Positions 1-56,709 of a stretch of DNA of 56,709 nucleotides are shown in pieces. Every line of letters begins with the position of its first letter. Within the stretch, counting starts at the first letter, position 1. A program made the position numbers and the translations under genes. The notes beneath the pieces are model-generated. The model did no database searches. It saw only the letters and a program-made list of their open reading frames with translations, and was not told the DNA's origin. This DNA is from Candidatus Eiseniibacteriota bacterium (GTDB lineage: Bacteria; Eisenbacteria; RBG-16-71-46). The DNA is taken from the NCBI GenBank assembly GCA_016223045.1, contig JACRPT010000048.1, positions 1-56,709 on the forward strand, written 5' to 3'.

Positions 1-1
1 C

Positions 2-274
2 TACGCGCTCCAGTTCCTGCTCATCGTGATCTTCGTGAACGCGCTGCTGTCGTGGGTGCGACCGGACCCGTCGAGCCCGATCGTGCAGTTCCTGGACCGC
101 GTCTCGGACGCGGTGTGCAACCCGATCCGACGGCTGTTCCCGACGGTGTTCGGCGGCATAGACTTCGCGCCGTTCATCGCCATGCTGGCGATCGTGTTCG
201 TGCAGCTGTTCGTGATCGGCTCGCTGCACGGCATGGCGGACGCGATGCTCAGGCCATCCATCACGGTGCCGTGA
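2..274 (+). CDS. YggT family membrane protein (5' truncated by window edge)
   Basis: Frame reads YALQFLLIVIFVNALLSWVRPDPSSPIVQFLDRVSDAVCNPIRRLFP..., a typical YggT repeat. Confidence 0.8.
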   Translation, partial: YALQFLLIVIFVNALLSWVRPDPSSPIVQFLDRVSDAVCNPIRRLFPTVFGGIDFAPFIAMLAIVFVQLFVIGSLHGMADAMLRPSITVP

Positions 275-567
275 GCGTGCGGCTCGCCGTGCGCGTCCAT
301 CCGGGCGCGCGGCGCCCCGGGCTGCTGGGACGGCTGGGGGACGGGACGCTGAAGGTCGCGGTGGCGGTGCCGCCCGAGGGCGGGCGCGCCAACGCCGCGC
401 TGAGCGAGTTGCTGGCGGAGCGGCTGGGCGTGAAGAAGCGGCAGGTGACGGTGGTGCGCGGCCTGACGGCGCGCAGCAAGGTGGTCGAGATCGAGGGCCT
501 CGAGGGCGCGGAGCTGGCGCGCCGGCTCGAGCAGGCCCTGGGGCGGGAAACATCGCATGGCGAGTGA
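271..567 (+). CDS. DUF167/YggU family protein
   Basis: GTG start overlaps the yggT stop (GTGA); VRVHPGARR...LKVAVAVPPEGGRANAALSELLAERLGVKKRQVTVVRGLTARSKVVEI is DUF167-like. Confidence 0.8.
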   Translation: MSVRLAVRVHPGARRPGLLGRLGDGTLKVAVAVPPEGGRANAALSELLAERLGVKKRQVTVVRGLTARSKVVEIEGLEGAELARRLEQALGRETSHGE

Positions 568-1393
568 GTACCTGAACCAGATCCGTGAGGCGGCGGACTT
601 CCTCCGCAAGCGCACGAAGCTCGCACCCGAGGTCGGCATCATCCTCGGCACCGGGCTCGGCGACTTCGCGGACGCGCTCGCGGTCGAGACCGTGGTGCAC
701 TTCGAGGACGTCCCGCACTTCCCGGTCTCGACGGTCGAGAGCCACGCGGGTGAGCTGCACTTCGGCACGCTGGCGGGGCACCCGGTCGCGGTGATGAAGG
801 GGCGCGTGCACTACTACGAGGGCTACACCATGAAGCAGGTGGCCTTCCCGGTGCGCGTGCTCGCCGCGCTCGGCTGCCGCACCCTGGTCGTCACCAACGC
901 GGTGGGCGGCATGAATCCGAACATGACGCCGGGCTCGATCGTGGTGACCACCGACCACATCAACCTGATGGGCGACAACCCGCTGGTCGGGCCGAACGAC
1001 GACGAGCTGGGACCGCGCTTCCCGGACATGAGCGAGCCCTACGCGCGCGACCTGGTCGCGCTCGCCGAGAGCGTAGCCCTGGAGCTCAAGATCCCGCTCC
1101 AGCGCGCGGTGTTCGTCGGCGTGCCCGGGCCCAACCTCGAGACCGCGGCGGAGTACCGCTTCCTGCGCTGGATCGGCGCGGACGTGGTGGGCATGTCGCT
1201 GGTGCCCGAGGACCTCGCCGCGGTGCACGGCGGGCAGCAGGTGCTCGCGCTCAACGTGGTGACGGACGCGTGCCTGCCCGACCGGCTCGAGCCGGTGGAC
1301 ATCCCCACGATCCTGGCGACCGCCGGACGGGCGGCGCCTTCGCTGATCCGGCTGGTGACCGAGGTGGTGCGCCGCCTCGGTCACCTGCAATGA
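557..1393 (+). CDS. purine nucleoside phosphorylase, type I (PNP/MTAP family)
   Basis: GIILGTGLGDFAD, VVTNAVGGMNPNMTPGSIVVTTDHINLMGDNPL, VPGPNLETAAEYRFLRWIGADVVGMSLVPE. Confidence 0.9.
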   Translation: MASEYLNQIREAADFLRKRTKLAPEVGIILGTGLGDFADALAVETVVHFEDVPHFPVSTVESHAGELHFGTLAGHPVAVMKGRVHYYEGYTMKQVAFPVRVLAALGCRTLVVTNAVGGMNPNMTPGSIVVTTDHINLMGDNPLVGPNDDELGPRFPDMSEPYARDLVALAESVALELKIPLQRAVFVGVPGPNLETAAEYRFLRWIGADVVGMSLVPEDLAAVHGGQQVLALNVVTDACLPDRLEPVDIPTILATAGRAAPSLIRLVTEVVRRLGHLQ

Positions 1394-1429
1394 CCTGATG
1401 CACCCGGGCCGATTCCCCGAGATGGAGGC

Positions 1430-2429
1430 ATGACGATGGCGACCCAGCGCAAGAACCCGAGCCGAGCCAGAACCGCGAAGCCCGCGAAGAAGGCCGCCGC
1501 GCGTCCGGCGCGGCCGGCGGTGAAGGCGCGCGCCGCGAAGCCGGCGGCCAGGGCCGGGAAGCCCATCAAGCCGAAGGCCGTCGCCGCGAAGGGGAAGTCG
1601 GCACCGCCCGTGAAGACCGCCGGCAGCGCCAAGGCCGCGGGCAGCGCGAAGCCCGCCGGCAGCGCGAAGCCCACCGGCAGCGCGAAGGCCGCGGGCAGCG
1701 CGAAGGCCGCCGGCAGCGCGAAGGCCGCGGGCAGCGCGAAGGCCGCGGGCCGGCAGTGCCAAGGCCGCCGGCAGCGTCAAGGCCGCCGGCAGTGCCAAGG
1801 CCGCCGGCAGCGTCAAGGCCGCCGGCAGCACGAAGGCCGCGACGAACAAGGCGTCGGCGAAGCGGAAGATCGTCGCCGTGCGCCGCCCGATCCGCCCCGA
1901 CCCGCACGTACGCCCGCTGGGCGTGCTGCCGCCCGAGTCCCGGGCGCGCGTCGAGCGGTCGGCGCCCGCCGCGCCACCGAAGGCGAAGAGCCTCGCGGTG
2001 CGTCCCGTGGCGCGGCCCGGCCGAGTCCAAGGAGCGCAACGCGTGACCGAGAAGGACCTGAAGGAGTTCGAAGACCGCCTGCTGGCCGAGCGCAAGCGGA
2101 TCGTGAAGGAGATGGGCCACCTGGAGAGCACCGTGCTCAAGGTGAACCCGCGCGACAGCGCGGGCGACCTGTCGGGATACTCGTTCCACATGGCCGACGC
2201 CGGCACCGACGCGTACGAACGCGAGAAGGCGTTCCTGTTCGCCTCGTCCGAAGGCCGGCTGCTCATGGAGATCGACGACGCCCTGCGGCGGCTCTACCGC
2301 GGCGAGTACGGGAGCTGCGAGTCGTGCGGCAAGCCCATCTCGCGGGCGCGGCTCGAAGCCATGCCCGCCACGCGCATGTGCGTCGCGTGCAAGGAGAAGG
2401 AGGAGCGGGCCACCCGCGGCGCGCAGTGA
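1430..2429 (+). CDS. DksA/TraR-type zinc-finger protein with Lys/Ala-rich histone H1-like N-terminal tail; reading frame interrupted by an apparent +1 frameshift near 1750
   Basis: Frame 1430- reads MTMATQRKNPSRARTAKPAKKAAARPARPAVKARAAKPAAR..(AAGSAK)n. The same repeat continues in the frame of 1878-2429 (AGSAKAAGSVKAAGSTK...), which carries VTEKDLKEFEDRLLAERKRIVKEMGHLEST...YGSCESCGKPISRARLEAMPATRMCVACKEKEE. A separate GTG start at 2043 is possible. Confidence 0.7.
1617..1845 (+). repeat. 18-bp tandem repeat (GGCAGCGCGAAGGCCGCG-like) encoding AAGSAK hexapeptides
   Basis: Direct reading of tandem GGCAGCG(C/T)(G/C)AAGGCCGC(G/C) units. Confidence 0.9.
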
Positions 2430-3031
2430 AGCGCTCCCTGCTCCTGCTGGCCGGAGTGGCCGCGGCGGTCATCGCGCTCGATCGGTGGACCAAGCAATGG
2501 GCCAGCTCGACGCTGCCGTACAACCAGCCGGTCCCCGTAGCGGGCGAGATCCTGCGCTGGACCTTCACGCGCAATTCGGGCGTGGCGTTCGGCATCGGGC
2601 AGGGCACGGGCTTCCCCTACTACATCTTCTCGATCCTCGCGGTGCTGGTGATCGTCGCCATGTTCCTGCGCCGCAGGGGGGCACCCACCGAAGGTGGGTC
2701 CGGCTGGCCGCGCCAGCTCGCGCTCGCGCTCATCCTGGGCGGCGCGATCGGCAACCTGGTGGACCGCGTGAAGGCGGGCGAGGTGGTGGACTTCATCGAG
2801 GTGGGGTTCCACGGCTGGCACTGGCCGGTGTTCAACGTGGCGGATTCCGCGGTCTCGGTGGGCGTGGTGCTGTTCGCGCTGGCCTGGTCGCGGCGCCCCG
2901 TATCGCCCGGGCCAGCGGCGGCGACGGCGGGCGCTCCCGGTGAACCGGCTGGACTTGAAGGTGCCGGCGTCGCAGAGCGGGGAGCGGCTGGACCGGTTCC
3001 TGGCGGGAGCACAGGCGAGCCTCTCGCGTAG
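2426..3031 (+). CDS. lspA: lipoprotein signal peptidase II
   Basis: GTG start overlaps the DksA stop; ALDRWTKQW, FTRNSGVAFG, GGAIGNLVDRVKAGEVVDFIEV, FNVADSAVSVG. Confidence 0.92.
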   Translation: MKRSLLLLAGVAAAVIALDRWTKQWASSTLPYNQPVPVAGEILRWTFTRNSGVAFGIGQGTGFPYYIFSILAVLVIVAMFLRRRGAPTEGGSGWPRQLALALILGGAIGNLVDRVKAGEVVDFIEVGFHGWHWPVFNVADSAVSVGVVLFALAWSRRPVSPGPAAATAGAPGEPAGLEGAGVAERGAAGPVPGGSTGEPLA

Positions 3032-3920
3032 CCGCCTCCAGGCGCTGATCCGTGACGGCCGCGTGGCGGTGAACGGCGGCGTGGCGCGCGCCTCGCACCG
3101 GCTGCGCGCCGGCGACCGGGTCGCGGTCGAGCTTCCTCCGCCCCGCGTGAGCCGGCTGGCGCCCGAGGACATCCCGCTGGCGATCGTGTTCGAGGACCGG
3201 CACCTGATCGTGGTGGACAAGCCCGCCGGGATGGTGGTGCACCCGGGTGCGGGCGTGGGGAGCGGGACGCTGGTGCACGCGCTGCTCCACCACGCGCCCG
3301 GGATCGCGCTCGTCGGCGGCGAGGGCCGCCCCGGCATCGTGCACCGGCTCGACAAGATGACCTCGGGCCTGCTGATCGTGGCCCGGAGCCCCGAGGCCTA
3401 TCGCGCGCTGGTCGAGTCGCTGCGCGCTCACGCGGTCCGGCGCAGCTACCGGGCGCTGGTGTGGGGCGACCCGCGCGGCGATGCCGGGGAGATCGAGGCG
3501 CCGGTGGGGCGCGACCCGCGGGAGCGCAAGCGTATGGCGGTGGTGGCGCGCGGCGGCAAGCCGGCGCTCACGCGCTGGCGCGTGGCCGAGCGCTTCGGCC
3601 CGGTGACCCTGCTCGAGGTCACGCTCGAGACCGGCCGCACCCACCAGATCCGCGTCCACCTCGCGCATCACCGGCTTCCGGTCGTGGGCGACCCGGTCTA
3701 CGGCGGGCGCGGGAAAAAGCTGTTGAGCGCGCGGGAGCCGGAGCGTAGCCTCCATGCGGCCTTGCTCGCGTGTCTCCCGCGGCAGGCCCTGCACGCGGCG
3801 GAACTCGACCTCGTGCATCCGGTCTCGGGGGCGGCGCTGCACTTCGCCTCGCCCCTGCCGCCGGATTTCACCCGGGCGCTCGGCCTGCTCCGGTCGTTCG
3901 CCGCGCAGCGCCGGCACTGA
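2940..3920 (+). CDS. rluD: RluA/RluD family pseudouridine synthase with S4 domain
   Basis: S4-like N-terminus; VVDKPAGMVVHPGAG, GIVHRLDKMTSGLLIVARS, ETGRTHQIRVHLAHHRLPVVGDPVYG. Confidence 0.92.
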   Translation: MNRLDLKVPASQSGERLDRFLAGAQASLSRSRLQALIRDGRVAVNGGVARASHRLRAGDRVAVELPPPRVSRLAPEDIPLAIVFEDRHLIVVDKPAGMVVHPGAGVGSGTLVHALLHHAPGIALVGGEGRPGIVHRLDKMTSGLLIVARSPEAYRALVESLRAHAVRRSYRALVWGDPRGDAGEIEAPVGRDPRERKRMAVVARGGKPALTRWRVAERFGPVTLLEVTLETGRTHQIRVHLAHHRLPVVGDPVYGGRGKKLLSAREPERSLHAALLACLPRQALHAAELDLVHPVSGAALHFASPLPPDFTRALGLLRSFAAQRRH

Positions 3921-3928
3921 GCCACGAC

Positions 3929-4378
3929 ATGTCCGAACCCGTGACGACCCCCGAAGTGATCACCGTCCGCATCCCGAGCCGGCTCGACCTGCTGGGGCTG
4001 CTCGACGGCATCACCGCCCGGCTCTGCGAGCGCCTGGCGTTCGACGAGGACGCCTGCTGCCAGGTCTCGATGTCGGTCATCGAGGCGGGCACGAACGCCA
4101 TCCAGCACGGCCACGGGCGCGACGCCTCGAAGCCGGTGGACGTCACGTTCGCAATCTTCCCCGACCGGCTCGAGGTGCGCGTGCACGACACCGGGGCGGG
4201 CTTCGACCTCGCCAGGGTCAACGGCGACGTCACCGCGCCCGACCACCTGCTGGACGCGCGCGGCCGCGGCATCTTCATCATGCGGTCGTGCATGGACGCG
4301 GTGGAGTTCGAGTTCTCGAGCGCCGGCACTACCTGCCGGCTGGTGAAGCGCCGCCCGGCCCCGCCCGGGACGCCCTGA
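3929..4378 (+). CDS. ATP-binding anti-sigma regulatory factor (RsbW/SpoIIAB-like HATPase)
   Basis: MSVIEAGTNAIQHGHG, VRVHDTGAGFD, GRGIFIMRSCMDAVEF. Confidence 0.85.
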   Translation: MSEPVTTPEVITVRIPSRLDLLGLLDGITARLCERLAFDEDACCQVSMSVIEAGTNAIQHGHGRDASKPVDVTFAIFPDRLEVRVHDTGAGFDLARVNGDVTAPDHLLDARGRGIFIMRSCMDAVEFEFSSAGTTCRLVKRRPAPPGTP

Positions 4379-4383
4379 GCGAC

Positions 4384-4824
4384 GTGCCGCGGGTCCTGGC
4401 AGTGGACTGGGGAGAGCGCCGCGTCGGCCTCGCGGTCAGCGACCCGCGCGGGATCATCGCCAGCGGCCTGCCCACGCTGGAGGTGACGAGCCTCGAGCAG
4501 GCGGTGGCGGGGGTGGCCGAGCGCGCCGCCGCGGTCGAGGCCGAGCGCATCGTGGTGGGGCTGCCGCTGCTCATGAGCGGCGGGCGCGGCGAGGCGGCGC
4601 AGGCGGCGCAGCGCTTCGCCGACCTGCTGCGCGGGCGCACCGGCCTCCCGGTGGACACCTACGACGAGCGGCTCACCTCGGCGATCAGCGAGCGCCGCCT
4701 GCGCGAAGTGGGCGTGCGCACCGGGCACCAGAAGGGGCGCGTGGACCAGGGCGCGGCGGTGGCGCTGCTCGAGTCATACCTGCTGCGCCTGCGCGCGCAG
4801 CGCGGACCGGACGAGGGCGCGTGA
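4384..4824 (+). CDS. ruvX: Holliday junction resolvase-like RuvX/YqgF
   Basis: VLAVDWGERRVGLAVSDPRG, IVVGLPLLMSG, DERLTSAISERRLREVGVR, VDQGAAVALLESYL. Confidence 0.9.
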   Translation: MPRVLAVDWGERRVGLAVSDPRGIIASGLPTLEVTSLEQAVAGVAERAAAVEAERIVVGLPLLMSGGRGEAAQAAQRFADLLRGRTGLPVDTYDERLTSAISERRLREVGVRTGHQKGRVDQGAAVALLESYLLRLRAQRGPDEGA

Positions 4825-4867
4825 GACGTGTCGCCCTCGTCGCGCGCGGAAGCCGGGGCGTCGTCGC

Positions 4868-6133
4868 GTGTGTCCATCGCCTCCGACGTGCGTCGCGCCC
4901 TCGCGCGCGGCAGCCGGACGTGATTCTGACGGCGCAGCCGTGACCGGCGCCAGGCGTCCGGCGCGGCCGGGACCCCGCCCGCGCTTCTTCCGCCCGCGGC
5001 GCTGGGCGCTGCTGCTGCTGCTGCTCGCGGGCCTGGCGGTGGCCGCCGACCTGTTCCTTCCCGCGGGCCTGTTGCCGCGGCACGAGCGCCGCGCCCTGCT
5101 GGTCGAGCGCGGGCAGACGCTCTCCGAGGTCGCGGGCGAGCTCAAGCGCGTCGGCCTGCTGCGCGGCACGCTCGGCTTCCAGGTGCTGGCGCGGCTGATG
5201 GGGCTCGACCGCCACATCAAGGCCGGCCAGTACGAGTTCCCGCTCGGCACCACGGTGCCGGCGCTGCTGCACGCCTTCGCGCGCGGCATGAGCGGGCTCA
5301 ACCTCGTCACCCTGCCCGAGGGGCTCACGCTGCTCGAGGTCGGCGTGCTGCTGGGACATCACCTGGGCGTGCCGGCGACAGCGTTCGACTCGCTCGGCCA
5401 CGACCGCCGGTTCCTCGACTCGCTGGGCATCCGGGCGCCATCGCTCGAGGGCTACCTGGCGCCCGACACCTACGAGTTCCTGCCCGGCACCGCGCCCGAG
5501 GTGGCGCTGCGCAGCATGGTGGCGCGTCAGGAGGAGGTGCTGCGCGGGGCCGCGGCGGGCCGCGACTCCCTGCCGCTCGGGCTGCCGCTCCACCAGTTGC
5601 TGACGCTCGCCTCGATCGTCGAATCCGAGGCCCAGCAGCCCGCCGAGCGGGCGCGCATCGCGAGCGTGTACCTGAACCGGCTGCAGCGCGGGATGCGGCT
5701 GCAGGCCGACCCCACGGTGGCCTACGCCATGGGCCTGAGCCCGCGCTCGCGGCTCTACCTGAGGCAGCTGCGCACCAGCTCGCCGTTCAACACCTACCTC
5801 TACGAGGGCCTGCCGCCCGGCCCCATCTGCAACCCCGGCGCGGCCGCCATCGGAGCGGTGTTGAACCCGGCGCCCGATGTCCGGGATCTCTACTTCGTGG
5901 CCCGCGGCGACGGCGGGCACTTCTTCTCGCAGACCTACGAGCAGCACCTGGCGAACATCCGCCGCGCGCACGAGATCGCCGCCGCCGCCGCCGCAGCGGC
6001 CGCGGCGGGCGCCGATTCGCTGAACGCGCTCGACTCGCTCGCCGTCAAGGACTCGGTCGCCGCGGGAAGAGAGGTAGGGAAGGCCGCGGCGGCGGCGCCG
6101 GGGAAGGGGCGCGAGTCGGGGCGGGGGAGGTAG
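4868..6133 (+). CDS. mltG: endolytic transglycosylase MltG (start may be GTG at 4940)
   Basis: GQYEFPLGTTVPALL, LEGYLAPDTYEFLPG, LTLASIVESEAQQPAERARIASVYLNRL, LQADPTVAYA, LPPGPICNPG. Confidence 0.93.
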   Translation: MCPSPPTCVAPSRAAAGRDSDGAAVTGARRPARPGPRPRFFRPRRWALLLLLLAGLAVAADLFLPAGLLPRHERRALLVERGQTLSEVAGELKRVGLLRGTLGFQVLARLMGLDRHIKAGQYEFPLGTTVPALLHAFARGMSGLNLVTLPEGLTLLEVGVLLGHHLGVPATAFDSLGHDRRFLDSLGIRAPSLEGYLAPDTYEFLPGTAPEVALRSMVARQEEVLRGAAAGRDSLPLGLPLHQLLTLASIVESEAQQPAERARIASVYLNRLQRGMRLQADPTVAYAMGLSPRSRLYLRQLRTSSPFNTYLYEGLPPGPICNPGAAAIGAVLNPAPDVRDLYFVARGDGGHFFSQTYEQHLANIRRAHEIAAAAAAAAAAGADSLNALDSLAVKDSVAAGREVGKAAAAAPGKGRESGRGR

Positions 6134-6277
6134 GCGTTCCTGCGGGCCCCTCGTCCCCGGACGACCGCGAAGCCGGCGGGCGACCGCGCGGGGGACCGGC
6201 GGGTGGCGAAGGGCAGCCTTGACGCGTGTGGCGTGTCCGGCGCACGCTCGAAGTGAACTTCCTCCAAGAGGTCGCCC

Positions 6278-9200
6278 GTGCCGCACTCCCTTGCGAACCG
6301 CCCGCCTCGGGCCCTGTCCGTCGCTCTGCTGGTAGCGCTGGCGTCCGCCGGCACGCGCGCCGCGGCGCCGGACGGCATCACGCTGGCCGAACGGTTCAAC
6401 GAGACCCACGATCCGCCCGCGGTCAGCAGCCGGTCGCTGCCCGATCTCTCGGTGCGGTGGATGACCGGCGTGACGCCGCCGGTCATCAACTCGCAGTGGC
6501 TCATCCCCTACGGGTACGACGCGCTGTTGCATCCACCCGATCCGCACGGGGCGGCAGGTCCGCGGGGCATCATCGCTACCGTGAACCGCAACATCTCCTG
6601 CTACGACAAGCCAGGCAACCCGATCTGGCCCACGCTGGACTTCCAGGTCTTCCTGGCCCCGCTCGGCCCGGCGGAGGGCTCGATGGTGGACCCGCGTGCC
6701 GCCTACGACCCGGGCACGGGGCGCTTCTACGTCATCGAAGCCGAGTACAACGACACGGACACCTACCTCGACATCGCGGTCTCGAAGTCGTCGAACCCGA
6801 CCTCGTCGGGCCCGAGCGATTGGTTCTTCTACCGGGTTCTCACGACCGAGGTCGTGGGCGGCGCACGCTACGGCGGGGACTATCCGGGTCTCGGCTTCGA
6901 TGGGCAGAACTTGTACGTCACCTACAACATGTACTTCATGCCGGGGTTCGCGTTCTTCAAGAACTGCCAGATCATCGTGCTGGACAAGGCTGCCCTGATC
7001 TCGGGCACGGCGATCGCCAGGTCCGTGTTCACGCCGGATGGGTACGGCGCGGGATTCACGCTCCAGCCGGCGACGGTGATCGGGGCTTCGAGTCCAGGCA
7101 GCGTGGCCTACTTCGCGGAGGTGCCCTACTGGGGCACGACGACCGCCGTGCGGATCTGGGCGCTCGCCGATCCGCAGGGCGCGGGGATCCTCACCTCGAC
7201 GACGGTGCCCGCGCCCGACAATGGCGGCCAGGCGGAGGGAGCGCCGCAGTGCGCGCCGGGCACGGTCCTGATCTCCACGTTCAGCCCGCGGGCACAGGGC
7301 AACGCCTTCTGGCACGCCGGGAGCCTGTGGTTCTGCCACACCGCGGGAGGCTCGGCGCTGGGCCGCGGGGTCGTCTACTACTACCGCGTCGCGACCAACG
7401 GCTTCCCCGGCGGATCACCCGGACTCGAGGAGTCGGGCGCGATCGACGGAGGCCCGGGCGTCTGGACGTACCAGCCCGCGGTCGGAGCGAACGCCGACGG
7501 CGATGTCGGACTCGTCTACACGCAATCCTCGGCGACGATCTGCCCCACGATCATGGTGGCCGCGAGGAAGGCGGCGTGGTCCGCCTTCGCGCCACCGCAG
7601 GTCCTGAAGGAGGGGACGTACTACAACGCGACCCGGGACCTGTGGGGCAACATCGCCCGCTGGGGCGACTACGCCACCGTCTCCGGTGATCCGGTGGACA
7701 ACAGCCTGTGGGTGAGTCACGAGTTCGCTCCCGACACGCAGCCCGACCACTGGAGCACGTGGTGGGGGAATATCGTCTTCGATCCCGGCGTGAGCGCCTG
7801 GCAGACCGATGGCGTGCCGCTGCGCGTCAGCACGACGGGCGTGGAAGCGCCCGCGGGCGTCCCCGACCGCGCCGGCGGAGCGATCGTCGCGTGGCGCGAC
7901 GGACGCAACTCGGTCTCGCGGGTGTTCCTGCAGCGCGTCACCGGGAGCGGCGCGAAAGCGCCGGGCTGGCCGGCGAACGGGGTGCCCGCCACCGCGGGCC
8001 TGCGTGACGCGGGCACGCCCGCGCTGGCGCCGGACGATTCGGGCGGGGCGTACGTCGCCTGGGCGATCGTCGGGGGGGCCGACGTCCTGCTCCAGCGCAT
8101 CACGGACTCGGGGACCGTGGCGCCGGGGTGGCCGGCGGATGGGGTTGCCCTGGGTACGCCTGGGGCCAGTCCCGCCATCGTCGCAGACGGGACCGGCGGT
8201 GCGTTCGTGGCGTGGCAGTCGTCCGGGATCAGGCTGGTGCGCGTGCGCTCGACCGGCGCGATCGCTCCGGGCTGGCCGGCGGGTGGACTTGGCCTGGCCT
8301 CCAGCGGTGCTCTCCCGCAGCTCGTGCCGGACGGCGCGGGCGGCGTCATCGTGGCCTGGACCCCGGGACTGCGTCTCCAGCGGGTGTCCGGTGACGGGAT
8401 CGCCCAGTGGCAGTCGGGGGGCGTCAGCCTGGGGCCGGGCGCGAGCCCCAGGATGATCTCCGACGGGCAGGGAGGCGCGGTGCTCGCGTTCCAGAAGTGG
8501 GGCGCGGGCTCCGACCTCTACGCGCTCAGGATCAGCAGCGCGGGCGCGGTCGCCACGGGCTGGGCGGCGGGAGGCGTGGTGCTGTGCGGCGCTCCGTCGG
8601 ACCAGACCGGCCCGGTGCTCGTTCCCGACGGCACCGGAGGCGCCATCGTCGCGTGGAAGGATGCCAGGGACGACCCCGGCGGCGTCCTCGGCGACATCTA
8701 CGCTCTGCGCGTCAACGGGTCAGGTGGCATCCCGCCCGGCTGGCCGGCGAACGGCATGGCGATCTGCGCGGCGGCGGGCGACCAGTCGGCCCCCGCGATC
8801 GCGGCCGACAGTGTCGGCGGCGCCGTGGTTGCCTGGCAGGACGGCCGCGGGAGTCCCGGTTGCACACCACCCGGCTGCGGGGAGGACATCTACTTCCAGC
8901 GCGTGACCGGGCTGGGAACCCGGGATTCCACACTGGCGGCGGACGGGACCGTGGTGTGCACGGCCGCGGGCACCCAGGCGCGTCCCTGTCTGGTGGGCGC
9001 CGCGCGTGGCGCACCCATCGTGGCCTGGGAGGACGGGCGGCTGTTCCCCGACTGCGACCCCGTCTGCGGCAGCGCGGTCTACGCGCAGCAGGTGCGGTTC
9101 GACGCCGTGGCCCCGGCGGCCGCGATCCTCAACGCCCTCACGACCAGCTGCAGCGAGACCACCGTCAGCTGGGTGGCGCCCGGGGACGACGGCATGACCG

Positions 9201-9778
9201 GGCGCGCGGCCGCCTACGACCTGCGCGAATCGTCTCTCCCGATCTCATCCGAGGAGCTGTTCTCGGCCGCCACCCGCGTTCCCACTCCGCCGCCCCACGC
9301 CGCGGGCACGCTGGAGTCCATCACCATTCCCTACGGCGCGTGCAGCGGGCCGAGGTTCTACGCGCTCGTGACCAGGGACGCGGTACCGAACCGGTCCGGG
9401 ATGAGCGTGAGCCCGCACGGCGTGGCGACGCCGTGCCCGCCTCCAGAATGTGACAGCGTCGTGGCTGTCTTCCCGGGGGCGCAGCTCCCGCGCGCCGTCC
9501 ATCTTTCACCGCCGGCACCCAACCCGGCCGCCAGCGAGGTCGTGTTCCGCTTCGGGATCCCGCTGCAGGAGGACGGGACCAGCTTCGAGTTGGGGGTCTA
9601 TGACCTGGCCGGCCGTCTCGTGGCCAGGGTGGACCAGGGGACGAGTGCGGCGGGCTTCCACGCGCGCACGTGGGACCTGCGTTCGGCGGGCGGCGCGCGG
9701 GTGCGCGCGGGCCTCTACTTCGCGCGGCTGAGGCTCGGCCGCCACTCCCTCTCGCGGCCGCTGCTGGTGACACGGTGA
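6278..9778 (+). CDS. large secreted repeat protein with C-terminal FlgD-like/type-A sorting-like domain
   Basis: N-terminal signal peptide; recurrent D(G/S)xGGA(I/F)VAWxDGR and GxxPGWPAxG units; C-terminus SPPAPNPAASEVVFRFGIP...VYDLAGRLVARVDQG...WDLRSAGGARVRAGLYFARLRLG. Confidence 0.8.
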   Translation: MPHSLANRPPRALSVALLVALASAGTRAAAPDGITLAERFNETHDPPAVSSRSLPDLSVRWMTGVTPPVINSQWLIPYGYDALLHPPDPHGAAGPRGIIATVNRNISCYDKPGNPIWPTLDFQVFLAPLGPAEGSMVDPRAAYDPGTGRFYVIEAEYNDTDTYLDIAVSKSSNPTSSGPSDWFFYRVLTTEVVGGARYGGDYPGLGFDGQNLYVTYNMYFMPGFAFFKNCQIIVLDKAALISGTAIARSVFTPDGYGAGFTLQPATVIGASSPGSVAYFAEVPYWGTTTAVRIWALADPQGAGILTSTTVPAPDNGGQAEGAPQCAPGTVLISTFSPRAQGNAFWHAGSLWFCHTAGGSALGRGVVYYYRVATNGFPGGSPGLEESGAIDGGPGVWTYQPAVGANADGDVGLVYTQSSATICPTIMVAARKAAWSAFAPPQVLKEGTYYNATRDLWGNIARWGDYATVSGDPVDNSLWVSHEFAPDTQPDHWSTWWGNIVFDPGVSAWQTDGVPLRVSTTGVEAPAGVPDRAGGAIVAWRDGRNSVSRVFLQRVTGSGAKAPGWPANGVPATAGLRDAGTPALAPDDSGGAYVAWAIVGGADVLLQRITDSGTVAPGWPADGVALGTPGASPAIVADGTGGAFVAWQSSGIRLVRVRSTGAIAPGWPAGGLGLASSGALPQLVPDGAGGVIVAWTPGLRLQRVSGDGIAQWQSGGVSLGPGASPRMISDGQGGAVLAFQKWGAGSDLYALRISSAGAVATGWAAGGVVLCGAPSDQTGPVLVPDGTGGAIVAWKDARDDPGGVLGDIYALRVNGSGGIPPGWPANGMAICAAAGDQSAPAIAADSVGGAVVAWQDGRGSPGCTPPGCGEDIYFQRVTGLGTRDSTLAADGTVVCTAAGTQARPCLVGAARGAPIVAWEDGRLFPDCDPVCGSAVYAQQVRFDAVAPAAAILNALTTSCSETTVSWVAPGDDGMTGRAAAYDLRESSLPISSEELFSAATRVPTPPPHAAGTLESITIPYGACSGPRFYALVTRDAVPNRSGMSVSPHGVATPCPPPECDSVVAVFPGAQLPRAVHLSPPAPNPAASEVVFRFGIPLQEDGTSFELGVYDLAGRLVARVDQGTSAAGFHARTWDLRSAGGARVRAGLYFARLRLGRHSLSRPLLVTR

Positions 9779-9858
9779 GGGCAGGAAGCACGGACGGTTC
9801 TTGCGCGATGCGCTGTCGCAGCCTCCGGCACCCGGTCGCGCCCCGGCCCTGGAGGCGG

Positions 9859-9882
9859 CCGACCGGGGGGCGACCCGGTCGG
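9859..9882 (+). terminator. GC-rich hairpin CCGACCGGG-GGGCGA-CCCGGTCGG
   Basis: Perfect 9-bp inverted repeat just downstream of the 6278 gene. Confidence 0.5.
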
Positions 9883-9885
9883 GCG

Positions 9886-9904
9886 GGACCGCAGGCGGTC
9901 CTTT
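9886..9904 (+). terminator. short hairpin GGACC-N6-GGTCC followed by TTT
   Basis: Inverted repeat plus short T-run between two secreted-protein genes. Confidence 0.4.
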
Positions 9905-9986
9905 GGTAGTACTGGCCCCGCTGAGGGCGGTGGTAGGATGGGTGCGTTCCTCTCCCCCGATCACCCGCCGCAAGAGGAGGCCGATC

Positions 9987-11714
9987 ATGCGCCGCCGACG
10001 CACCAAACTCGTCGCGACCGCCGCCGCGGCCGTCGCGTTCATCACCCTGCAGCTCGCAAGTCCCACTCCGGCGCGCTGCGCCGATGGCTTCCCGGTGGCC
10101 ACCACCCCCGAGCAGAACGTCCGGCAGGCGATGGTCTGGGATGGGGCCGACGGTGTGCTCGTGAGTTGGCTCCGCAAGATCGACAACTCGTCACGACCGT
10201 GCAGGCTGTACGTGACGAAGCTCGACCGGACGACGGGAGTCCGGATGTGGGATCACGACCTGCTCGTCTCGGACTTCGCGAACGTGAACTCAGCCGTGGC
10301 GATGGCTTCGGATGGCGGCAGGGGCGCCATCGTCGCGTGGGCGGACGCGAACTACGTGCTGTTCGCGCAGCGCGTAAGAGGCTCCGGCGACACCGCGTGG
10401 CCGCGGGCGACCAGGGTGTCCGCGAGCCCATTCCCCACCATCTGGCCGCTCGCGGTCGGGGACGAGGAGGGAGGCGCGATCATCGCGTGGACGGATTTCC
10501 ACAGCTCAGGTTCCGCGAACGTGTACGCGCAGCGGGTGAATCACGGGGGCGCGCTGTACTGGCGCCCCGGTGGAGTGATGCTCGGCTCCACGTCCGGGAT
10601 GGAGGCCGTGGGAGGCGGCAAGAACGAGATGCAGTCCGACGGCGCGGGCGGTGCCATCGTCACCTGGAAGGGCACGCGGAACGGCCTGGCCCAGATCTAC
10701 GCCCAGCGGATCTCGGGCGCGGGCGCCGTTCGCTGGGCGCCCGCCGGTGTGCGCGTCGCGCCGAGCGTGCGCACTCAGCAGCCAGGCACGCTGGTGGCCA
10801 CGCCCGATGGCGGGGCGATCGTGGCGTTCAGTGAGACCGAGACCGCCGAGGGCAGCGACCTCGATCTGCTCGCCGCGGGGCTCGCGCCCGACGGCACCCC
10901 GCGCTGGCCGGGCGGCGCACGGGTGGTGGGCGGCGCGCCCAGGTCGCAGCGCAACGTGGTGGGGCTGTCGGATGGTCTGGGCGGGGCGTTCCTGGCATGG
11001 GACGACTTCCGCCCGCTGAGATCCGGGGGGCTCGCGCTGCCGCACGTGTTCGCCCAGCACCTGGACGCGGACGGGTCGCCGCTGTGGCAGCAGAACGGCG
11101 TGCACATGGGTGGAGCGCCGGCGGGCGGGCTGGAGAGCGCGGCCGCGATCGCGGCGGATGACCGGGGCGGATTCTGGCTGACGTGGGCCGAGATGCAGGA
11201 CCTCGTGCCCGACGCGATCGACATCCGCGCCGGCCGCTTCCTCGCCACCGGGAGGCCGGCCGACGGCATGCCCCGGGGAGGCTTCACGATCTGCGATGAG
11301 GCCGGCAATCAGAGCGCGCCCTTCATCGTGTCCCTGGGCGGGTCGCAGGTGATGCTGGACTGGGTGGACGAGCGCGATGGGAGCGGCGACATCGACCTCT
11401 ATGCCTGGGTCAACCCGACGCCGCGGGTCGTGAGCCCTCTGGCGAAGAGCGGGCACCAGCGCCTTCCGTCTCTGGTCCCGCGCATGCGCGCGGGCGGCCT
11501 GGAGGTGGAGTTCGAGGTGACGGAGCCCGGGTCCGTGACTCTCACGGTGTGCGACCTGCAGGGACGAGCCGTCCGCCGCACGTCCATCGAAGCAGGCCCC
11601 GGCCGTCACACGTTCGCGATCGCCAGGGACGGCCTGCCGGGTGCAGGGATCTACTTCCTGCGGATGGATCAGCGCGGCCAGTCGGTGACCCGGAAGGTGC
11701 TGATCGTTCGCTGA
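9987..11714 (+). CDS. secreted repeat protein related to the preceding gene, FlgD-like C-terminal domain
   Basis: [11 protein letters not shown]; signal peptide MRRRRTKLVATAAAAVAFITLQLASPTPARC; GGRGAIVAWAD, GGAIIAWTD, GAGGAIVTWKGTRN units; C-terminus VTLTVCDLQGRAVRRTSIEAGPGRHTF...GAGIYFLRMDQRGQSVTRKVLIVR. Confidence 0.8.
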   Translation: MRRRRTKLVATAAAAVAFITLQLASPTPARCADGFPVATTPEQNVRQAMVWDGADGVLVSWLRKIDNSSRPCRLYVTKLDRTTGVRMWDHDLLVSDFANVNSAVAMASDGGRGAIVAWADANYVLFAQRVRGSGDTAWPRATRVSASPFPTIWPLAVGDEEGGAIIAWTDFHSSGSANVYAQRVNHGGALYWRPGGVMLGSTSGMEAVGGGKNEMQSDGAGGAIVTWKGTRNGLAQIYAQRISGAGAVRWAPAGVRVAPSVRTQQPGTLVATPDGGAIVAFSETETAEGSDLDLLAAGLAPDGTPRWPGGARVVGGAPRSQRNVVGLSDGLGGAFLAWDDFRPLRSGGLALPHVFAQHLDADGSPLWQQNGVHMGGAPAGGLESAAAIAADDRGGFWLTWAEMQDLVPDAIDIRAGRFLATGRPADGMPRGGFTICDEAGNQSAPFIVSLGGSQVMLDWVDERDGSGDIDLYAWVNPTPRVVSPLAKSGHQRLPSLVPRMRAGGLEVEFEVTEPGSVTLTVCDLQGRAVRRTSIEAGPGRHTFAIARDGLPGAGIYFLRMDQRGQSVTRKVLIVR

Positions 11715-11769
11715 ACTCGCGGCCCGCGGCTACACCAGGACAGGCGCCAGCACGAGCGCGGGGCCGACT

Positions 11770-12675
11770 GTGCTACCCTGCCGCCCCGTGTTCGACCACC
11801 CGCCCATCCAGATTGGTGAGCCGGCCCGAAGCCCCATCGCCGGGTTGAGCTGGCAGGACCGACTCGAGCGGCTGCGCGCGGAGATCGCCGCTCTGGCTCG
11901 CGTCGTCGTGGCCTACTCGGGCGGCGTGGACTCGAGCCTGCTCCTGCGGGTGGCCCACGAGGTGCTCGGGGGGCGGGCGGTCGGGGCGATCGGGCGGTCG
12001 GACTCCTACGCCGCGCGTGAGCTGCGGCTGGCGCTCGAGCAGGCCGCCACGTTCGGGGCGCGGGTCGAGGTGGTGACCACCGGCGAGCTGGCCGACCCGG
12101 CGTTCCGCTCGAACCCGGTCAACCGCTGCTATCACTGCAAGAACGAGCTTTTCCGCGAGCTCTCCGGGGTCGCGACGCGGCTGGGTGCGGCCGCCATCCT
12201 GGAGGGCACGATCGCCGACGACATCGCCGACTGGCGCCCCGGGCGGCGCGCCGCCGCCGAGCGGGGGGTGCGCTCGCCGCTGGCGGAGCTGGGATTCACC
12301 AAGCGCGACGTGCGCGCGGCGGCCGCGAGCTACGGGCTCGCCAGCCGCGACAAGCCGGCCTCGCCGTGCCTCGCCTCGCGCATCCCCTACGGTGTGGAGA
12401 TCACGCGGGAGAACCTGGAGATGGTCGAGCGGGCGGAGGAGCTGCTGCGTTCGCTGGGGTTTGCGGAGCTGCGCGTGCGTCACCACGGCGACACGGCGCG
12501 CATCGAGGTGCCGCTCGCGGAGCTGTCGCGCCTGCTCGAGCCCGGGGTGCGCGAGCGCATCGTCGCGGGCCTCAAGGCCGCCGGCTACCGTTACGTGACC
12601 CTCGACCTGGAGGGCCTCCGTTCGGGCAGCCTGAACGCGGCGCTTCCACCCGGGGACCCGGGGTCAACGGATTGA
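11770..12675 (+). CDS. larE: ATP-dependent sacrificial sulfur transferase LarE (likely start GTG at 11788)
   Basis: VVVAYSGGVDSSLLLRVAHEVLG, NPVNRCYHCKNELF, LEGTIADDIADWRPGR, ASPCLASRIPYG. Confidence 0.92.
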   Translation: MLPCRPVFDHPPIQIGEPARSPIAGLSWQDRLERLRAEIAALARVVVAYSGGVDSSLLLRVAHEVLGGRAVGAIGRSDSYAARELRLALEQAATFGARVEVVTTGELADPAFRSNPVNRCYHCKNELFRELSGVATRLGAAAILEGTIADDIADWRPGRRAAAERGVRSPLAELGFTKRDVRAAAASYGLASRDKPASPCLASRIPYGVEITRENLEMVERAEELLRSLGFAELRVRHHGDTARIEVPLAELSRLLEPGVRERIVAGLKAAGYRYVTLDLEGLRSGSLNAALPPGDPGSTD

Positions 12676-12871
12676 AAATAGCGGGAACCGCCGCGACGAG
12701 GGGACGGGTATTAGGAACGCGCCCCACGAGGCGGCGGCACAGCAAGCGATCTTCGCTGGGATCGTCGGTGCCCCGGGCCTCACGGTACCGGAACAGCCGA
12801 TGGACCCCGGCCCGATCGCTCGGCCCGGAACCATCGGCGTCTGTGTCTTCGCCCGAAAGGGAGGGTAGGGG

Positions 12872-13117
12872 ATGAATGGCTCGAAGCCGGCGCGGAGCCG
12901 GGGGCCCCGCAAGGCTCCCGAAGCCGATCTGGGGTTCAGCTGGGGCCCGGTGAACAGTGTCTTTCTGGGCCTCGGGGTGGGGCTGCTGGCGATGGGTTAT
13001 GTGGCCCTGTCGAGGGGCTCCGTCACCCTGGCGCCGGTGCTCCTGGTGCTCGGCTACATCGGCCTGATCCCGGCATCCCTCCTGATCCGTGGGCGGAAGG
13101 AAGGTAAGGGCGAATAG
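12872..13117 (+). CDS. small two-helix membrane protein, function unknown
   Basis: SD GGGAGGGTAGGGG; MNGSKPARSRGPRKAPEADLGFSWGPVNSVFLGLGVGLLAMGYVALSRGSVTLAPVLLVLGYIGLIPASLLIRGRK. Confidence 0.7.
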   Translation: MNGSKPARSRGPRKAPEADLGFSWGPVNSVFLGLGVGLLAMGYVALSRGSVTLAPVLLVLGYIGLIPASLLIRGRKEGKGE

Positions 13118-13183
13118 CTCAGCTGGCAGAGCACTTGCCTTACACGCAAGGGGTCACAGGTTCGAGCCCTGTTTCGCCCACCA
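13108..13183 (+). tRNA. tRNA-Val (anticodon UAC), CCA encoded
   Basis: GGGCGAA acceptor pairs with TTCGCCC; anticodon stem CTTGC/GCAAG with loop CTTACAC; GGTTCGAGCC T-arm; ACCA end. Confidence 0.95.
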
Positions 13184-13294
13184 GTGGGGTGCACTGGGGG
13201 ACCGGTCGAAGGGGAGACGCCCGGGCAGCGGAGCCGGGGTCCTGGAGCGGCCGGATGGAATCGGCAGAGGAGCCGTTCGAGGCCAAAAACTTTC

Positions 13295-13324
13295 TTGACA
13301 AGGCGTTAGCACGGAAACTAGACT
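13295..13324 (+). promoter_or_regulatory. sigma70-like promoter TTGACA-N18-TAGACT
   Basis: Direct reading; upstream of the 13500 gene with a ~170-nt leader. Confidence 0.65.
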
Positions 13325-13499
13325 TCTAGCGTCTTGGAAGGCCTTGCCAACGCGAAAGATAACCTCGCCTGGAACCTCGAACTCGCACTCTCTATAGAAG
13401 AGTCCCGAAAGGAGGTGGCTCGCAGCCTGACCTGATTGCTTGCAACTGAGCCTTGCCTGATTTCAGCAACAGGGGTGACCCATCTATGGAGGTGCAACA

Positions 13500-14153
13500 A
13501 TGACTGGTTTGGTTCGCAAGGCCACGCTCCTTACGGCGTGTGGGATGCTGGTGGCCGCCGCCGTCATGGCCGGCGTCCCCAGCCCGATCAACTCGACTAA
13601 GCCCAGCTACATCGACGTGGTTGGCACGAACTCGGGCGTGCCGGACCCCTACGGCACCTTCACGATCGTGGTGCGCGATCTCGGCAGCAACCCGATCGCG
13701 AACAGCCAGGTCGTGCTCGACTTCCTCGCCTGCACGGACATGAACCTCTGCGGGGATGCGGTCGCGGGGCAGACCCTCGATTGCCCGACCCGGACGGTGC
13801 GTGGCTTCACCGACGGCACCGGTTCGATCACCTTCACTGTCGTCGGCGCCGCCAAGAACCTGGGCGCGGCGGCGGGTCCGGGGGCTGGCTGCGTCAACAT
13901 TCTGGCCGACGGCGTGAGCCTGATTCATGCGACCGCGACGGAGATTGATGAGAACGGCGCCATCAGCACGAACGGCGTCGAGGTCACCGACCTCTCGGCG
14001 TGGCTGAAGGACCTGGGCACCGGCTTCTACTTCGGCCGCTCGGACTTCAACCATCTGGGCTCGGTGGACATCGTGGACCTGAGCGTGTGGCTGGGTCGCC
14101 TGGGCACCGGCCAGTCGGCTTCGGGCTGCTTGAGCAACATTTACTGCCTGTGA
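13500..14153 (+). CDS. secreted protein with C-terminal dockerin-like duplicated Ca-binding-type repeats
   Basis: SD GGAGGTG; signal peptide; C-terminus IDENGAISTNGVEVTDLSAWLKDLGTG...DFNHLGSVDIVDLSVWLGRLGTG. Confidence 0.7.
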   Translation: MTGLVRKATLLTACGMLVAAAVMAGVPSPINSTKPSYIDVVGTNSGVPDPYGTFTIVVRDLGSNPIANSQVVLDFLACTDMNLCGDAVAGQTLDCPTRTVRGFTDGTGSITFTVVGAAKNLGAAAGPGAGCVNILADGVSLIHATATEIDENGAISTNGVEVTDLSAWLKDLGTGFYFGRSDFNHLGSVDIVDLSVWLGRLGTGQSASGCLSNIYCL

Positions 14154-14301
14154 TGTAGCAGCAAGGGTCGTATGCACCAACCAAGGATCTTCGGCAGCGA
14201 CTAAGATGATTCGGAAGGTGGTGATGGACCGACCCCAAACAGACTCTGAGACGAGAAGCACGGGAAATGCTGTTCCCCCTTACCCCCCTAGTGAGTAGTT
14301 C

Positions 14302-15072
14302 TTGGAGGCAGCAATGAAGAAGACTCTCCTGCTCAGCGGACTTCTCCTCGCTCTCACAGCTTCCATGGCGCTGGCAGCCAGTCCTGGCGGCGGCATCAAC
14401 TTCGCGTGGGGCGCCGGTTGTTGGCCGGAGAACCCGGTCAACCTGAAGACCTTCGCGTGCACCAGCAACACGCTTTCCGGCGCGATCATGACGGGTTCGT
14501 TTGCCCCGTCCATTGACCAGCCGGACTTCGTGGGCATCGAGGTGGTGGTGGATCTGCAGTCCAGTTCGGCCTCGCTCCCGAACTGGTGGCAGTTCTTCAA
14601 CGCCGGCTCGTGCCGCGCGACGGCGCTCTCCACTTCGGCTGATTTCACGGCCGCGCCGCAGATTTCCTGCGTTGACCCGTACCTCGGTCTCGCGGCTGGT
14701 GGCATTGCTGCCTACCAGACCACGACGACCGCGCCGCCGGTGCCGAACGGCCTCCCGAACGCGGCCCGTCTCAAGGTCGCCTACGCTCTGGCGGACCCGA
14801 GCGGTCTGTCTATGGCCACCGAGTACTACGGCTTCAAGGCCACGATGAATGGCACGAAGTCCACGGGCACCGGTGCGTGCGCCGGCTGCTTGACGGCGGT
14901 CTGTATCGTCCTGAACGAGATCAAGTCGGCCGGGAACGCGGGCAGTGTCGCCCGGAACACCACGCCGATGGCGAACACCGCCCTCGGCTGGCAGGCTCGC
15001 GACGCCGTGTACTGCGCCGCTACGCCGACCCACAATGCGACGTGGGGCCAGGTGAAGAGTCTGTACCGGTAG
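14302..15072 (+). CDS. secreted Cys-rich protein, WWQF/TWGQVKSLYR family member 1
   Basis: SD GGAGG; MKKTLLLSGLLLALTASMALA signal; GGGINFAWGAGCWPE...LPNWWQFFNAGSCRATALS...EYYGF...CAGC...LNEIK...NATWGQVKSLYR*. Confidence 0.9.
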   Translation: MEAAMKKTLLLSGLLLALTASMALAASPGGGINFAWGAGCWPENPVNLKTFACTSNTLSGAIMTGSFAPSIDQPDFVGIEVVVDLQSSSASLPNWWQFFNAGSCRATALSTSADFTAAPQISCVDPYLGLAAGGIAAYQTTTTAPPVPNGLPNAARLKVAYALADPSGLSMATEYYGFKATMNGTKSTGTGACAGCLTAVCIVLNEIKSAGNAGSVARNTTPMANTALGWQARDAVYCAATPTHNATWGQVKSLYR

Positions 15073-15095
15073 TCCAGGCAGTAGGCTTCAAGCAG

Positions 15096-15126
15096 CGGGC
15101 GGCCGTCGCCAGACGGTCGCCCGTTT
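15096..15126 (+). terminator. hairpin CGGGCGGCCGTC-GCCA-GACGGTCGCCCG + TTT
   Basis: 12-bp stem with one G-T wobble, T-run, directly downstream of family member 1. Confidence 0.75.
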
Positions 15127-15184
15127 GCCATTCGGCGGGACCGTGCTGCCCGGCCCCCGGCCCGCATCCAGCCCGCGGCCCGCA

Positions 15185-15340
15185 CGGGCCGATTCTCGTC
15201 TTCCCGTCCCCGTCCCCGTCCTCGCCTTCTGGCCCGTCCCTCGTCTTCCTGTCCCGTCCCTCGTCTTCTGGCCCGGCCCCTCGTCCAGGTCCGCCTCCCG
15301 TCGCCCGCTGCTCGTTCCCTCCCGTCTCCCCCGGCGGGAG
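15185..15340. repeat. polypyrimidine (C/T) tract with ~20-bp direct repeats CCCGTCCCTCGTCTTC
   Basis: 16-bp exact copies at 15233-15248 and 15253-15268 inside a strongly C/T-biased stretch. Confidence 0.7.
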
Positions 15341-15674
15341 CGGGGCGGATGCCCCGGCCGCCGGGGCGGCCCGCCCGGCCAGCGACCGCGCCGGTCGCCG
15401 AAAAGTGGTCGCCGGGTCACCATTTCACGTCGGTTCGGGCGGAATCTGCGCTAGAATCAATGCGGCCACGGAAGTGCTCCGTACGGTCGCCCGGTATCAG
15501 GCGGACGGCCGCCGTCACCTTTCGAATGGACCCGACGGGCTGTCCCGGCGGGCCCGCGCATCCTGCGACCCCCAACGACAAGGTGGTGAAGCCGCGAACC
15601 CATTCCAGACCCTTCCGGCTGCTGCGTCCCGCTGGTCCCCCGTTCTTCTCAGACCTCGCATCGTGGAGGCAGTC

Positions 15675-16418
15675 ATGAAGAAGACCCTGCTCATCACCGG
15701 TGCCCTGCTCGCGCTCACGTGTTCGCTCGCGACGGCCGGTGGCATCAACTTCACCTGGGGCCTGGGCTGCTGGCCCGAGACCCCGGCGTCGCTCGAGTTC
15801 TTCGCCTGTGACGTGAACACCGGCAACCACCTGGCGACCGCGTCGTTCGTCGTCAGCGCGAGCCAGCCCACCTTCGTGGGCATCGAGGCGGTCGTGGACA
15901 TCCAGGCCGCGTCGCCGGCGCTCCCCGACTGGTGGCAGTTCTCCAACCCCGGCTCGTGCCGTCAGACCTCGCTGTCGGTGTCTGCGGACTTCACGGCGGC
16001 TCCGAACATCATCTGCGTGGATCCGTGGATGGGTCTGGCCGCCGGCGGCATCGCGGCCTACCAGACCGTGACCACCGTGCCTGCCGTGCCGAGCGGCCTG
16101 CCGAACTCCGCCCGTCTCAAGCTGGCCGAGGCGCTGGCCGATCCCCCGCCCGGTGGCATCCTGGCGGGTCCCGAGTACTACGGCTTCCGCATGACCATCA
16201 ACAACGCGAAGACCGTGGGCGCGACCGTGTGCGCGGGCTGCGCGGTCCCGGTGTGCCTCGCTCTCAACGAGATCAAGGCTGCGCCGCGCTTCGGCATCGC
16301 CGAGCGGATCGCCACCCCGATGGCGAATCAGCTGCTGTCGTGGAACGGCGGTTCGGACTGCGGCGCCACCGCGACGCAGAACAAGACCTGGGGCCAGGTC
16401 AAGAGCCTGTACCGGTAG
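15675..16418 (+). CDS. secreted Cys-rich protein, WWQF/TWGQVKSLYR family member 2
   Basis: SD GGAGG; MKKTLLITGALLALTCSLATAGGINFTWGLGCWPE...LPDWWQFSNPGSCRQT...EYYGF...CAGC...LNEIK...NKTWGQVKSLYR*. Confidence 0.9.
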   Translation: MKKTLLITGALLALTCSLATAGGINFTWGLGCWPETPASLEFFACDVNTGNHLATASFVVSASQPTFVGIEAVVDIQAASPALPDWWQFSNPGSCRQTSLSVSADFTAAPNIICVDPWMGLAAGGIAAYQTVTTVPAVPSGLPNSARLKLAEALADPPPGGILAGPEYYGFRMTINNAKTVGATVCAGCAVPVCLALNEIKAAPRFGIAERIATPMANQLLSWNGGSDCGATATQNKTWGQVKSLYR

Positions 16419-16440
16419 CCCGATCACGAGAGAGGTTGCG

Positions 16441-16475
16441 CGGGCGGCCGTCGCGAGACGGCCGCCCGTCGCTTT
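16441..16475 (+). terminator. perfect 12-bp hairpin CGGGCGGCCGTC-GCGA-GACGGCCGCCCG then GTCGCTTT
   Basis: Perfect inverted repeat with GNRA tetraloop directly downstream of family member 2. Confidence 0.75.
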
Positions 16476-16509
16476 GCCCGCCGCGCGCGCTCGGCTAGAA
16501 TGCCGCGCG

Positions 16510-17250
16510 ATGAGAACCCTGCTCCTGGCCTTCCTGCTCGCTTTCGCGGCGGCGCCCGCCCTGGCCGCGGAGGGGCTCTGGCTCACCTGGGACGAGTGCG
16601 TGCTCGACCCCGCCGCGCCCCACAACCGGAACAGCCCCTGCCTCGGAAACGTGAACGGACAGGACCTCTACTGTGCGTTCCAGATGCCGTTCCCGGTGGA
16701 TAGCGTGCTGGGTGTGGACATTGTGGTGGACGTCCAGCACGGGAGCCCGGTGCTGCCGAGCTGGTGGCAGTTCGCCCCCGACAGTTGCCGCGCCGGGCAG
16801 TTGCGCGTGAGCTTCGACTTCAGCACCAGCTCCTTCTGCACCGATTTCTGGTTCGGCAACGGCGTGGGGGGGCTGCAGGGCTACTACCAGGGCGAGCCGC
16901 GCGGCGGGGCAAACCAGGCGCGCATCAAGATCGCCGGCGCGGTCCTGCCGGGGTTCGGCTACCGGCAGCTCACCGCCGCCGATGTCTACTACGCAGCGAA
17001 GCTCACCATCACCAACGCCCATACCGTGGATCCGGGCGGCTGCCCGGGCTGCATCAATCCCGCCTGTCTGGTGCTGAACTCGATCGCCATCCGCCGCCAG
17101 CCCGGCGCCCCGGGCGGCGACGTGTTCCTGCAGGGGCCGGGGCCCGGCAACGGCAACTTCGCGACCTGGCAGGGCGGGAGCGGGGCCGACTGCACGGCCG
17201 TGCCCGTGCGCTCCATGACCTGGGGCCGGGTCAAGAGCCTCTACCGGTGA
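16510..17250 (+). CDS. secreted Cys-rich protein, WWQF/TWGQVKSLYR family member 3
   Basis: MRTLLLAFLLAFAAAPALA signal; VLPSWWQFAPDSCRAGQLRVSFDF...CPGC...LNSI...SMTWGRVKSLYR*. Confidence 0.88.
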   Translation: MRTLLLAFLLAFAAAPALAAEGLWLTWDECVLDPAAPHNRNSPCLGNVNGQDLYCAFQMPFPVDSVLGVDIVVDVQHGSPVLPSWWQFAPDSCRAGQLRVSFDFSTSSFCTDFWFGNGVGGLQGYYQGEPRGGANQARIKIAGAVLPGFGYRQLTAADVYYAAKLTITNAHTVDPGGCPGCINPACLVLNSIAIRRQPGAPGGDVFLQGPGPGNGNFATWQGGSGADCTAVPVRSMTWGRVKSLYR

Positions 17251-17288
17251 GCATGGAGCGGCCGGGATCCTGCGGTGTAGAAGGAGCC

Positions 17289-18248
17289 ATGACCCGGATC
17301 CCGCTTTGGCCTGTCATTGCCGGCGCCCGTGGCCTGCGCGCCCGGCGGCGGCGGGGGCGCATGACCCGGACCCCGATTCCGCCGGTCGTCGCCGGCGCCC
17401 GTGGCCTGCGCGCCGCGCTGGCGCTGGTGGCCCTGGCCGGGTTGCTGGCCGCCGGGGCCGGAGCCGCATCCCCCGCGAAGGCGACGCGCCGGGCCCACCC
17501 CGCGCCCGCCATCGCCCGGCCCGCCGCGCCCGACTCGGAGCCCGGGCCCGACTCGACCGGGCAGGTGATCTACTCGGAGCCGAAGCTCTACATGGCGTGG
17601 CGCGCGCCCTGGGGGATGCCCGGGGCCAGCGACACGCTGAGCGTGCTCTGTGACGACACGCTGAGCGTGGACACCCTCTTCCTGTCGTTCGAGACCGGGC
17701 GCGACGCGCCGCACTTCTACGGCATGTACGCGCGGCTCTACTTCCGCCCGCCGTTCGGCGACACGCTCGGCACCTACTGGCACTGGGGCCGCGGCTGGTG
17801 GAACCAGGGCAACCTGCGCATCGAGTTCGATCCCGACGGCTCGTTCCCGTGCGCGCAGCCGTGGGTGAGGCACGGATTCGGCCAGCCGGACTTCCAGTTC
17901 ACGCCCCAGGCGGGGCGGCTCGACCTGATCTACGGACTGCGCGAAGCCGACACCGCGCCGGTCGCCGCGGGCACGCGCTACTGCTTCGCCCGCGTGCTCT
18001 TCCGGCAGCGCCGGTGCCACCTGCCGGGCGCGCGGCAGCCGGTGTGCATCGAGTGGGCCGAAGCGCGGCTCTCGTTCGGGCAGGGCGACGTGTTCGCCAG
18101 GCGCGGGCCGGCGCGCTTCGTCTCGGCCAATTCGCCGGACGGCGGCGTCTGCGCTCCCTACCGGCGCGCGTCCAACCCCGGCGCGTGGAAGCCCAGGGGT
18201 CCCACGAATCCCAACCAGCCGCCGCCGGGCACGCGCAGACAGGAGTAG
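17289..18248 (+). CDS. secreted protein, divergent relative of the WWQF family without the terminal tail (alternative start 17361)
   Basis: Signal-like N-terminus; WGRGWWNQGNLRIEFDPDGSFPCAQPW, GTRYCFARVLFRQRRCHLPGARQPVCIEW. Confidence 0.65.
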   Translation: MTRIPLWPVIAGARGLRARRRRGRMTRTPIPPVVAGARGLRAALALVALAGLLAAGAGAASPAKATRRAHPAPAIARPAAPDSEPGPDSTGQVIYSEPKLYMAWRAPWGMPGASDTLSVLCDDTLSVDTLFLSFETGRDAPHFYGMYARLYFRPPFGDTLGTYWHWGRGWWNQGNLRIEFDPDGSFPCAQPWVRHGFGQPDFQFTPQAGRLDLIYGLREADTAPVAAGTRYCFARVLFRQRRCHLPGARQPVCIEWAEARLSFGQGDVFARRGPARFVSANSPDGGVCAPYRRASNPGAWKPRGPTNPNQPPPGTRRQE

Positions 18249-18334
18249 CGGCAGGCACGCGCCCGGGCGCGAGACGAGCCTGGGCGGCGCTCCCGCGAGG
18301 AACGCCGCCCCGAAGCGACCCGCGCCGCCAGCCG

Positions 18335-20161
18335 TCAGTCGAGCACCGGGTCCACGAGCCTGATGCGCATCACCAGCTCGGGGTGGACCTCGATGGCGCA
18401 GTCCTTCCGGTGGCGCGCGAGCAGCTCCTTGAGCAGCTTCTCGGCCTGGATGTTCTGCAGGGATTCGTCCACCAGCGACTCGACCTCCTCGTACGGGAGC
18501 TGGTGCCCCGGGTCGTAGGTCAGCAGCTGGAGCGCCATGTAGTCGCCCTGCCGGTCGGGCCCCACGATCGAGACCTGTCCCGGCTTCATCTCCTCGAACA
18601 GCGCCTTCTGGTAGGCGCCGTGCTCGTCCTCGCGTCGCTCCTGGATCGCGCCCGAGCGCATCCCCGCGAGCGAGTCGGCGCGCAGCACGGCCGCCGCGTC
18701 CTCGCCCTGGCGCAGCCGCTCCGCCAGCGAGTCGGCCGCCGCCCTGGTGGAGCGCACGATCGCCGCGAAGCGCACCTTGCGCCAGGAGAAGAACTCGCGC
18801 AGCCGCGATTCGTAGTACTGGTGCCGCTCCGCTGCCGAGATCCAGATCTTCGACTGCACCGAGTCCTGGAACAGGTGCTCCACCAGGAGCTCTTCGCGCT
18901 TCCGCTCGATGAGCCCGACCGCGAGCGGGTCCCGGTCGAGCCTGCGCTCCAGGGCGAGCTTCGCGGTCCAGGGTTCCAGCACGAACCCGTCGAGCGCCGA
19001 GCGGAACGCGTCGAAGCTGTTCACGTTCATGCGCTGCGGCACCGGGATGGCCCTGTAGGTGTCGAGGAAGAGCCCGAGCGTGAAGCTGCCGCCGTTCCAC
19101 CGCGCCAGCATCCGCGCGGTGTCGGCCGGCGCGAACTCGGGCATCGCGCCCGAGATGTCGATGACCTGCTTGCCCTCCTCGTCGGTGCGCATCGGCGCGG
19201 TCTCGCCGAACAGGCGCGAGGCCCAGGCGATGTTGGTGCTGTCGTAGGTCATGCCGATGCGCGCGCGCAGCATCGAGCGCATCGCCTCGACGCGCTTCGC
19301 GATCGCGGCGGGCGCCAGGTCGCTCACGATGCTCGAGCGCACGGTCTCGAGCGGCGGCGCGCTGGCCGGGCGCCGGTCGGCCACGCGCACCAGCTGGTAG
19401 CCTTCACGGTCCTCGAACACCTGCGAGTACTGGCCCGGCGCGAGGTCGTAGATGCCGAGCGCCACCTGCGGGTCGAACGCGTTGCGCACCATCCAGCCCA
19501 GCTCGCCGTCCGGGCCGCGGTCCTGCTTCGCGATCGAGTGCTTCTTCACCGCTTCGGACCAGGTGATCCGGCCCGCGGCGAGGTCGGCGCGCAGGCGCTC
19601 GATCAGGGCGCGGTCGTGGCTCACCAGGTGCTGGAGCCGGAGCTGGAACCGGCGCTGCGCGTAGGCGTGCTGGATCTCCTGCTCCGAGGGCTGCGCCGAG
19701 TCGGCCACCAGCCGCTGGAACGCCACGTTCGAGAGCACGCGCTGGGTGTGCTCGCGCAGCGTCGCGCGGTCCTCGAAGTCGAGCGGCCGGTCGGCGGCGA
19801 GCGCGGTGTGCGCCAGCACCTCCTTGTTCACCATGCTGTTCAGGAACTCGACGCGGCCCGCACTGTCCGGCCGGGGCCGGTACTCCGCGTACGACGAGAA
19901 CCAGGCCTCGCGGAACTGGCGCACCGTGAAGCGGCGGTCGTTCACGCGCCCGAGGAACGCGGAGTCGGGCAGGAACTGCCCGGTGTCCGGCACTCCGTCC
20001 ACGTATGTCGCCGGCCTGCCCTGGTAGAGGAGCGGCGCCTGCGTCGGCGGCGGGGCAGGCAGCGGCTTCGAAGGCTTCCACGGCTGCGGCGCGGGTCCGG
20101 CGGCGAGCGCGACGGACCCCAGCAGCAGGAGCCCGAGCGGAGCGAGCAGGCGAAGCTTCAT
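18335..20161 (-). CDS. periplasmic PpiC/SurA/PrsA-type peptidyl-prolyl isomerase
   Basis: Signal peptide MKLRLLAPLGLLLLGSVALA; EVLAHTALAADRPLD, RFQLRLQHLVSHDRALIERLRADLAAGRITWSEAVKKHSIAKQDRGPDGELGWMVRNAFDPQVALGIYDLAPGQYSQVFEDREGYQLVRV. Confidence 0.85.
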   Translation of the reverse strand: MKLRLLAPLGLLLLGSVALAAGPAPQPWKPSKPLPAPPPTQAPLLYQGRPATYVDGVPDTGQFLPDSAFLGRVNDRRFTVRQFREAWFSSYAEYRPRPDSAGRVEFLNSMVNKEVLAHTALAADRPLDFEDRATLREHTQRVLSNVAFQRLVADSAQPSEQEIQHAYAQRRFQLRLQHLVSHDRALIERLRADLAAGRITWSEAVKKHSIAKQDRGPDGELGWMVRNAFDPQVALGIYDLAPGQYSQVFEDREGYQLVRVADRRPASAPPLETVRSSIVSDLAPAAIAKRVEAMRSMLRARIGMTYDSTNIAWASRLFGETAPMRTDEEGKQVIDISGAMPEFAPADTARMLARWNGGSFTLGLFLDTYRAIPVPQRMNVNSFDAFRSALDGFVLEPWTAKLALERRLDRDPLAVGLIERKREELLVEHLFQDSVQSKIWISAAERHQYYESRLREFFSWRKVRFAAIVRSTRAAADSLAERLRQGEDAAAVLRADSLAGMRSGAIQERREDEHGAYQKALFEEMKPGQVSIVGPDRQGDYMALQLLTYDPGHQLPYEEVESLVDESLQNIQAEKLLKELLARHRKDCAIEVHPELVMRIRLVDPVLD

Positions 20162-20220
20162 GGAATCTCCGGTTGGGACAGGATGCGGGCGTGGCGGGTG
20201 GGGGAGCGGGATCGGCGAAA

Positions 20221-20250
20221 AGTCTAGGGGTGCCTGCCGCGGCGGGTCAA
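20221..20250 (-). promoter_or_regulatory. sigma70-like promoter TTGACC-N18-TAGACT (reverse strand)
   Basis: Reverse complement reads TTGACCCGCCGCGGCAGGCACCCCTAGACT upstream of the 20161 start. Confidence 0.65.
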
Positions 20251-20330
20251 GGCAGGGAGTCCGAGTTGCGAAAGGCTTGACCGGATGGGGCAGGCGCCGC
20301 CGGGTCTTCGTGAGCCCGGCACTCAGGAGG

Positions 20331-21758
20331 CTAGTTCCCTCGCGCTCCGCCCAGCTTCGCCAGCGCCGCCTGGTTGATGGCGACCGGCGTGGCCGCGCGC
20401 AGGCTGTCCACCAGCGCGCGCATCAGCCGCTCGCCCTCCTCGCCGTACCAGCTGTGGTGCACCAGGTCGCGCACCTCGTCGAACGACCGCCGGCGGCCCG
20501 GCATCACCGCCACCACGCGCCAGACCTCCCAGCCGTCCTCGACCGGGTCGGGGCCCAGCACTGCGCCGGTGCCGGCGCGCATCGCCCGCGCGAACAGCGC
20601 GCTGTCGGAAGCCGCGCTCACCTCGTAGGCGAGGCTCGCGCCTCCGCGCCGCGAGACCGCCTCCAGGCTCTCGGCCTCGCCGGCCGCGCGCAGTCGCACG
20701 GCCAGCGCCGATGCCTCGCCGCGGTCCCCCAGCACGATGCCAAGGACCTTCACGCGCAGCGGCAGCGTCCAGTCGTCCTGGCGGGCGCGGAAGTGCTTCA
20801 GCAGCGTCAGCGAGTCGGTGGCGATCCGGGCGTAGACCTCGCGGGCCACCAGGTGCGAGACGTCGTTGTACTCGCGCAGGTTCGCGAGCGCCGCCGCAAT
20901 GTCGGCGCGGTGCTCCAGCCCGCGCCGCTCAGCGTCGCGGCGCAGCATGCGCTCGAACAGCCCGTTCTTCACCAGGTCGCGCACCTGCGAGCCGCTCTCG
21001 ATGCGCGGGCGATAGAGCGGGTTCAGCCGGCGCCACGCCTCCAGCAGCCCGGCCACGCGGTAGTCGCCCTCGTCCGAGCGGGCCACCACCTTCGCCGTGT
21101 CGGCCGGGTCCACCGCGGGCATGGCGCCCATGGCGCGCAGCTGCGCGAACATCGAGGAGTCGCGCGACGGCCGGGGGATCGCGCCCCACGCCTGCGCCAG
21201 CTTCGCCAGCAGCGCCTCCTCGTAGCGGACGTGCAGGCGCGTCATGGCGCTGTCGCGCGCCACGATGCCGAGCGCCTGCTGGTCGAGGCTGTCGCCGCGG
21301 GGGCCCAGCCCGCGGCGCGTGGCGGTGAGCGCCGAGTCCAGCATGGTCTGGATCACCAGCCGGTCGCGCTGCCCCTGGTACTCGGCGCTCTCACGCGCCG
21401 TCCAAATCCAGCGCTCGCGGCCGGCCGCCTCGCCCAGGGCCTCCTTGGAGACCAGAAGTTCGAGAAACCCCCGTGCGCCCTCCGGGGTAAGGGAATCGGG
21501 TCGCGCAGGGGGGGCGACCTGATCCCAGGCCTTTCGGAACCGGGAGACGGTGATCTCGCGGCGGCTCCCCACGACGGCCAGCACGGAGTCGGGCAGGGGC
21601 CCCCGCACCGTCGCTGCGGTCGAGGCCGCCCGGGCCGGCATGGGACGGCCCGGTGCGAGCCTCGCCCGCGCCGGCGCGGCCAGCGGGGTCGCCATCAGCA
21701 GCACCAGTGTCCAGGACGCGCATCGTCGCGGTGCGCGGGCTCGCGTGCAGCGGTCCAT
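20331..21758 (-). CDS. periplasmic SurA-like foldase/PPIase-domain protein
   Basis: Signal-like N-terminus; VVGSRREITVSRFRKAWDQV...LELLVSKEALGEAAGRE; C-terminal VLGPDPVEDGWEVWRVVAVMPGRRRSFDEVRDLVHHSW resembles parvulin-type modules. Confidence 0.6.
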   Translation of the reverse strand: MDRCTRARAPRRCASWTLVLLMATPLAAPARARLAPGRPMPARAASTAATVRGPLPDSVLAVVGSRREITVSRFRKAWDQVAPPARPDSLTPEGARGFLELLVSKEALGEAAGRERWIWTARESAEYQGQRDRLVIQTMLDSALTATRRGLGPRGDSLDQQALGIVARDSAMTRLHVRYEEALLAKLAQAWGAIPRPSRDSSMFAQLRAMGAMPAVDPADTAKVVARSDEGDYRVAGLLEAWRRLNPLYRPRIESGSQVRDLVKNGLFERMLRRDAERRGLEHRADIAAALANLREYNDVSHLVAREVYARIATDSLTLLKHFRARQDDWTLPLRVKVLGIVLGDRGEASALAVRLRAAGEAESLEAVSRRGGASLAYEVSAASDSALFARAMRAGTGAVLGPDPVEDGWEVWRVVAVMPGRRRSFDEVRDLVHHSWYGEEGERLMRALVDSLRAATPVAINQAALAKLGGARGN

Positions 21759-21868
21759 GCCACCTCCAGGGAGCGGGGGAGCGCGGTCGAGGCACGCGAG
21801 TCTAGCATCCGGCCGCGACCGATTCACAACTCCCATACGGAGACCGACCCGATCCCAGGGCTACGACC

Positions 21869-21898
21869 TTGACCCCGTTCGCGCGGGGTCCGTAGACT
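21869..21898 (+). promoter_or_regulatory. sigma70-like promoter TTGACC-N18-TAGACT, 9 nt before ATG
   Basis: Direct reading immediately upstream of ATG 21908. Confidence 0.65.
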
Positions 21899-21907
21899 CG
21901 GCACTTC

Positions 21908-24900
21908 ATGCGCCCCACCCAGAGCCTCCTCAGGGCCACGGTCCTTCTCCTCGCGCTGCTTCCGGCGCTCCCGGCCCGCGCCCAGCCGGTCCGCCTGCTC
22001 GCTTCCGACGCCCGCGGCGTCACCCTGCGGGTGGACGCTTCGGCGTTCGCGCTGTCGGCGCCCGAGGCCGAGGACCGGGTGCGGCTGCTGGTGCCGGGGT
22101 TCCGCGCCGCCAGCGAGCCCGGGCGCCCGCAGCTCCCGTTCGCGCAGGCGCTGCTGGCGCTGCCGCCGGGCGCCACCGCGCGCGCGCGCGTCACCGGCGG
22201 CGAGGCGGAAGAGGAGCGCGCGAACGTGAGGCTCGCGATCGGACCGCGGCCGGCGTTCGTGGACGACCCGGGCGGGCTCGGACCCACCCCGTCGCTCGAG
22301 GCGGTCGCGCCGCTGGCCGACGGGCCGTGGCCGGCCGCGCCGGTCGCGGTGGGCGAGCCGTTCACCCTGCGCGGCCAGCGCGTGGTCGCGGTCCAGGTGT
22401 GGCCGTTCCGCGCCGACGAGGCCTCGTCCCGGCTCTGGATCCGGCGTTCCCTCGTGGTGCGCGTGGACTTCGCCGGCGGCGCCGAGCCCGCGCTCGCCGC
22501 GCCGGCCGAGGACCGGCACTGGGAGCCGGTGTTCGAGAGCGCGCTCCTCAACTACGAGCAGGGCCGGCGCTGGCGCGAGCCGGCGGCCGGGCCCGCGGCG
22601 GGCCTTAGCCTGTTCCGCGGCACGGCGCTCGACCGCGCGGCGCTACCGGCCGGGATCGCCGCGAGCGCGGCGTTCGACGAGAGCGAGCCCGAGGTGCGGG
22701 TGCGCGTGGATACCACCGGCGTCTGGGGGCTCGATTACGATGCGCTGGCGGCGCAGGGCTATCCCGCCGGCGTGCCGGTCGCGGAGGTGAGCCTGCACCG
22801 GCACGAATTCGTGCAGGGCGCCACGCCGCCCTACGTCACGCTCGAGCTGCCCATCGAGGTGGACGACGCCAACGGCAACGGCGTGTTCGACTCGGGTGAC
22901 CGCATCCTGGCGTTCGTGCGCAGCTGGGCCGAGCGCTCGGGTGCCTCGCTGCCGCAGCGCGAGTGGGGCGACGGCGAGGTGGTCTACGCCACGCGCCTGC
23001 GCGGCGGCGCGGGGCTGCGGCTGCCGCTGCGGCCGGGCTGGAGGAACGCCAGCGTCACGCCGCTCGCTTCGTACCCCTGGCGGCAGCGCTGGGAGCGCAG
23101 CTTCGGCTACTACGGGTTTCCCAACGACACCACGACCTACGACCGGTTCCTGTGGACTCCCTACACCAAGTCCTACTACTACCGGCCGGACACCATCCGC
23201 TTCGAGACCAACCACCTCGACACCTCGCGCACCGTCACCTTCCGGGGGAACTGGGAGGGGATCAGCAGCAGCACGCACTTCATCTGGGCGCAGGTGAAGA
23301 ACGCCTCCTCGCAGTTCACCAGCGTCGCCGACTCGGTGCTCTGGTTCGCCAAGGACCCGGTGACGGTCACCACCGTGCTCCACGGCTCGGCGCTCAGCGA
23401 GGGGAACACCAACACCTTCCGTGACTGGGGCAAGAACTCCGCGAGCCCGCCCGATCCCAACACGAACGGCTACGTGAGCGCCGGCCTCAACTGGTTCGAG
23501 GCCACCTACTGGCGGAGCTTCCGGGCGCTGCGGGGCTACCTCGACCTGAACAGCGCCGACGCCGCGGACGTGTTCCAGGTGCACGCCCTGGGCTTCGCCA
23601 CGGACCTGATCCGCGTCTACGACGTCACCGACCCCGCGAATCCCGCGCGGGTGCAGGTGGACCCCGCGCGGATCGGGCCCGACGGGAGCGGCGGCTACGC
23701 GGTGGACTTCCAGGACTCGACCGGCGCGGGCCAGCCGCGGTGCTACTTCGCCTTCGACACGCCGAAGAGCGTGCCGGGCGCGCTGGTCACGGCCGTCACG
23801 CGCCGCCGCCTCGAGGACAACCTGGCGGCCGACTACCTGCTGGTGGTGCCCGAGGAGTTCCTGCCCGCGGTGGACCCGCTGGTGAACCTGCGGCGCGCGC
23901 AGGGGCTCTCGGTGCTGGTCGCGCCGCTCGAGTCGGTGAACGACGAGTTCAACGGCGGGCGCCGCTCGAAGTGGGCGATCAAGCGCCTGGTGCGCTACGC
24001 CTACGAGCACTGGCAGAGCCGCTTCCTCATGCTGGTGGGCGACGGCAGCGAGGACGGGCGGCACCTCCTGAACGGCTCGGGGACGGACTGGATCCCCGCC
24101 CCGGTCATCCGCGGTCCGGTCGCGGTGGCCGAGGGGCTCGAGATCATCCCCTCCGACCCGTGGTACGGCTGGTGCCTGAACGACGATCCCAACTGCTACC
24201 TCCAGCCGCTGCTGATCCCGCAGGTGTTCGTGGGACGGCTCCCCGCGAACAGCCTGCAGCAGGCCACCGACATGATCTCCAAGATCGTGGCGAACGAGAG
24301 CTTCGCGGCCGACCAGGTGTGGCGGCGCCGCATGGTGCTGCTGGCGGACGATGCCTACTCGGGGGTCAGCACCTTCGGTGGCGGGGGCGGCGGGGGCAGC
24401 AACAACTACTGCTACCACAACTACGAGCTGAGGTTCCGCACGCTCAACGAGGCGATCAGGCGCGTGGTGCTGGACGAAGCCGGGCTCCAGCAGTGCTTCC
24501 CGGAGGTCATGGACCTGCGCTCGTACCTGACCACGCCCGCGCTCTACATCGTGAACGGCCCCGGCGACACCTGCCGCACCGGCGCGCAGACCGGCACTCC
24601 GAATGCCGAGAGCCTCCTGCGCGCGGCGTTTAACCCCGCGCTGTTCAGCCGGCTCAATGGCGGCGTGACGTGGTGGAACTACCAGGGCCACGCCAACCAG
24701 TACATCCTGTCTCACGAGGGTTTCTACCGGAACCAGGACGGCAACCAGGACCGCGACAACCTGATGAACGACGGGAAGCCCTTCCTGTTCTCGGCGTTCT
24801 CCTGCCACGTGAACGGCTTCGCGGTGGCGCACGAGGCCGACCCCTCGCTCGGACCCGCGGTGGGCGAGAACCTGATGACGCTCGCGAACCGCGGCGCGGT

Positions 24901-26143
24901 GGCGAGCTGGGCCTCGAGCGGCTTCGAGGTGGTGCCGCAGAACCCCGACTACCACCTCAACGTCGAGCTGGCGCGCGCGCTGTTCTCGGATCCGCCGCAC
25001 GACCGCTACCTGGGCGATGCCGGCGCGCGCGTGGTGCTGGGCGAGGTCATAGGGCTCACGTTGCTCAACTACCTGCCCACGGTCTCGGGTTCCTCGTACG
25101 AGCGCGGCGTGGGGCTCACCTACAACCTGCTCGGCGACCCGGCCACGCAGGTCTCGATCGGCCCGCCGCAGGTCCTGGTCACCGCGAATGGACAGGCGGT
25201 GGTGAGCGGCCAGCCGGTGCGGCTCGGCAGCTCGGGCGACACGCTGCGGATCGAGGCCGACCTGGCTTCCAACACGCAGTTGAAGAGCCTCGCGTTCACC
25301 GCCACCGACGGCACGGGCACCTTCCCCGTGCCCGACACCGCGTACACGCTCACCCCCGCGTTCCCCGACACCGGCGCGGGGCGCTCGGGCGGGCGGCGCT
25401 TCCACCTGGTGTACCGCACCTCGCTGCGCACCGGCAGCTTCGCGTACGCGTTGCGCACCGTGGACCGCTACGACGTGGCGACCCAGTTCGACATCGTGTT
25501 CCAGTTCGAGACCCTGCTGCAGGACGAGGGCCGGCCGCTGCGCGCCGGCGACCCGGTGGCGCCCGGCGCGCGCTTGACCGTGCTCGTGCTCTCGCCGGGC
25601 GCGCTCGACCCGCAGGCCGACCTGGCGCTCACGGTGGACGGGCAGGTGCAGAGCTTCACCGCCACGCCGGCGCGCGGCGACCAGAGCGGGCGGCAGTGGC
25701 TGCTCGCCTGGGACCACGCGGCCTACGCGGCGGGCGCGCACACCGCGGGACTGAGCCTGCGCGGCGCCGCACCGATCCTGATGAGCTTCTCGGTGGCGTC
25801 GGGCATCCGGCTGGCGGACGCGATGGCCTTCCCCAACCCGTTCGAGGACGAGCTGGGGACGCGCTTCAGCTTCATGCTCCAGAGCGACGCGCCGGCCGAC
25901 CTGCTGATGCGGGTGTACACTGCGTCGGGCCGCCTGGCCTACGAGCGCGTGGAACGTGGGCTGCTCCCCGGCTACCACCAGTTGCCGTGGGACGGGCGCG
26001 ACGCGGAGGGGGCGAAGCTTGCGAACGGGATCTACTTCTACCGCCTGGTGGCGAAGAGCGCGACGGGCTCCACGACCTACGAAGGCCGGCTGGTCAAGCT
26101 GCGCAAGCCGCGGCGCGTCGCCGAGGTCACGCCCGCGCCCTGA
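21908..26143 (+). CDS. C25 gingipain/PorU-like cysteine peptidase with C-terminal FlgD-like sorting domain
   Basis: YLLVVPEEFLPAVDPLVNLRRAQGLSVLVAPLESVNDEFNGG...KRLVRYAYEHWQSRFLMLVGDGSED; candidate His in WWNYQGHANQ and Cys in FLFSAFSCHVNGF; C-terminal AFPNPFEDELGTRFSFMLQ...GRLAYERVERGLLPGYHQLPWDGRDAEGAKLANGIYFYRLVAK. Confidence 0.85.
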   Translation: MRPTQSLLRATVLLLALLPALPARAQPVRLLASDARGVTLRVDASAFALSAPEAEDRVRLLVPGFRAASEPGRPQLPFAQALLALPPGATARARVTGGEAEEERANVRLAIGPRPAFVDDPGGLGPTPSLEAVAPLADGPWPAAPVAVGEPFTLRGQRVVAVQVWPFRADEASSRLWIRRSLVVRVDFAGGAEPALAAPAEDRHWEPVFESALLNYEQGRRWREPAAGPAAGLSLFRGTALDRAALPAGIAASAAFDESEPEVRVRVDTTGVWGLDYDALAAQGYPAGVPVAEVSLHRHEFVQGATPPYVTLELPIEVDDANGNGVFDSGDRILAFVRSWAERSGASLPQREWGDGEVVYATRLRGGAGLRLPLRPGWRNASVTPLASYPWRQRWERSFGYYGFPNDTTTYDRFLWTPYTKSYYYRPDTIRFETNHLDTSRTVTFRGNWEGISSSTHFIWAQVKNASSQFTSVADSVLWFAKDPVTVTTVLHGSALSEGNTNTFRDWGKNSASPPDPNTNGYVSAGLNWFEATYWRSFRALRGYLDLNSADAADVFQVHALGFATDLIRVYDVTDPANPARVQVDPARIGPDGSGGYAVDFQDSTGAGQPRCYFAFDTPKSVPGALVTAVTRRRLEDNLAADYLLVVPEEFLPAVDPLVNLRRAQGLSVLVAPLESVNDEFNGGRRSKWAIKRLVRYAYEHWQSRFLMLVGDGSEDGRHLLNGSGTDWIPAPVIRGPVAVAEGLEIIPSDPWYGWCLNDDPNCYLQPLLIPQVFVGRLPANSLQQATDMISKIVANESFAADQVWRRRMVLLADDAYSGVSTFGGGGGGGSNNYCYHNYELRFRTLNEAIRRVVLDEAGLQQCFPEVMDLRSYLTTPALYIVNGPGDTCRTGAQTGTPNAESLLRAAFNPALFSRLNGGVTWWNYQGHANQYILSHEGFYRNQDGNQDRDNLMNDGKPFLFSAFSCHVNGFAVAHEADPSLGPAVGENLMTLANRGAVASWASSGFEVVPQNPDYHLNVELARALFSDPPHDRYLGDAGARVVLGEVIGLTLLNYLPTVSGSSYERGVGLTYNLLGDPATQVSIGPPQVLVTANGQAVVSGQPVRLGSSGDTLRIEADLASNTQLKSLAFTATDGTGTFPVPDTAYTLTPAFPDTGAGRSGGRRFHLVYRTSLRTGSFAYALRTVDRYDVATQFDIVFQFETLLQDEGRPLRAGDPVAPGARLTVLVLSPGALDPQADLALTVDGQVQSFTATPARGDQSGRQWLLAWDHAAYAAGAHTAGLSLRGAAPILMSFSVASGIRLADAMAFPNPFEDELGTRFSFMLQSDAPADLLMRVYTASGRLAYERVERGLLPGYHQLPWDGRDAEGAKLANGIYFYRLVAKSATGSTTYEGRLVKLRKPRRVAEVTPAP

Positions 26144-26159
26144 GCGGGCTCCCGCCGCG

Positions 26160-28361
26160 GTGCGCGCCGGCGGCACTTCGCGCATCGCGGCCGCGGCACC
26201 CGCCGGTGCGTCACACGTCGCCAGCGCGCCGAACGTCACTGGCGCTTCGCGCGTCACCCGCGCGCTCCACGTCGCCGGCGCCTCGCGCCTCGCGACCGCA
26301 CTCCTCGCCGCCGGCACGCTGCTGATCGCAGGTACGATGCTCGTCGCTGCGGCGGGCCTCGCCGCTCCCGCGCCGGCGAAGAAGCCCACGCGGCCGCCCG
26401 CGGTCCAGCCGGCGCCCGCCGTCCGGCCGGCGCCCGCGCATCCGCCCGCGCGGCTGCCCGAGGAGCGGCGTGCCACCGAGTGGGGCCTGGTGCTGCTCGC
26501 CGACACCATCCCGGCGGGACAGCTCTCGCCACTGCAGAAGATCGCCCGGGCCGAAGACCAGCGCGTCTGGGCGGACGGCACGCTCCGGCGCTTCCTCGCC
26601 GATCCGGGCGCCGTGGTGCGGCGGCGCGCCGCCCTCGCGGTGGGCCGGCTCCAGGACTCGACCGCCATCCCCGACCTGCTGCCGCTGCTCGCCGACAGCG
26701 ACCTCGAGGTCAGGCGCGAGGCCATCTTCGCGCTCGGCCAGATCGGGCTGGCGCAACCGGGGGCCGCGGCGCGGGCGCGCGGCACGCTGGAGAAGACGCT
26801 GCCCGGCGCCGACGCCGCGACCGCGGACCTCGCGCTCGAAGCGCTCGGCAAGCTCGGCGACCGGGGCGCGACGCCGCTGGTGGCCTCGTACCTGGAGAAC
26901 GCCGAGCCGCTGCTGCGCGGCGATGCCGCCGTGGCGCTGTGGCGGCTCGCCGACTCGACCGCGCTCGAGCCGCTGCTCGCGCACGTGGACGACCCCGACC
27001 CCGGCGTGCGCTGGCGCGCGATCTATGCGCTCGAGAAGATCGTGGATCCCGATCGCGTGGTGCTCATGGTCGTGCTCCACCTGGAGGACGCCGAGTGGCT
27101 GACCCGCGCCTACGCGGCACGCACGCTGGGCCGGCAGAAGTCGCCGCGCGCCACGGCCTACCTGCTCCAGCGGCTCGCCGAGGAAGGCGACGTGGGCGTG
27201 GCGGTGAACCTCCTGCGCGCGCTCCAGGCGATCGCGGACACCAGCTGCGGCTCGTGCGTGGGCGCGCTGGCGCGCCAGCTCGACGCGGCGCATCCCTACG
27301 TGCGGCTCGCCGCCGCCACCGCGCTCGCCGACCGCTTCGCCTGGTCCGCGGCGGACTCGGCCGGGCGGATGAACGCGCTGCGCAGGCTCGCGGACGCGGT
27401 GGCGAAGGACCAGGATGCCGCCACGCGCGGGGCCGCGGCGCGCGCGCTGCTCGCGCGGCGGGGCGAGGCGGCGCTGGCGGACGTGGAGCCGCTGCTCGCC
27501 GACAGCTCGCTCTACGCCCGCGTCGCGGTGATCGGCGCGCTCGCCGAGCTGCCCGAGGCGGCCGCGGCTCCGCTGCTCATGCCCCGGCTCGAGCCGGGCA
27601 CGCCGCTGTTCGAGCGCATGACGGCGGCCGAGGCGCTGGGACGGCTCCACGCGCGGGCGGCGTCACCGCGGTTGCGCGCCGCGCTCGCCGACACCGCGGT
27701 CCTGTTCGTGGCTGCGGCGGCCGCGGCGCTCGCCGACCTCGGCGACTCCACCGCGGTGCGCGATCTGGCGATCGCGTACGCGGCGCGCGCCGCCGACGCG
27801 GACGCCGACGCCCGCATCTCGATCCGCGACGCGCTGAGGACGCTGGCCGGCGGGGCCTTCGCCGACAGCGTCGAGCGCGCGCATCCCGCGCGCAACGCCG
27901 CGACCGCGTACGACTCGGCGTTCTTCGCGCCGCCCGACGTGAAGGGCGCGGTGCTCCACACCACCGCCGGGGACATCGAGTGGGCGTTCTACACCGAGGA
28001 GGCGCCGCAGACCGTGAAGAACTTCGCGCGGCTCGCGACCAGGGGCTACTTCGACGGCCTCTCCGTCCACCGCGTGGTGCCGAACTTCGTGATTCAGGAC
28101 GGCGACCCGACCGGCACCGGCTCGGGCGGCCCCGGCTACACCATCCGCTGCGAGGTCGACCGCCTGCGCTACGACCCCGGCATGGTCGGCATGGCGCTCT
28201 CCGGCAAGGACACCGGCGGCAGCCAGTGGTTCATCACGCACTCGCCGCAGATGCACCTGAACGGGCGCTACACCATCTTCGCGCACGTCACCCGGGGCAT
28301 GGACGTGGTACACCGCATCGTCCAGGGCGACCGGGTGGTGAAGGTCGAGCTGCTGAGGTAG
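26160..28361 (+). CDS. HEAT-repeat protein fused to a C-terminal cyclophilin-type peptidyl-prolyl isomerase
   Basis: Repeated VRRRAALAVGRLQDSTAIPDLLPLLADSDLEVRREAIFALGQIG units; C-terminus VKGAVLHTTAGDIEWAFYTEEAPQTVKNFARLATRGYFDGLSVHRVVPNFVIQDGDPTGTGSGGPGYTI...GGSQWFITHSPQMHLNGRYTIFAHV. Confidence 0.85.
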   Translation: MRAGGTSRIAAAAPAGASHVASAPNVTGASRVTRALHVAGASRLATALLAAGTLLIAGTMLVAAAGLAAPAPAKKPTRPPAVQPAPAVRPAPAHPPARLPEERRATEWGLVLLADTIPAGQLSPLQKIARAEDQRVWADGTLRRFLADPGAVVRRRAALAVGRLQDSTAIPDLLPLLADSDLEVRREAIFALGQIGLAQPGAAARARGTLEKTLPGADAATADLALEALGKLGDRGATPLVASYLENAEPLLRGDAAVALWRLADSTALEPLLAHVDDPDPGVRWRAIYALEKIVDPDRVVLMVVLHLEDAEWLTRAYAARTLGRQKSPRATAYLLQRLAEEGDVGVAVNLLRALQAIADTSCGSCVGALARQLDAAHPYVRLAAATALADRFAWSAADSAGRMNALRRLADAVAKDQDAATRGAAARALLARRGEAALADVEPLLADSSLYARVAVIGALAELPEAAAAPLLMPRLEPGTPLFERMTAAEALGRLHARAASPRLRAALADTAVLFVAAAAAALADLGDSTAVRDLAIAYAARAADADADARISIRDALRTLAGGAFADSVERAHPARNAATAYDSAFFAPPDVKGAVLHTTAGDIEWAFYTEEAPQTVKNFARLATRGYFDGLSVHRVVPNFVIQDGDPTGTGSGGPGYTIRCEVDRLRYDPGMVGMALSGKDTGGSQWFITHSPQMHLNGRYTIFAHVTRGMDVVHRIVQGDRVVKVELLR

Positions 28362-28454
28362 CCGCGTCCCGCGCGGCCCGGCGGCGGTCTTGCACACATC
28401 ATGACGGTCCCGAGCGACCGAAGCGGCTGGGCACTCCTCTCGCCGCGTGCTCTT

Positions 28455-28552
28455 CGTGCCCCTCCAGAGCTTCCTGCTCGCCGTCTGACGGGCTGGCCGG
28501 TCCCTGGGTGCGCCCCCATCCCCACCGTGCCCCTCCAGAGCTTCCTGCTCGC
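28455..28552. repeat. 27-bp exact direct repeat CGTGCCCCTCCAGAGCTTCCTGCTCGC (28455-28481 and 28526-28552)
   Basis: Direct reading of two identical copies, 71 nt apart start-to-start. Confidence 0.9.
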
Positions 28553-28597
28553 GTTCTGAGCGTCCCTGCGTCGTCCCGACGACGCGACGCCGAGGAT

Positions 28598-28638
28598 AGG
28601 AGAGACCCGCCGCCCCACGTGGCGGGCTCTTTCTCCTC
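28598..28638. terminator. hairpin (GAG)ACCCGCC...GGCGGGCTC followed by TTTCTCC
   Basis: Inverted repeat GAGACCCGCC-GCCCCACGT-GGCGGGCTCTTT between the convergent cyclophilin and comEA-like genes. Confidence 0.65.
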
Positions 28639-28698
28639 GGCGCGCGCTGCTCTGAAGCTGCGTGCGTTCGGGAGGCCCGGCGGACGCCGGGCCCCGCG

Positions 28699-29082
28699 CT
28701 ACCTGGTCGTGCTGGGAGCCGCCTGCCTGGCGACGACGAGCGCCTTGACCCTGGCGTACTCCTTCGCCGTCACGATCTTGTTCTTGAGCAGGTCGGTCCT
28801 GGCCTTGTACGGCCGGCCGGCGATGATCCTGTCGGCGATGGCATCACCGACGCCGGGGAGCTTCGCCAGGTCCTCCCGGGTGGCCGAGTTGAGGTCCACC
28901 TTCTCGACGGCCGGCTTGGCCGCCGGCTTGGACGCCGTCTTGTGCTCGGCAGGCTTCGCCGGGGCGGTGGCGGCGGGTGCCGCCTTCGCCGGCTCCGTGC
29001 TGCCGCCCTGGGCGAGGGCGAGCGGGGCCGCGAGGGCGGCCACGAACGCGCCGAGCGCGAGGAACGAGATGAAGCGCTTCAT
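28699..29082 (-). CDS. secreted ComEA-like helix-hairpin-helix DNA-binding protein
   Basis: Signal peptide MKRFISFLALGAFVAALAAPLALAQ; VEKVDLNSATREDLAKLPGVGDAIADRIIAGRPYKARTDLLKNKIVTAKEYARVKALV. Confidence 0.88.
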   Translation of the reverse strand: MKRFISFLALGAFVAALAAPLALAQGGSTEPAKAAPAATAPAKPAEHKTASKPAAKPAVEKVDLNSATREDLAKLPGVGDAIADRIIAGRPYKARTDLLKNKIVTAKEYARVKALVVARQAAPSTTR

Positions 29083-29840
29083 GGTGATTCTCCACGAGAG
29101 GGCATGGTGAGGCACGCCGCCGCGCCCTCCGGGCGGTCGGCGTGGGAGCGGCCGGGAAGCCTCTCCGGTCCTGCGGGAAACGTATGGAACAGGGCGGACG
29201 CGGCGGGCGTGCGCGGGCCGGGCTCCGCGGGGGGAGCAGGCGCGCGAGGTCCCGCGAGAAGCGCGCATGCGCTCGCGTGCTCGGGTCTGCCGGTGGATGG
29301 AGGGAGTGGGGACGCGGGCCGCAGGGTGATGCGGGGCCCGGCGTCAGAGACGGGGTGGAGGTCCGAGAAGGGGCTCGCGCGCGGCGGGCCACGGCTCGAA
29401 GTCACGGGGTCGTCGTAGTCCGAGATGGTCTCGTTCTGGCGCTCGTCGAGCTGCCTGACCGTGACGGCGAGCATGATCCCCTGCGCGGGCGCCGCCATCG
29501 CCTGGCGGCTGCTCGCGCGGGAGCCGGAGTGATGCCGGTGAGCGCGGATCCCGTGCGGGAGCGCCGCGCGGTGCTCCGAGCGGCGCGGTGCTGCCGGGTG
29601 CCGCGGCTGGCCGCCGGGGCGTTCGGCGGCATGGTGGTGCGCGTACCGGGCGAGCGCCGGATGGTGGCGCGCGCGATGGTGCAGCGGGTGGCGCGCGTGG
29701 GCGCGCTCTGCCGAGGCGGGCGTGCCGGTGTGCGCGGCGGGCGCGGTGACCACGACCATCGCGTGCGCCGGCAGCGCCTGCGCCGCGAGGGCGATGGCCG
29801 CGATCGAGACGATCCGCGCGATGCAACCGGTCGGCTTCAT
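29079..29840 (-). CDS. hypothetical His/Arg/Pro-rich secreted protein
   Basis: MKPTGCIARIVSIAAIALAAQALPAHA signal peptide; stop overlaps the comEA-like start (ATGA). Downstream composition is low complexity. Confidence 0.4.
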   Translation of the reverse strand: MKPTGCIARIVSIAAIALAAQALPAHAMVVVTAPAAHTGTPASAERAHARHPLHHRARHHPALARYAHHHAAERPGGQPRHPAAPRRSEHRAALPHGIRAHRHHSGSRASSRQAMAAPAQGIMLAVTVRQLDERQNETISDYDDPVTSSRGPPRASPFSDLHPVSDAGPRITLRPASPLPPSTGRPEHASACALLAGPRAPAPPAEPGPRTPAASALFHTFPAGPERLPGRSHADRPEGAAACLTMPSRGESP

Positions 29841-30082
29841 GTCCGTGTCGTTGGATTCCGGAGCGGCGCGGCGCGGTTCGCGCCGTCTCGTCCGGTGCGC
29901 CGCATACTACACCTGTCCCGAACGCGTGAACGGACGCTCCGGGCGAGCGCAGCAAGGATTTGCGCGGGCCTGACGCGCTTCTTCAAGGGTCCGCAAAATC
30001 CTCGTGGCCAGGGCCCACCGGCTCGCGCGATTGCGGGAAGCTGCCGATTCCCCATGGCGTTCCGGCCGGCTGTGGGGTAGGA

Positions 30083-31060
30083 ATGCGCGTCCGGTCGGGC
30101 TTCCGCCGTCGCTCCCACGGAGGTGTTCCAGCCTTGCGTCCGCGCTCCCTGTCACCCGCCGCCGCGCTCCTGTGCGCCGCTGCAATCCTCTACGCCGCCC
30201 CGGCCGGGGCGCAGCCGCCGCCCGCACCGTCGCCGGCCGTGCCGCCGGCGTACGCCGAGCCGCCCGCCGTCATGCTCCTCTACGCCGCCCCGGCCGGGGC
30301 GCAGCCGCGACCCGTGCTGCCGCCGGCCGTGCCGCCGGCGCACGCCGAGCCACCTGCCGCCGGGCTCCTGGCGACCCCGCGCGAGCCTGCCGGCAGCTTC
30401 TTCACCCGCGGCGACGCCTGGTTCGCCGCGGCCTCGGCCGCGGGCATCGCGGCAGCGGCCTTCGGCGACCGCTGGGCATACCGCGCGTCGCAGCGCAATG
30501 ACGGCCCGGGACTCCAGCGCGCCGCGCACCTGGCCGAACACCTCGGCAGTCCGGTCTACGTCGGCCCGGCGCTGCTCGCCGGCTGGGCGGCCGGGCGCTT
30601 CACCGGAGCGTCCGGTCTCTCGCAGGGCGCGGCGCGCGTGGGGGTGGCCGTGCTGGGCGCGGGGGCGCTCGCGGCGGGGCTCAAGCTCGCGGCGGGGCGC
30701 ACGCGGCCCTTCGAGACGCCCGACGACCCCGACGACTTCCACCCCTTCTCGGGGAAGAGCTCGTTCCCCTCGGGCCACGCGACCATCGCCTTCGCCGCGG
30801 CCGCCGCGGTGGACGGTGAGACGCGCGGGCGCTGGGTGCCGTGGCTGGCCTACCCGGCCGCGACCGCGGTGGCCTGGTCGCGCGTCCACGACCACGAGCA
30901 CTGGGCGAGCGACGTGGTGGCGGGCGCGGCGCTCGGCTTCTGGGCGGGGCGGAAGCTCGACGCGGCCGCGCGCGAGCATCGCGGGCTCTTCCGCGGCGCT
31001 CGCTTCCTCGTCAGGCGCTCGCGGCGCGGCTACCGCCTGGGGATCGAGACGCGGTTCTGA
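30083..31060 (+). CDS. PAP2-superfamily phosphatase (likely start TTG 30134 after GGAGG)
   Basis: KLAAGRTRPFETPDD, GKSSFPSGHATIAF, SRVHDHEHWASDVVAGAALG phosphatase motifs. Confidence 0.88.
   Translation: MRVRSGFRRRSHGGVPALRPRSLSPAAALLCAAAILYAAPAGAQPPPAPSPAVPPAYAEPPAVMLLYAAPAGAQPRPVLPPAVPPAHAEPPAAGLLATPREPAGSFFTRGDAWFAAASAAGIAAAAFGDRWAYRASQRNDGPGLQRAAHLAEHLGSPVYVGPALLAGWAAGRFTGASGLSQGAARVGVAVLGAGALAAGLKLAAGRTRPFETPDDPDDFHPFSGKSSFPSGHATIAFAAAAAVDGETRGRWVPWLAYPAATAVAWSRVHDHEHWASDVVAGAALGFWAGRKLDAAAREHRGLFRGARFLVRRSRRGYRLGIETRF
30188..30367 (+). repeat. 90-bp tandem duplication in the signal-peptide/linker region of the PAP2 gene
   Basis: LLYAAPAGAQPPPAPSPAVPPAYAEPPA versus LLYAAPAGAQPRPVLPPAVPPAHAEPPA, period 90 nt. 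Confidence 0.85.
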
Positions 31061-31139
31061 TCCGGGCGGCCGGGCGGCGCGGGTCGCGCCTTCCTCGAGG
31101 CGGCTCTCGCGGGATGCGGCCCGCGACCGGGCTGCTCCG

Positions 31140-31991
31140 CTACGCGCCCGCCAGTCCCTTCAGGTACTCCTCGAGCACCGTGCGCAGGCGCGACGCCACG
31201 CGGTCGGCCACCACGGTGACCTCGTCGTGGGCGAGCGGCCCGTCGGAGAGCCCGGTCGCACGGTTCGTGATGCACGAGATGCTCGCCGCCTCGCAGCCGA
31301 GCTGCGCCGCCAGCGACACCTCGTGCACGGTGCTCATGCACGCCACGTCAGCGCCCAGCGACGCGGCCATGCGCACCTCGGAGGCGGTCTCGTAGTTGGG
31401 GCCCAGCCCGCCCATCAGCACGCCCTGGTGCAGGCGCACGCCGGCGCGCAGCGCGGCCGCGAGCAGCGCGGCGCGCAGCCGCGGGCTGTAGGTCTCGCCG
31501 GCCGCACGGCCCAGGCGGCGCGCGGCCAGCTCCGCGCGGGTCAGGAGCCCGCGCTTGCCGATGAAGTTGATGTGGTCCACCGCCAGCATCAGGTCGCCCG
31601 GGCGGTACTCGGGGTTCATCGCGCCCACGGCGTTGGTGAACAGCAGCGTGCGCGCGCCGAGCGCGTGCATCACGCGCACCGCGAAGGTGACGCGGTCGAG
31701 CGGATAGCCCTCGTAGCGATGGCTGCGGCCCGCGAGCGCCGCCACCGGCACGCCCTGCCAGCGACCGAGCGCGAGGCGGCCGGCGTGGCCATGCACGGTG
31801 GAGCGCGGCCAGTGCGGCAGGTCGGCGGTGGCGAACGCGGTCGCATCGTCGAGCGCGTCCACCACGCCGCCCAGCCCGGATCCCAGCGTGAGCCCGACGC
31901 GGGGGGTGAGCGCGGTGCGCGCGCGGATGGCCGCGACCGCCTCGCGCACACGGGCGTCCAGGTCATGGGTGGGGAGGAGTTCGGCAGCCAT
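31140..31991 (-). CDS. purine nucleoside phosphorylase, second paralogue
   Basis: VGLTLGSGLGGVVDAL, LLFTNAVGAMNPEYRPGDLMLAVDHINFIG, GGLGPNYETASEVRMAASLGADVACMSTVHE, SCITNRATGLS. Confidence 0.9.
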   Translation of the reverse strand: MAAELLPTHDLDARVREAVAAIRARTALTPRVGLTLGSGLGGVVDALDDATAFATADLPHWPRSTVHGHAGRLALGRWQGVPVAALAGRSHRYEGYPLDRVTFAVRVMHALGARTLLFTNAVGAMNPEYRPGDLMLAVDHINFIGKRGLLTRAELAARRLGRAAGETYSPRLRAALLAAALRAGVRLHQGVLMGGLGPNYETASEVRMAASLGADVACMSTVHEVSLAAQLGCEAASISCITNRATGLSDGPLAHDEVTVVADRVASRLRTVLEEYLKGLAGA

Positions 31992-32181
31992 GCGTTCGTG
32001 ATCCCTCTCGGGGGCGCAACCGACGGTGGGGGAATCTAGCACGGACGCCTCCATCGGTCCCCTCCGTGATGCACCCGGGGCGGGCGCAGGGGCGGCGTGG
32101 TGGATGGTCGGATGCGGGCGCGGGCAGGGGCTGCTCGCGCTCGAAGGCGGTCAGGCGCCGCGCGCGAGCGGGCGCCTCCCC

Positions 32182-32826
32182 TCACTCCTGGGGCACCCAG
32201 CGTCCCCGATCGTACTCGTATGCATCGGTGACCCGCCCGGTCTCGATCTCGACGACCTCGATGAGATTCGCGTGCTGGGAGTCGCGGAGATGTTCCAGGT
32301 AGAGATCGAGCGTCGAGAACTGCTGGTCGCAGTAGGCGTCGTAGTAGTAGTAGCCGGCCGGGGGCTGGTTCGCGATCGCGATCCCCACGGGGGCCGCGCG
32401 CGGATACCCGTATGAGGTGTATCCCCCGCCGCAGGAGCCGTAGCCGCGGGAGTAGTAGCCGTATGGGTAGCGGGGATACCCGAACCCGAGCCCAAGGGAG
32501 AAGTGTGGGTACCCGCGGTAGTAGTGGCCGCCGCGGTAGTAGTGGCCGCCGCGGTAGTAGTGGCCGCCGCCGTAGTAGTGGCCGCCGTAGGAGTGGCCAC
32601 CGCCGTAGGAGTGGCCGCCGCCGTAGGAGTGGCCACCGCCGTAGGAGTGGCCGCCGCCGTAGGAGTGGCCACCGCCGTAGGAATGGCCGCCGCCGTCGGA
32701 ATGGCCGCCGCCGCCTCCGTGCATCTGGGCTTGACTGGTGCCGGCCGGCATCGCCAGCAGCACCGCGTAGAGAAGCACCGTCAGTGCCGGCGCTCTCACG
32801 CATCGCAGGATCATGTGGCTGTTCAC
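32182..32826 (-). CDS. secreted Gly/His/Tyr-rich repeat protein
   Basis: GTG start after GGAGGA; signal peptide; (GGGHSY)x6 then (GGHYYRG)n; C-terminal domain YYYDAYCDQQFSTLDLYLEHLRDSQHANLIEVVEIETGRVTDAYEYDRGRWV. Confidence 0.75.
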   Translation of the reverse strand: MNSHMILRCVRAPALTVLLYAVLLAMPAGTSQAQMHGGGGGHSDGGGHSYGGGHSYGGGHSYGGGHSYGGGHSYGGGHSYGGHYYGGGHYYRGGHYYRGGHYYRGYPHFSLGLGFGYPRYPYGYYSRGYGSCGGGYTSYGYPRAAPVGIAIANQPPAGYYYYDAYCDQQFSTLDLYLEHLRDSQHANLIEVVEIETGRVTDAYEYDRGRWVPQE

Positions 32827-32974
32827 CGGGTCCTCCTCTCCTGGTCGCCCACCATCCTCCGGGAGCCAGGGGCGGACCTCCGGTGACACGAGCTTGCGCC
32901 TCCGGGGAAATGGCATCAAGCGCCGCGCGGGGTTCTTTGCACACTCTTGACCGCCCGGGGCGTCTGCGTCCGGC

Positions 32975-33928
32975 TCAGCCCTGCTCCGGGTCGTAGGGCA
33001 CGCCGATCGCGCGCGGGGCGGTGGCGCGGCCGATGAAGCCGGCCAGCGCCAGCATGGTGACGAGGTAGGGCATCATCTGCAGCAGCTCGCTGGGGAAGCC
33101 GGAGCCCTGCAGGGTGATCTGCAGCGCCTCGGCGGTGCCGAACAGCAGGCAGGCCGCGGCGGCGCCCAGCGGCGACCACTTGCCCACGATCATCGCGGCC
33201 AGCGCGATGTAGCCGCGGCCGCCGGTCATGCCGTCGGTGAACGAGTGCTGCTCGCTCGCCAGCCAGGCGCCGGCGAGCCCGGCGAGCGCGCCCGAGATCA
33301 GCACGCCGAGCGTGCGGTAGCCGCTCACCCGGAGCCCGAGCGTGGCCGCCGCTTCGGGACGCTCGCCGATGCTGCGCAACCGCAGCCCGAACACCGAGCG
33401 GAACAGCAGCCACTGGCCGGCCAGCACCAGCGCGATGGCGGCGAGCACCAGCGGGGTCGAGAACACCGGGCCGAGTCCGGGGATGCTCGACAGCGCGCCC
33501 AGGTCCCAGTCGGGCAGCCCCACCACGCGCGCCGAGTTGGACGAGGAGTGGAAGACCTGGGTGAGCACGAACTTGGTGAGCCCGGCGGCGAGCAGGTTGA
33601 TGCCGAGCCCGCTGGTGATCTGGTCGGCGCGCGCCACCACGGTGACCAGCGCGTGGAGCGCGCCGGTCGCCACGCCGGCCGCGACCGCGGCGGCCACGCC
33701 GGCCCACGGGTTGCCGGAGAAGTGCGCGCCCAGCACGTAGGCCAGCGCGCCGTTCAGCATCATGCCCTCGAGCGCGATGTTGATGACGCCGCCGCGCTCG
33801 TTGATGGCGGCGCCGAGCGCGGCGAGCGTGTAGGGCACGCTGATGCGCAGCGCGGCCGCGAGGAAGAGGAGCAGGCTCACCGCGGCAGGTCCCGGGGCAG
33901 GAGCGGATGCACGCGCGCAGTGCATCAT
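32975..33928 (-). CDS. BMP-type nucleoside ABC transporter permease (NupQ/YufQ-like)
   Basis: VPYTLAALGAAINERGGVINIALEGMMLNGALAYVLG..., GLGINLLAAGLTKFVLTQVF, RSIGERPEAAATLGLRVSGYR, GGRGYIALAAMIVGKWSPLGA. Confidence 0.88.
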   Translation of the reverse strand: MMHCARASAPAPGPAAVSLLLFLAAALRISVPYTLAALGAAINERGGVINIALEGMMLNGALAYVLGAHFSGNPWAGVAAAVAAGVATGALHALVTVVARADQITSGLGINLLAAGLTKFVLTQVFHSSSNSARVVGLPDWDLGALSSIPGLGPVFSTPLVLAAIALVLAGQWLLFRSVFGLRLRSIGERPEAAATLGLRVSGYRTLGVLISGALAGLAGAWLASEQHSFTDGMTGGRGYIALAAMIVGKWSPLGAAAACLLFGTAEALQITLQGSGFPSELLQMMPYLVTMLALAGFIGRATAPRAIGVPYDPEQG

Positions 33929-33960
33929 GCCGCGCGGGACGGGTCAAGCGCGGCGCGGGC

Positions 33961-34452
33961 TCAGGCCCTCGACCGGTGCGGCACGGCAGCCGCGGGCGCG
34001 GCGGCCTCGGCGGCCACGCGTTCGACCAGCCGGTCGAGCGCGGCTTCGACGCCGGGCGTGAGCGGTGCGCCGAGCGTGAAACGCTTCACCTCGATCCCGA
34101 CCACCACGAGGGTCGGGGGGAGGATGCCGAGCGAGCGCGCCAGCTCCACCGCCTCGGCCACGCCGAACGTGTGGGTCGAGCCCACGAAGATCCCGGCGGG
34201 GAGCCGGGTCGCGGCGGCGTCGAAGCGGTGGAGCGTGCCGGGCGACACGCCGGCGCGCACCGCGTCCACCACCACCGCGCGCTCCGCGCCCTGCCAGGCG
34301 TCGAACAGCGCGGACATCTCGCCCTCGCACTCGACCACCTCGAAGCGCCCGGGATGCCGCCGGCGCAGGCGGCGCACCGCGAGGATGCCCACGGCGTCGT
34401 CACCGCGCAGGAGGTTGCCGACGCCGATGACCCGCGCGGGGCGCGGGATCAC
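33961..34452 (-). CDS. [NiFe]-hydrogenase maturation endopeptidase (HyaD/HycI family)
   Basis: [55 protein letters not shown]. Confidence 0.85.
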
Positions 34453-35747
34453 CCGCGCTCCACGCTCAGCTTCAGGAAGTGGGTGGCGCACGAGATGCAC
34501 GGGTCGTAGTTCCGGATGGCCTGCTCGCACTGCCAGGTGAGCTCCTGCTCGCCGAGGTGGACGCGCGGCTCCACGAACCGCCACAGGTCCTCCTCGATGG
34601 TCTTCTGGTTCTGCGAGGTGGGCGGAACGATCTTCGCTTCGAGGATCGTCCCGTCGCCGGCCAGCCGGTAGCGGTGGTAGAGGATGCCGCGCGGCGCCTC
34701 GCTGCAGCCGCAGCCGGTACCGGCGCATGGTACCACCGACACGGCGGGCGCGTCGGGCGGCTCGTAGGCGGCGATGATGCGCAGCGCCTCGTCCACCGCC
34801 TGCACGGTCTCGACCGCGCGGACCACGATGCTCCGGAAGGGATTCAGGCACACCGGCCCCAGCCCCGCCTCGCGCGCGGCCTGCTGCGCCACCGGCGCGA
34901 GCCGGTCGAAGTTGAGGCTGTAGCGCGCGAGCGGACCGACGGCGTAGGCGCCGCGGCCGCTCAGCACCGAGTGGAGCGCGCTGGAGCGCTCGACGTGCTC
35001 CTCGGCGAAATGGGCCTCGTAGTCGCGCACCGCGATGTCGAGCCCGCGGCTCGAGACCAGCCGGTCCCCGAGGATCGGGTACTCGGTCGGGTGGCGGAGC
35101 GCGACGAACTCGTAGTCGCGCTCGAAGTCGGGGAAGTGGAAGTCGCTCACCCAGCGCACCACCGCGAGCGCCTGGTCGAGCGCCCGCTTGAGCCGCTCCT
35201 CGATGGCCGCCAGCTCGCCGCGCGCGGGCACCCGGTAGAAGCCGCCGACCCGCACGTTGACGGGGTGGATCTCGCGCCCGCCCAGCACGCGCAGCAGCTC
35301 GTTGCCGGCCTGCTTGAGCTGGAGCCCGCGCGTGACGGCCCCGGGGTGGTCCTTCGCCATGGCGATGCCGCTCTCGTAGCCGAGGAAGTCGGGCGCATGC
35401 AGCAGCGTGACGTGGAGCGCGTGGCTCTCGATCCACTCGCCGCAGTAGAGCAGCCGCCGCAGCGCGCGCAGCGGGCCGTCCACTGTGACGCCGAGCGCGT
35501 CCTCCACGGCGTGCACCGCGCTCATCTGGTAGGCGACCGGGCAGATGCCGCAGATGCGCGAGGTGATGTCGGGCGCCTCGCCGAAAGCGCGGCCGCGCAG
35601 CAGCGCCTCGAAGAAACGCGGCGGCTCGACGATGCGGAACTGGACGTCCACGACCGCGTCGCCCTTCAGGCGCACGGTGAGCGCGCCCTCGCCCTCGACG
35701 CGGGTCAGCACCTCCACCCTGATGGTCCGGCTGCTACCGCGGCTCAT
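34449..35747 (-). CDS. [NiFe]-hydrogenase large subunit, group 3b-like
   Basis: [11 protein letters not shown] and [11 protein letters not shown] Ni-ligand motifs; overlaps the protease start. Confidence 0.93.
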
Positions 35748-36516
35748 GGGACTCGCTCTCCCTGCGGAAGGCCTCGGCGCCCGCGTTGATGCCGCGGAAC
35801 GCGCGCACCAGGTCCGCGTCGCTCTGGCCGAGGATGCGGAGGCGCTCGCCCAGCGCGGCGGTGTTCGGGTTCTTGAGCGGACCGAAGCAGCCGTAGCAGC
35901 CGCGCCGGTAGGCCGGGCAGATCGCGCCGCAGCCGGTGCGCGTCACCGGTCCCAGGCACGGCGTGCCGTCCGCCACCAGGACGCACACCGTGCCGCGCCG
36001 CTTGCACTCGAAGCACACGCTGTGGGCCGCCAGCACCGGCCTGCGTCCGTTCAGGGTCGCCAGGATGACCTCGAGGAGCTGCCGTTTGTCCACCGGGCAG
36101 CCGTGCAGCTCGAAGTCCACCGGCACGTGGTTCGCGATCGGCGTCGAGGTCTTGAGCGTGTGGATGAAGTCCGGCGTGGCGTAGACCAGCGGGATCCACT
36201 CGCCGACGTCGGCGAAGTTGCGCAGCGCCTGGATGCCGCCGCTGGTGGCGCACGCGCCGATCGTGACCAGCACCTTCGAGGCGCGGCGCACCTGGTGGAT
36301 GCGCTCGGCGTCGTGCGGTGTGGTGATCGAACCCTCGACCAGCGACAGGTCGTAGGGGCCCTTCGCCACCGCGCGCGAGGCCTCGGGGAAGTGCGCGATC
36401 TCGAGCGCGCCGGCCAGCGCGAGCAGCTCGTCCTCGCAGTCGAGGAGCGAGAGCTGGCAGCCGTCGCACGAGGCGAACTTCCACACCGCGAGCTTGAGTC
36501 TCCGGCGCGCGCCCAC
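35734..36516 (-). CDS. [NiFe]-hydrogenase small subunit, group 3b-like
   Basis: [73 protein letters not shown]. Confidence 0.92.
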
Positions 36517-36517
36517 G

Positions 36518-37387
36518 TCACAGCTCCCGGACGCCGAGCAGCGGCGCCACGCGGTCCCAGCGGTAGACCGGGCCGTCCCTGCAGATGAAGGTCGGGCCGA
36601 GCTGGCAGTGGCCGCAGAATCCGACCGCGCACTTCATGTTCCGCTCCAGCGACACCCAGGTGCGCGCCGGCACCACGCCGTGGTGGGCGAGCGCGCGCAC
36701 GGTGAAGGTCATCATGAGCTCCGGGCCGCAGACGAAGGCCACGGCGTTGTGGGGGTCGAAGTGGGCGCGCGGCACGAGCGTGGTGACCACGCCCACCAGC
36801 CCGTGCCAGCCGGGCGCCGCGCGGTCCACCACCACCTCGACATCCGCGTCGAAGCGGCCGCGCCAGGTTTCGATCTCGCGCGCGAACAGGATGTCGCGCG
36901 GGGTCCGCGCGCCGTACAGAAGCACGATGCGCCCGTATCGCTCGCGCTGCGACAGCACGTGGTAGAGCGCGGGCCGGAGCGGCGCCAGGCCGATGCCGCC
37001 CGCCACCAGCACGACGTCGCTGCCCTCCGCCAGAGACACCGGCCACGCGCTGCCGAAGGGCCCGCGCAGCCCGACCACGTCGCCGCGCTTCAGGCGCTGC
37101 AGGCTCTGCGTCACCGGCCCGACGGCGCGGATGGTGTGCACCACCTGTTTCACCGGCCCGGGCGGGCCGCTCAGCGAGACCGGCACCTCGCCGGCGCCGA
37201 AGGCGTAGAGCATGTCGAACTGGCCGGGCTGGGACGAGAATCCGCCCGGGCCGCCGACCGGCTCCAGCCAGAGCGTGAAGACGTCGTGGGTCTCGACCAC
37301 GCGGCGCGCCACGCGGAACGGCGCGGGGCGCATCGGATCGCCCCCGGCCGGGCCGGGCGGGCCGGCGTCCTCAGTCGTGGTCGCCAT
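36518..37387 (-). CDS. hydrogenase FAD/NAD(P)-binding gamma subunit (HyhG/HydG-like)
   Basis: [61 protein letters not shown]-like [32 protein letters not shown]. Confidence 0.9.
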
Positions 37388-37832
37388 AGAGGTCCAGCAG
37401 CTGGAGATTGGTGGCCTCGAGCCGCTGCACGATGAGCTGCGAGAAGCGGCTCATCAGCTCGTAGCCCAGCTCGTGGTCGGAGGCGAACTTCCCGCGCAGG
37501 CACTTGCCGTCGAGCGCGATCGCGCGGGTGGCGGTGAGGGCGTAGGCGTCGAAGTGCCACTGGTGCGGCGCCAGCAGCCACGACCAGCCCAGCACCTCGT
37601 TCTCCGCCACCGTCATGATGGTGAGCGCCCCGCGGCCGGGCGCGTGGATCTCGAGCGCGACGCGCCCCTGCCGCACGATCCAGAACTTGTCCGCGGGCTC
37701 GCCCTGTCTGCCGATGAACTGGCCGGCGTCGAACCGCGCGTTCGAGGCGCAGCCCGCGATCAGCTTCAGGTGTTCGGGTCTCATCCCCTGGAACAGGGGG
37801 ATCTGGGCCAGGATCGGCTCAAGCGTCTGCAC
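37371..37832 (-). CDS. cyclic nucleotide-binding domain protein lacking a DNA-binding HTH
   Basis: [50 protein letters not shown]...VLGWSWL; ends shortly after the cNMP fold. Confidence 0.85.
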
Positions 37833-38979
37833 GTCGGTCCTCCTTCCTGCGTTTGCTCGCCTGGAGAGCCCGCACTTCCTCGGTGAGGTCGATGCCGGCG
37901 GGGCACCAGGTGATGCAGCGGCCGCAGCCCACGCAGCCGGACTCGCCGAACTGGTCGTGCCAGGTCGAGAGCTTGTGCGTGAGCCACTGGCGGTAGCGGG
38001 CGCGGATCGAGGGCCGCACGCTGCCGCCGTGGATGTACGAGAATTCAGCCGAGAAGCACGAGTCCCACCGGCGCACGCGCTCGGCGGTGCGCCCGGCGAG
38101 GTCCCCGGTGTCCTCGACGGTGGTACAGAAGCAGGTCGGGCAGACCATGGTGCAGTTGCCGCACGCCAGGCAGCGGTTCGCGACCTCGCTCCAGCGCGGG
38201 TGCTCGGGGCTGCGCCGGAGCAGGGCGGGGAGCCCCGCGGTCTCCATCGTGCGGCCCATCTGCTCCGCCACGCCCGCGAGCGCGCGCTCGGCCGCCGCGC
38301 TCTCCCCGGGCCGCACCGCGCGGTGCGGCACCGCGGCGAGCACCTCGGCGCCGCGCTCGCTCCCGACCTCGACGCGGAACCAGTGGCGACCGGCTTCGAG
38401 CACCTCGGTCAGGGCGAGATCGTAGCCCGCGCCGGCGCGGGGACCGGTCTTCATCGAGGCGCAGAAGCAGGTGGCGCCGGCGCGCGTGCACTGCACGGCG
38501 ACCACGAACAGCCCCGCGCGGCGCGCGCGGTAGGCCGGGTCCACGTGCGGGCCCCCGAGCAGCACGCGGTCCTGCACCGCGATGGCGTGGATCTCGCACG
38601 CGCGCACTGCGAGGAAGGCGAGCCGGGGCGGCGGCGGTTCCACGTCCACCACCTGGAAGCCGCCGTCCTCACGGTGTGCCTGCCAGAGCCTGAGCGCGGG
38701 CGGGTGGAGGAAGCGCTTCCAGGAGGACGGCCCCACGGTGAAGTCGAAGAGCCGCGGGGAGTCGCTGCGCTGGAGCCGGTAGCTGCCCGGCTCCTGCCGG
38801 TCGGTCCAGCCTGCGGGCAGGTCGGCGCTGCTCCGGACCTCGTCGTAGATCACCGCGCCGTCGCGCAGCAGCGGGCCCATCACCGTGAAGCCCCGCTCGC
38901 GCAGGGCCCCGAGGAGGGGGTCGAGATCGGCGACCTCGATCGCGCACTCCACCCCGGTCTCCACCGCGGTCTCCGGCAT
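37819..38979 (-). CDS. hydrogenase 4Fe-4S beta subunit (HyhB/HydB-like)
   Basis: [16 protein letters not shown] and [17 protein letters not shown] ferredoxin motifs; first gene of the minus-strand hydrogenase operon. Confidence 0.88.
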
Positions 38980-39400
38980 CGCTGTCCCTCCGGCCCGGTC
39001 ACGGCTGCGCGGCCTCCCGCGGGCGCACCCCGCGGGGCGACTTGTAGGGCGGTTTCGGCCGATGGTCAACCCGGGCGCGCCCGGAGGGCGATGACGTCCG
39101 GGCGCCGCGGTCGCGGGCGTGGCACACCGGCCGGACGGCGCCTCATACCGGCGACCGGATGGCGCCTCCCGCTTGCGCGGATGCCGCCTCCTGCCGAAGC
39201 CGCTGACAGGGACTGACGCCGCTGACAGTCGGGCCGAGCACTCGGGGCGGGTCGCGGCGAGCGCGGGGGGCGCGCCAGGGACCGCGATCGGCCCGCGGCT
39301 GCGGCCTCCGTGGGGGGGCGCCGCCGGCCGGGCCTCGCGGCGCAATAGTTGCACGGGAGCCAGCGGGGTCGGATCCGCCCGGAGAGGAAGGCGCCTGTCC

Positions 39401-40066
39401 ATGCGCTACCAGGACCGTGAAGAGGCCGGGCGCGAGCTCGCCCGATGGCTCGCGCCGGTGTCGCGACGCCCCTGCATCGTGGCCGGCATCCCGCGCGGCG
39501 GCGTGATGGTGGCGCAGCCGGTGGCCGAGCGCCTCGAGGCCCCGCTGGCCGTGGTGTTCACCCACAAGCTCGCGGCGCCCGCGGACCCCGAGCTGGCCTT
39601 CGGCGCGCTCGACGAGGACGGGCGCAGCCTGGTGGACCCGGGGCTGGCGGAGGAGCTGGGGCTCGAGGGCGAGGACATCGAGTCCGCGCGCCGGCGCGCG
39701 TGGTCGGCGATGCGGCGCGGCATGTCGCTCTACCACGCGCCGCGGCTCACGGCCTTCCTGCCCGGCTGCCCGGTCGTGCTGGTGGACGACGGACTGGCGA
39801 CCGGGCTGACCATGCGTGCCGCGGTCCACTACGCACGCCGCCACGGGGCCTTCGAGATCACCGTGGCGGTGCCGTGCGCCGCGGCCGACACCGCCGCACA
39901 GTTGCGCTACGAGGTCGAACACTTCGTCTGCCCGGTCGTGGACCGTGGCTTCGAAGCCGTCGGCCGTTACTACCGGGACTTCTCGGCCGTCTCCGATGAC
40001 GACGTGGCCGCACAGCTGGCGCGCACCCGGGCGCCAGGCGGGCCGGTCGGACGCGGGGGGAGGTGA
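39401..40066 (+). CDS. phosphoribosyltransferase-fold protein
   Basis: GIPRGGVMVAQPVAERLEAPLAVVFTHKLAAPADPELAFGA, VVLVDDGLATGLTMRAAVHYARR. Confidence 0.85.
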   Translation: MRYQDREEAGRELARWLAPVSRRPCIVAGIPRGGVMVAQPVAERLEAPLAVVFTHKLAAPADPELAFGALDEDGRSLVDPGLAEELGLEGEDIESARRRAWSAMRRGMSLYHAPRLTAFLPGCPVVLVDDGLATGLTMRAAVHYARRHGAFEITVAVPCAAADTAAQLRYEVEHFVCPVVDRGFEAVGRYYRDFSAVSDDDVAAQLARTRAPGGPVGRGGR

Positions 40067-40095
40067 AGCCCGCCACGGCGGGCGGAGGTCGGAAC

Positions 40096-40584
40096 ATGGC
40101 GATCAACGAACGCGTGTCGCGCCTGCTGGAGCAGAACCGCATCGAGTACGAGATCCTGCCACACCGCGAGGTGTTCACGGCGCAGGAGGTGGCGCAGACC
40201 ACGCACGTCTCCGGGCGCACGCTGGCCAAGGTGGTGGTGGTGCGCGAGCCCGCCGGCGCGTACCTGATGGCGGTGCTGCCGGCGAGCTGCCATCTCGACC
40301 TGAACCTGCTCGAGCAGATGACGGGCCACCGCGGCAGCGTGCTGGCGACCGAGGACGAGCTCAGGCGGCTGTTCCCCGACTGTGAGCTGGGAGCGATGCC
40401 GCCGTTCGGCCGGCTCTACGGCATGCCGATGTACCTGGACCACTGCTTCTGGAAGGCGTCCGAGTTCTTCTTCCAGGCCGGCAACCACCACGAGGTGGTG
40501 CGGATGGACTTCGAGGACTACCTGCAGCTCGCACGCCCGCTGGCGGGCGAGTTCTGCCTGCACGGGAGCAAGGTCGGGGTGTGA
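40096..40584 (+). CDS. YbaK/ProX-type aminoacyl-tRNA deacylase domain protein
   Basis: IEYEILPHREVFTAQEVAQTTHVSGRTLAKVVVVRE..., EDELRRLFPDCELGAMPPFGRLYGMPMYLD. Confidence 0.85.
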   Translation: MAINERVSRLLEQNRIEYEILPHREVFTAQEVAQTTHVSGRTLAKVVVVREPAGAYLMAVLPASCHLDLNLLEQMTGHRGSVLATEDELRRLFPDCELGAMPPFGRLYGMPMYLDHCFWKASEFFFQAGNHHEVVRMDFEDYLQLARPLAGEFCLHGSKVGV

Positions 40585-40686
40585 GCCCGGCGCACGCCGG
40601 GCCGGGGCGGAGGGGATGAGGACGGCCGTGCGGAAGGCTGTGTCCCCCGTGCCGCCGCCGGAACGCGGCGGCGGGCCGCCGGCTTC

Positions 40687-41786
<1,100 letters not shown>

Positions 41787-41790
<4 letters not shown>

Positions 41791-43334
41791 GTCCGCGCCT
41801 CCTTCTGCCGCCCGGTCATGTAGAGGCCGAGCGTGCGCTCGTCGGTCTCCGCCGGTCGGGTCTCGTGCACCAGCCGGCCCTCGTACATCACGAAGATGCG
41901 GTCCGAGAGCGCCAGGATCTCGGACAGCTCGGACGACACCAGCAGCACCGCGCGCCCGGCGTCGCGCTCGCGCAGCAGGCGCTGGTGGATGAACGCCATG
42001 GCGCCGAGGTCCACGCCGCGCGTGGGGTGCGCCGCCAGCACCACCGCCGCGCCGCGCGTCAGCTCGCGCGCGGCGATGCGCTTCTGCGGGTTGCCGCCCG
42101 AGCGCTGGCGCGCCCGCCGCGCCGGGCCGGGCGGGCGCACGTCATACTCGGCGAGCCGCGGCGCGGCCAGCGCGGCGAGCGCCCCGGGGGCGAGCAGCGC
42201 CCCGGGCACCAGCGTGCGCTCGCGCTGGCGCCCGAGCAGGAAGTTCTCGGCCAGCGTCATGTCGGGCACCAGCCCGCGGTGCAGCCGGTCGCTCGGGATG
42301 TGCGCGACGCCGGCGGCGAAGCGCTCGCGCGCCGCGTGCGGAGCGCAGGCGTCGCAGCGCCGCCCGGCCACCAGGATCTCGCCGCGCACCGCGGGCCGCA
42401 GGCCCGCCAGGCACTCGACCAGCTCGTGCTGGCCGTTGCCCTCGACCCCGGCGATGCCGACGATCTCGCCCGCCTCCACCTCGAACGAGACGCGCTTCAC
42501 TGCCGCGAGCCCGCGCTCGTCGCTCACGTCGAGCATGCGCACCTCGAGCAGCGGGGCCTCGCTCGACCGCGGGGCGCCCGTGCGCGCGTGGAGCGGCGGG
42601 ATCGGGCGTCCCACCATCAGCTCGGCCAGGCGCTCGACGGTGAGCGACGCGACCGGCCCGCCGCCCACCACGCGCCCGGCGCGCATCACCGTGACGCGCT
42701 GCGCCAGCGCCATCACCTCGGCGAGCTTGTGGGTGATGAGCACGATGGTCGTGCCGTTCCCCTGCAGTTCGCGCAGCACGCGGAACAGGTCGTCCACCTC
42801 GTGCGGCGTGAGCACCGCGGTGGGTTCGTCGAGGATGAGCACGCGCGCGCCGTGGTAGAGCGCCTTGAGGATCTCGACCCGCTGCTGCGCGCCGACCGAG
42901 AGGCTCGCGATGCGCGCACGCGGGTCCACCGGCAGCCGGTGGCGCTCGGCGAGCGCAGCCACCGCGCGCTCGGCGCGCGCGGGGCTGAAGCCCCCGAGCG
43001 CGGCGCCGGGCTCGCGCGCCAGCGTCACGTTCTCGGCCACGGTCAGCGGCCCCACCAGCATGAAGTGCTGGTGCACCATCCCCAGGCCCAGCCGCATGGC
43101 GTCGGCCGGGCGGTGGATGCGCACGGTGCGGCCGTCCACCTCGATCGAGCCCGCATCGGGCTGGAGCAGGCCGTAGAGCACGCGCACGAGCGTGCTCTTG
43201 CCGGCGCCGTTCTCGCCCACCAGCGCGTGGATCTCGCCGGGCGCGAGGTCGAGCGACACGTCGTCGTTCGCGACCACCGGGCCGAAGCGGCGGGTGATAT
43301 GGCGGAGCGAGACGGCGGGGGCCGGCGCGGTCAT
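41787..43334 (-). CDS. BMP-type nucleoside ABC transporter ATPase (NupO/YufO-like, two NBDs)
   Basis: HALVGENGAGKSTLVRVLYGL, LSVGAQQRVEILKALYHGARVLILDEPTAVLTPHEV, second module GIAGVEGNGQHELVECLAGLRP, AAHPTRGVDLGAMAFIHQRLL. Confidence 0.92.
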
Positions 43335-43526
43335 GGCGCGTCGGAGCCTAGCCGCGCTCCGGGGGCGCGTCCAGCATGGCAGGCGGCGTGGCTGGCGGCG
43401 TCGCATGCGAGATTCCATCTCGGTCTGTCCGGGGGGCGGCTGCAGCCCGGGAACCGAATCCGCGCGACAGGGTAAGGAGGATAGCGGTATCCTCTACGCG
43501 CCTGATGGGTTTCCCTCAGGACCTCG

Positions 43527-44312
43527 ATGGATGTCGCCTTGAAACCCCTCATCGCAGGCGTGGCCACGTTGCTGTCGCTCGCGGGCGCCGGTCCCGGCCT
43601 GGCGGGCGGGATCAACCTGGCCTGGGACCAGTGCTGGCCCGAGGGCGGGACGAGCAACAGGCGCTTCGCGTGCGACACGAACGCCGGCTACCAGCAGATC
43701 GTAGGGTCGTTCGCGCCGTTCGAGGCTCACCCCAACTTCGTGGGCACGGAGATCATCATGGATGTCGTCTCGCTCACGAGCGCGCTGCCGGACTGGTGGC
43801 AGTTCTTCAATCCCGGCTCCTGCCGGAGGACCGCGCTCTCGGCCTCCGCCGACTTCGCGCAGTCTCCTCAGACCTCCTGCGTGGACCCATGGCAGGGGCG
43901 GGCGGCAGGGGGCATCGCGGCGTACCAGACCAGCACCTCCGTGCCGCCGGTCCCGAACGGCCTTCCCAATGCGGCGCGACTGAAGGTGGCGTTCGCCCTC
44001 GAGTTCCCCGAGTCGCTCGGCGCCGAGGCCGAGTACTACGGCTTCCGTCTCTCGATCTCGAACGCGAAGACCTTCGGCGACAGCGCCTGCGGCGGTTGCG
44101 AGAGCAACGTCTGCATCCTGCTGACCGAGATCAAGGTGGCGGACTCCGGCGGGTTCCAGGAGCGGCTCTGGTCGTGGCTCGCGAACGGCGCGGTGACGTG
44201 GGAGTGCGCGAGCTGGTGGTGGGGAGAGTGGGCCACCTGCTATGCGACACCCGGCTGCACCGTGGCCGCGCGCAACGCCACCTGGGGCCAGGTGAAGAGC
44301 CTCTACCGATGA
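43527..44312 (+). CDS. secreted Cys-rich protein, WWQF/TWGQVKSLYR family member 4
   Basis: GGINLAWDQCWPEGG...LPDWWQFFNPGSCRRTALSASADF...GGIAAYQT...EYYGF...CGGC...NATWGQVKSLYR*. Confidence 0.9.
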   Translation: MDVALKPLIAGVATLLSLAGAGPGLAGGINLAWDQCWPEGGTSNRRFACDTNAGYQQIVGSFAPFEAHPNFVGTEIIMDVVSLTSALPDWWQFFNPGSCRRTALSASADFAQSPQTSCVDPWQGRAAGGIAAYQTSTSVPPVPNGLPNAARLKVAFALEFPESLGAEAEYYGFRLSISNAKTFGDSACGGCESNVCILLTEIKVADSGGFQERLWSWLANGAVTWECASWWWGEWATCYATPGCTVAARNATWGQVKSLYR

Positions 44313-45070
44313 CGCGGCGGGAACCAACGCCAGTGAGGTGGGCGGGGGCAGCCGCGATCGCCTGCTGTCTTGCCGTGATGCTGGCCTCGACCTGCTGGGC
44401 CGGCGGCGTCAACTTCGCGTGGAACGGGTGCCTGCCCGAGGGCGGCGTATCGAGCCTGAGCTCTCAGTGCAGCGGGAACACCGGATCGATCGAGGCGGTC
44501 GGCTCGTTCGTGGTGTCGCAGCCGCGGCCCGCGTTCGTCGGCAACGAGATCGCGATCGACATCCAGGCCGACGCCTCGGCGCTCCCCGACTGGTGGCAGT
44601 ACTTCAACGACCGCGCGTGCCGCGCCACCGCGCTCTCGGCGTCCTTCGACTTCAGGGGCGCCCCGCAGACCTCGTGCACGGATCCGTTCTCGGGGCTGGC
44701 GATGGGCGGGCTCGCCGCCTACCAGACCGCGCAGACCTACCCGGCCGTGCCGAGCGGTGCCCCGAACGCGGCGCGCCTCGTGCTCGGCGTCGCGGTGGCG
44801 ACCCCGAGCCCGCTCTCGGCGGGGGTCGAGTACTACTGCTTCCGGCTGCGCATCACCATGCAGCGGACCACCGGCGGCGGCGCCTGCGCGGGCTGCACGG
44901 TCCCGGTCTGCCTGACGCTCAACGAGATCAGGGCCGCGGAAAACACCGGTCCGGTGGAGCGGCTCACGAACGCGCTCCAGAGCAGCATGATCTCCTGGCA
45001 GGAGGCGTCGGGGTGCCAGTCGGCGGTCAAGAACCGGACCTGGGGGCAGGTCAAGAACCTTTACCGTTGA
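44309..45070 (+). CDS. secreted Cys-rich protein, WWQF/TWGQVKSLYR family member 5
   Basis: ATGA overlap with member 4; GGVNFAWNGCLPEGG...LPDWWQYFNDRACRATALSASFDF...EYYCF...CAGC...LNEIR...NRTWGQVKNLYR*. Confidence 0.9.
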   Translation: MTRREPTPVRWAGAAAIACCLAVMLASTCWAGGVNFAWNGCLPEGGVSSLSSQCSGNTGSIEAVGSFVVSQPRPAFVGNEIAIDIQADASALPDWWQYFNDRACRATALSASFDFRGAPQTSCTDPFSGLAMGGLAAYQTAQTYPAVPSGAPNAARLVLGVAVATPSPLSAGVEYYCFRLRITMQRTTGGGACAGCTVPVCLTLNEIRAAENTGPVERLTNALQSSMISWQEASGCQSAVKNRTWGQVKNLYR

Positions 45071-45103
45071 CATTTCGCCGCAGCGGCGGCCGGCGGTTCG
45101 GCC

Positions 45104-45109
45104 TATAAT
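45104..45109 (+). promoter_or_regulatory. consensus -10 element TATAAT upstream of the GH38-like gene
   Basis: GGCCTATAATGG between the family member 5 stop and GTG 45173. Confidence 0.45.
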
Positions 45110-45172
45110 GGAGCGTCGCTCGTACCCGCGCGTGCGGCGCGTCACGCCGTCGTCCCCCTCCGGGAACCTCTC

Positions 45173-48025
45173 GTGCCTCGCATCCTTCGCCTCCGCTCCG
45201 TGCTCTGCGCCGCGCTGCTCGCCAGCCTGCCCGGCAGCGCGCCCGCGCATGCCGCCACCCCCAGGCGGCTCTACATCGCGAACGACGAGCACACCGACTA
45301 CTTCTGGACCGCGGACGATGCCGCCTACCGCACCGCGTTCCTCGACATGCTCGACTACTACATGGACCAGGCCGACTCGACCGCGTCGAACCCGTCCGAC
45401 GCGCGCGGGCGCTTCAACTGCGACGGCAGCCTGTGGGTGTGGGAGTACGAGCGCGGCCGGGGTCCCGCGCAGTTCCAGCGCCTGGTGGACCACCTGCGTG
45501 ACGGCACCATCACCATGCCGCTGAACACCGCGGTGCTGCTCTACGGCGCGATGCCGACCGAGGCGGTGCTGCGCAACATGGAGTACGCGGGGCGCCTCGA
45601 GCGGCGGTTCGGGCTGCGCTTCCCGCTGGTCGTGCCGATGGAGGACCAGACGCTGCCCGGCGGGGTGGGCGCGCTGTGGGCGGGCGCGGGCGCGCGCTGG
45701 GCCTGGAAGGGGATCTGCGGCTGCGCCACGCGCATCGACGCCGGCCATCGCCCGCGCGAGATCTACCGCTTCACCGGGCCCGACGGCTCGTCCGTCCTGG
45801 TGAAGTGGAACTCGCTCGACACCAACCACGGCCTGGGCGGCTACTGCGAGGCCAGCGACCCCGCGGCCGCCGTGCTGTACATGGACGGCGACGCCGGATT
45901 CCGGTCGCGCTGGCCGTGGCCGGTGGCCGCGGCGTTCGGCTACGGCTGCGACCGCTTCGAGACCTTCACCACCGCGTTCGTGGACGCCGCGATCGGGCTG
46001 TCGGGTCCCGACCGCCGCGTCATCGTCTCGAACGAGGCCGACTTCTTCCAGGACTTCGAGGCCAACTACGGCGCGCAGGTCCCGGCCTTCTCGGGCTCGC
46101 TCGGCAACGAGTGGGACCTCTACACCGCCTCGATGGGCGAGGTCACCGCCGACTTCAAGCGCCACCTGGAGAAGCTGCGCACCGCCGAGGCGCTCGCCAC
46201 CGTGGCGTCGCTGGACGACACCACCTTCATGCGCGGGCGCGAGAGCGCGCGTGACTCGGCGTTCCTCGCCTGCGGCCTGTACTACGAGCACGACTGGACC
46301 GCCGACGGCCCGGTGCCGCGCGACCGGCGCGCGCAGTTCCAGCGCGACATGCGCGACGCGCTCGCCGGCTACGTGGACCGGCTTCACGACGACGCGCTCG
46401 CCGCGGTCGCGGCGCTGGTGAGCGGGCCTCCCGGCGTCGAGCGCCACCTGGTCTTCAACCCGCTGTCGTGGGAGCGCACCGACTTCGCCGACCTCGCGGT
46501 GGCGCAGCCGCTGCCGGTGCACGTGGTGGACGTGGCGGCCGGCGCCGAGGTGCCGAGCCAGCCGGTGCAGGTGGACGGGCAGCCGCGCGTGCGCATCCTC
46601 GCCTCCGCGGTGCCGCCGGTCGGCTACCGGGTCTACGAGGTGCGGGCGGGCGCGGGCGGCAGCTTCCCGCCGGCCGCCACCGCGGACGGCGGCGCGCTCG
46701 ACAATGGGATCTACCGCGTTGCGCCCGGTGCGCGCGGCGAGATCGCGAGTCTCAAGGACCACCGGAGCGGCGACCGCGAGCTGGTGGCGCCGGGCGGCGC
46801 GCTCCACGACCTGGGCTCGGGGAACGGGGGCGCCGTGCTCGAGAGCGCGGGCCCGGTGTCGGCGACGCTCCGCGTGGTGGCGGGTGGCAGTCCCGCGCAC
46901 GAGACGCGCGTCACCCTCTACGCCGGGCTCGACCGCGTGGACATCGAGGGGCGCGTGACCGGGAACTTCTCGAGCGAGGTGGCCTGCGACTACGCCTTCG
47001 ACCTGCCGGGCGCGGCGATGCGCCACGAGGAGGTCGGGATGATCGCGCGCGTCGCCCGCCAGTCGAACGGCGGCGACTACGCGGACCAGAACGCGCGCAC
47101 CGACTGGCTCACCTTCAACCACTTCGTGGACCTGTCGCAGAGCGCCTACGGCGTCACGGTCTCGAACTGGGACAGCCCGTTCTTCAGGGCCGGGAACAGC
47201 ACGCCCGACTCGCTCGACGCCGCGACGCCGGAGATCTCCGCGGTGGTGGGCGTGCAGGTGGACGGTCCGTCGCTCGGCATCGGCGCGCAGGGCGGCGACG
47301 CCTCGTTCCTGGACCGCTTCGCGCTGCGCGCGCACGGCGCGTACGACCCGGCTGCGGCGATGCGCTTCGCCCTCGAGCACCAGGACCCGCTGGTGGCCGC
47401 GCGCGTCACCGGCGGCGCGAACGCGCCGCTCACGAACGCGACGTGGTCGCTCCTCACCATCAGCTCGCCGGACATCCTGCTGTGGGCGCTCAAGCCCGCG
47501 GAGGAGGGGATCGGCCAGGGCGTGATCGCGCGCGTCTGGAACCTCGCGGAGGCTCCGCGCACGCTCGGGCTCGCGCTGCCGGGCGACGCGCTCGAAGCGG
47601 CGCGGCGCGTCACCCACATCGAGACCGACCTCGGGCCCGCGAGCGTCGCCGGCGGCCTGCTCACCGACCCGCTCGCGCGCCAGCAGCTCGCCACCTACCG
47701 GCTGATCCGCGGGCCGGGCACCGGCGCGCCCGCGGGGGTGGGCACGCCGCCGCTCGTGCTCGGGCGGTACCCGAACCCGGTCACGGGCGGGAAGAGCGTG
47801 ACGCTGGAGTACGTGCTCGCGGCCGCGGGGCGCGTGCGGCTCGCCGTTCTCGACCTGCGGGGCACGCGCGTGGCGACGATCGCCGAGGGCTGGCGCGCCG
47901 CCGGCCCGCAGTCCGTGACCTGGAGCGTCGCGGGCGACGGCGGCCGGCGCCTGGCGCCCGGGATGTACTTCGTGCGCCTCGAGGCCGCGGGCAGGAGCGC
48001 GGCGAAGAAGATCGTGCTGCTCTAG
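45173..48025 (+). CDS. secreted GH38-like (alpha-mannosidase-like) protein with C-terminal FlgD-like sorting domain
   Basis: Signal peptide; RRLYIANDEHTDYFWTADDAAYRTAFLDMLDYYMDQAD and WVWEYERG resemble a GH38-type N-terminus; C-terminus RYPNPVTGGKSVTLEYVLAAAGRVRLAVLDLRGTRVATI...LAPGMYFVRLEAAGRSAAKKIVLL. Confidence 0.6.
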   Translation: MPRILRLRSVLCAALLASLPGSAPAHAATPRRLYIANDEHTDYFWTADDAAYRTAFLDMLDYYMDQADSTASNPSDARGRFNCDGSLWVWEYERGRGPAQFQRLVDHLRDGTITMPLNTAVLLYGAMPTEAVLRNMEYAGRLERRFGLRFPLVVPMEDQTLPGGVGALWAGAGARWAWKGICGCATRIDAGHRPREIYRFTGPDGSSVLVKWNSLDTNHGLGGYCEASDPAAAVLYMDGDAGFRSRWPWPVAAAFGYGCDRFETFTTAFVDAAIGLSGPDRRVIVSNEADFFQDFEANYGAQVPAFSGSLGNEWDLYTASMGEVTADFKRHLEKLRTAEALATVASLDDTTFMRGRESARDSAFLACGLYYEHDWTADGPVPRDRRAQFQRDMRDALAGYVDRLHDDALAAVAALVSGPPGVERHLVFNPLSWERTDFADLAVAQPLPVHVVDVAAGAEVPSQPVQVDGQPRVRILASAVPPVGYRVYEVRAGAGGSFPPAATADGGALDNGIYRVAPGARGEIASLKDHRSGDRELVAPGGALHDLGSGNGGAVLESAGPVSATLRVVAGGSPAHETRVTLYAGLDRVDIEGRVTGNFSSEVACDYAFDLPGAAMRHEEVGMIARVARQSNGGDYADQNARTDWLTFNHFVDLSQSAYGVTVSNWDSPFFRAGNSTPDSLDAATPEISAVVGVQVDGPSLGIGAQGGDASFLDRFALRAHGAYDPAAAMRFALEHQDPLVAARVTGGANAPLTNATWSLLTISSPDILLWALKPAEEGIGQGVIARVWNLAEAPRTLGLALPGDALEAARRVTHIETDLGPASVAGGLLTDPLARQQLATYRLIRGPGTGAPAGVGTPPLVLGRYPNPVTGGKSVTLEYVLAAAGRVRLAVLDLRGTRVATIAEGWRAAGPQSVTWSVAGDGGRRLAPGMYFVRLEAAGRSAAKKIVLL

Positions 48026-48861
48026 CCCGCCGCCTCCCAGGCGAGGCGGACGTTCGCGCGATGGACCTCGTCCATCGCCGCGCCCTTCCCGGTGTAGTCC
48101 ATCGCCGCGAGCCGCGCCTGCGCCTGGTCCGGGCCGAGGCGGGCGGCGCGGGCGTCCCGCACGCCCTGCTCCAGCGCGTCCAGGTAGGCCAGGTCGCACG
48201 CCAGTCGCGCGCGCACCTCGTCGCCGCGCGCGATCGCGCCGTGGCCCGGGACGAGCGTCGCGGCGGCGCCGGCCTCCACGAGCGGACGCAGCTTCTCCAG
48301 CGTGGCCCGGTAGACCGCGGGCGGGCGGTCGAGCCACGGGATCTCGAGGTCGGAGAGCATGTCGGCCGCGATCAGCACCCGGTGGCCGGGAAGGAGCGTC
48401 GCGAGCTGGCTGTCGCAGTGCCCCGGCGCTTCGTGGAACTCCAGCCGCCACGGCCCGAGCGTCGCCGCGTCGCCCCCGGCGAGCGGCACATCCGGCGCGA
48501 ACGGCTCGAAGCCGCGGGTCCACGATGCGCCGCACCCGGCGGCGCACGCGGCCGCGGCGCGCCGGATGGCGTCGGCGTCGCGCAGCAGCTCCGCCGCGAG
48601 CCGGTGATGCCCGAGCGTCCGCGCGCCGGGCCACCACGCGCGGCCCACGACGTGGTCCCAGTGCGCGTGGGTGAAGAGCAGCGCCACCTCGCGCGCGCCC
48701 GAGCCGCGCACGGCGGCGGCGAGGTCGTCGAGTTCGGCGGGGAGCACGCCGGGGTCCACGAGCACGGCGTGCTCCCGGTCCGCGAGCAGCACGCTGTTCA
48801 TGGCGAACGCGCGGCTCTGCCGCACGCGGATGCCGCTCCCGAGGTCGGTCCAGGCGGGCAT
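48022..48861 (-). CDS. metallo-beta-lactamase-fold hydrolase
   Basis: FTHAHWDHVVG motif, EAPGHCDSQLATLLPGHRVLIAADML, LVPGHGAIARG. Confidence 0.9.
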   Translation of the reverse strand: MPAWTDLGSGIRVRQSRAFAMNSVLLADREHAVLVDPGVLPAELDDLAAAVRGSGAREVALLFTHAHWDHVVGRAWWPGARTLGHHRLAAELLRDADAIRRAAAACAAGCGASWTRGFEPFAPDVPLAGGDAATLGPWRLEFHEAPGHCDSQLATLLPGHRVLIAADMLSDLEIPWLDRPPAVYRATLEKLRPLVEAGAAATLVPGHGAIARGDEVRARLACDLAYLDALEQGVRDARAARLGPDQAQARLAAMDYTGKGAAMDEVHRANVRLAWEAAG

Positions 48862-48879
48862 CGGGCGGCCCTCCGTCCC

Positions 48880-49917
48880 CTACTTCGACGGCGCCACGAT
48901 CTTCCCGGCGACGATCTCCTCGCGCAGCGAGTCCACCTTCGCCTTCACCGGGTCGGGGATGAGCGCCCGGTTGCGGTCGTCGTAGACCCAGCCGACGCCG
49001 TCCTCCTTGAGCCCGAACTCCTGGATCCCGCCCTTCCAGACGCCGCCCTTCAGGTCCCGGATGGTGTCGAACACGGAGGTCTCCACGTGCTTGACCATCG
49101 AGGTGAGGATGTGACCGGGGGCCTCGTCGTACTGGTCGGCATCCACGCCGATGGCGAGCTTCTTCTTCTCGCGCGCGGCTTCGAACACGCCGAGGCCGGT
49201 CGAGCCGGAAGCATGGAAGATGATGTCGGCCCCCTGGTCGTACTCGGCGAGCCCCAGTTCCTTGCCCTTCGTCGGGTCCTTGAACGCGCTGCCGGTGGTG
49301 CCGGCGTACTTGACGATGACCTCGGCCTCCGGGTTCACGGCCTTCGCGCCCGCGACGTAGCCGGCCTCGAACTTCTTGATGAGCGGGATCTGCATGCCGC
49401 CCACGAAGCCGATCCTGCCGGTCTTCGTGAGCAGCGCGGCGAGCGCGCCGACCAGGTAGGAGCCCTCCTCCTCCTTGAACTTGAGCGCGGCCAGGTTGGG
49501 CGGGAGCTGCTGGCCTTCCTTCACGGTGTAGTCCACGCACGCGAACTTCACGCCCGGGAACTCCTGCGCGAGGCCGTAGATGTCGTCGGAGAACAGGAAG
49601 CCCACGCCGAAGACGATCTGCGAGCCGCCGGCCGCGAGCTGGCGCATGGCGGCCTCCCGGTCCGCGCCCTCGCCGGTCTCGAGCGTGGCGAACTCCACGC
49701 CCAGCTCCTGCTTCGCGCGCTCGAGGCCGGCGTAGGCGGCATCGTTGAACGACTTGTCGCCACGTCCGCCGACGTCGAAGACCAGGCCGACCTTGAGCGT
49801 CGTGGCGGGGGAGGAACCGGAGGTCGCGGGCTTCTCAGCCCTTCTTCCGCATCCCGCGGCGAGGACGACGACGAGGGCGAGGTTTGCGCTGGCGCGGGCG
49901 AACGGGCGAAGTCTCAT
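48880..49917 (-). CDS. BMP-family nucleoside-binding lipoprotein
   Basis: Lipobox [88 protein letters not shown]. Confidence 0.93.
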
Positions 49918-50524
49918 CGGAACCTCCGGGTGGACTCGGCGATTCGGGCGCGGACACGCGGCGGCCGAGCTCGAAGCAGCGGCGGCAACGGGCCTCGTAC
50001 AGGTCGGCGCCGCCGACCACCACGAGGCCGCCGCGCCGCACCTTGCGGTAGGTGCGGTTGGCGGGATTGCCGCAGACGACGCAGATGGCGAGGGTCTTGG
50101 TGATGTACTCGGCGATGGCGAGCAGCTGCGGCATCGGGTCGAAGGGCTTGCCGCGGTAGTCCTGGTCGAGGCCCGCCACGATGACCCGCTTGCCGCGCCG
50201 CGCCAGCCTCTCGCACACCCGGACCAGCCCGGGTCCCAGGAACTGACCCTCGTCGATGCCGATGACCTGGGCCTCGTGGGCGTAGCGCAGGATGTCGCCG
50301 GCCTCCCTGACGGAGCGCGACGGGATGCGCAGCTCGGAATGCGAGACGATGGCGTCGCGCGCGTAGCGATCGTCGATGCCGGGCTTGAAGATCTCGACCT
50401 TCTGGCGGGCGATCTGGGCGCGGCGGAGCCGCCGGATCAGCTCCTCCGTCTTGCCGCTGTACATGCTCCCGACGATGACCTCGATCCAGCCGGACGCGGG
50501 GAAGGGAGGGGTGGGCTCGCTCAT
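49835..50524 (-). CDS. tdk: thymidine kinase
   Basis: [83 protein letters not shown]. Confidence 0.95.
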
Positions 50525-50533
50525 GGCGGCCGC

Positions 50534-50563
50534 ACGCTAGCGAAGCGGGCGCGCGCGTGTCAA
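50534..50563 (-). promoter_or_regulatory. sigma70-like promoter TTGACA-N18-TAGCGT, 9 nt before the tdk ATG
   Basis: Reverse complement TTGACACGCGCGCGCCCGCTTCGCTAGCGT. Confidence 0.6.
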
Positions 50564-50756
50564 CGACCGCACCGCTGGACCGCGCCGGCGCCGCGCGCCG
50601 CGCGCCGCTGCCGACCGCTAAAGCTGACGGTCGAGGTGGACGATACCGATGGGTGCGCGGGTGCCTCCGGGCCGCTGCCGGTCCTCCCGGGGCCTGACCC
50701 CTCATCCTGGCGATGGGCACCTCGAGACGTTGCAGGACCTGCGAAAGGGATTTCCG

Positions 50757-53285
50757 ATGAGTCTCGAGGCTGGCCGCCGGCCGCGGACGCGCCCTGGTCT
50801 CGTCGCGTGGGTGGCGAGCGCTGCCGCCATCCTGCTGGGGGCCGGCGACCTGCTCGGCTGGCAGCTGGACCTCCGGGGCCTCACCAGTGTCGTCCCCGGC
50901 CTGGTCGCCATGAATCCCGCCACCGCCGTCTGCTTCATCCTGGCCGGGGTCGCGCTGGGGCTGCTCCGGGACGGGGCCGACCGCCGCCATCTGCGGTTCC
51001 TCGGCCTGGGCTGCGCGGCGCTCGTGGCGCTCGCGGGTCTCGTCAAGCTCGGCGACCTCCACCTCGGCTGGCAGGTCGGGTTCGACCAGTGGCTCTTCCG
51101 CGAGAAGCTCGGCTCGGCGAGCGGGCTCCTGCCCAACCGCATGGCCCCGAACACCGCCCTGGACTTCCTGTTCCTCGGCGCCGCGCTTCTAACGCTCCGG
51201 CTCGAGCCGCGGCGTGGCGCGCCGCCGTCGCAGCTGCTCGCCCTGGTCCCGCTCCTGCTCTCGTTCCTGGCTCTCCTGGGCTACGCCTACGACGTCCGCC
51301 CCTTCTACGACGTGACGAAGCAGATGCCGGCGGTGTTCAACACCGCGATGGCGCTCAACACGGCGCTGGCCTTCCTTCTGCTCTCGACCGCGGTCCTCTT
51401 CGACCGGCCCGATGTCGGCCTCCCGGCGGTGTTCGGCGGCGAGGATGCCGGTGGCCTCCTCGCCCGGCGCGTCCTGCCGCTGGCCGTCCTGGTCCTCGCC
51501 GGCCTCGGCTGGCTCGAGCTCCGGGGCCAGGCCATCCCGCTCTACGACTCCCGGCTCGGCGTCTCGCTGCTCGTGGCCTCCGGCATCATCGTGCTGGCGG
51601 TCATCATCTGGCTCGCCGCCCGCTCGCTGCGGGGCGCGGACCAGGCGCGTCGCCAGGCCACCGAGGCCCTCCGTCAGGCCCACGAGGAGCTCGAGGCACG
51701 GGTCGAGGCACGAACCGCCGAGCTGGCCCGGGAGGTCGAGGAGCGCCGCCGGGCCGAAGCCTCGCTGCTCAAGCTCACCCGGGCGGTCGAGCAGACCGCG
51801 GACGCCGTGGTCATCACCGACCGGAACGGCCGGATCGAGTACGTCAACCCCGCCTTCGAGACCCTGACCGGTTACGCCCGGGACGAAGCCGTGGGGCAGA
51901 CCTCCGCGATCCTCAAGTCCGGTGCCCAGCCACCCGCCTTCTACCAGGAGCTCTGGCAGACGATCCTCGGGGGCGGCGTGTTCCAGGCCTTGTTCGTGAA
52001 CCGCAAGAAGAGCGGCGAGCGCTACCACGAGGAGAAGACGATCACCCCGATCCGCGACGAGACCGGCGCCATCATGAACTTCGTCTCGACGGGCAAGGAC
52101 ATCTCCGGGCGCGTGAAGCTCGAGGAGCAGCTCCGGCAGGCGCAGAAGATGGAGGCGATCGGCCGGCTCGCCGGTGGGGTGGCGCACGACTTCAACAACC
52201 TCCTGACTACCATGCTCGGCTACAGCCAGCTCTCCCGGAGCGGGCTCCAGCCGGACCAGCCCATCGCGCGGAACCTCGAGGAGATCGAGCAGGCCGTGCA
52301 CCGGGCGGCCGCGCTCACCCGGCAGCTCCTCGCCTTCAGTCGCCAGCAGGTCCTCCAGCCGAAGATCCTGGACCTGAATCGGCTGGTGCTCGACCTGGAC
52401 AAGATGCTCCGCCGGCTGATCGGCGAGGACATCGAGCTTCGGACCTGCCCGGCCTCCGGGCTCGGCCGCATCAAGGCCGATGAGAGCCAGATCGAGCAGA
52501 TCGTCCTGAACCTCGCGGTCAACGCCCGCGATGCGATGCCGGAGGGCGGCAACCTGACGATCGAGACGGGGAACGTCCAGCTCGACGAGCACGAAGTCCG
52601 GGACCGGCCGGGCCTCGTGCCGGGGCCCTACGTCCTGCTGGCCGTCAGCGACACCGGCTGCGGCATGGACGCCGCGACCAGGGCGCGGATCTTCGAGCCC
52701 TTCTTCACCACCAAGGAGGTCGGCAAGGGCACCGGCCTGGGGCTCTCCACGGTGGACGGGATCGTCAGGCAGAGTGGCGGCCACATCGAGGTCCGCAGCG
52801 AACCGGGGCACGGGTCGTCCTTCAGGATCCACCTCCCCCGGGCCGACGACGCCCTGGTGGAGGCCCCCCGCCCCGCGGCGGCGGAAGGCGCCTTCCGCGG
52901 CACGGAGACCGTGCTCGTGGTCGAGGACGAGGAGCAGGTGCGGGCGGTCGTCCGCGAGACCCTCGAGTCCGGAGGCTACACCGTGCTCGAGGCGACCAGC
53001 GGGTGGGAGGGCCTGGCGCTGTGCGAGCGGCGCGACCGGCCGTTCGATCTCGTCATCAGCGACGTGGTCATGCCGGGCCTGAGCGGCCCGGACTTCGGCG
53101 CCTGCATCGCCGGGCTCCAGCCCGAGGCCCGCCTCCTCTACATCTCCGGCTACGCCGAGCGGGCCTCCAGCCGCCACGGTGTGCCGGGGCCGGAGACTCC
53201 GTTCCTCCAGAAGCCCTTCACCCCGGACACGCTGCTGGGCAAGGTCCGCGAGGTGCTGGACGGGCCGAGGCGAGAGGCCGCCTGA
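50757..53285 (+). CDS. membrane hybrid sensor histidine kinase (TM region, PAS, HisKA, HATPase, REC)
   Basis: PAS: VVITDRNGRIEYVNPAFETLTGYARDEAVGQ; HisKA: GGVAHDFNNLLTTMLGYSQL; HATPase: SDTGCGMDAATRARIFEPFFTTKEVGKGTGLGLSTV; REC: VLVVEDEEQVRAVV...VISDVVMPGLSG...FLQKPFTPDTLL. Confidence 0.93.
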   Translation: MSLEAGRRPRTRPGLVAWVASAAAILLGAGDLLGWQLDLRGLTSVVPGLVAMNPATAVCFILAGVALGLLRDGADRRHLRFLGLGCAALVALAGLVKLGDLHLGWQVGFDQWLFREKLGSASGLLPNRMAPNTALDFLFLGAALLTLRLEPRRGAPPSQLLALVPLLLSFLALLGYAYDVRPFYDVTKQMPAVFNTAMALNTALAFLLLSTAVLFDRPDVGLPAVFGGEDAGGLLARRVLPLAVLVLAGLGWLELRGQAIPLYDSRLGVSLLVASGIIVLAVIIWLAARSLRGADQARRQATEALRQAHEELEARVEARTAELAREVEERRRAEASLLKLTRAVEQTADAVVITDRNGRIEYVNPAFETLTGYARDEAVGQTSAILKSGAQPPAFYQELWQTILGGGVFQALFVNRKKSGERYHEEKTITPIRDETGAIMNFVSTGKDISGRVKLEEQLRQAQKMEAIGRLAGGVAHDFNNLLTTMLGYSQLSRSGLQPDQPIARNLEEIEQAVHRAAALTRQLLAFSRQQVLQPKILDLNRLVLDLDKMLRRLIGEDIELRTCPASGLGRIKADESQIEQIVLNLAVNARDAMPEGGNLTIETGNVQLDEHEVRDRPGLVPGPYVLLAVSDTGCGMDAATRARIFEPFFTTKEVGKGTGLGLSTVDGIVRQSGGHIEVRSEPGHGSSFRIHLPRADDALVEAPRPAAAEGAFRGTETVLVVEDEEQVRAVVRETLESGGYTVLEATSGWEGLALCERRDRPFDLVISDVVMPGLSGPDFGACIAGLQPEARLLYISGYAERASSRHGVPGPETPFLQKPFTPDTLLGKVREVLDGPRREAA

Positions 53286-53564
53286 GACGGAGCGATCGCG
53301 GTCCCGGGGGCGAGCGGTCGCCCACGGACGACCGCGAGTGGTCCGAAGGGATTCCCCGGAGCGGCGCCCCCGCGCGAGCCGGCACCGGCCACACCGGGGC
53401 GTGCACGGCGCCTTCCGCGGATGTAGGATGCGGGGCGAACGCCCGAGCCGGCCACGACTTCCCGCCTTCCACCTCCGCGTGCCGGCCCTCGACCTGCGGC
53501 GCCGCCGACGCCCCTCCGGCCCGGCGCGCTGCTCGAGCGACCACGCGACACAGGGAGGTACTCG

Positions 53565-55619
53565 ATGAGTGAATCGGCCTACGGAAGGGACCGCCTGGGC
53601 GATGCCGCGGCCGCGACGAAGCTCGAATGGCTCGTCACGAACGGCATCGGGGGATTCGCCTCGGGCACGGCGAGCGGCGCGCTCACGCGCCGCTACCACG
53701 GGCTGCTGGTGGCCTCGCTCAAGCCGCCGGTCGGCCGCACGCTGCTGCTCGCGAAGCTCGCGGAGAAGATCGAGCTGGACGGCGGCTGGGTCGCGCTCGA
53801 CACCAACCGCTGGTCGAGCGGCGCGCTCTCACCGCAGGGCCACCTGCACCTCGAGTCGTTCCGACTCGACGAGACCGTGCCGGTGTGGACCTGGGCCATC
53901 GGGGACACCCGGCTCGAGAAGCGGGTGTGGATGGAGCACGGCGAGAACACCACCTACGTCGAGTACCGGCTGGTCGCGGCGCGCGCACCGGTCAAGCTGT
54001 CGCTCACCGCGCTGGTCAACCACCGGGACGCGCACGCGCTCACCGCACATGGCGGATGGAACGCCCGCGTCGAGCCCGCCGCGGACGGGGTGCGGATCGA
54101 GGCGCACGATGGCGCGACGCCCCTGTGGCTGTTCGCGCCCGGCGCCGAGGTGCGGCTCATGCACGACTGGTACCGCGGCTTCGCGCTGGCGCTCGAGAGC
54201 GAGCGCGGACTCGACGACGCCGAGGACCACCTCGCGGCGGCCGAGATCGTGGCCACGCTCGCTCCGGGCGAGGCGGTGACCGTGACCGCCAGCACGCGGC
54301 ACAACGCGGGGCTCGAGCGCGGGCTTCCGATCGCGCGCGCCTTCGCGCTCCAGCGCCGCCGCGCGCACGAGAAGAGCCTGCTGGACGCGTGGAAGAAGGC
54401 GCAGCCCAGGCTCTCGCGCAGCGCGCCCGAGTGGGTGCGACGCCTGGTGCTCGCGGCCGACGCGTTCGTGGTCGAGCGTGAGATCCGCGGCGAGCCGCAG
54501 GGCCGCAGCATCATCGCCGGCTACCCGTGGTTCAGCGACTGGGGGCGCGACACCATGATCGCGCTGCCCGGGCTGGCGCTCGCGACCGGGCGGACCGAGC
54601 TGGCGCGCGCCATCCTCTCGACCTTCTCGCGCTTCGTGGACCAGGGGATGCTGCCCAACTACTTCCCCGACCAGGGCGAGTCGCCGACCTACAACACGGC
54701 GGATGCGGCGCTCTGGTACTTCCAGGCGGTGCGCGCCTACTACGAGGCCACCGGCGACCGCAAGTTCCTGGCCGAGGTCTACCCGGTGCTCGAGGAGATC
54801 GGCGCCTGGTACGAGCGCGGCACGCGCTTCGGCATCGTGATGGACCCGGACGACAGCCTGATCCAGGCCGGCGAGCCGGGGGTCCAGCTCACCTGGATGG
54901 ACGCCAAGGTGGACGACTGGGTGGTCACGCCGCGGCAGGGCAAGCCGGTCGAGATCAACGCACTCTGGTACAACGCGCACACCGCGATGGCGATGTTCGC
55001 CGAGAAGCTCGGCCGCCCGGCCGAGTACTACGAGGACCGCGTGCAGCGCGTGGGCCGCTCGTTCGCGCGCTTCTGGAACGCGGAGGCCGGCTGTCTCTAC
55101 GACGTGCTCGACGGGCCCGAAGACCACGACCCGTCGATCCGTCCGAACCAGCTGTTCGCCGTGTCGCTGCCCGACAGCCCGCTGCCGGCCGACCAGCGCC
55201 GCGCGGTGCTCGAAACCTGCGGCCGGCTGCTGGTGACCTCGCACGGGCTCAGGAGCCTGGCGCCCACCGACCTGCGCTACCGCGGCACCTACGCGGGGGA
55301 CCGGCGCGCGCGCGACGGCGCCTACCATCAGGGCACGGCGTGGACGTGGCTGCTGCCGCACTACGCGCTCGCGCACTTCCGCGTGTACGGGAAGAGGGAA
55401 CGCTCGCTCGCCTTCCTCGAGCCCCTCGGCCAGCTCATCGGCGCGCTCGGCGTGGGCACGCTGCCCGAGGTGGCGGACGGCGACCCGCCGTTCACCCCGC
55501 GCGGCTGCATCGCCCAGGCGTGGTCGGTGGGCGAGACGCTGCGCGCGTGGCACGCCATCTCCGCGGCGAAGGCGCCGGCGACGCGCGCACGCGCGGGGGA
55601 GCTGGGGGGCGCGCGCTGA
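53565..55619 (+). CDS. glycogen debranching enzyme (amylo-alpha-1,6-glucosidase, bacterial/archaeal type)
   Basis: SD GGGAGG; WLVTNGIGGFASGTASGALTRRYHGLLVASL, IIAGYPWFSDWGRDTMIALPGLALATGR, NYFPDQGESPTYNTADAALWYFQAVRAY, LTWMDAKVDDWVVTPRQGKPVEINALWYNA. Confidence 0.93.
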   Translation: MSESAYGRDRLGDAAAATKLEWLVTNGIGGFASGTASGALTRRYHGLLVASLKPPVGRTLLLAKLAEKIELDGGWVALDTNRWSSGALSPQGHLHLESFRLDETVPVWTWAIGDTRLEKRVWMEHGENTTYVEYRLVAARAPVKLSLTALVNHRDAHALTAHGGWNARVEPAADGVRIEAHDGATPLWLFAPGAEVRLMHDWYRGFALALESERGLDDAEDHLAAAEIVATLAPGEAVTVTASTRHNAGLERGLPIARAFALQRRRAHEKSLLDAWKKAQPRLSRSAPEWVRRLVLAADAFVVEREIRGEPQGRSIIAGYPWFSDWGRDTMIALPGLALATGRTELARAILSTFSRFVDQGMLPNYFPDQGESPTYNTADAALWYFQAVRAYYEATGDRKFLAEVYPVLEEIGAWYERGTRFGIVMDPDDSLIQAGEPGVQLTWMDAKVDDWVVTPRQGKPVEINALWYNAHTAMAMFAEKLGRPAEYYEDRVQRVGRSFARFWNAEAGCLYDVLDGPEDHDPSIRPNQLFAVSLPDSPLPADQRRAVLETCGRLLVTSHGLRSLAPTDLRYRGTYAGDRRARDGAYHQGTAWTWLLPHYALAHFRVYGKRERSLAFLEPLGQLIGALGVGTLPEVADGDPPFTPRGCIAQAWSVGETLRAWHAISAAKAPATRARAGELGGAR

Positions 55620-55671
55620 GCGAGGTATCGCGCAGGCGCGGGTCCGGCATCGTCCGCGCCGGGAACGGGAA

Positions 55672-55699
55672 GCGGGCCGGCCCGCGAGGGCCGGCCCGC
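55672..55699. terminator. perfect 12-bp hairpin GCGGGCCGGCCC-GCGA-GGGCCGGCCCGC
   Basis: Perfect inverted repeat with GCGA tetraloop downstream of the debranching enzyme; no T-run. Confidence 0.55.
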
Positions 55700-55945
55700 G
55701 ATCGTGATGCGCCTGGCAGGGCGCACATCTGAATAGCGCCAGCCCATTCGGGCATGACAGCCAGGACCCAGCGTTTGCTCAGGCCCACGCCGCGACCGCG
55801 ATTGAGCGTATCTCCACCTACGAGCGTGAGACCGGCAGGTAGTTGAATCCGAGCGCTACCCTCGCCCTCCCTGCATATGCCCACGCTGCGGAGGACGCAC
55901 GCGTCCCCGCGACAATCGCGGAGATGATCGGCCATCGGCGCAGGC

Positions 55946-56554
55946 TCACTTGCTCACCGGCTTCGGGAGCGCTGGAGGAATGTCCAGCCCAGGGAGCCTC
56001 GCCACGAAGGCGGCCGGATCGACATTCACGATGCGGCATCGATACCAGTGCGGAGCCTGCGAAGCCACTTCCTCCCGACTTCTCGGCAGATCTGCGTATT
56101 GGCGGCGCACCTGAAGATCCATCCACGCCTCCCCGCGGTGAGCCCTGCGATGGACTTCCGACCCCGGGAACCAGAGCGCTACCGGTAGCGGGCCCGGCTG
56201 AGCTGCCTGCACTTCGGTCGGGCGTCCCTGACCCAGCGCGGAGCGTGAGATGTCGTTTCCGCGATCGTTCGCGTAGGAAACCGGTCCGCGCCGACGATCT
56301 TGGTAGAGCTGACCGTTGATGCTGTACGCCGCGGCCGAATCCACTGCAACCGTGCATTGGACGATGAGACCAGCGGCCAGTCTGTTGCCTCCGCTTCGAT
56401 CGAGCGTGGTCGTGCACTGCACCGTGTCGGCCGGGGAGACTGGCATGGATGCTCTCCTATCGGTTGCTTGGCAGGCCTGCGTCCCGAGCGCGAGCGCAAG
56501 TCCGACGAGCGTGCTGCAGTGGATAGCGAGTCGATTGCGCAGGTTTCTTCGCAT
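55946..56554 (-). CDS. hypothetical exported protein (possible lipoprotein)
   Basis: MRRNLRNRLAIHCSTLVGLALALGTQACQA resembles a lipoprotein signal; no family recognised. Confidence 0.5.
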   Translation of the reverse strand: MRRNLRNRLAIHCSTLVGLALALGTQACQATDRRASMPVSPADTVQCTTTLDRSGGNRLAAGLIVQCTVAVDSAAAYSINGQLYQDRRRGPVSYANDRGNDISRSALGQGRPTEVQAAQPGPLPVALWFPGSEVHRRAHRGEAWMDLQVRRQYADLPRSREEVASQAPHWYRCRIVNVDPAAFVARLPGLDIPPALPKPVSK

Positions 56555-56604
56555 CGTGGCGTTCTCCTCCCTAAATCATTTCGCGTGATTCGGAGAAGTC
56601 GATA

Positions 56605-56709
56605 TCAAGCTGCATGAGCATACTCCTGGGACTGCGTGAAGCGGGCCTCCAGCCAGCGCAGCGCGGCGGCCAGCAGCTCGTCGATCGTGCGGCAGCGGTG
56701 GTTGCGGGT
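56605..56709 (-). mobile_element. C-terminal fragment of a probable IS630-like/DDE transposase, cut by the window edge
   Basis: Reverse strand reads TRNHRCRTIDELLAAALRWLEARFTQSQEYAHAA*, similar in style to IS630-type C-termini (xNRRFxTxxELxxAVxxxL). Confidence 0.4.

Follow-up and report, generated by a model that had tools for sequence, protein, structure and literature searches.

The small secreted, cysteine-rich proteins that drew attention to this DNA (here called the WWQF family) carry at their C-termini a tag that is, judged from sequence, separate from the family, distributed phylum-wide, and attached to unrelated exported proteins. This phylum-wide tag is more surprising than the WWQF family itself. 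It is very probably a functional C-terminal signal. A fuller reading, to which we give about an even chance, is that the WWQF proteins are one of approximately 40 kinds of small exported protein sharing a C-terminal address tag for surface export linked to the type IX secretion system (T9SS).

C-terminal tags are, of course, known to define entire export systems; PEP-CTERM, GlyGly-CTERM, MYXO-CTERM, and the C-terminal domain (CTD) of the T9SS are examples. The tag discussed here points to several hundred exported proteins in a phylum that is uncultured and, together with a candidate reader, makes both annotation and function testable. If the T9SS reads it, we know of no shorter natural T9SS signal; the tag would then bear on the minimal recognition made by the translocon, and might serve as a small display tag. 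It is probably undescribed, being absent from the model libraries searched and from the literature found, where no paper joined Eisenbacteria with type IX secretion or with C-terminal sorting.

The starting point is the window, the entire stretch of 56,709 nucleotides that was analyzed. An earlier note on this DNA listed five look-alike open reading frames at two loci. These are real. The five proteins are homologous and can be aligned end to end (mean column identity 59%; 34-62% identity to paralogue 1), and the alignment contains the conserved blocks that had been claimed, including a first block that is degenerate in the third member, where it reads EGLWLTWDECVLD. All lie on the forward strand: paralogue 1 at 14314..15072 (252 aa), paralogue 2 at 15675..16418 (247 aa), paralogue 3 at 16510..17250 (246 aa, with a divergent N-terminal block), paralogue 4 at 43527..44312 (261 aa), and paralogue 5 at 44309..45070 (253 aa, starting at 44309 or 44378). 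Among the coordinates, only the start of gene 1 is better moved, from a TTG at 14302 to the ATG at 14314, which is likelier because it lies directly 3' of a GGAGG. The note had also described good ribosome-binding and promoter signals; a Shine-Dalgarno-like GGAGG indeed precedes genes 1 and 2, but none precedes gene 3, and the lone promoter-like match is weak. The tandem copies are in the window as described, but two loci understates the amplification: the source genome holds 17 matches to the family, at least 15 of them full-length and one a fragment (C101). The presence of eight to ten cysteines, together with the signal peptide, suggests that the WWQF body is a disulfide-bonded exported protein.

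Homologues do occur in related genomes. Among 47 phylum genomes, 20 have WWQF proteins, often in tandem arrays, and all 20 belong to one family of the GTDB taxonomy (f1). When 84,980 species genomes were scanned, the full-length relatives among the matches listed came only from Candidatus Eisenbacteria, as the suggested restriction to one lineage would have it; a search for phage relatives found none. The absence of a named domain was confirmed as well. No Pfam or NCBIfam family scores over its cut-off on the WWQF body, and a sequence search of the PDB gave no match; the reading as a known domain was dropped on these results. Structure prediction was less informative. AlphaFold delivered beta-rich models, but at low confidence (mean pLDDT 50-56), and Foldseek found no match to them at E<=0.001; assignment of a fold was set aside on these grounds. 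These comparisons support the view that the WWQF proteins are a previously undescribed secreted family, tandem-amplified and restricted to one lineage. In the earlier picture, the treatment of the C-terminus as one of the family's own blocks does not stand, as this is common to unrelated proteins, and high abundance and a structural or carbohydrate-binding role are conjectural.

All five paralogues end in TWG[QR]VK[SN]LYR. With their stop codons, the tags occupy 15019..15072 (TWGQVKSLYR), 16365..16418 (TWGQVKSLYR), 17197..17250 (TWGRVKSLYR), 44259..44312 (TWGQVKSLYR), and 45017..45070 (TWGQVKNLYR), again on the forward strand. The consensus, made with one protein per body cluster (n=41), covers 17 residues: [PA]T[PA][TVA]xxx[ST]WGx[ILV]KxL[YF]R-COOH. 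A degenerate DNA pattern for WGxxKxL[YF]R followed by a stop codon matches 25 times in the source genome, against zero for its reversed control. Across the 47 phylum genomes, the strict DNA motif matches 344 times versus 2 in the reversed control, with at least one match in 39/47. A 25-column profile finds approximately 35 tagged proteins in the source genome at E<0.05.

Where in proteins the motif falls was examined in 868 proteins called from the window and from 80 tag-bearing stretches of 14 genomes, using a simple codon-based gene finder, some of whose calls are wrong. Here, the motif is C-terminal in 83 of 83 cases, and internal in none over 319,109 amino acids. Composition alone would place about 0.0005 motifs at these 868 C-termini; 83 are observed. 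The search pattern itself, of course, fixed the W and the G, as well as which class of residues ends the motif. It left positions -16, -10, -6 and -5 free, at which the consensus has T, S/T, I/L/V, and K in preference to R, respectively. Over the 41 body clusters, S/T is found at -10 in 41/41, K and not R at -5 in 41/41, and T at -16 in 28.

The bodies that carry the tag are diverse. The 83 fall into 42 clusters (BLAST E<1e-5), a count in which remote homology could fuse some clusters, for example those of lamin-tail domain (LTD) proteins. Tagged proteins without a WWQF body include NHL and SMP-30-like propellers, lamin-tail domains, CBM20-like proteins, and others; among 61 tagged proteins, Pfam recognizes LTD (10), NHL, CBM_20, CHRD, beta-helix, Copper-bind (plastocyanin), cohesin, and further domains. 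A crude hydrophobicity scan finds an N-terminal Sec signal in 74 of the 83. A few tagged proteins resemble lipoproteins.

What machine might read such a tag? The T9SS is widespread in the phylum, with the type A CTD (PF18962) in 47/47 genomes, SprA_N in 39/47, and PorV_fam in 47/47, the PorV family at 6-15 copies per genome. Plain co-occurrence of the tag with the T9SS core was rejected as an argument, as tag-poor genomes also have the T9SS; the correlation is weak because the system is found even in family f11, which has hardly any tags.

More is learned from the genes themselves. CTD genes account for 23 of 132 immediate neighbors of tagged genes (17.4%), compared with 16 of 358 at rank 3-5 (4.5%; Fisher p=1.4e-5), an excess that could reflect general clustering of genes for exported proteins. 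In the window, an exported protein with a type A CTD is encoded directly 3' of paralogue 5 (45200..48025, forward strand); another, scoring above the TIGR04183 cut-off, lies at 9987..11714 (forward). A third exported protein (6278..9778, forward), whose C-terminal domain is FlgD_ig/T9SS type A-like, provides a contrast case. Further, related bodies occur with either ending. Two neighboring cohesin-like genes in one stretch (L219) end in the tag (7403-7963) and in a CTD (8022-8816), and related Cys-rich repeat bodies in three others (L164, L221, L222) are found with tag or CTD. A processing gene recurring next to tagged genes was also sought; the clusters that recurred within one or two genes were for the most part housekeeping genes or a matter of conserved gene order, and this line was dropped.

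The likeness extends to the last residues. A hydrophobic-hydrophobic-basic end is found in 33 of 62 CTDs versus 19 of 723 other proteins, and the tags end in a comparable way. With an invariant K at -5 and an LYR end, they recall motif E/C-t of the CTD, but the register is off by one. Like the type A CTD (TIGR04183/PF18962), which is read by PorV, the tag is a C-terminal element on Sec-exported proteins with varied bodies, with a similar end, in the same genomes, and in neighboring genes. The differences are equally plain. The tag has about 17 residues, where the type A CTD has about 70-100; it lacks the Ig-like (seven-stranded) fold and motifs B and D (G, GxY). No tagged protein (0/83) matches the local CTD profile, TIGR04183 and PF18962 are absent among the matches listed for 61 tagged proteins (25 of 35 NCBIfam families), and none of the 868 proteins has both tag and CTD.

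Prevotella intermedia offers a closer precedent, with short CTDs of 40-55 aa that keep motifs B, D and E in a three-stranded sheet and have the cleavage consensus PT/GI (PMC11969387). There, too, a short signal stands beside long ones in one genome, a PT-rich consensus lies near the cleavage site, and a conserved basic residue lies near the end. The tag is shorter still, having at most the end motif, without B and D. The Thr/Pro block before it recalls, by analogy, the PT/GI consensus. The C-terminal end of the CTD is known to be important to the working of the T9SS. In HBP35, the signal has been mapped to the final 22 residues, and in type A CTDs a conserved lysine makes contact with PorV (PMC11285876, PMC10994853).

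The tag may accordingly be viewed as a candidate ultrashort sorting signal, for which the T9SS is the most likely route; T9SS-linked export as such we hold to be about evenly balanced. Under this proposal, Sec would bring the tagged protein into the periplasm, where the tag would be recognized and the protein handed through the T9SS translocon to the surface. The tag would take the place of the larger type A CTD. Cleavage at the conserved Thr/Pro linker might be carried out by PorU-like peptidases, and the candidate reader would be a PorV-family shuttle (PorV-W) whose gene adjoins that of an outer-membrane protein resembling TonB receptors.

PorV-W was recognized as one clade, with support 1.0, when 84 PorV-family proteins of ten genomes were placed in a tree. 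Six tag-rich genomes and G018 each contribute a single member, and three tag-less genomes of f11 contribute none, a pattern that is weak alone because about a dozen clades were inspected and because f11 is one lineage. A PorV-W profile was therefore run on 30 other genomes. It scores at least 358 bits in 18, and at paralogue level or not at all in 12 (G012, G025, G035, G036, G037, G009, and six f11 genomes). The adjoining TonB-receptor-like gene, searched in all 47 genomes, agrees with the profile; in G035 this gene is present, at a contig end. Strict tags number 1-25 in the 33 genomes with the PorV-W module versus 0-8 in the 14 without (p=5e-7, phylogeny ignored). PorV-W scores 168 bits against NF033709 (the PorV/PorQ family; cut-off 90), and falls below the cut-off for PorV itself (NF033710, 54.6 bits against 250). 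The operon around it also encodes a propeller lipoprotein, CTD proteins, and a second lipoprotein.

There are exceptions. G036 has 22 profile-level tag matches and no PorV-W module was found in it (87% complete); G009 (69% complete) has 10, again without the module; G018 has the module and only 4 tags; and some f11 genomes without the module retain the tag on one LTD protein. These rule out PorV-W as an obligatory reader. Because of them, it is treated as a lead and not as the sole reader; that it is the main reader is a tentative suggestion from its distribution. Equally speculative is the larger idea that the tag, some 17 residues long and lacking any folded domain, represents a novel type of T9SS signal, read by a dedicated PorV-type shuttle together with the adjacent TonB-receptor-like protein, and with tandem WWQF arrays as one heavily amplified cargo. 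The notion of a separate shuttle reserved for one kind of signal does have a parallel in the type B CTD and its PorP/SprF shuttle, although type B CTDs have 150-235 aa and the candidate shuttle here is PorV-like (PMC12618676). In G012, which lacks the PorV-W module, tag-like ends keep WGxIK and have lost LYR.

The tag might instead serve a machine other than the T9SS, a receptor or protease in the periplasm or outer membrane that retains or anchors small proteins. This is a possibility to be taken seriously, but the less probable one. It would explain why CTD motifs B and D are missing from the tag, why its cargo is much smaller than that of CTDs (median 245 aa versus 688 aa), and why tag-poor genomes retain the T9SS. 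Further, the CHRD, NHL (ScyF-like) and LTD (ExeM-like) cargo resembles carriers of PEP-CTERM and GlyGly-CTERM elsewhere. Those signals and MYXO-CTERM likewise place one short C-terminal region on many unrelated exported proteins, and were found by comparative genomics; PEP-CTERM was discovered from just such a short homology combined with the phylogenetic profile of its partner (PMC1569441). They combine, however, a motif with a transmembrane helix and a basic tail, while the tag lacks a hydrophobic helix and has no known sortase to go with it. A C-terminal helix with basic tail is absent in all tag sequences inspected, and no CTERM sorting model is among the NCBIfam matches listed for tagged proteins. 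A separate machine also leaves unexplained the adjacency of tagged genes to CTD genes and a PorU-like gene, the CTD-like last three residues, the PorV-clade profile, and the alternation of tag and CTD on related bodies, all of which favor the T9SS-linked route.

Rather improbably, the tail might be a peptide for periplasmic retention, chaperone docking, or protease recognition, on proteins that never reach the surface. The WWQF array does adjoin two PpiC-type isomerases, and the C-terminal tail of the WWQF models is predicted, at low confidence, to be unstructured (pLDDT 23-45), as expected of a docking peptide. Against this, the cargo looks extracellular (cohesin, CBM20, LTD, beta-helix), and the same T9SS associations count here as well. 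That the tail is a functionless relic of common ancestry or a mobile 3' gene end is very unlikely: some tagged genes are recent duplicates, but the tag is found phylum-wide on about 40 unrelated bodies with its residues conserved while codons vary freely, and a neutral tail on unrelated genes would not retain W, G, K, L and R. The ordinary reading, a lineage-specific secreted Cys-rich family with its C-terminus inside its own fold, has a real and expanded family in its favor, and is virtually eliminated by the identical C-terminus on proteins without WWQF homology.

The surroundings of the first array are conserved. On one side is a small secreted protein without a family match (13545..14153, forward), found 5' of the WWQF array in three genomes. 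On the other are the two isomerases, one SurA-like (18335..20161, reverse) and a second (20331..21641, reverse), followed by a PorU-like C25 peptidase with a propeptide and FlgD_ig (21908..26143, forward; NF033707 at 188 bits, under the cut-off of 420). A WWQF array lies near a PorU-like gene in three genomes from two genera, and the gene order is kept in G020 and G021, which have 9 and 4 WWQF copies, respectively.

The module that carries PorV-W, the PorV-family clade proposed to read the C-terminal tag, has six genes at L317:1385-12226 (contig C143 of genome G000), which encode a TonB-receptor-like protein, PorV-W itself, a propeller lipoprotein, a protein with a T9SS C-terminal domain (CTD), a lipoprotein, and a second CTD protein. 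This six-gene arrangement is kept across several families of the phylum, and looks like a duplicated copy of the core PorV locus.

The tag itself varies. Genome G012, which has no PorV-W module, has tag-like C-termini (L372, L386) that retain WGxIK and have lost LYR. Variant ends, KSQYR or KAQYR, are found in four of the nine WWQF copies at L166:9802-13720 (G020). Some genomes of family f11 (L375, L376, L385) are nearly free of the tag, save for a WG tag retained on one lamin-tail-domain protein. Further afield, a bacterial CHRD protein (L047:1130-1693, JAPUJU010000374.1) ends in TTWGRVKSLYRAEAR, perhaps an instance of the tag outside the named phylum.

Within the window's own genome, tagged genes located at contig ends are near-identical between L020 and L029 and between L026 and L028, as would be expected if these genes had duplicated recently and the copies had interrupted the assembly.

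Elsewhere, the window encodes a nucleoside phosphorylase, an ABC ATPase, and a Bmp/PnrA-like binding protein (31140-33880, 40687-43334, 48880-49917), likely serving nucleoside uptake and use. Pfam also identifies the large and small subunits of a [NiFe] hydrogenase (34449-36516), and a glycogen debranching enzyme (GDE_N, GDE_C) lies at 53565-55619.
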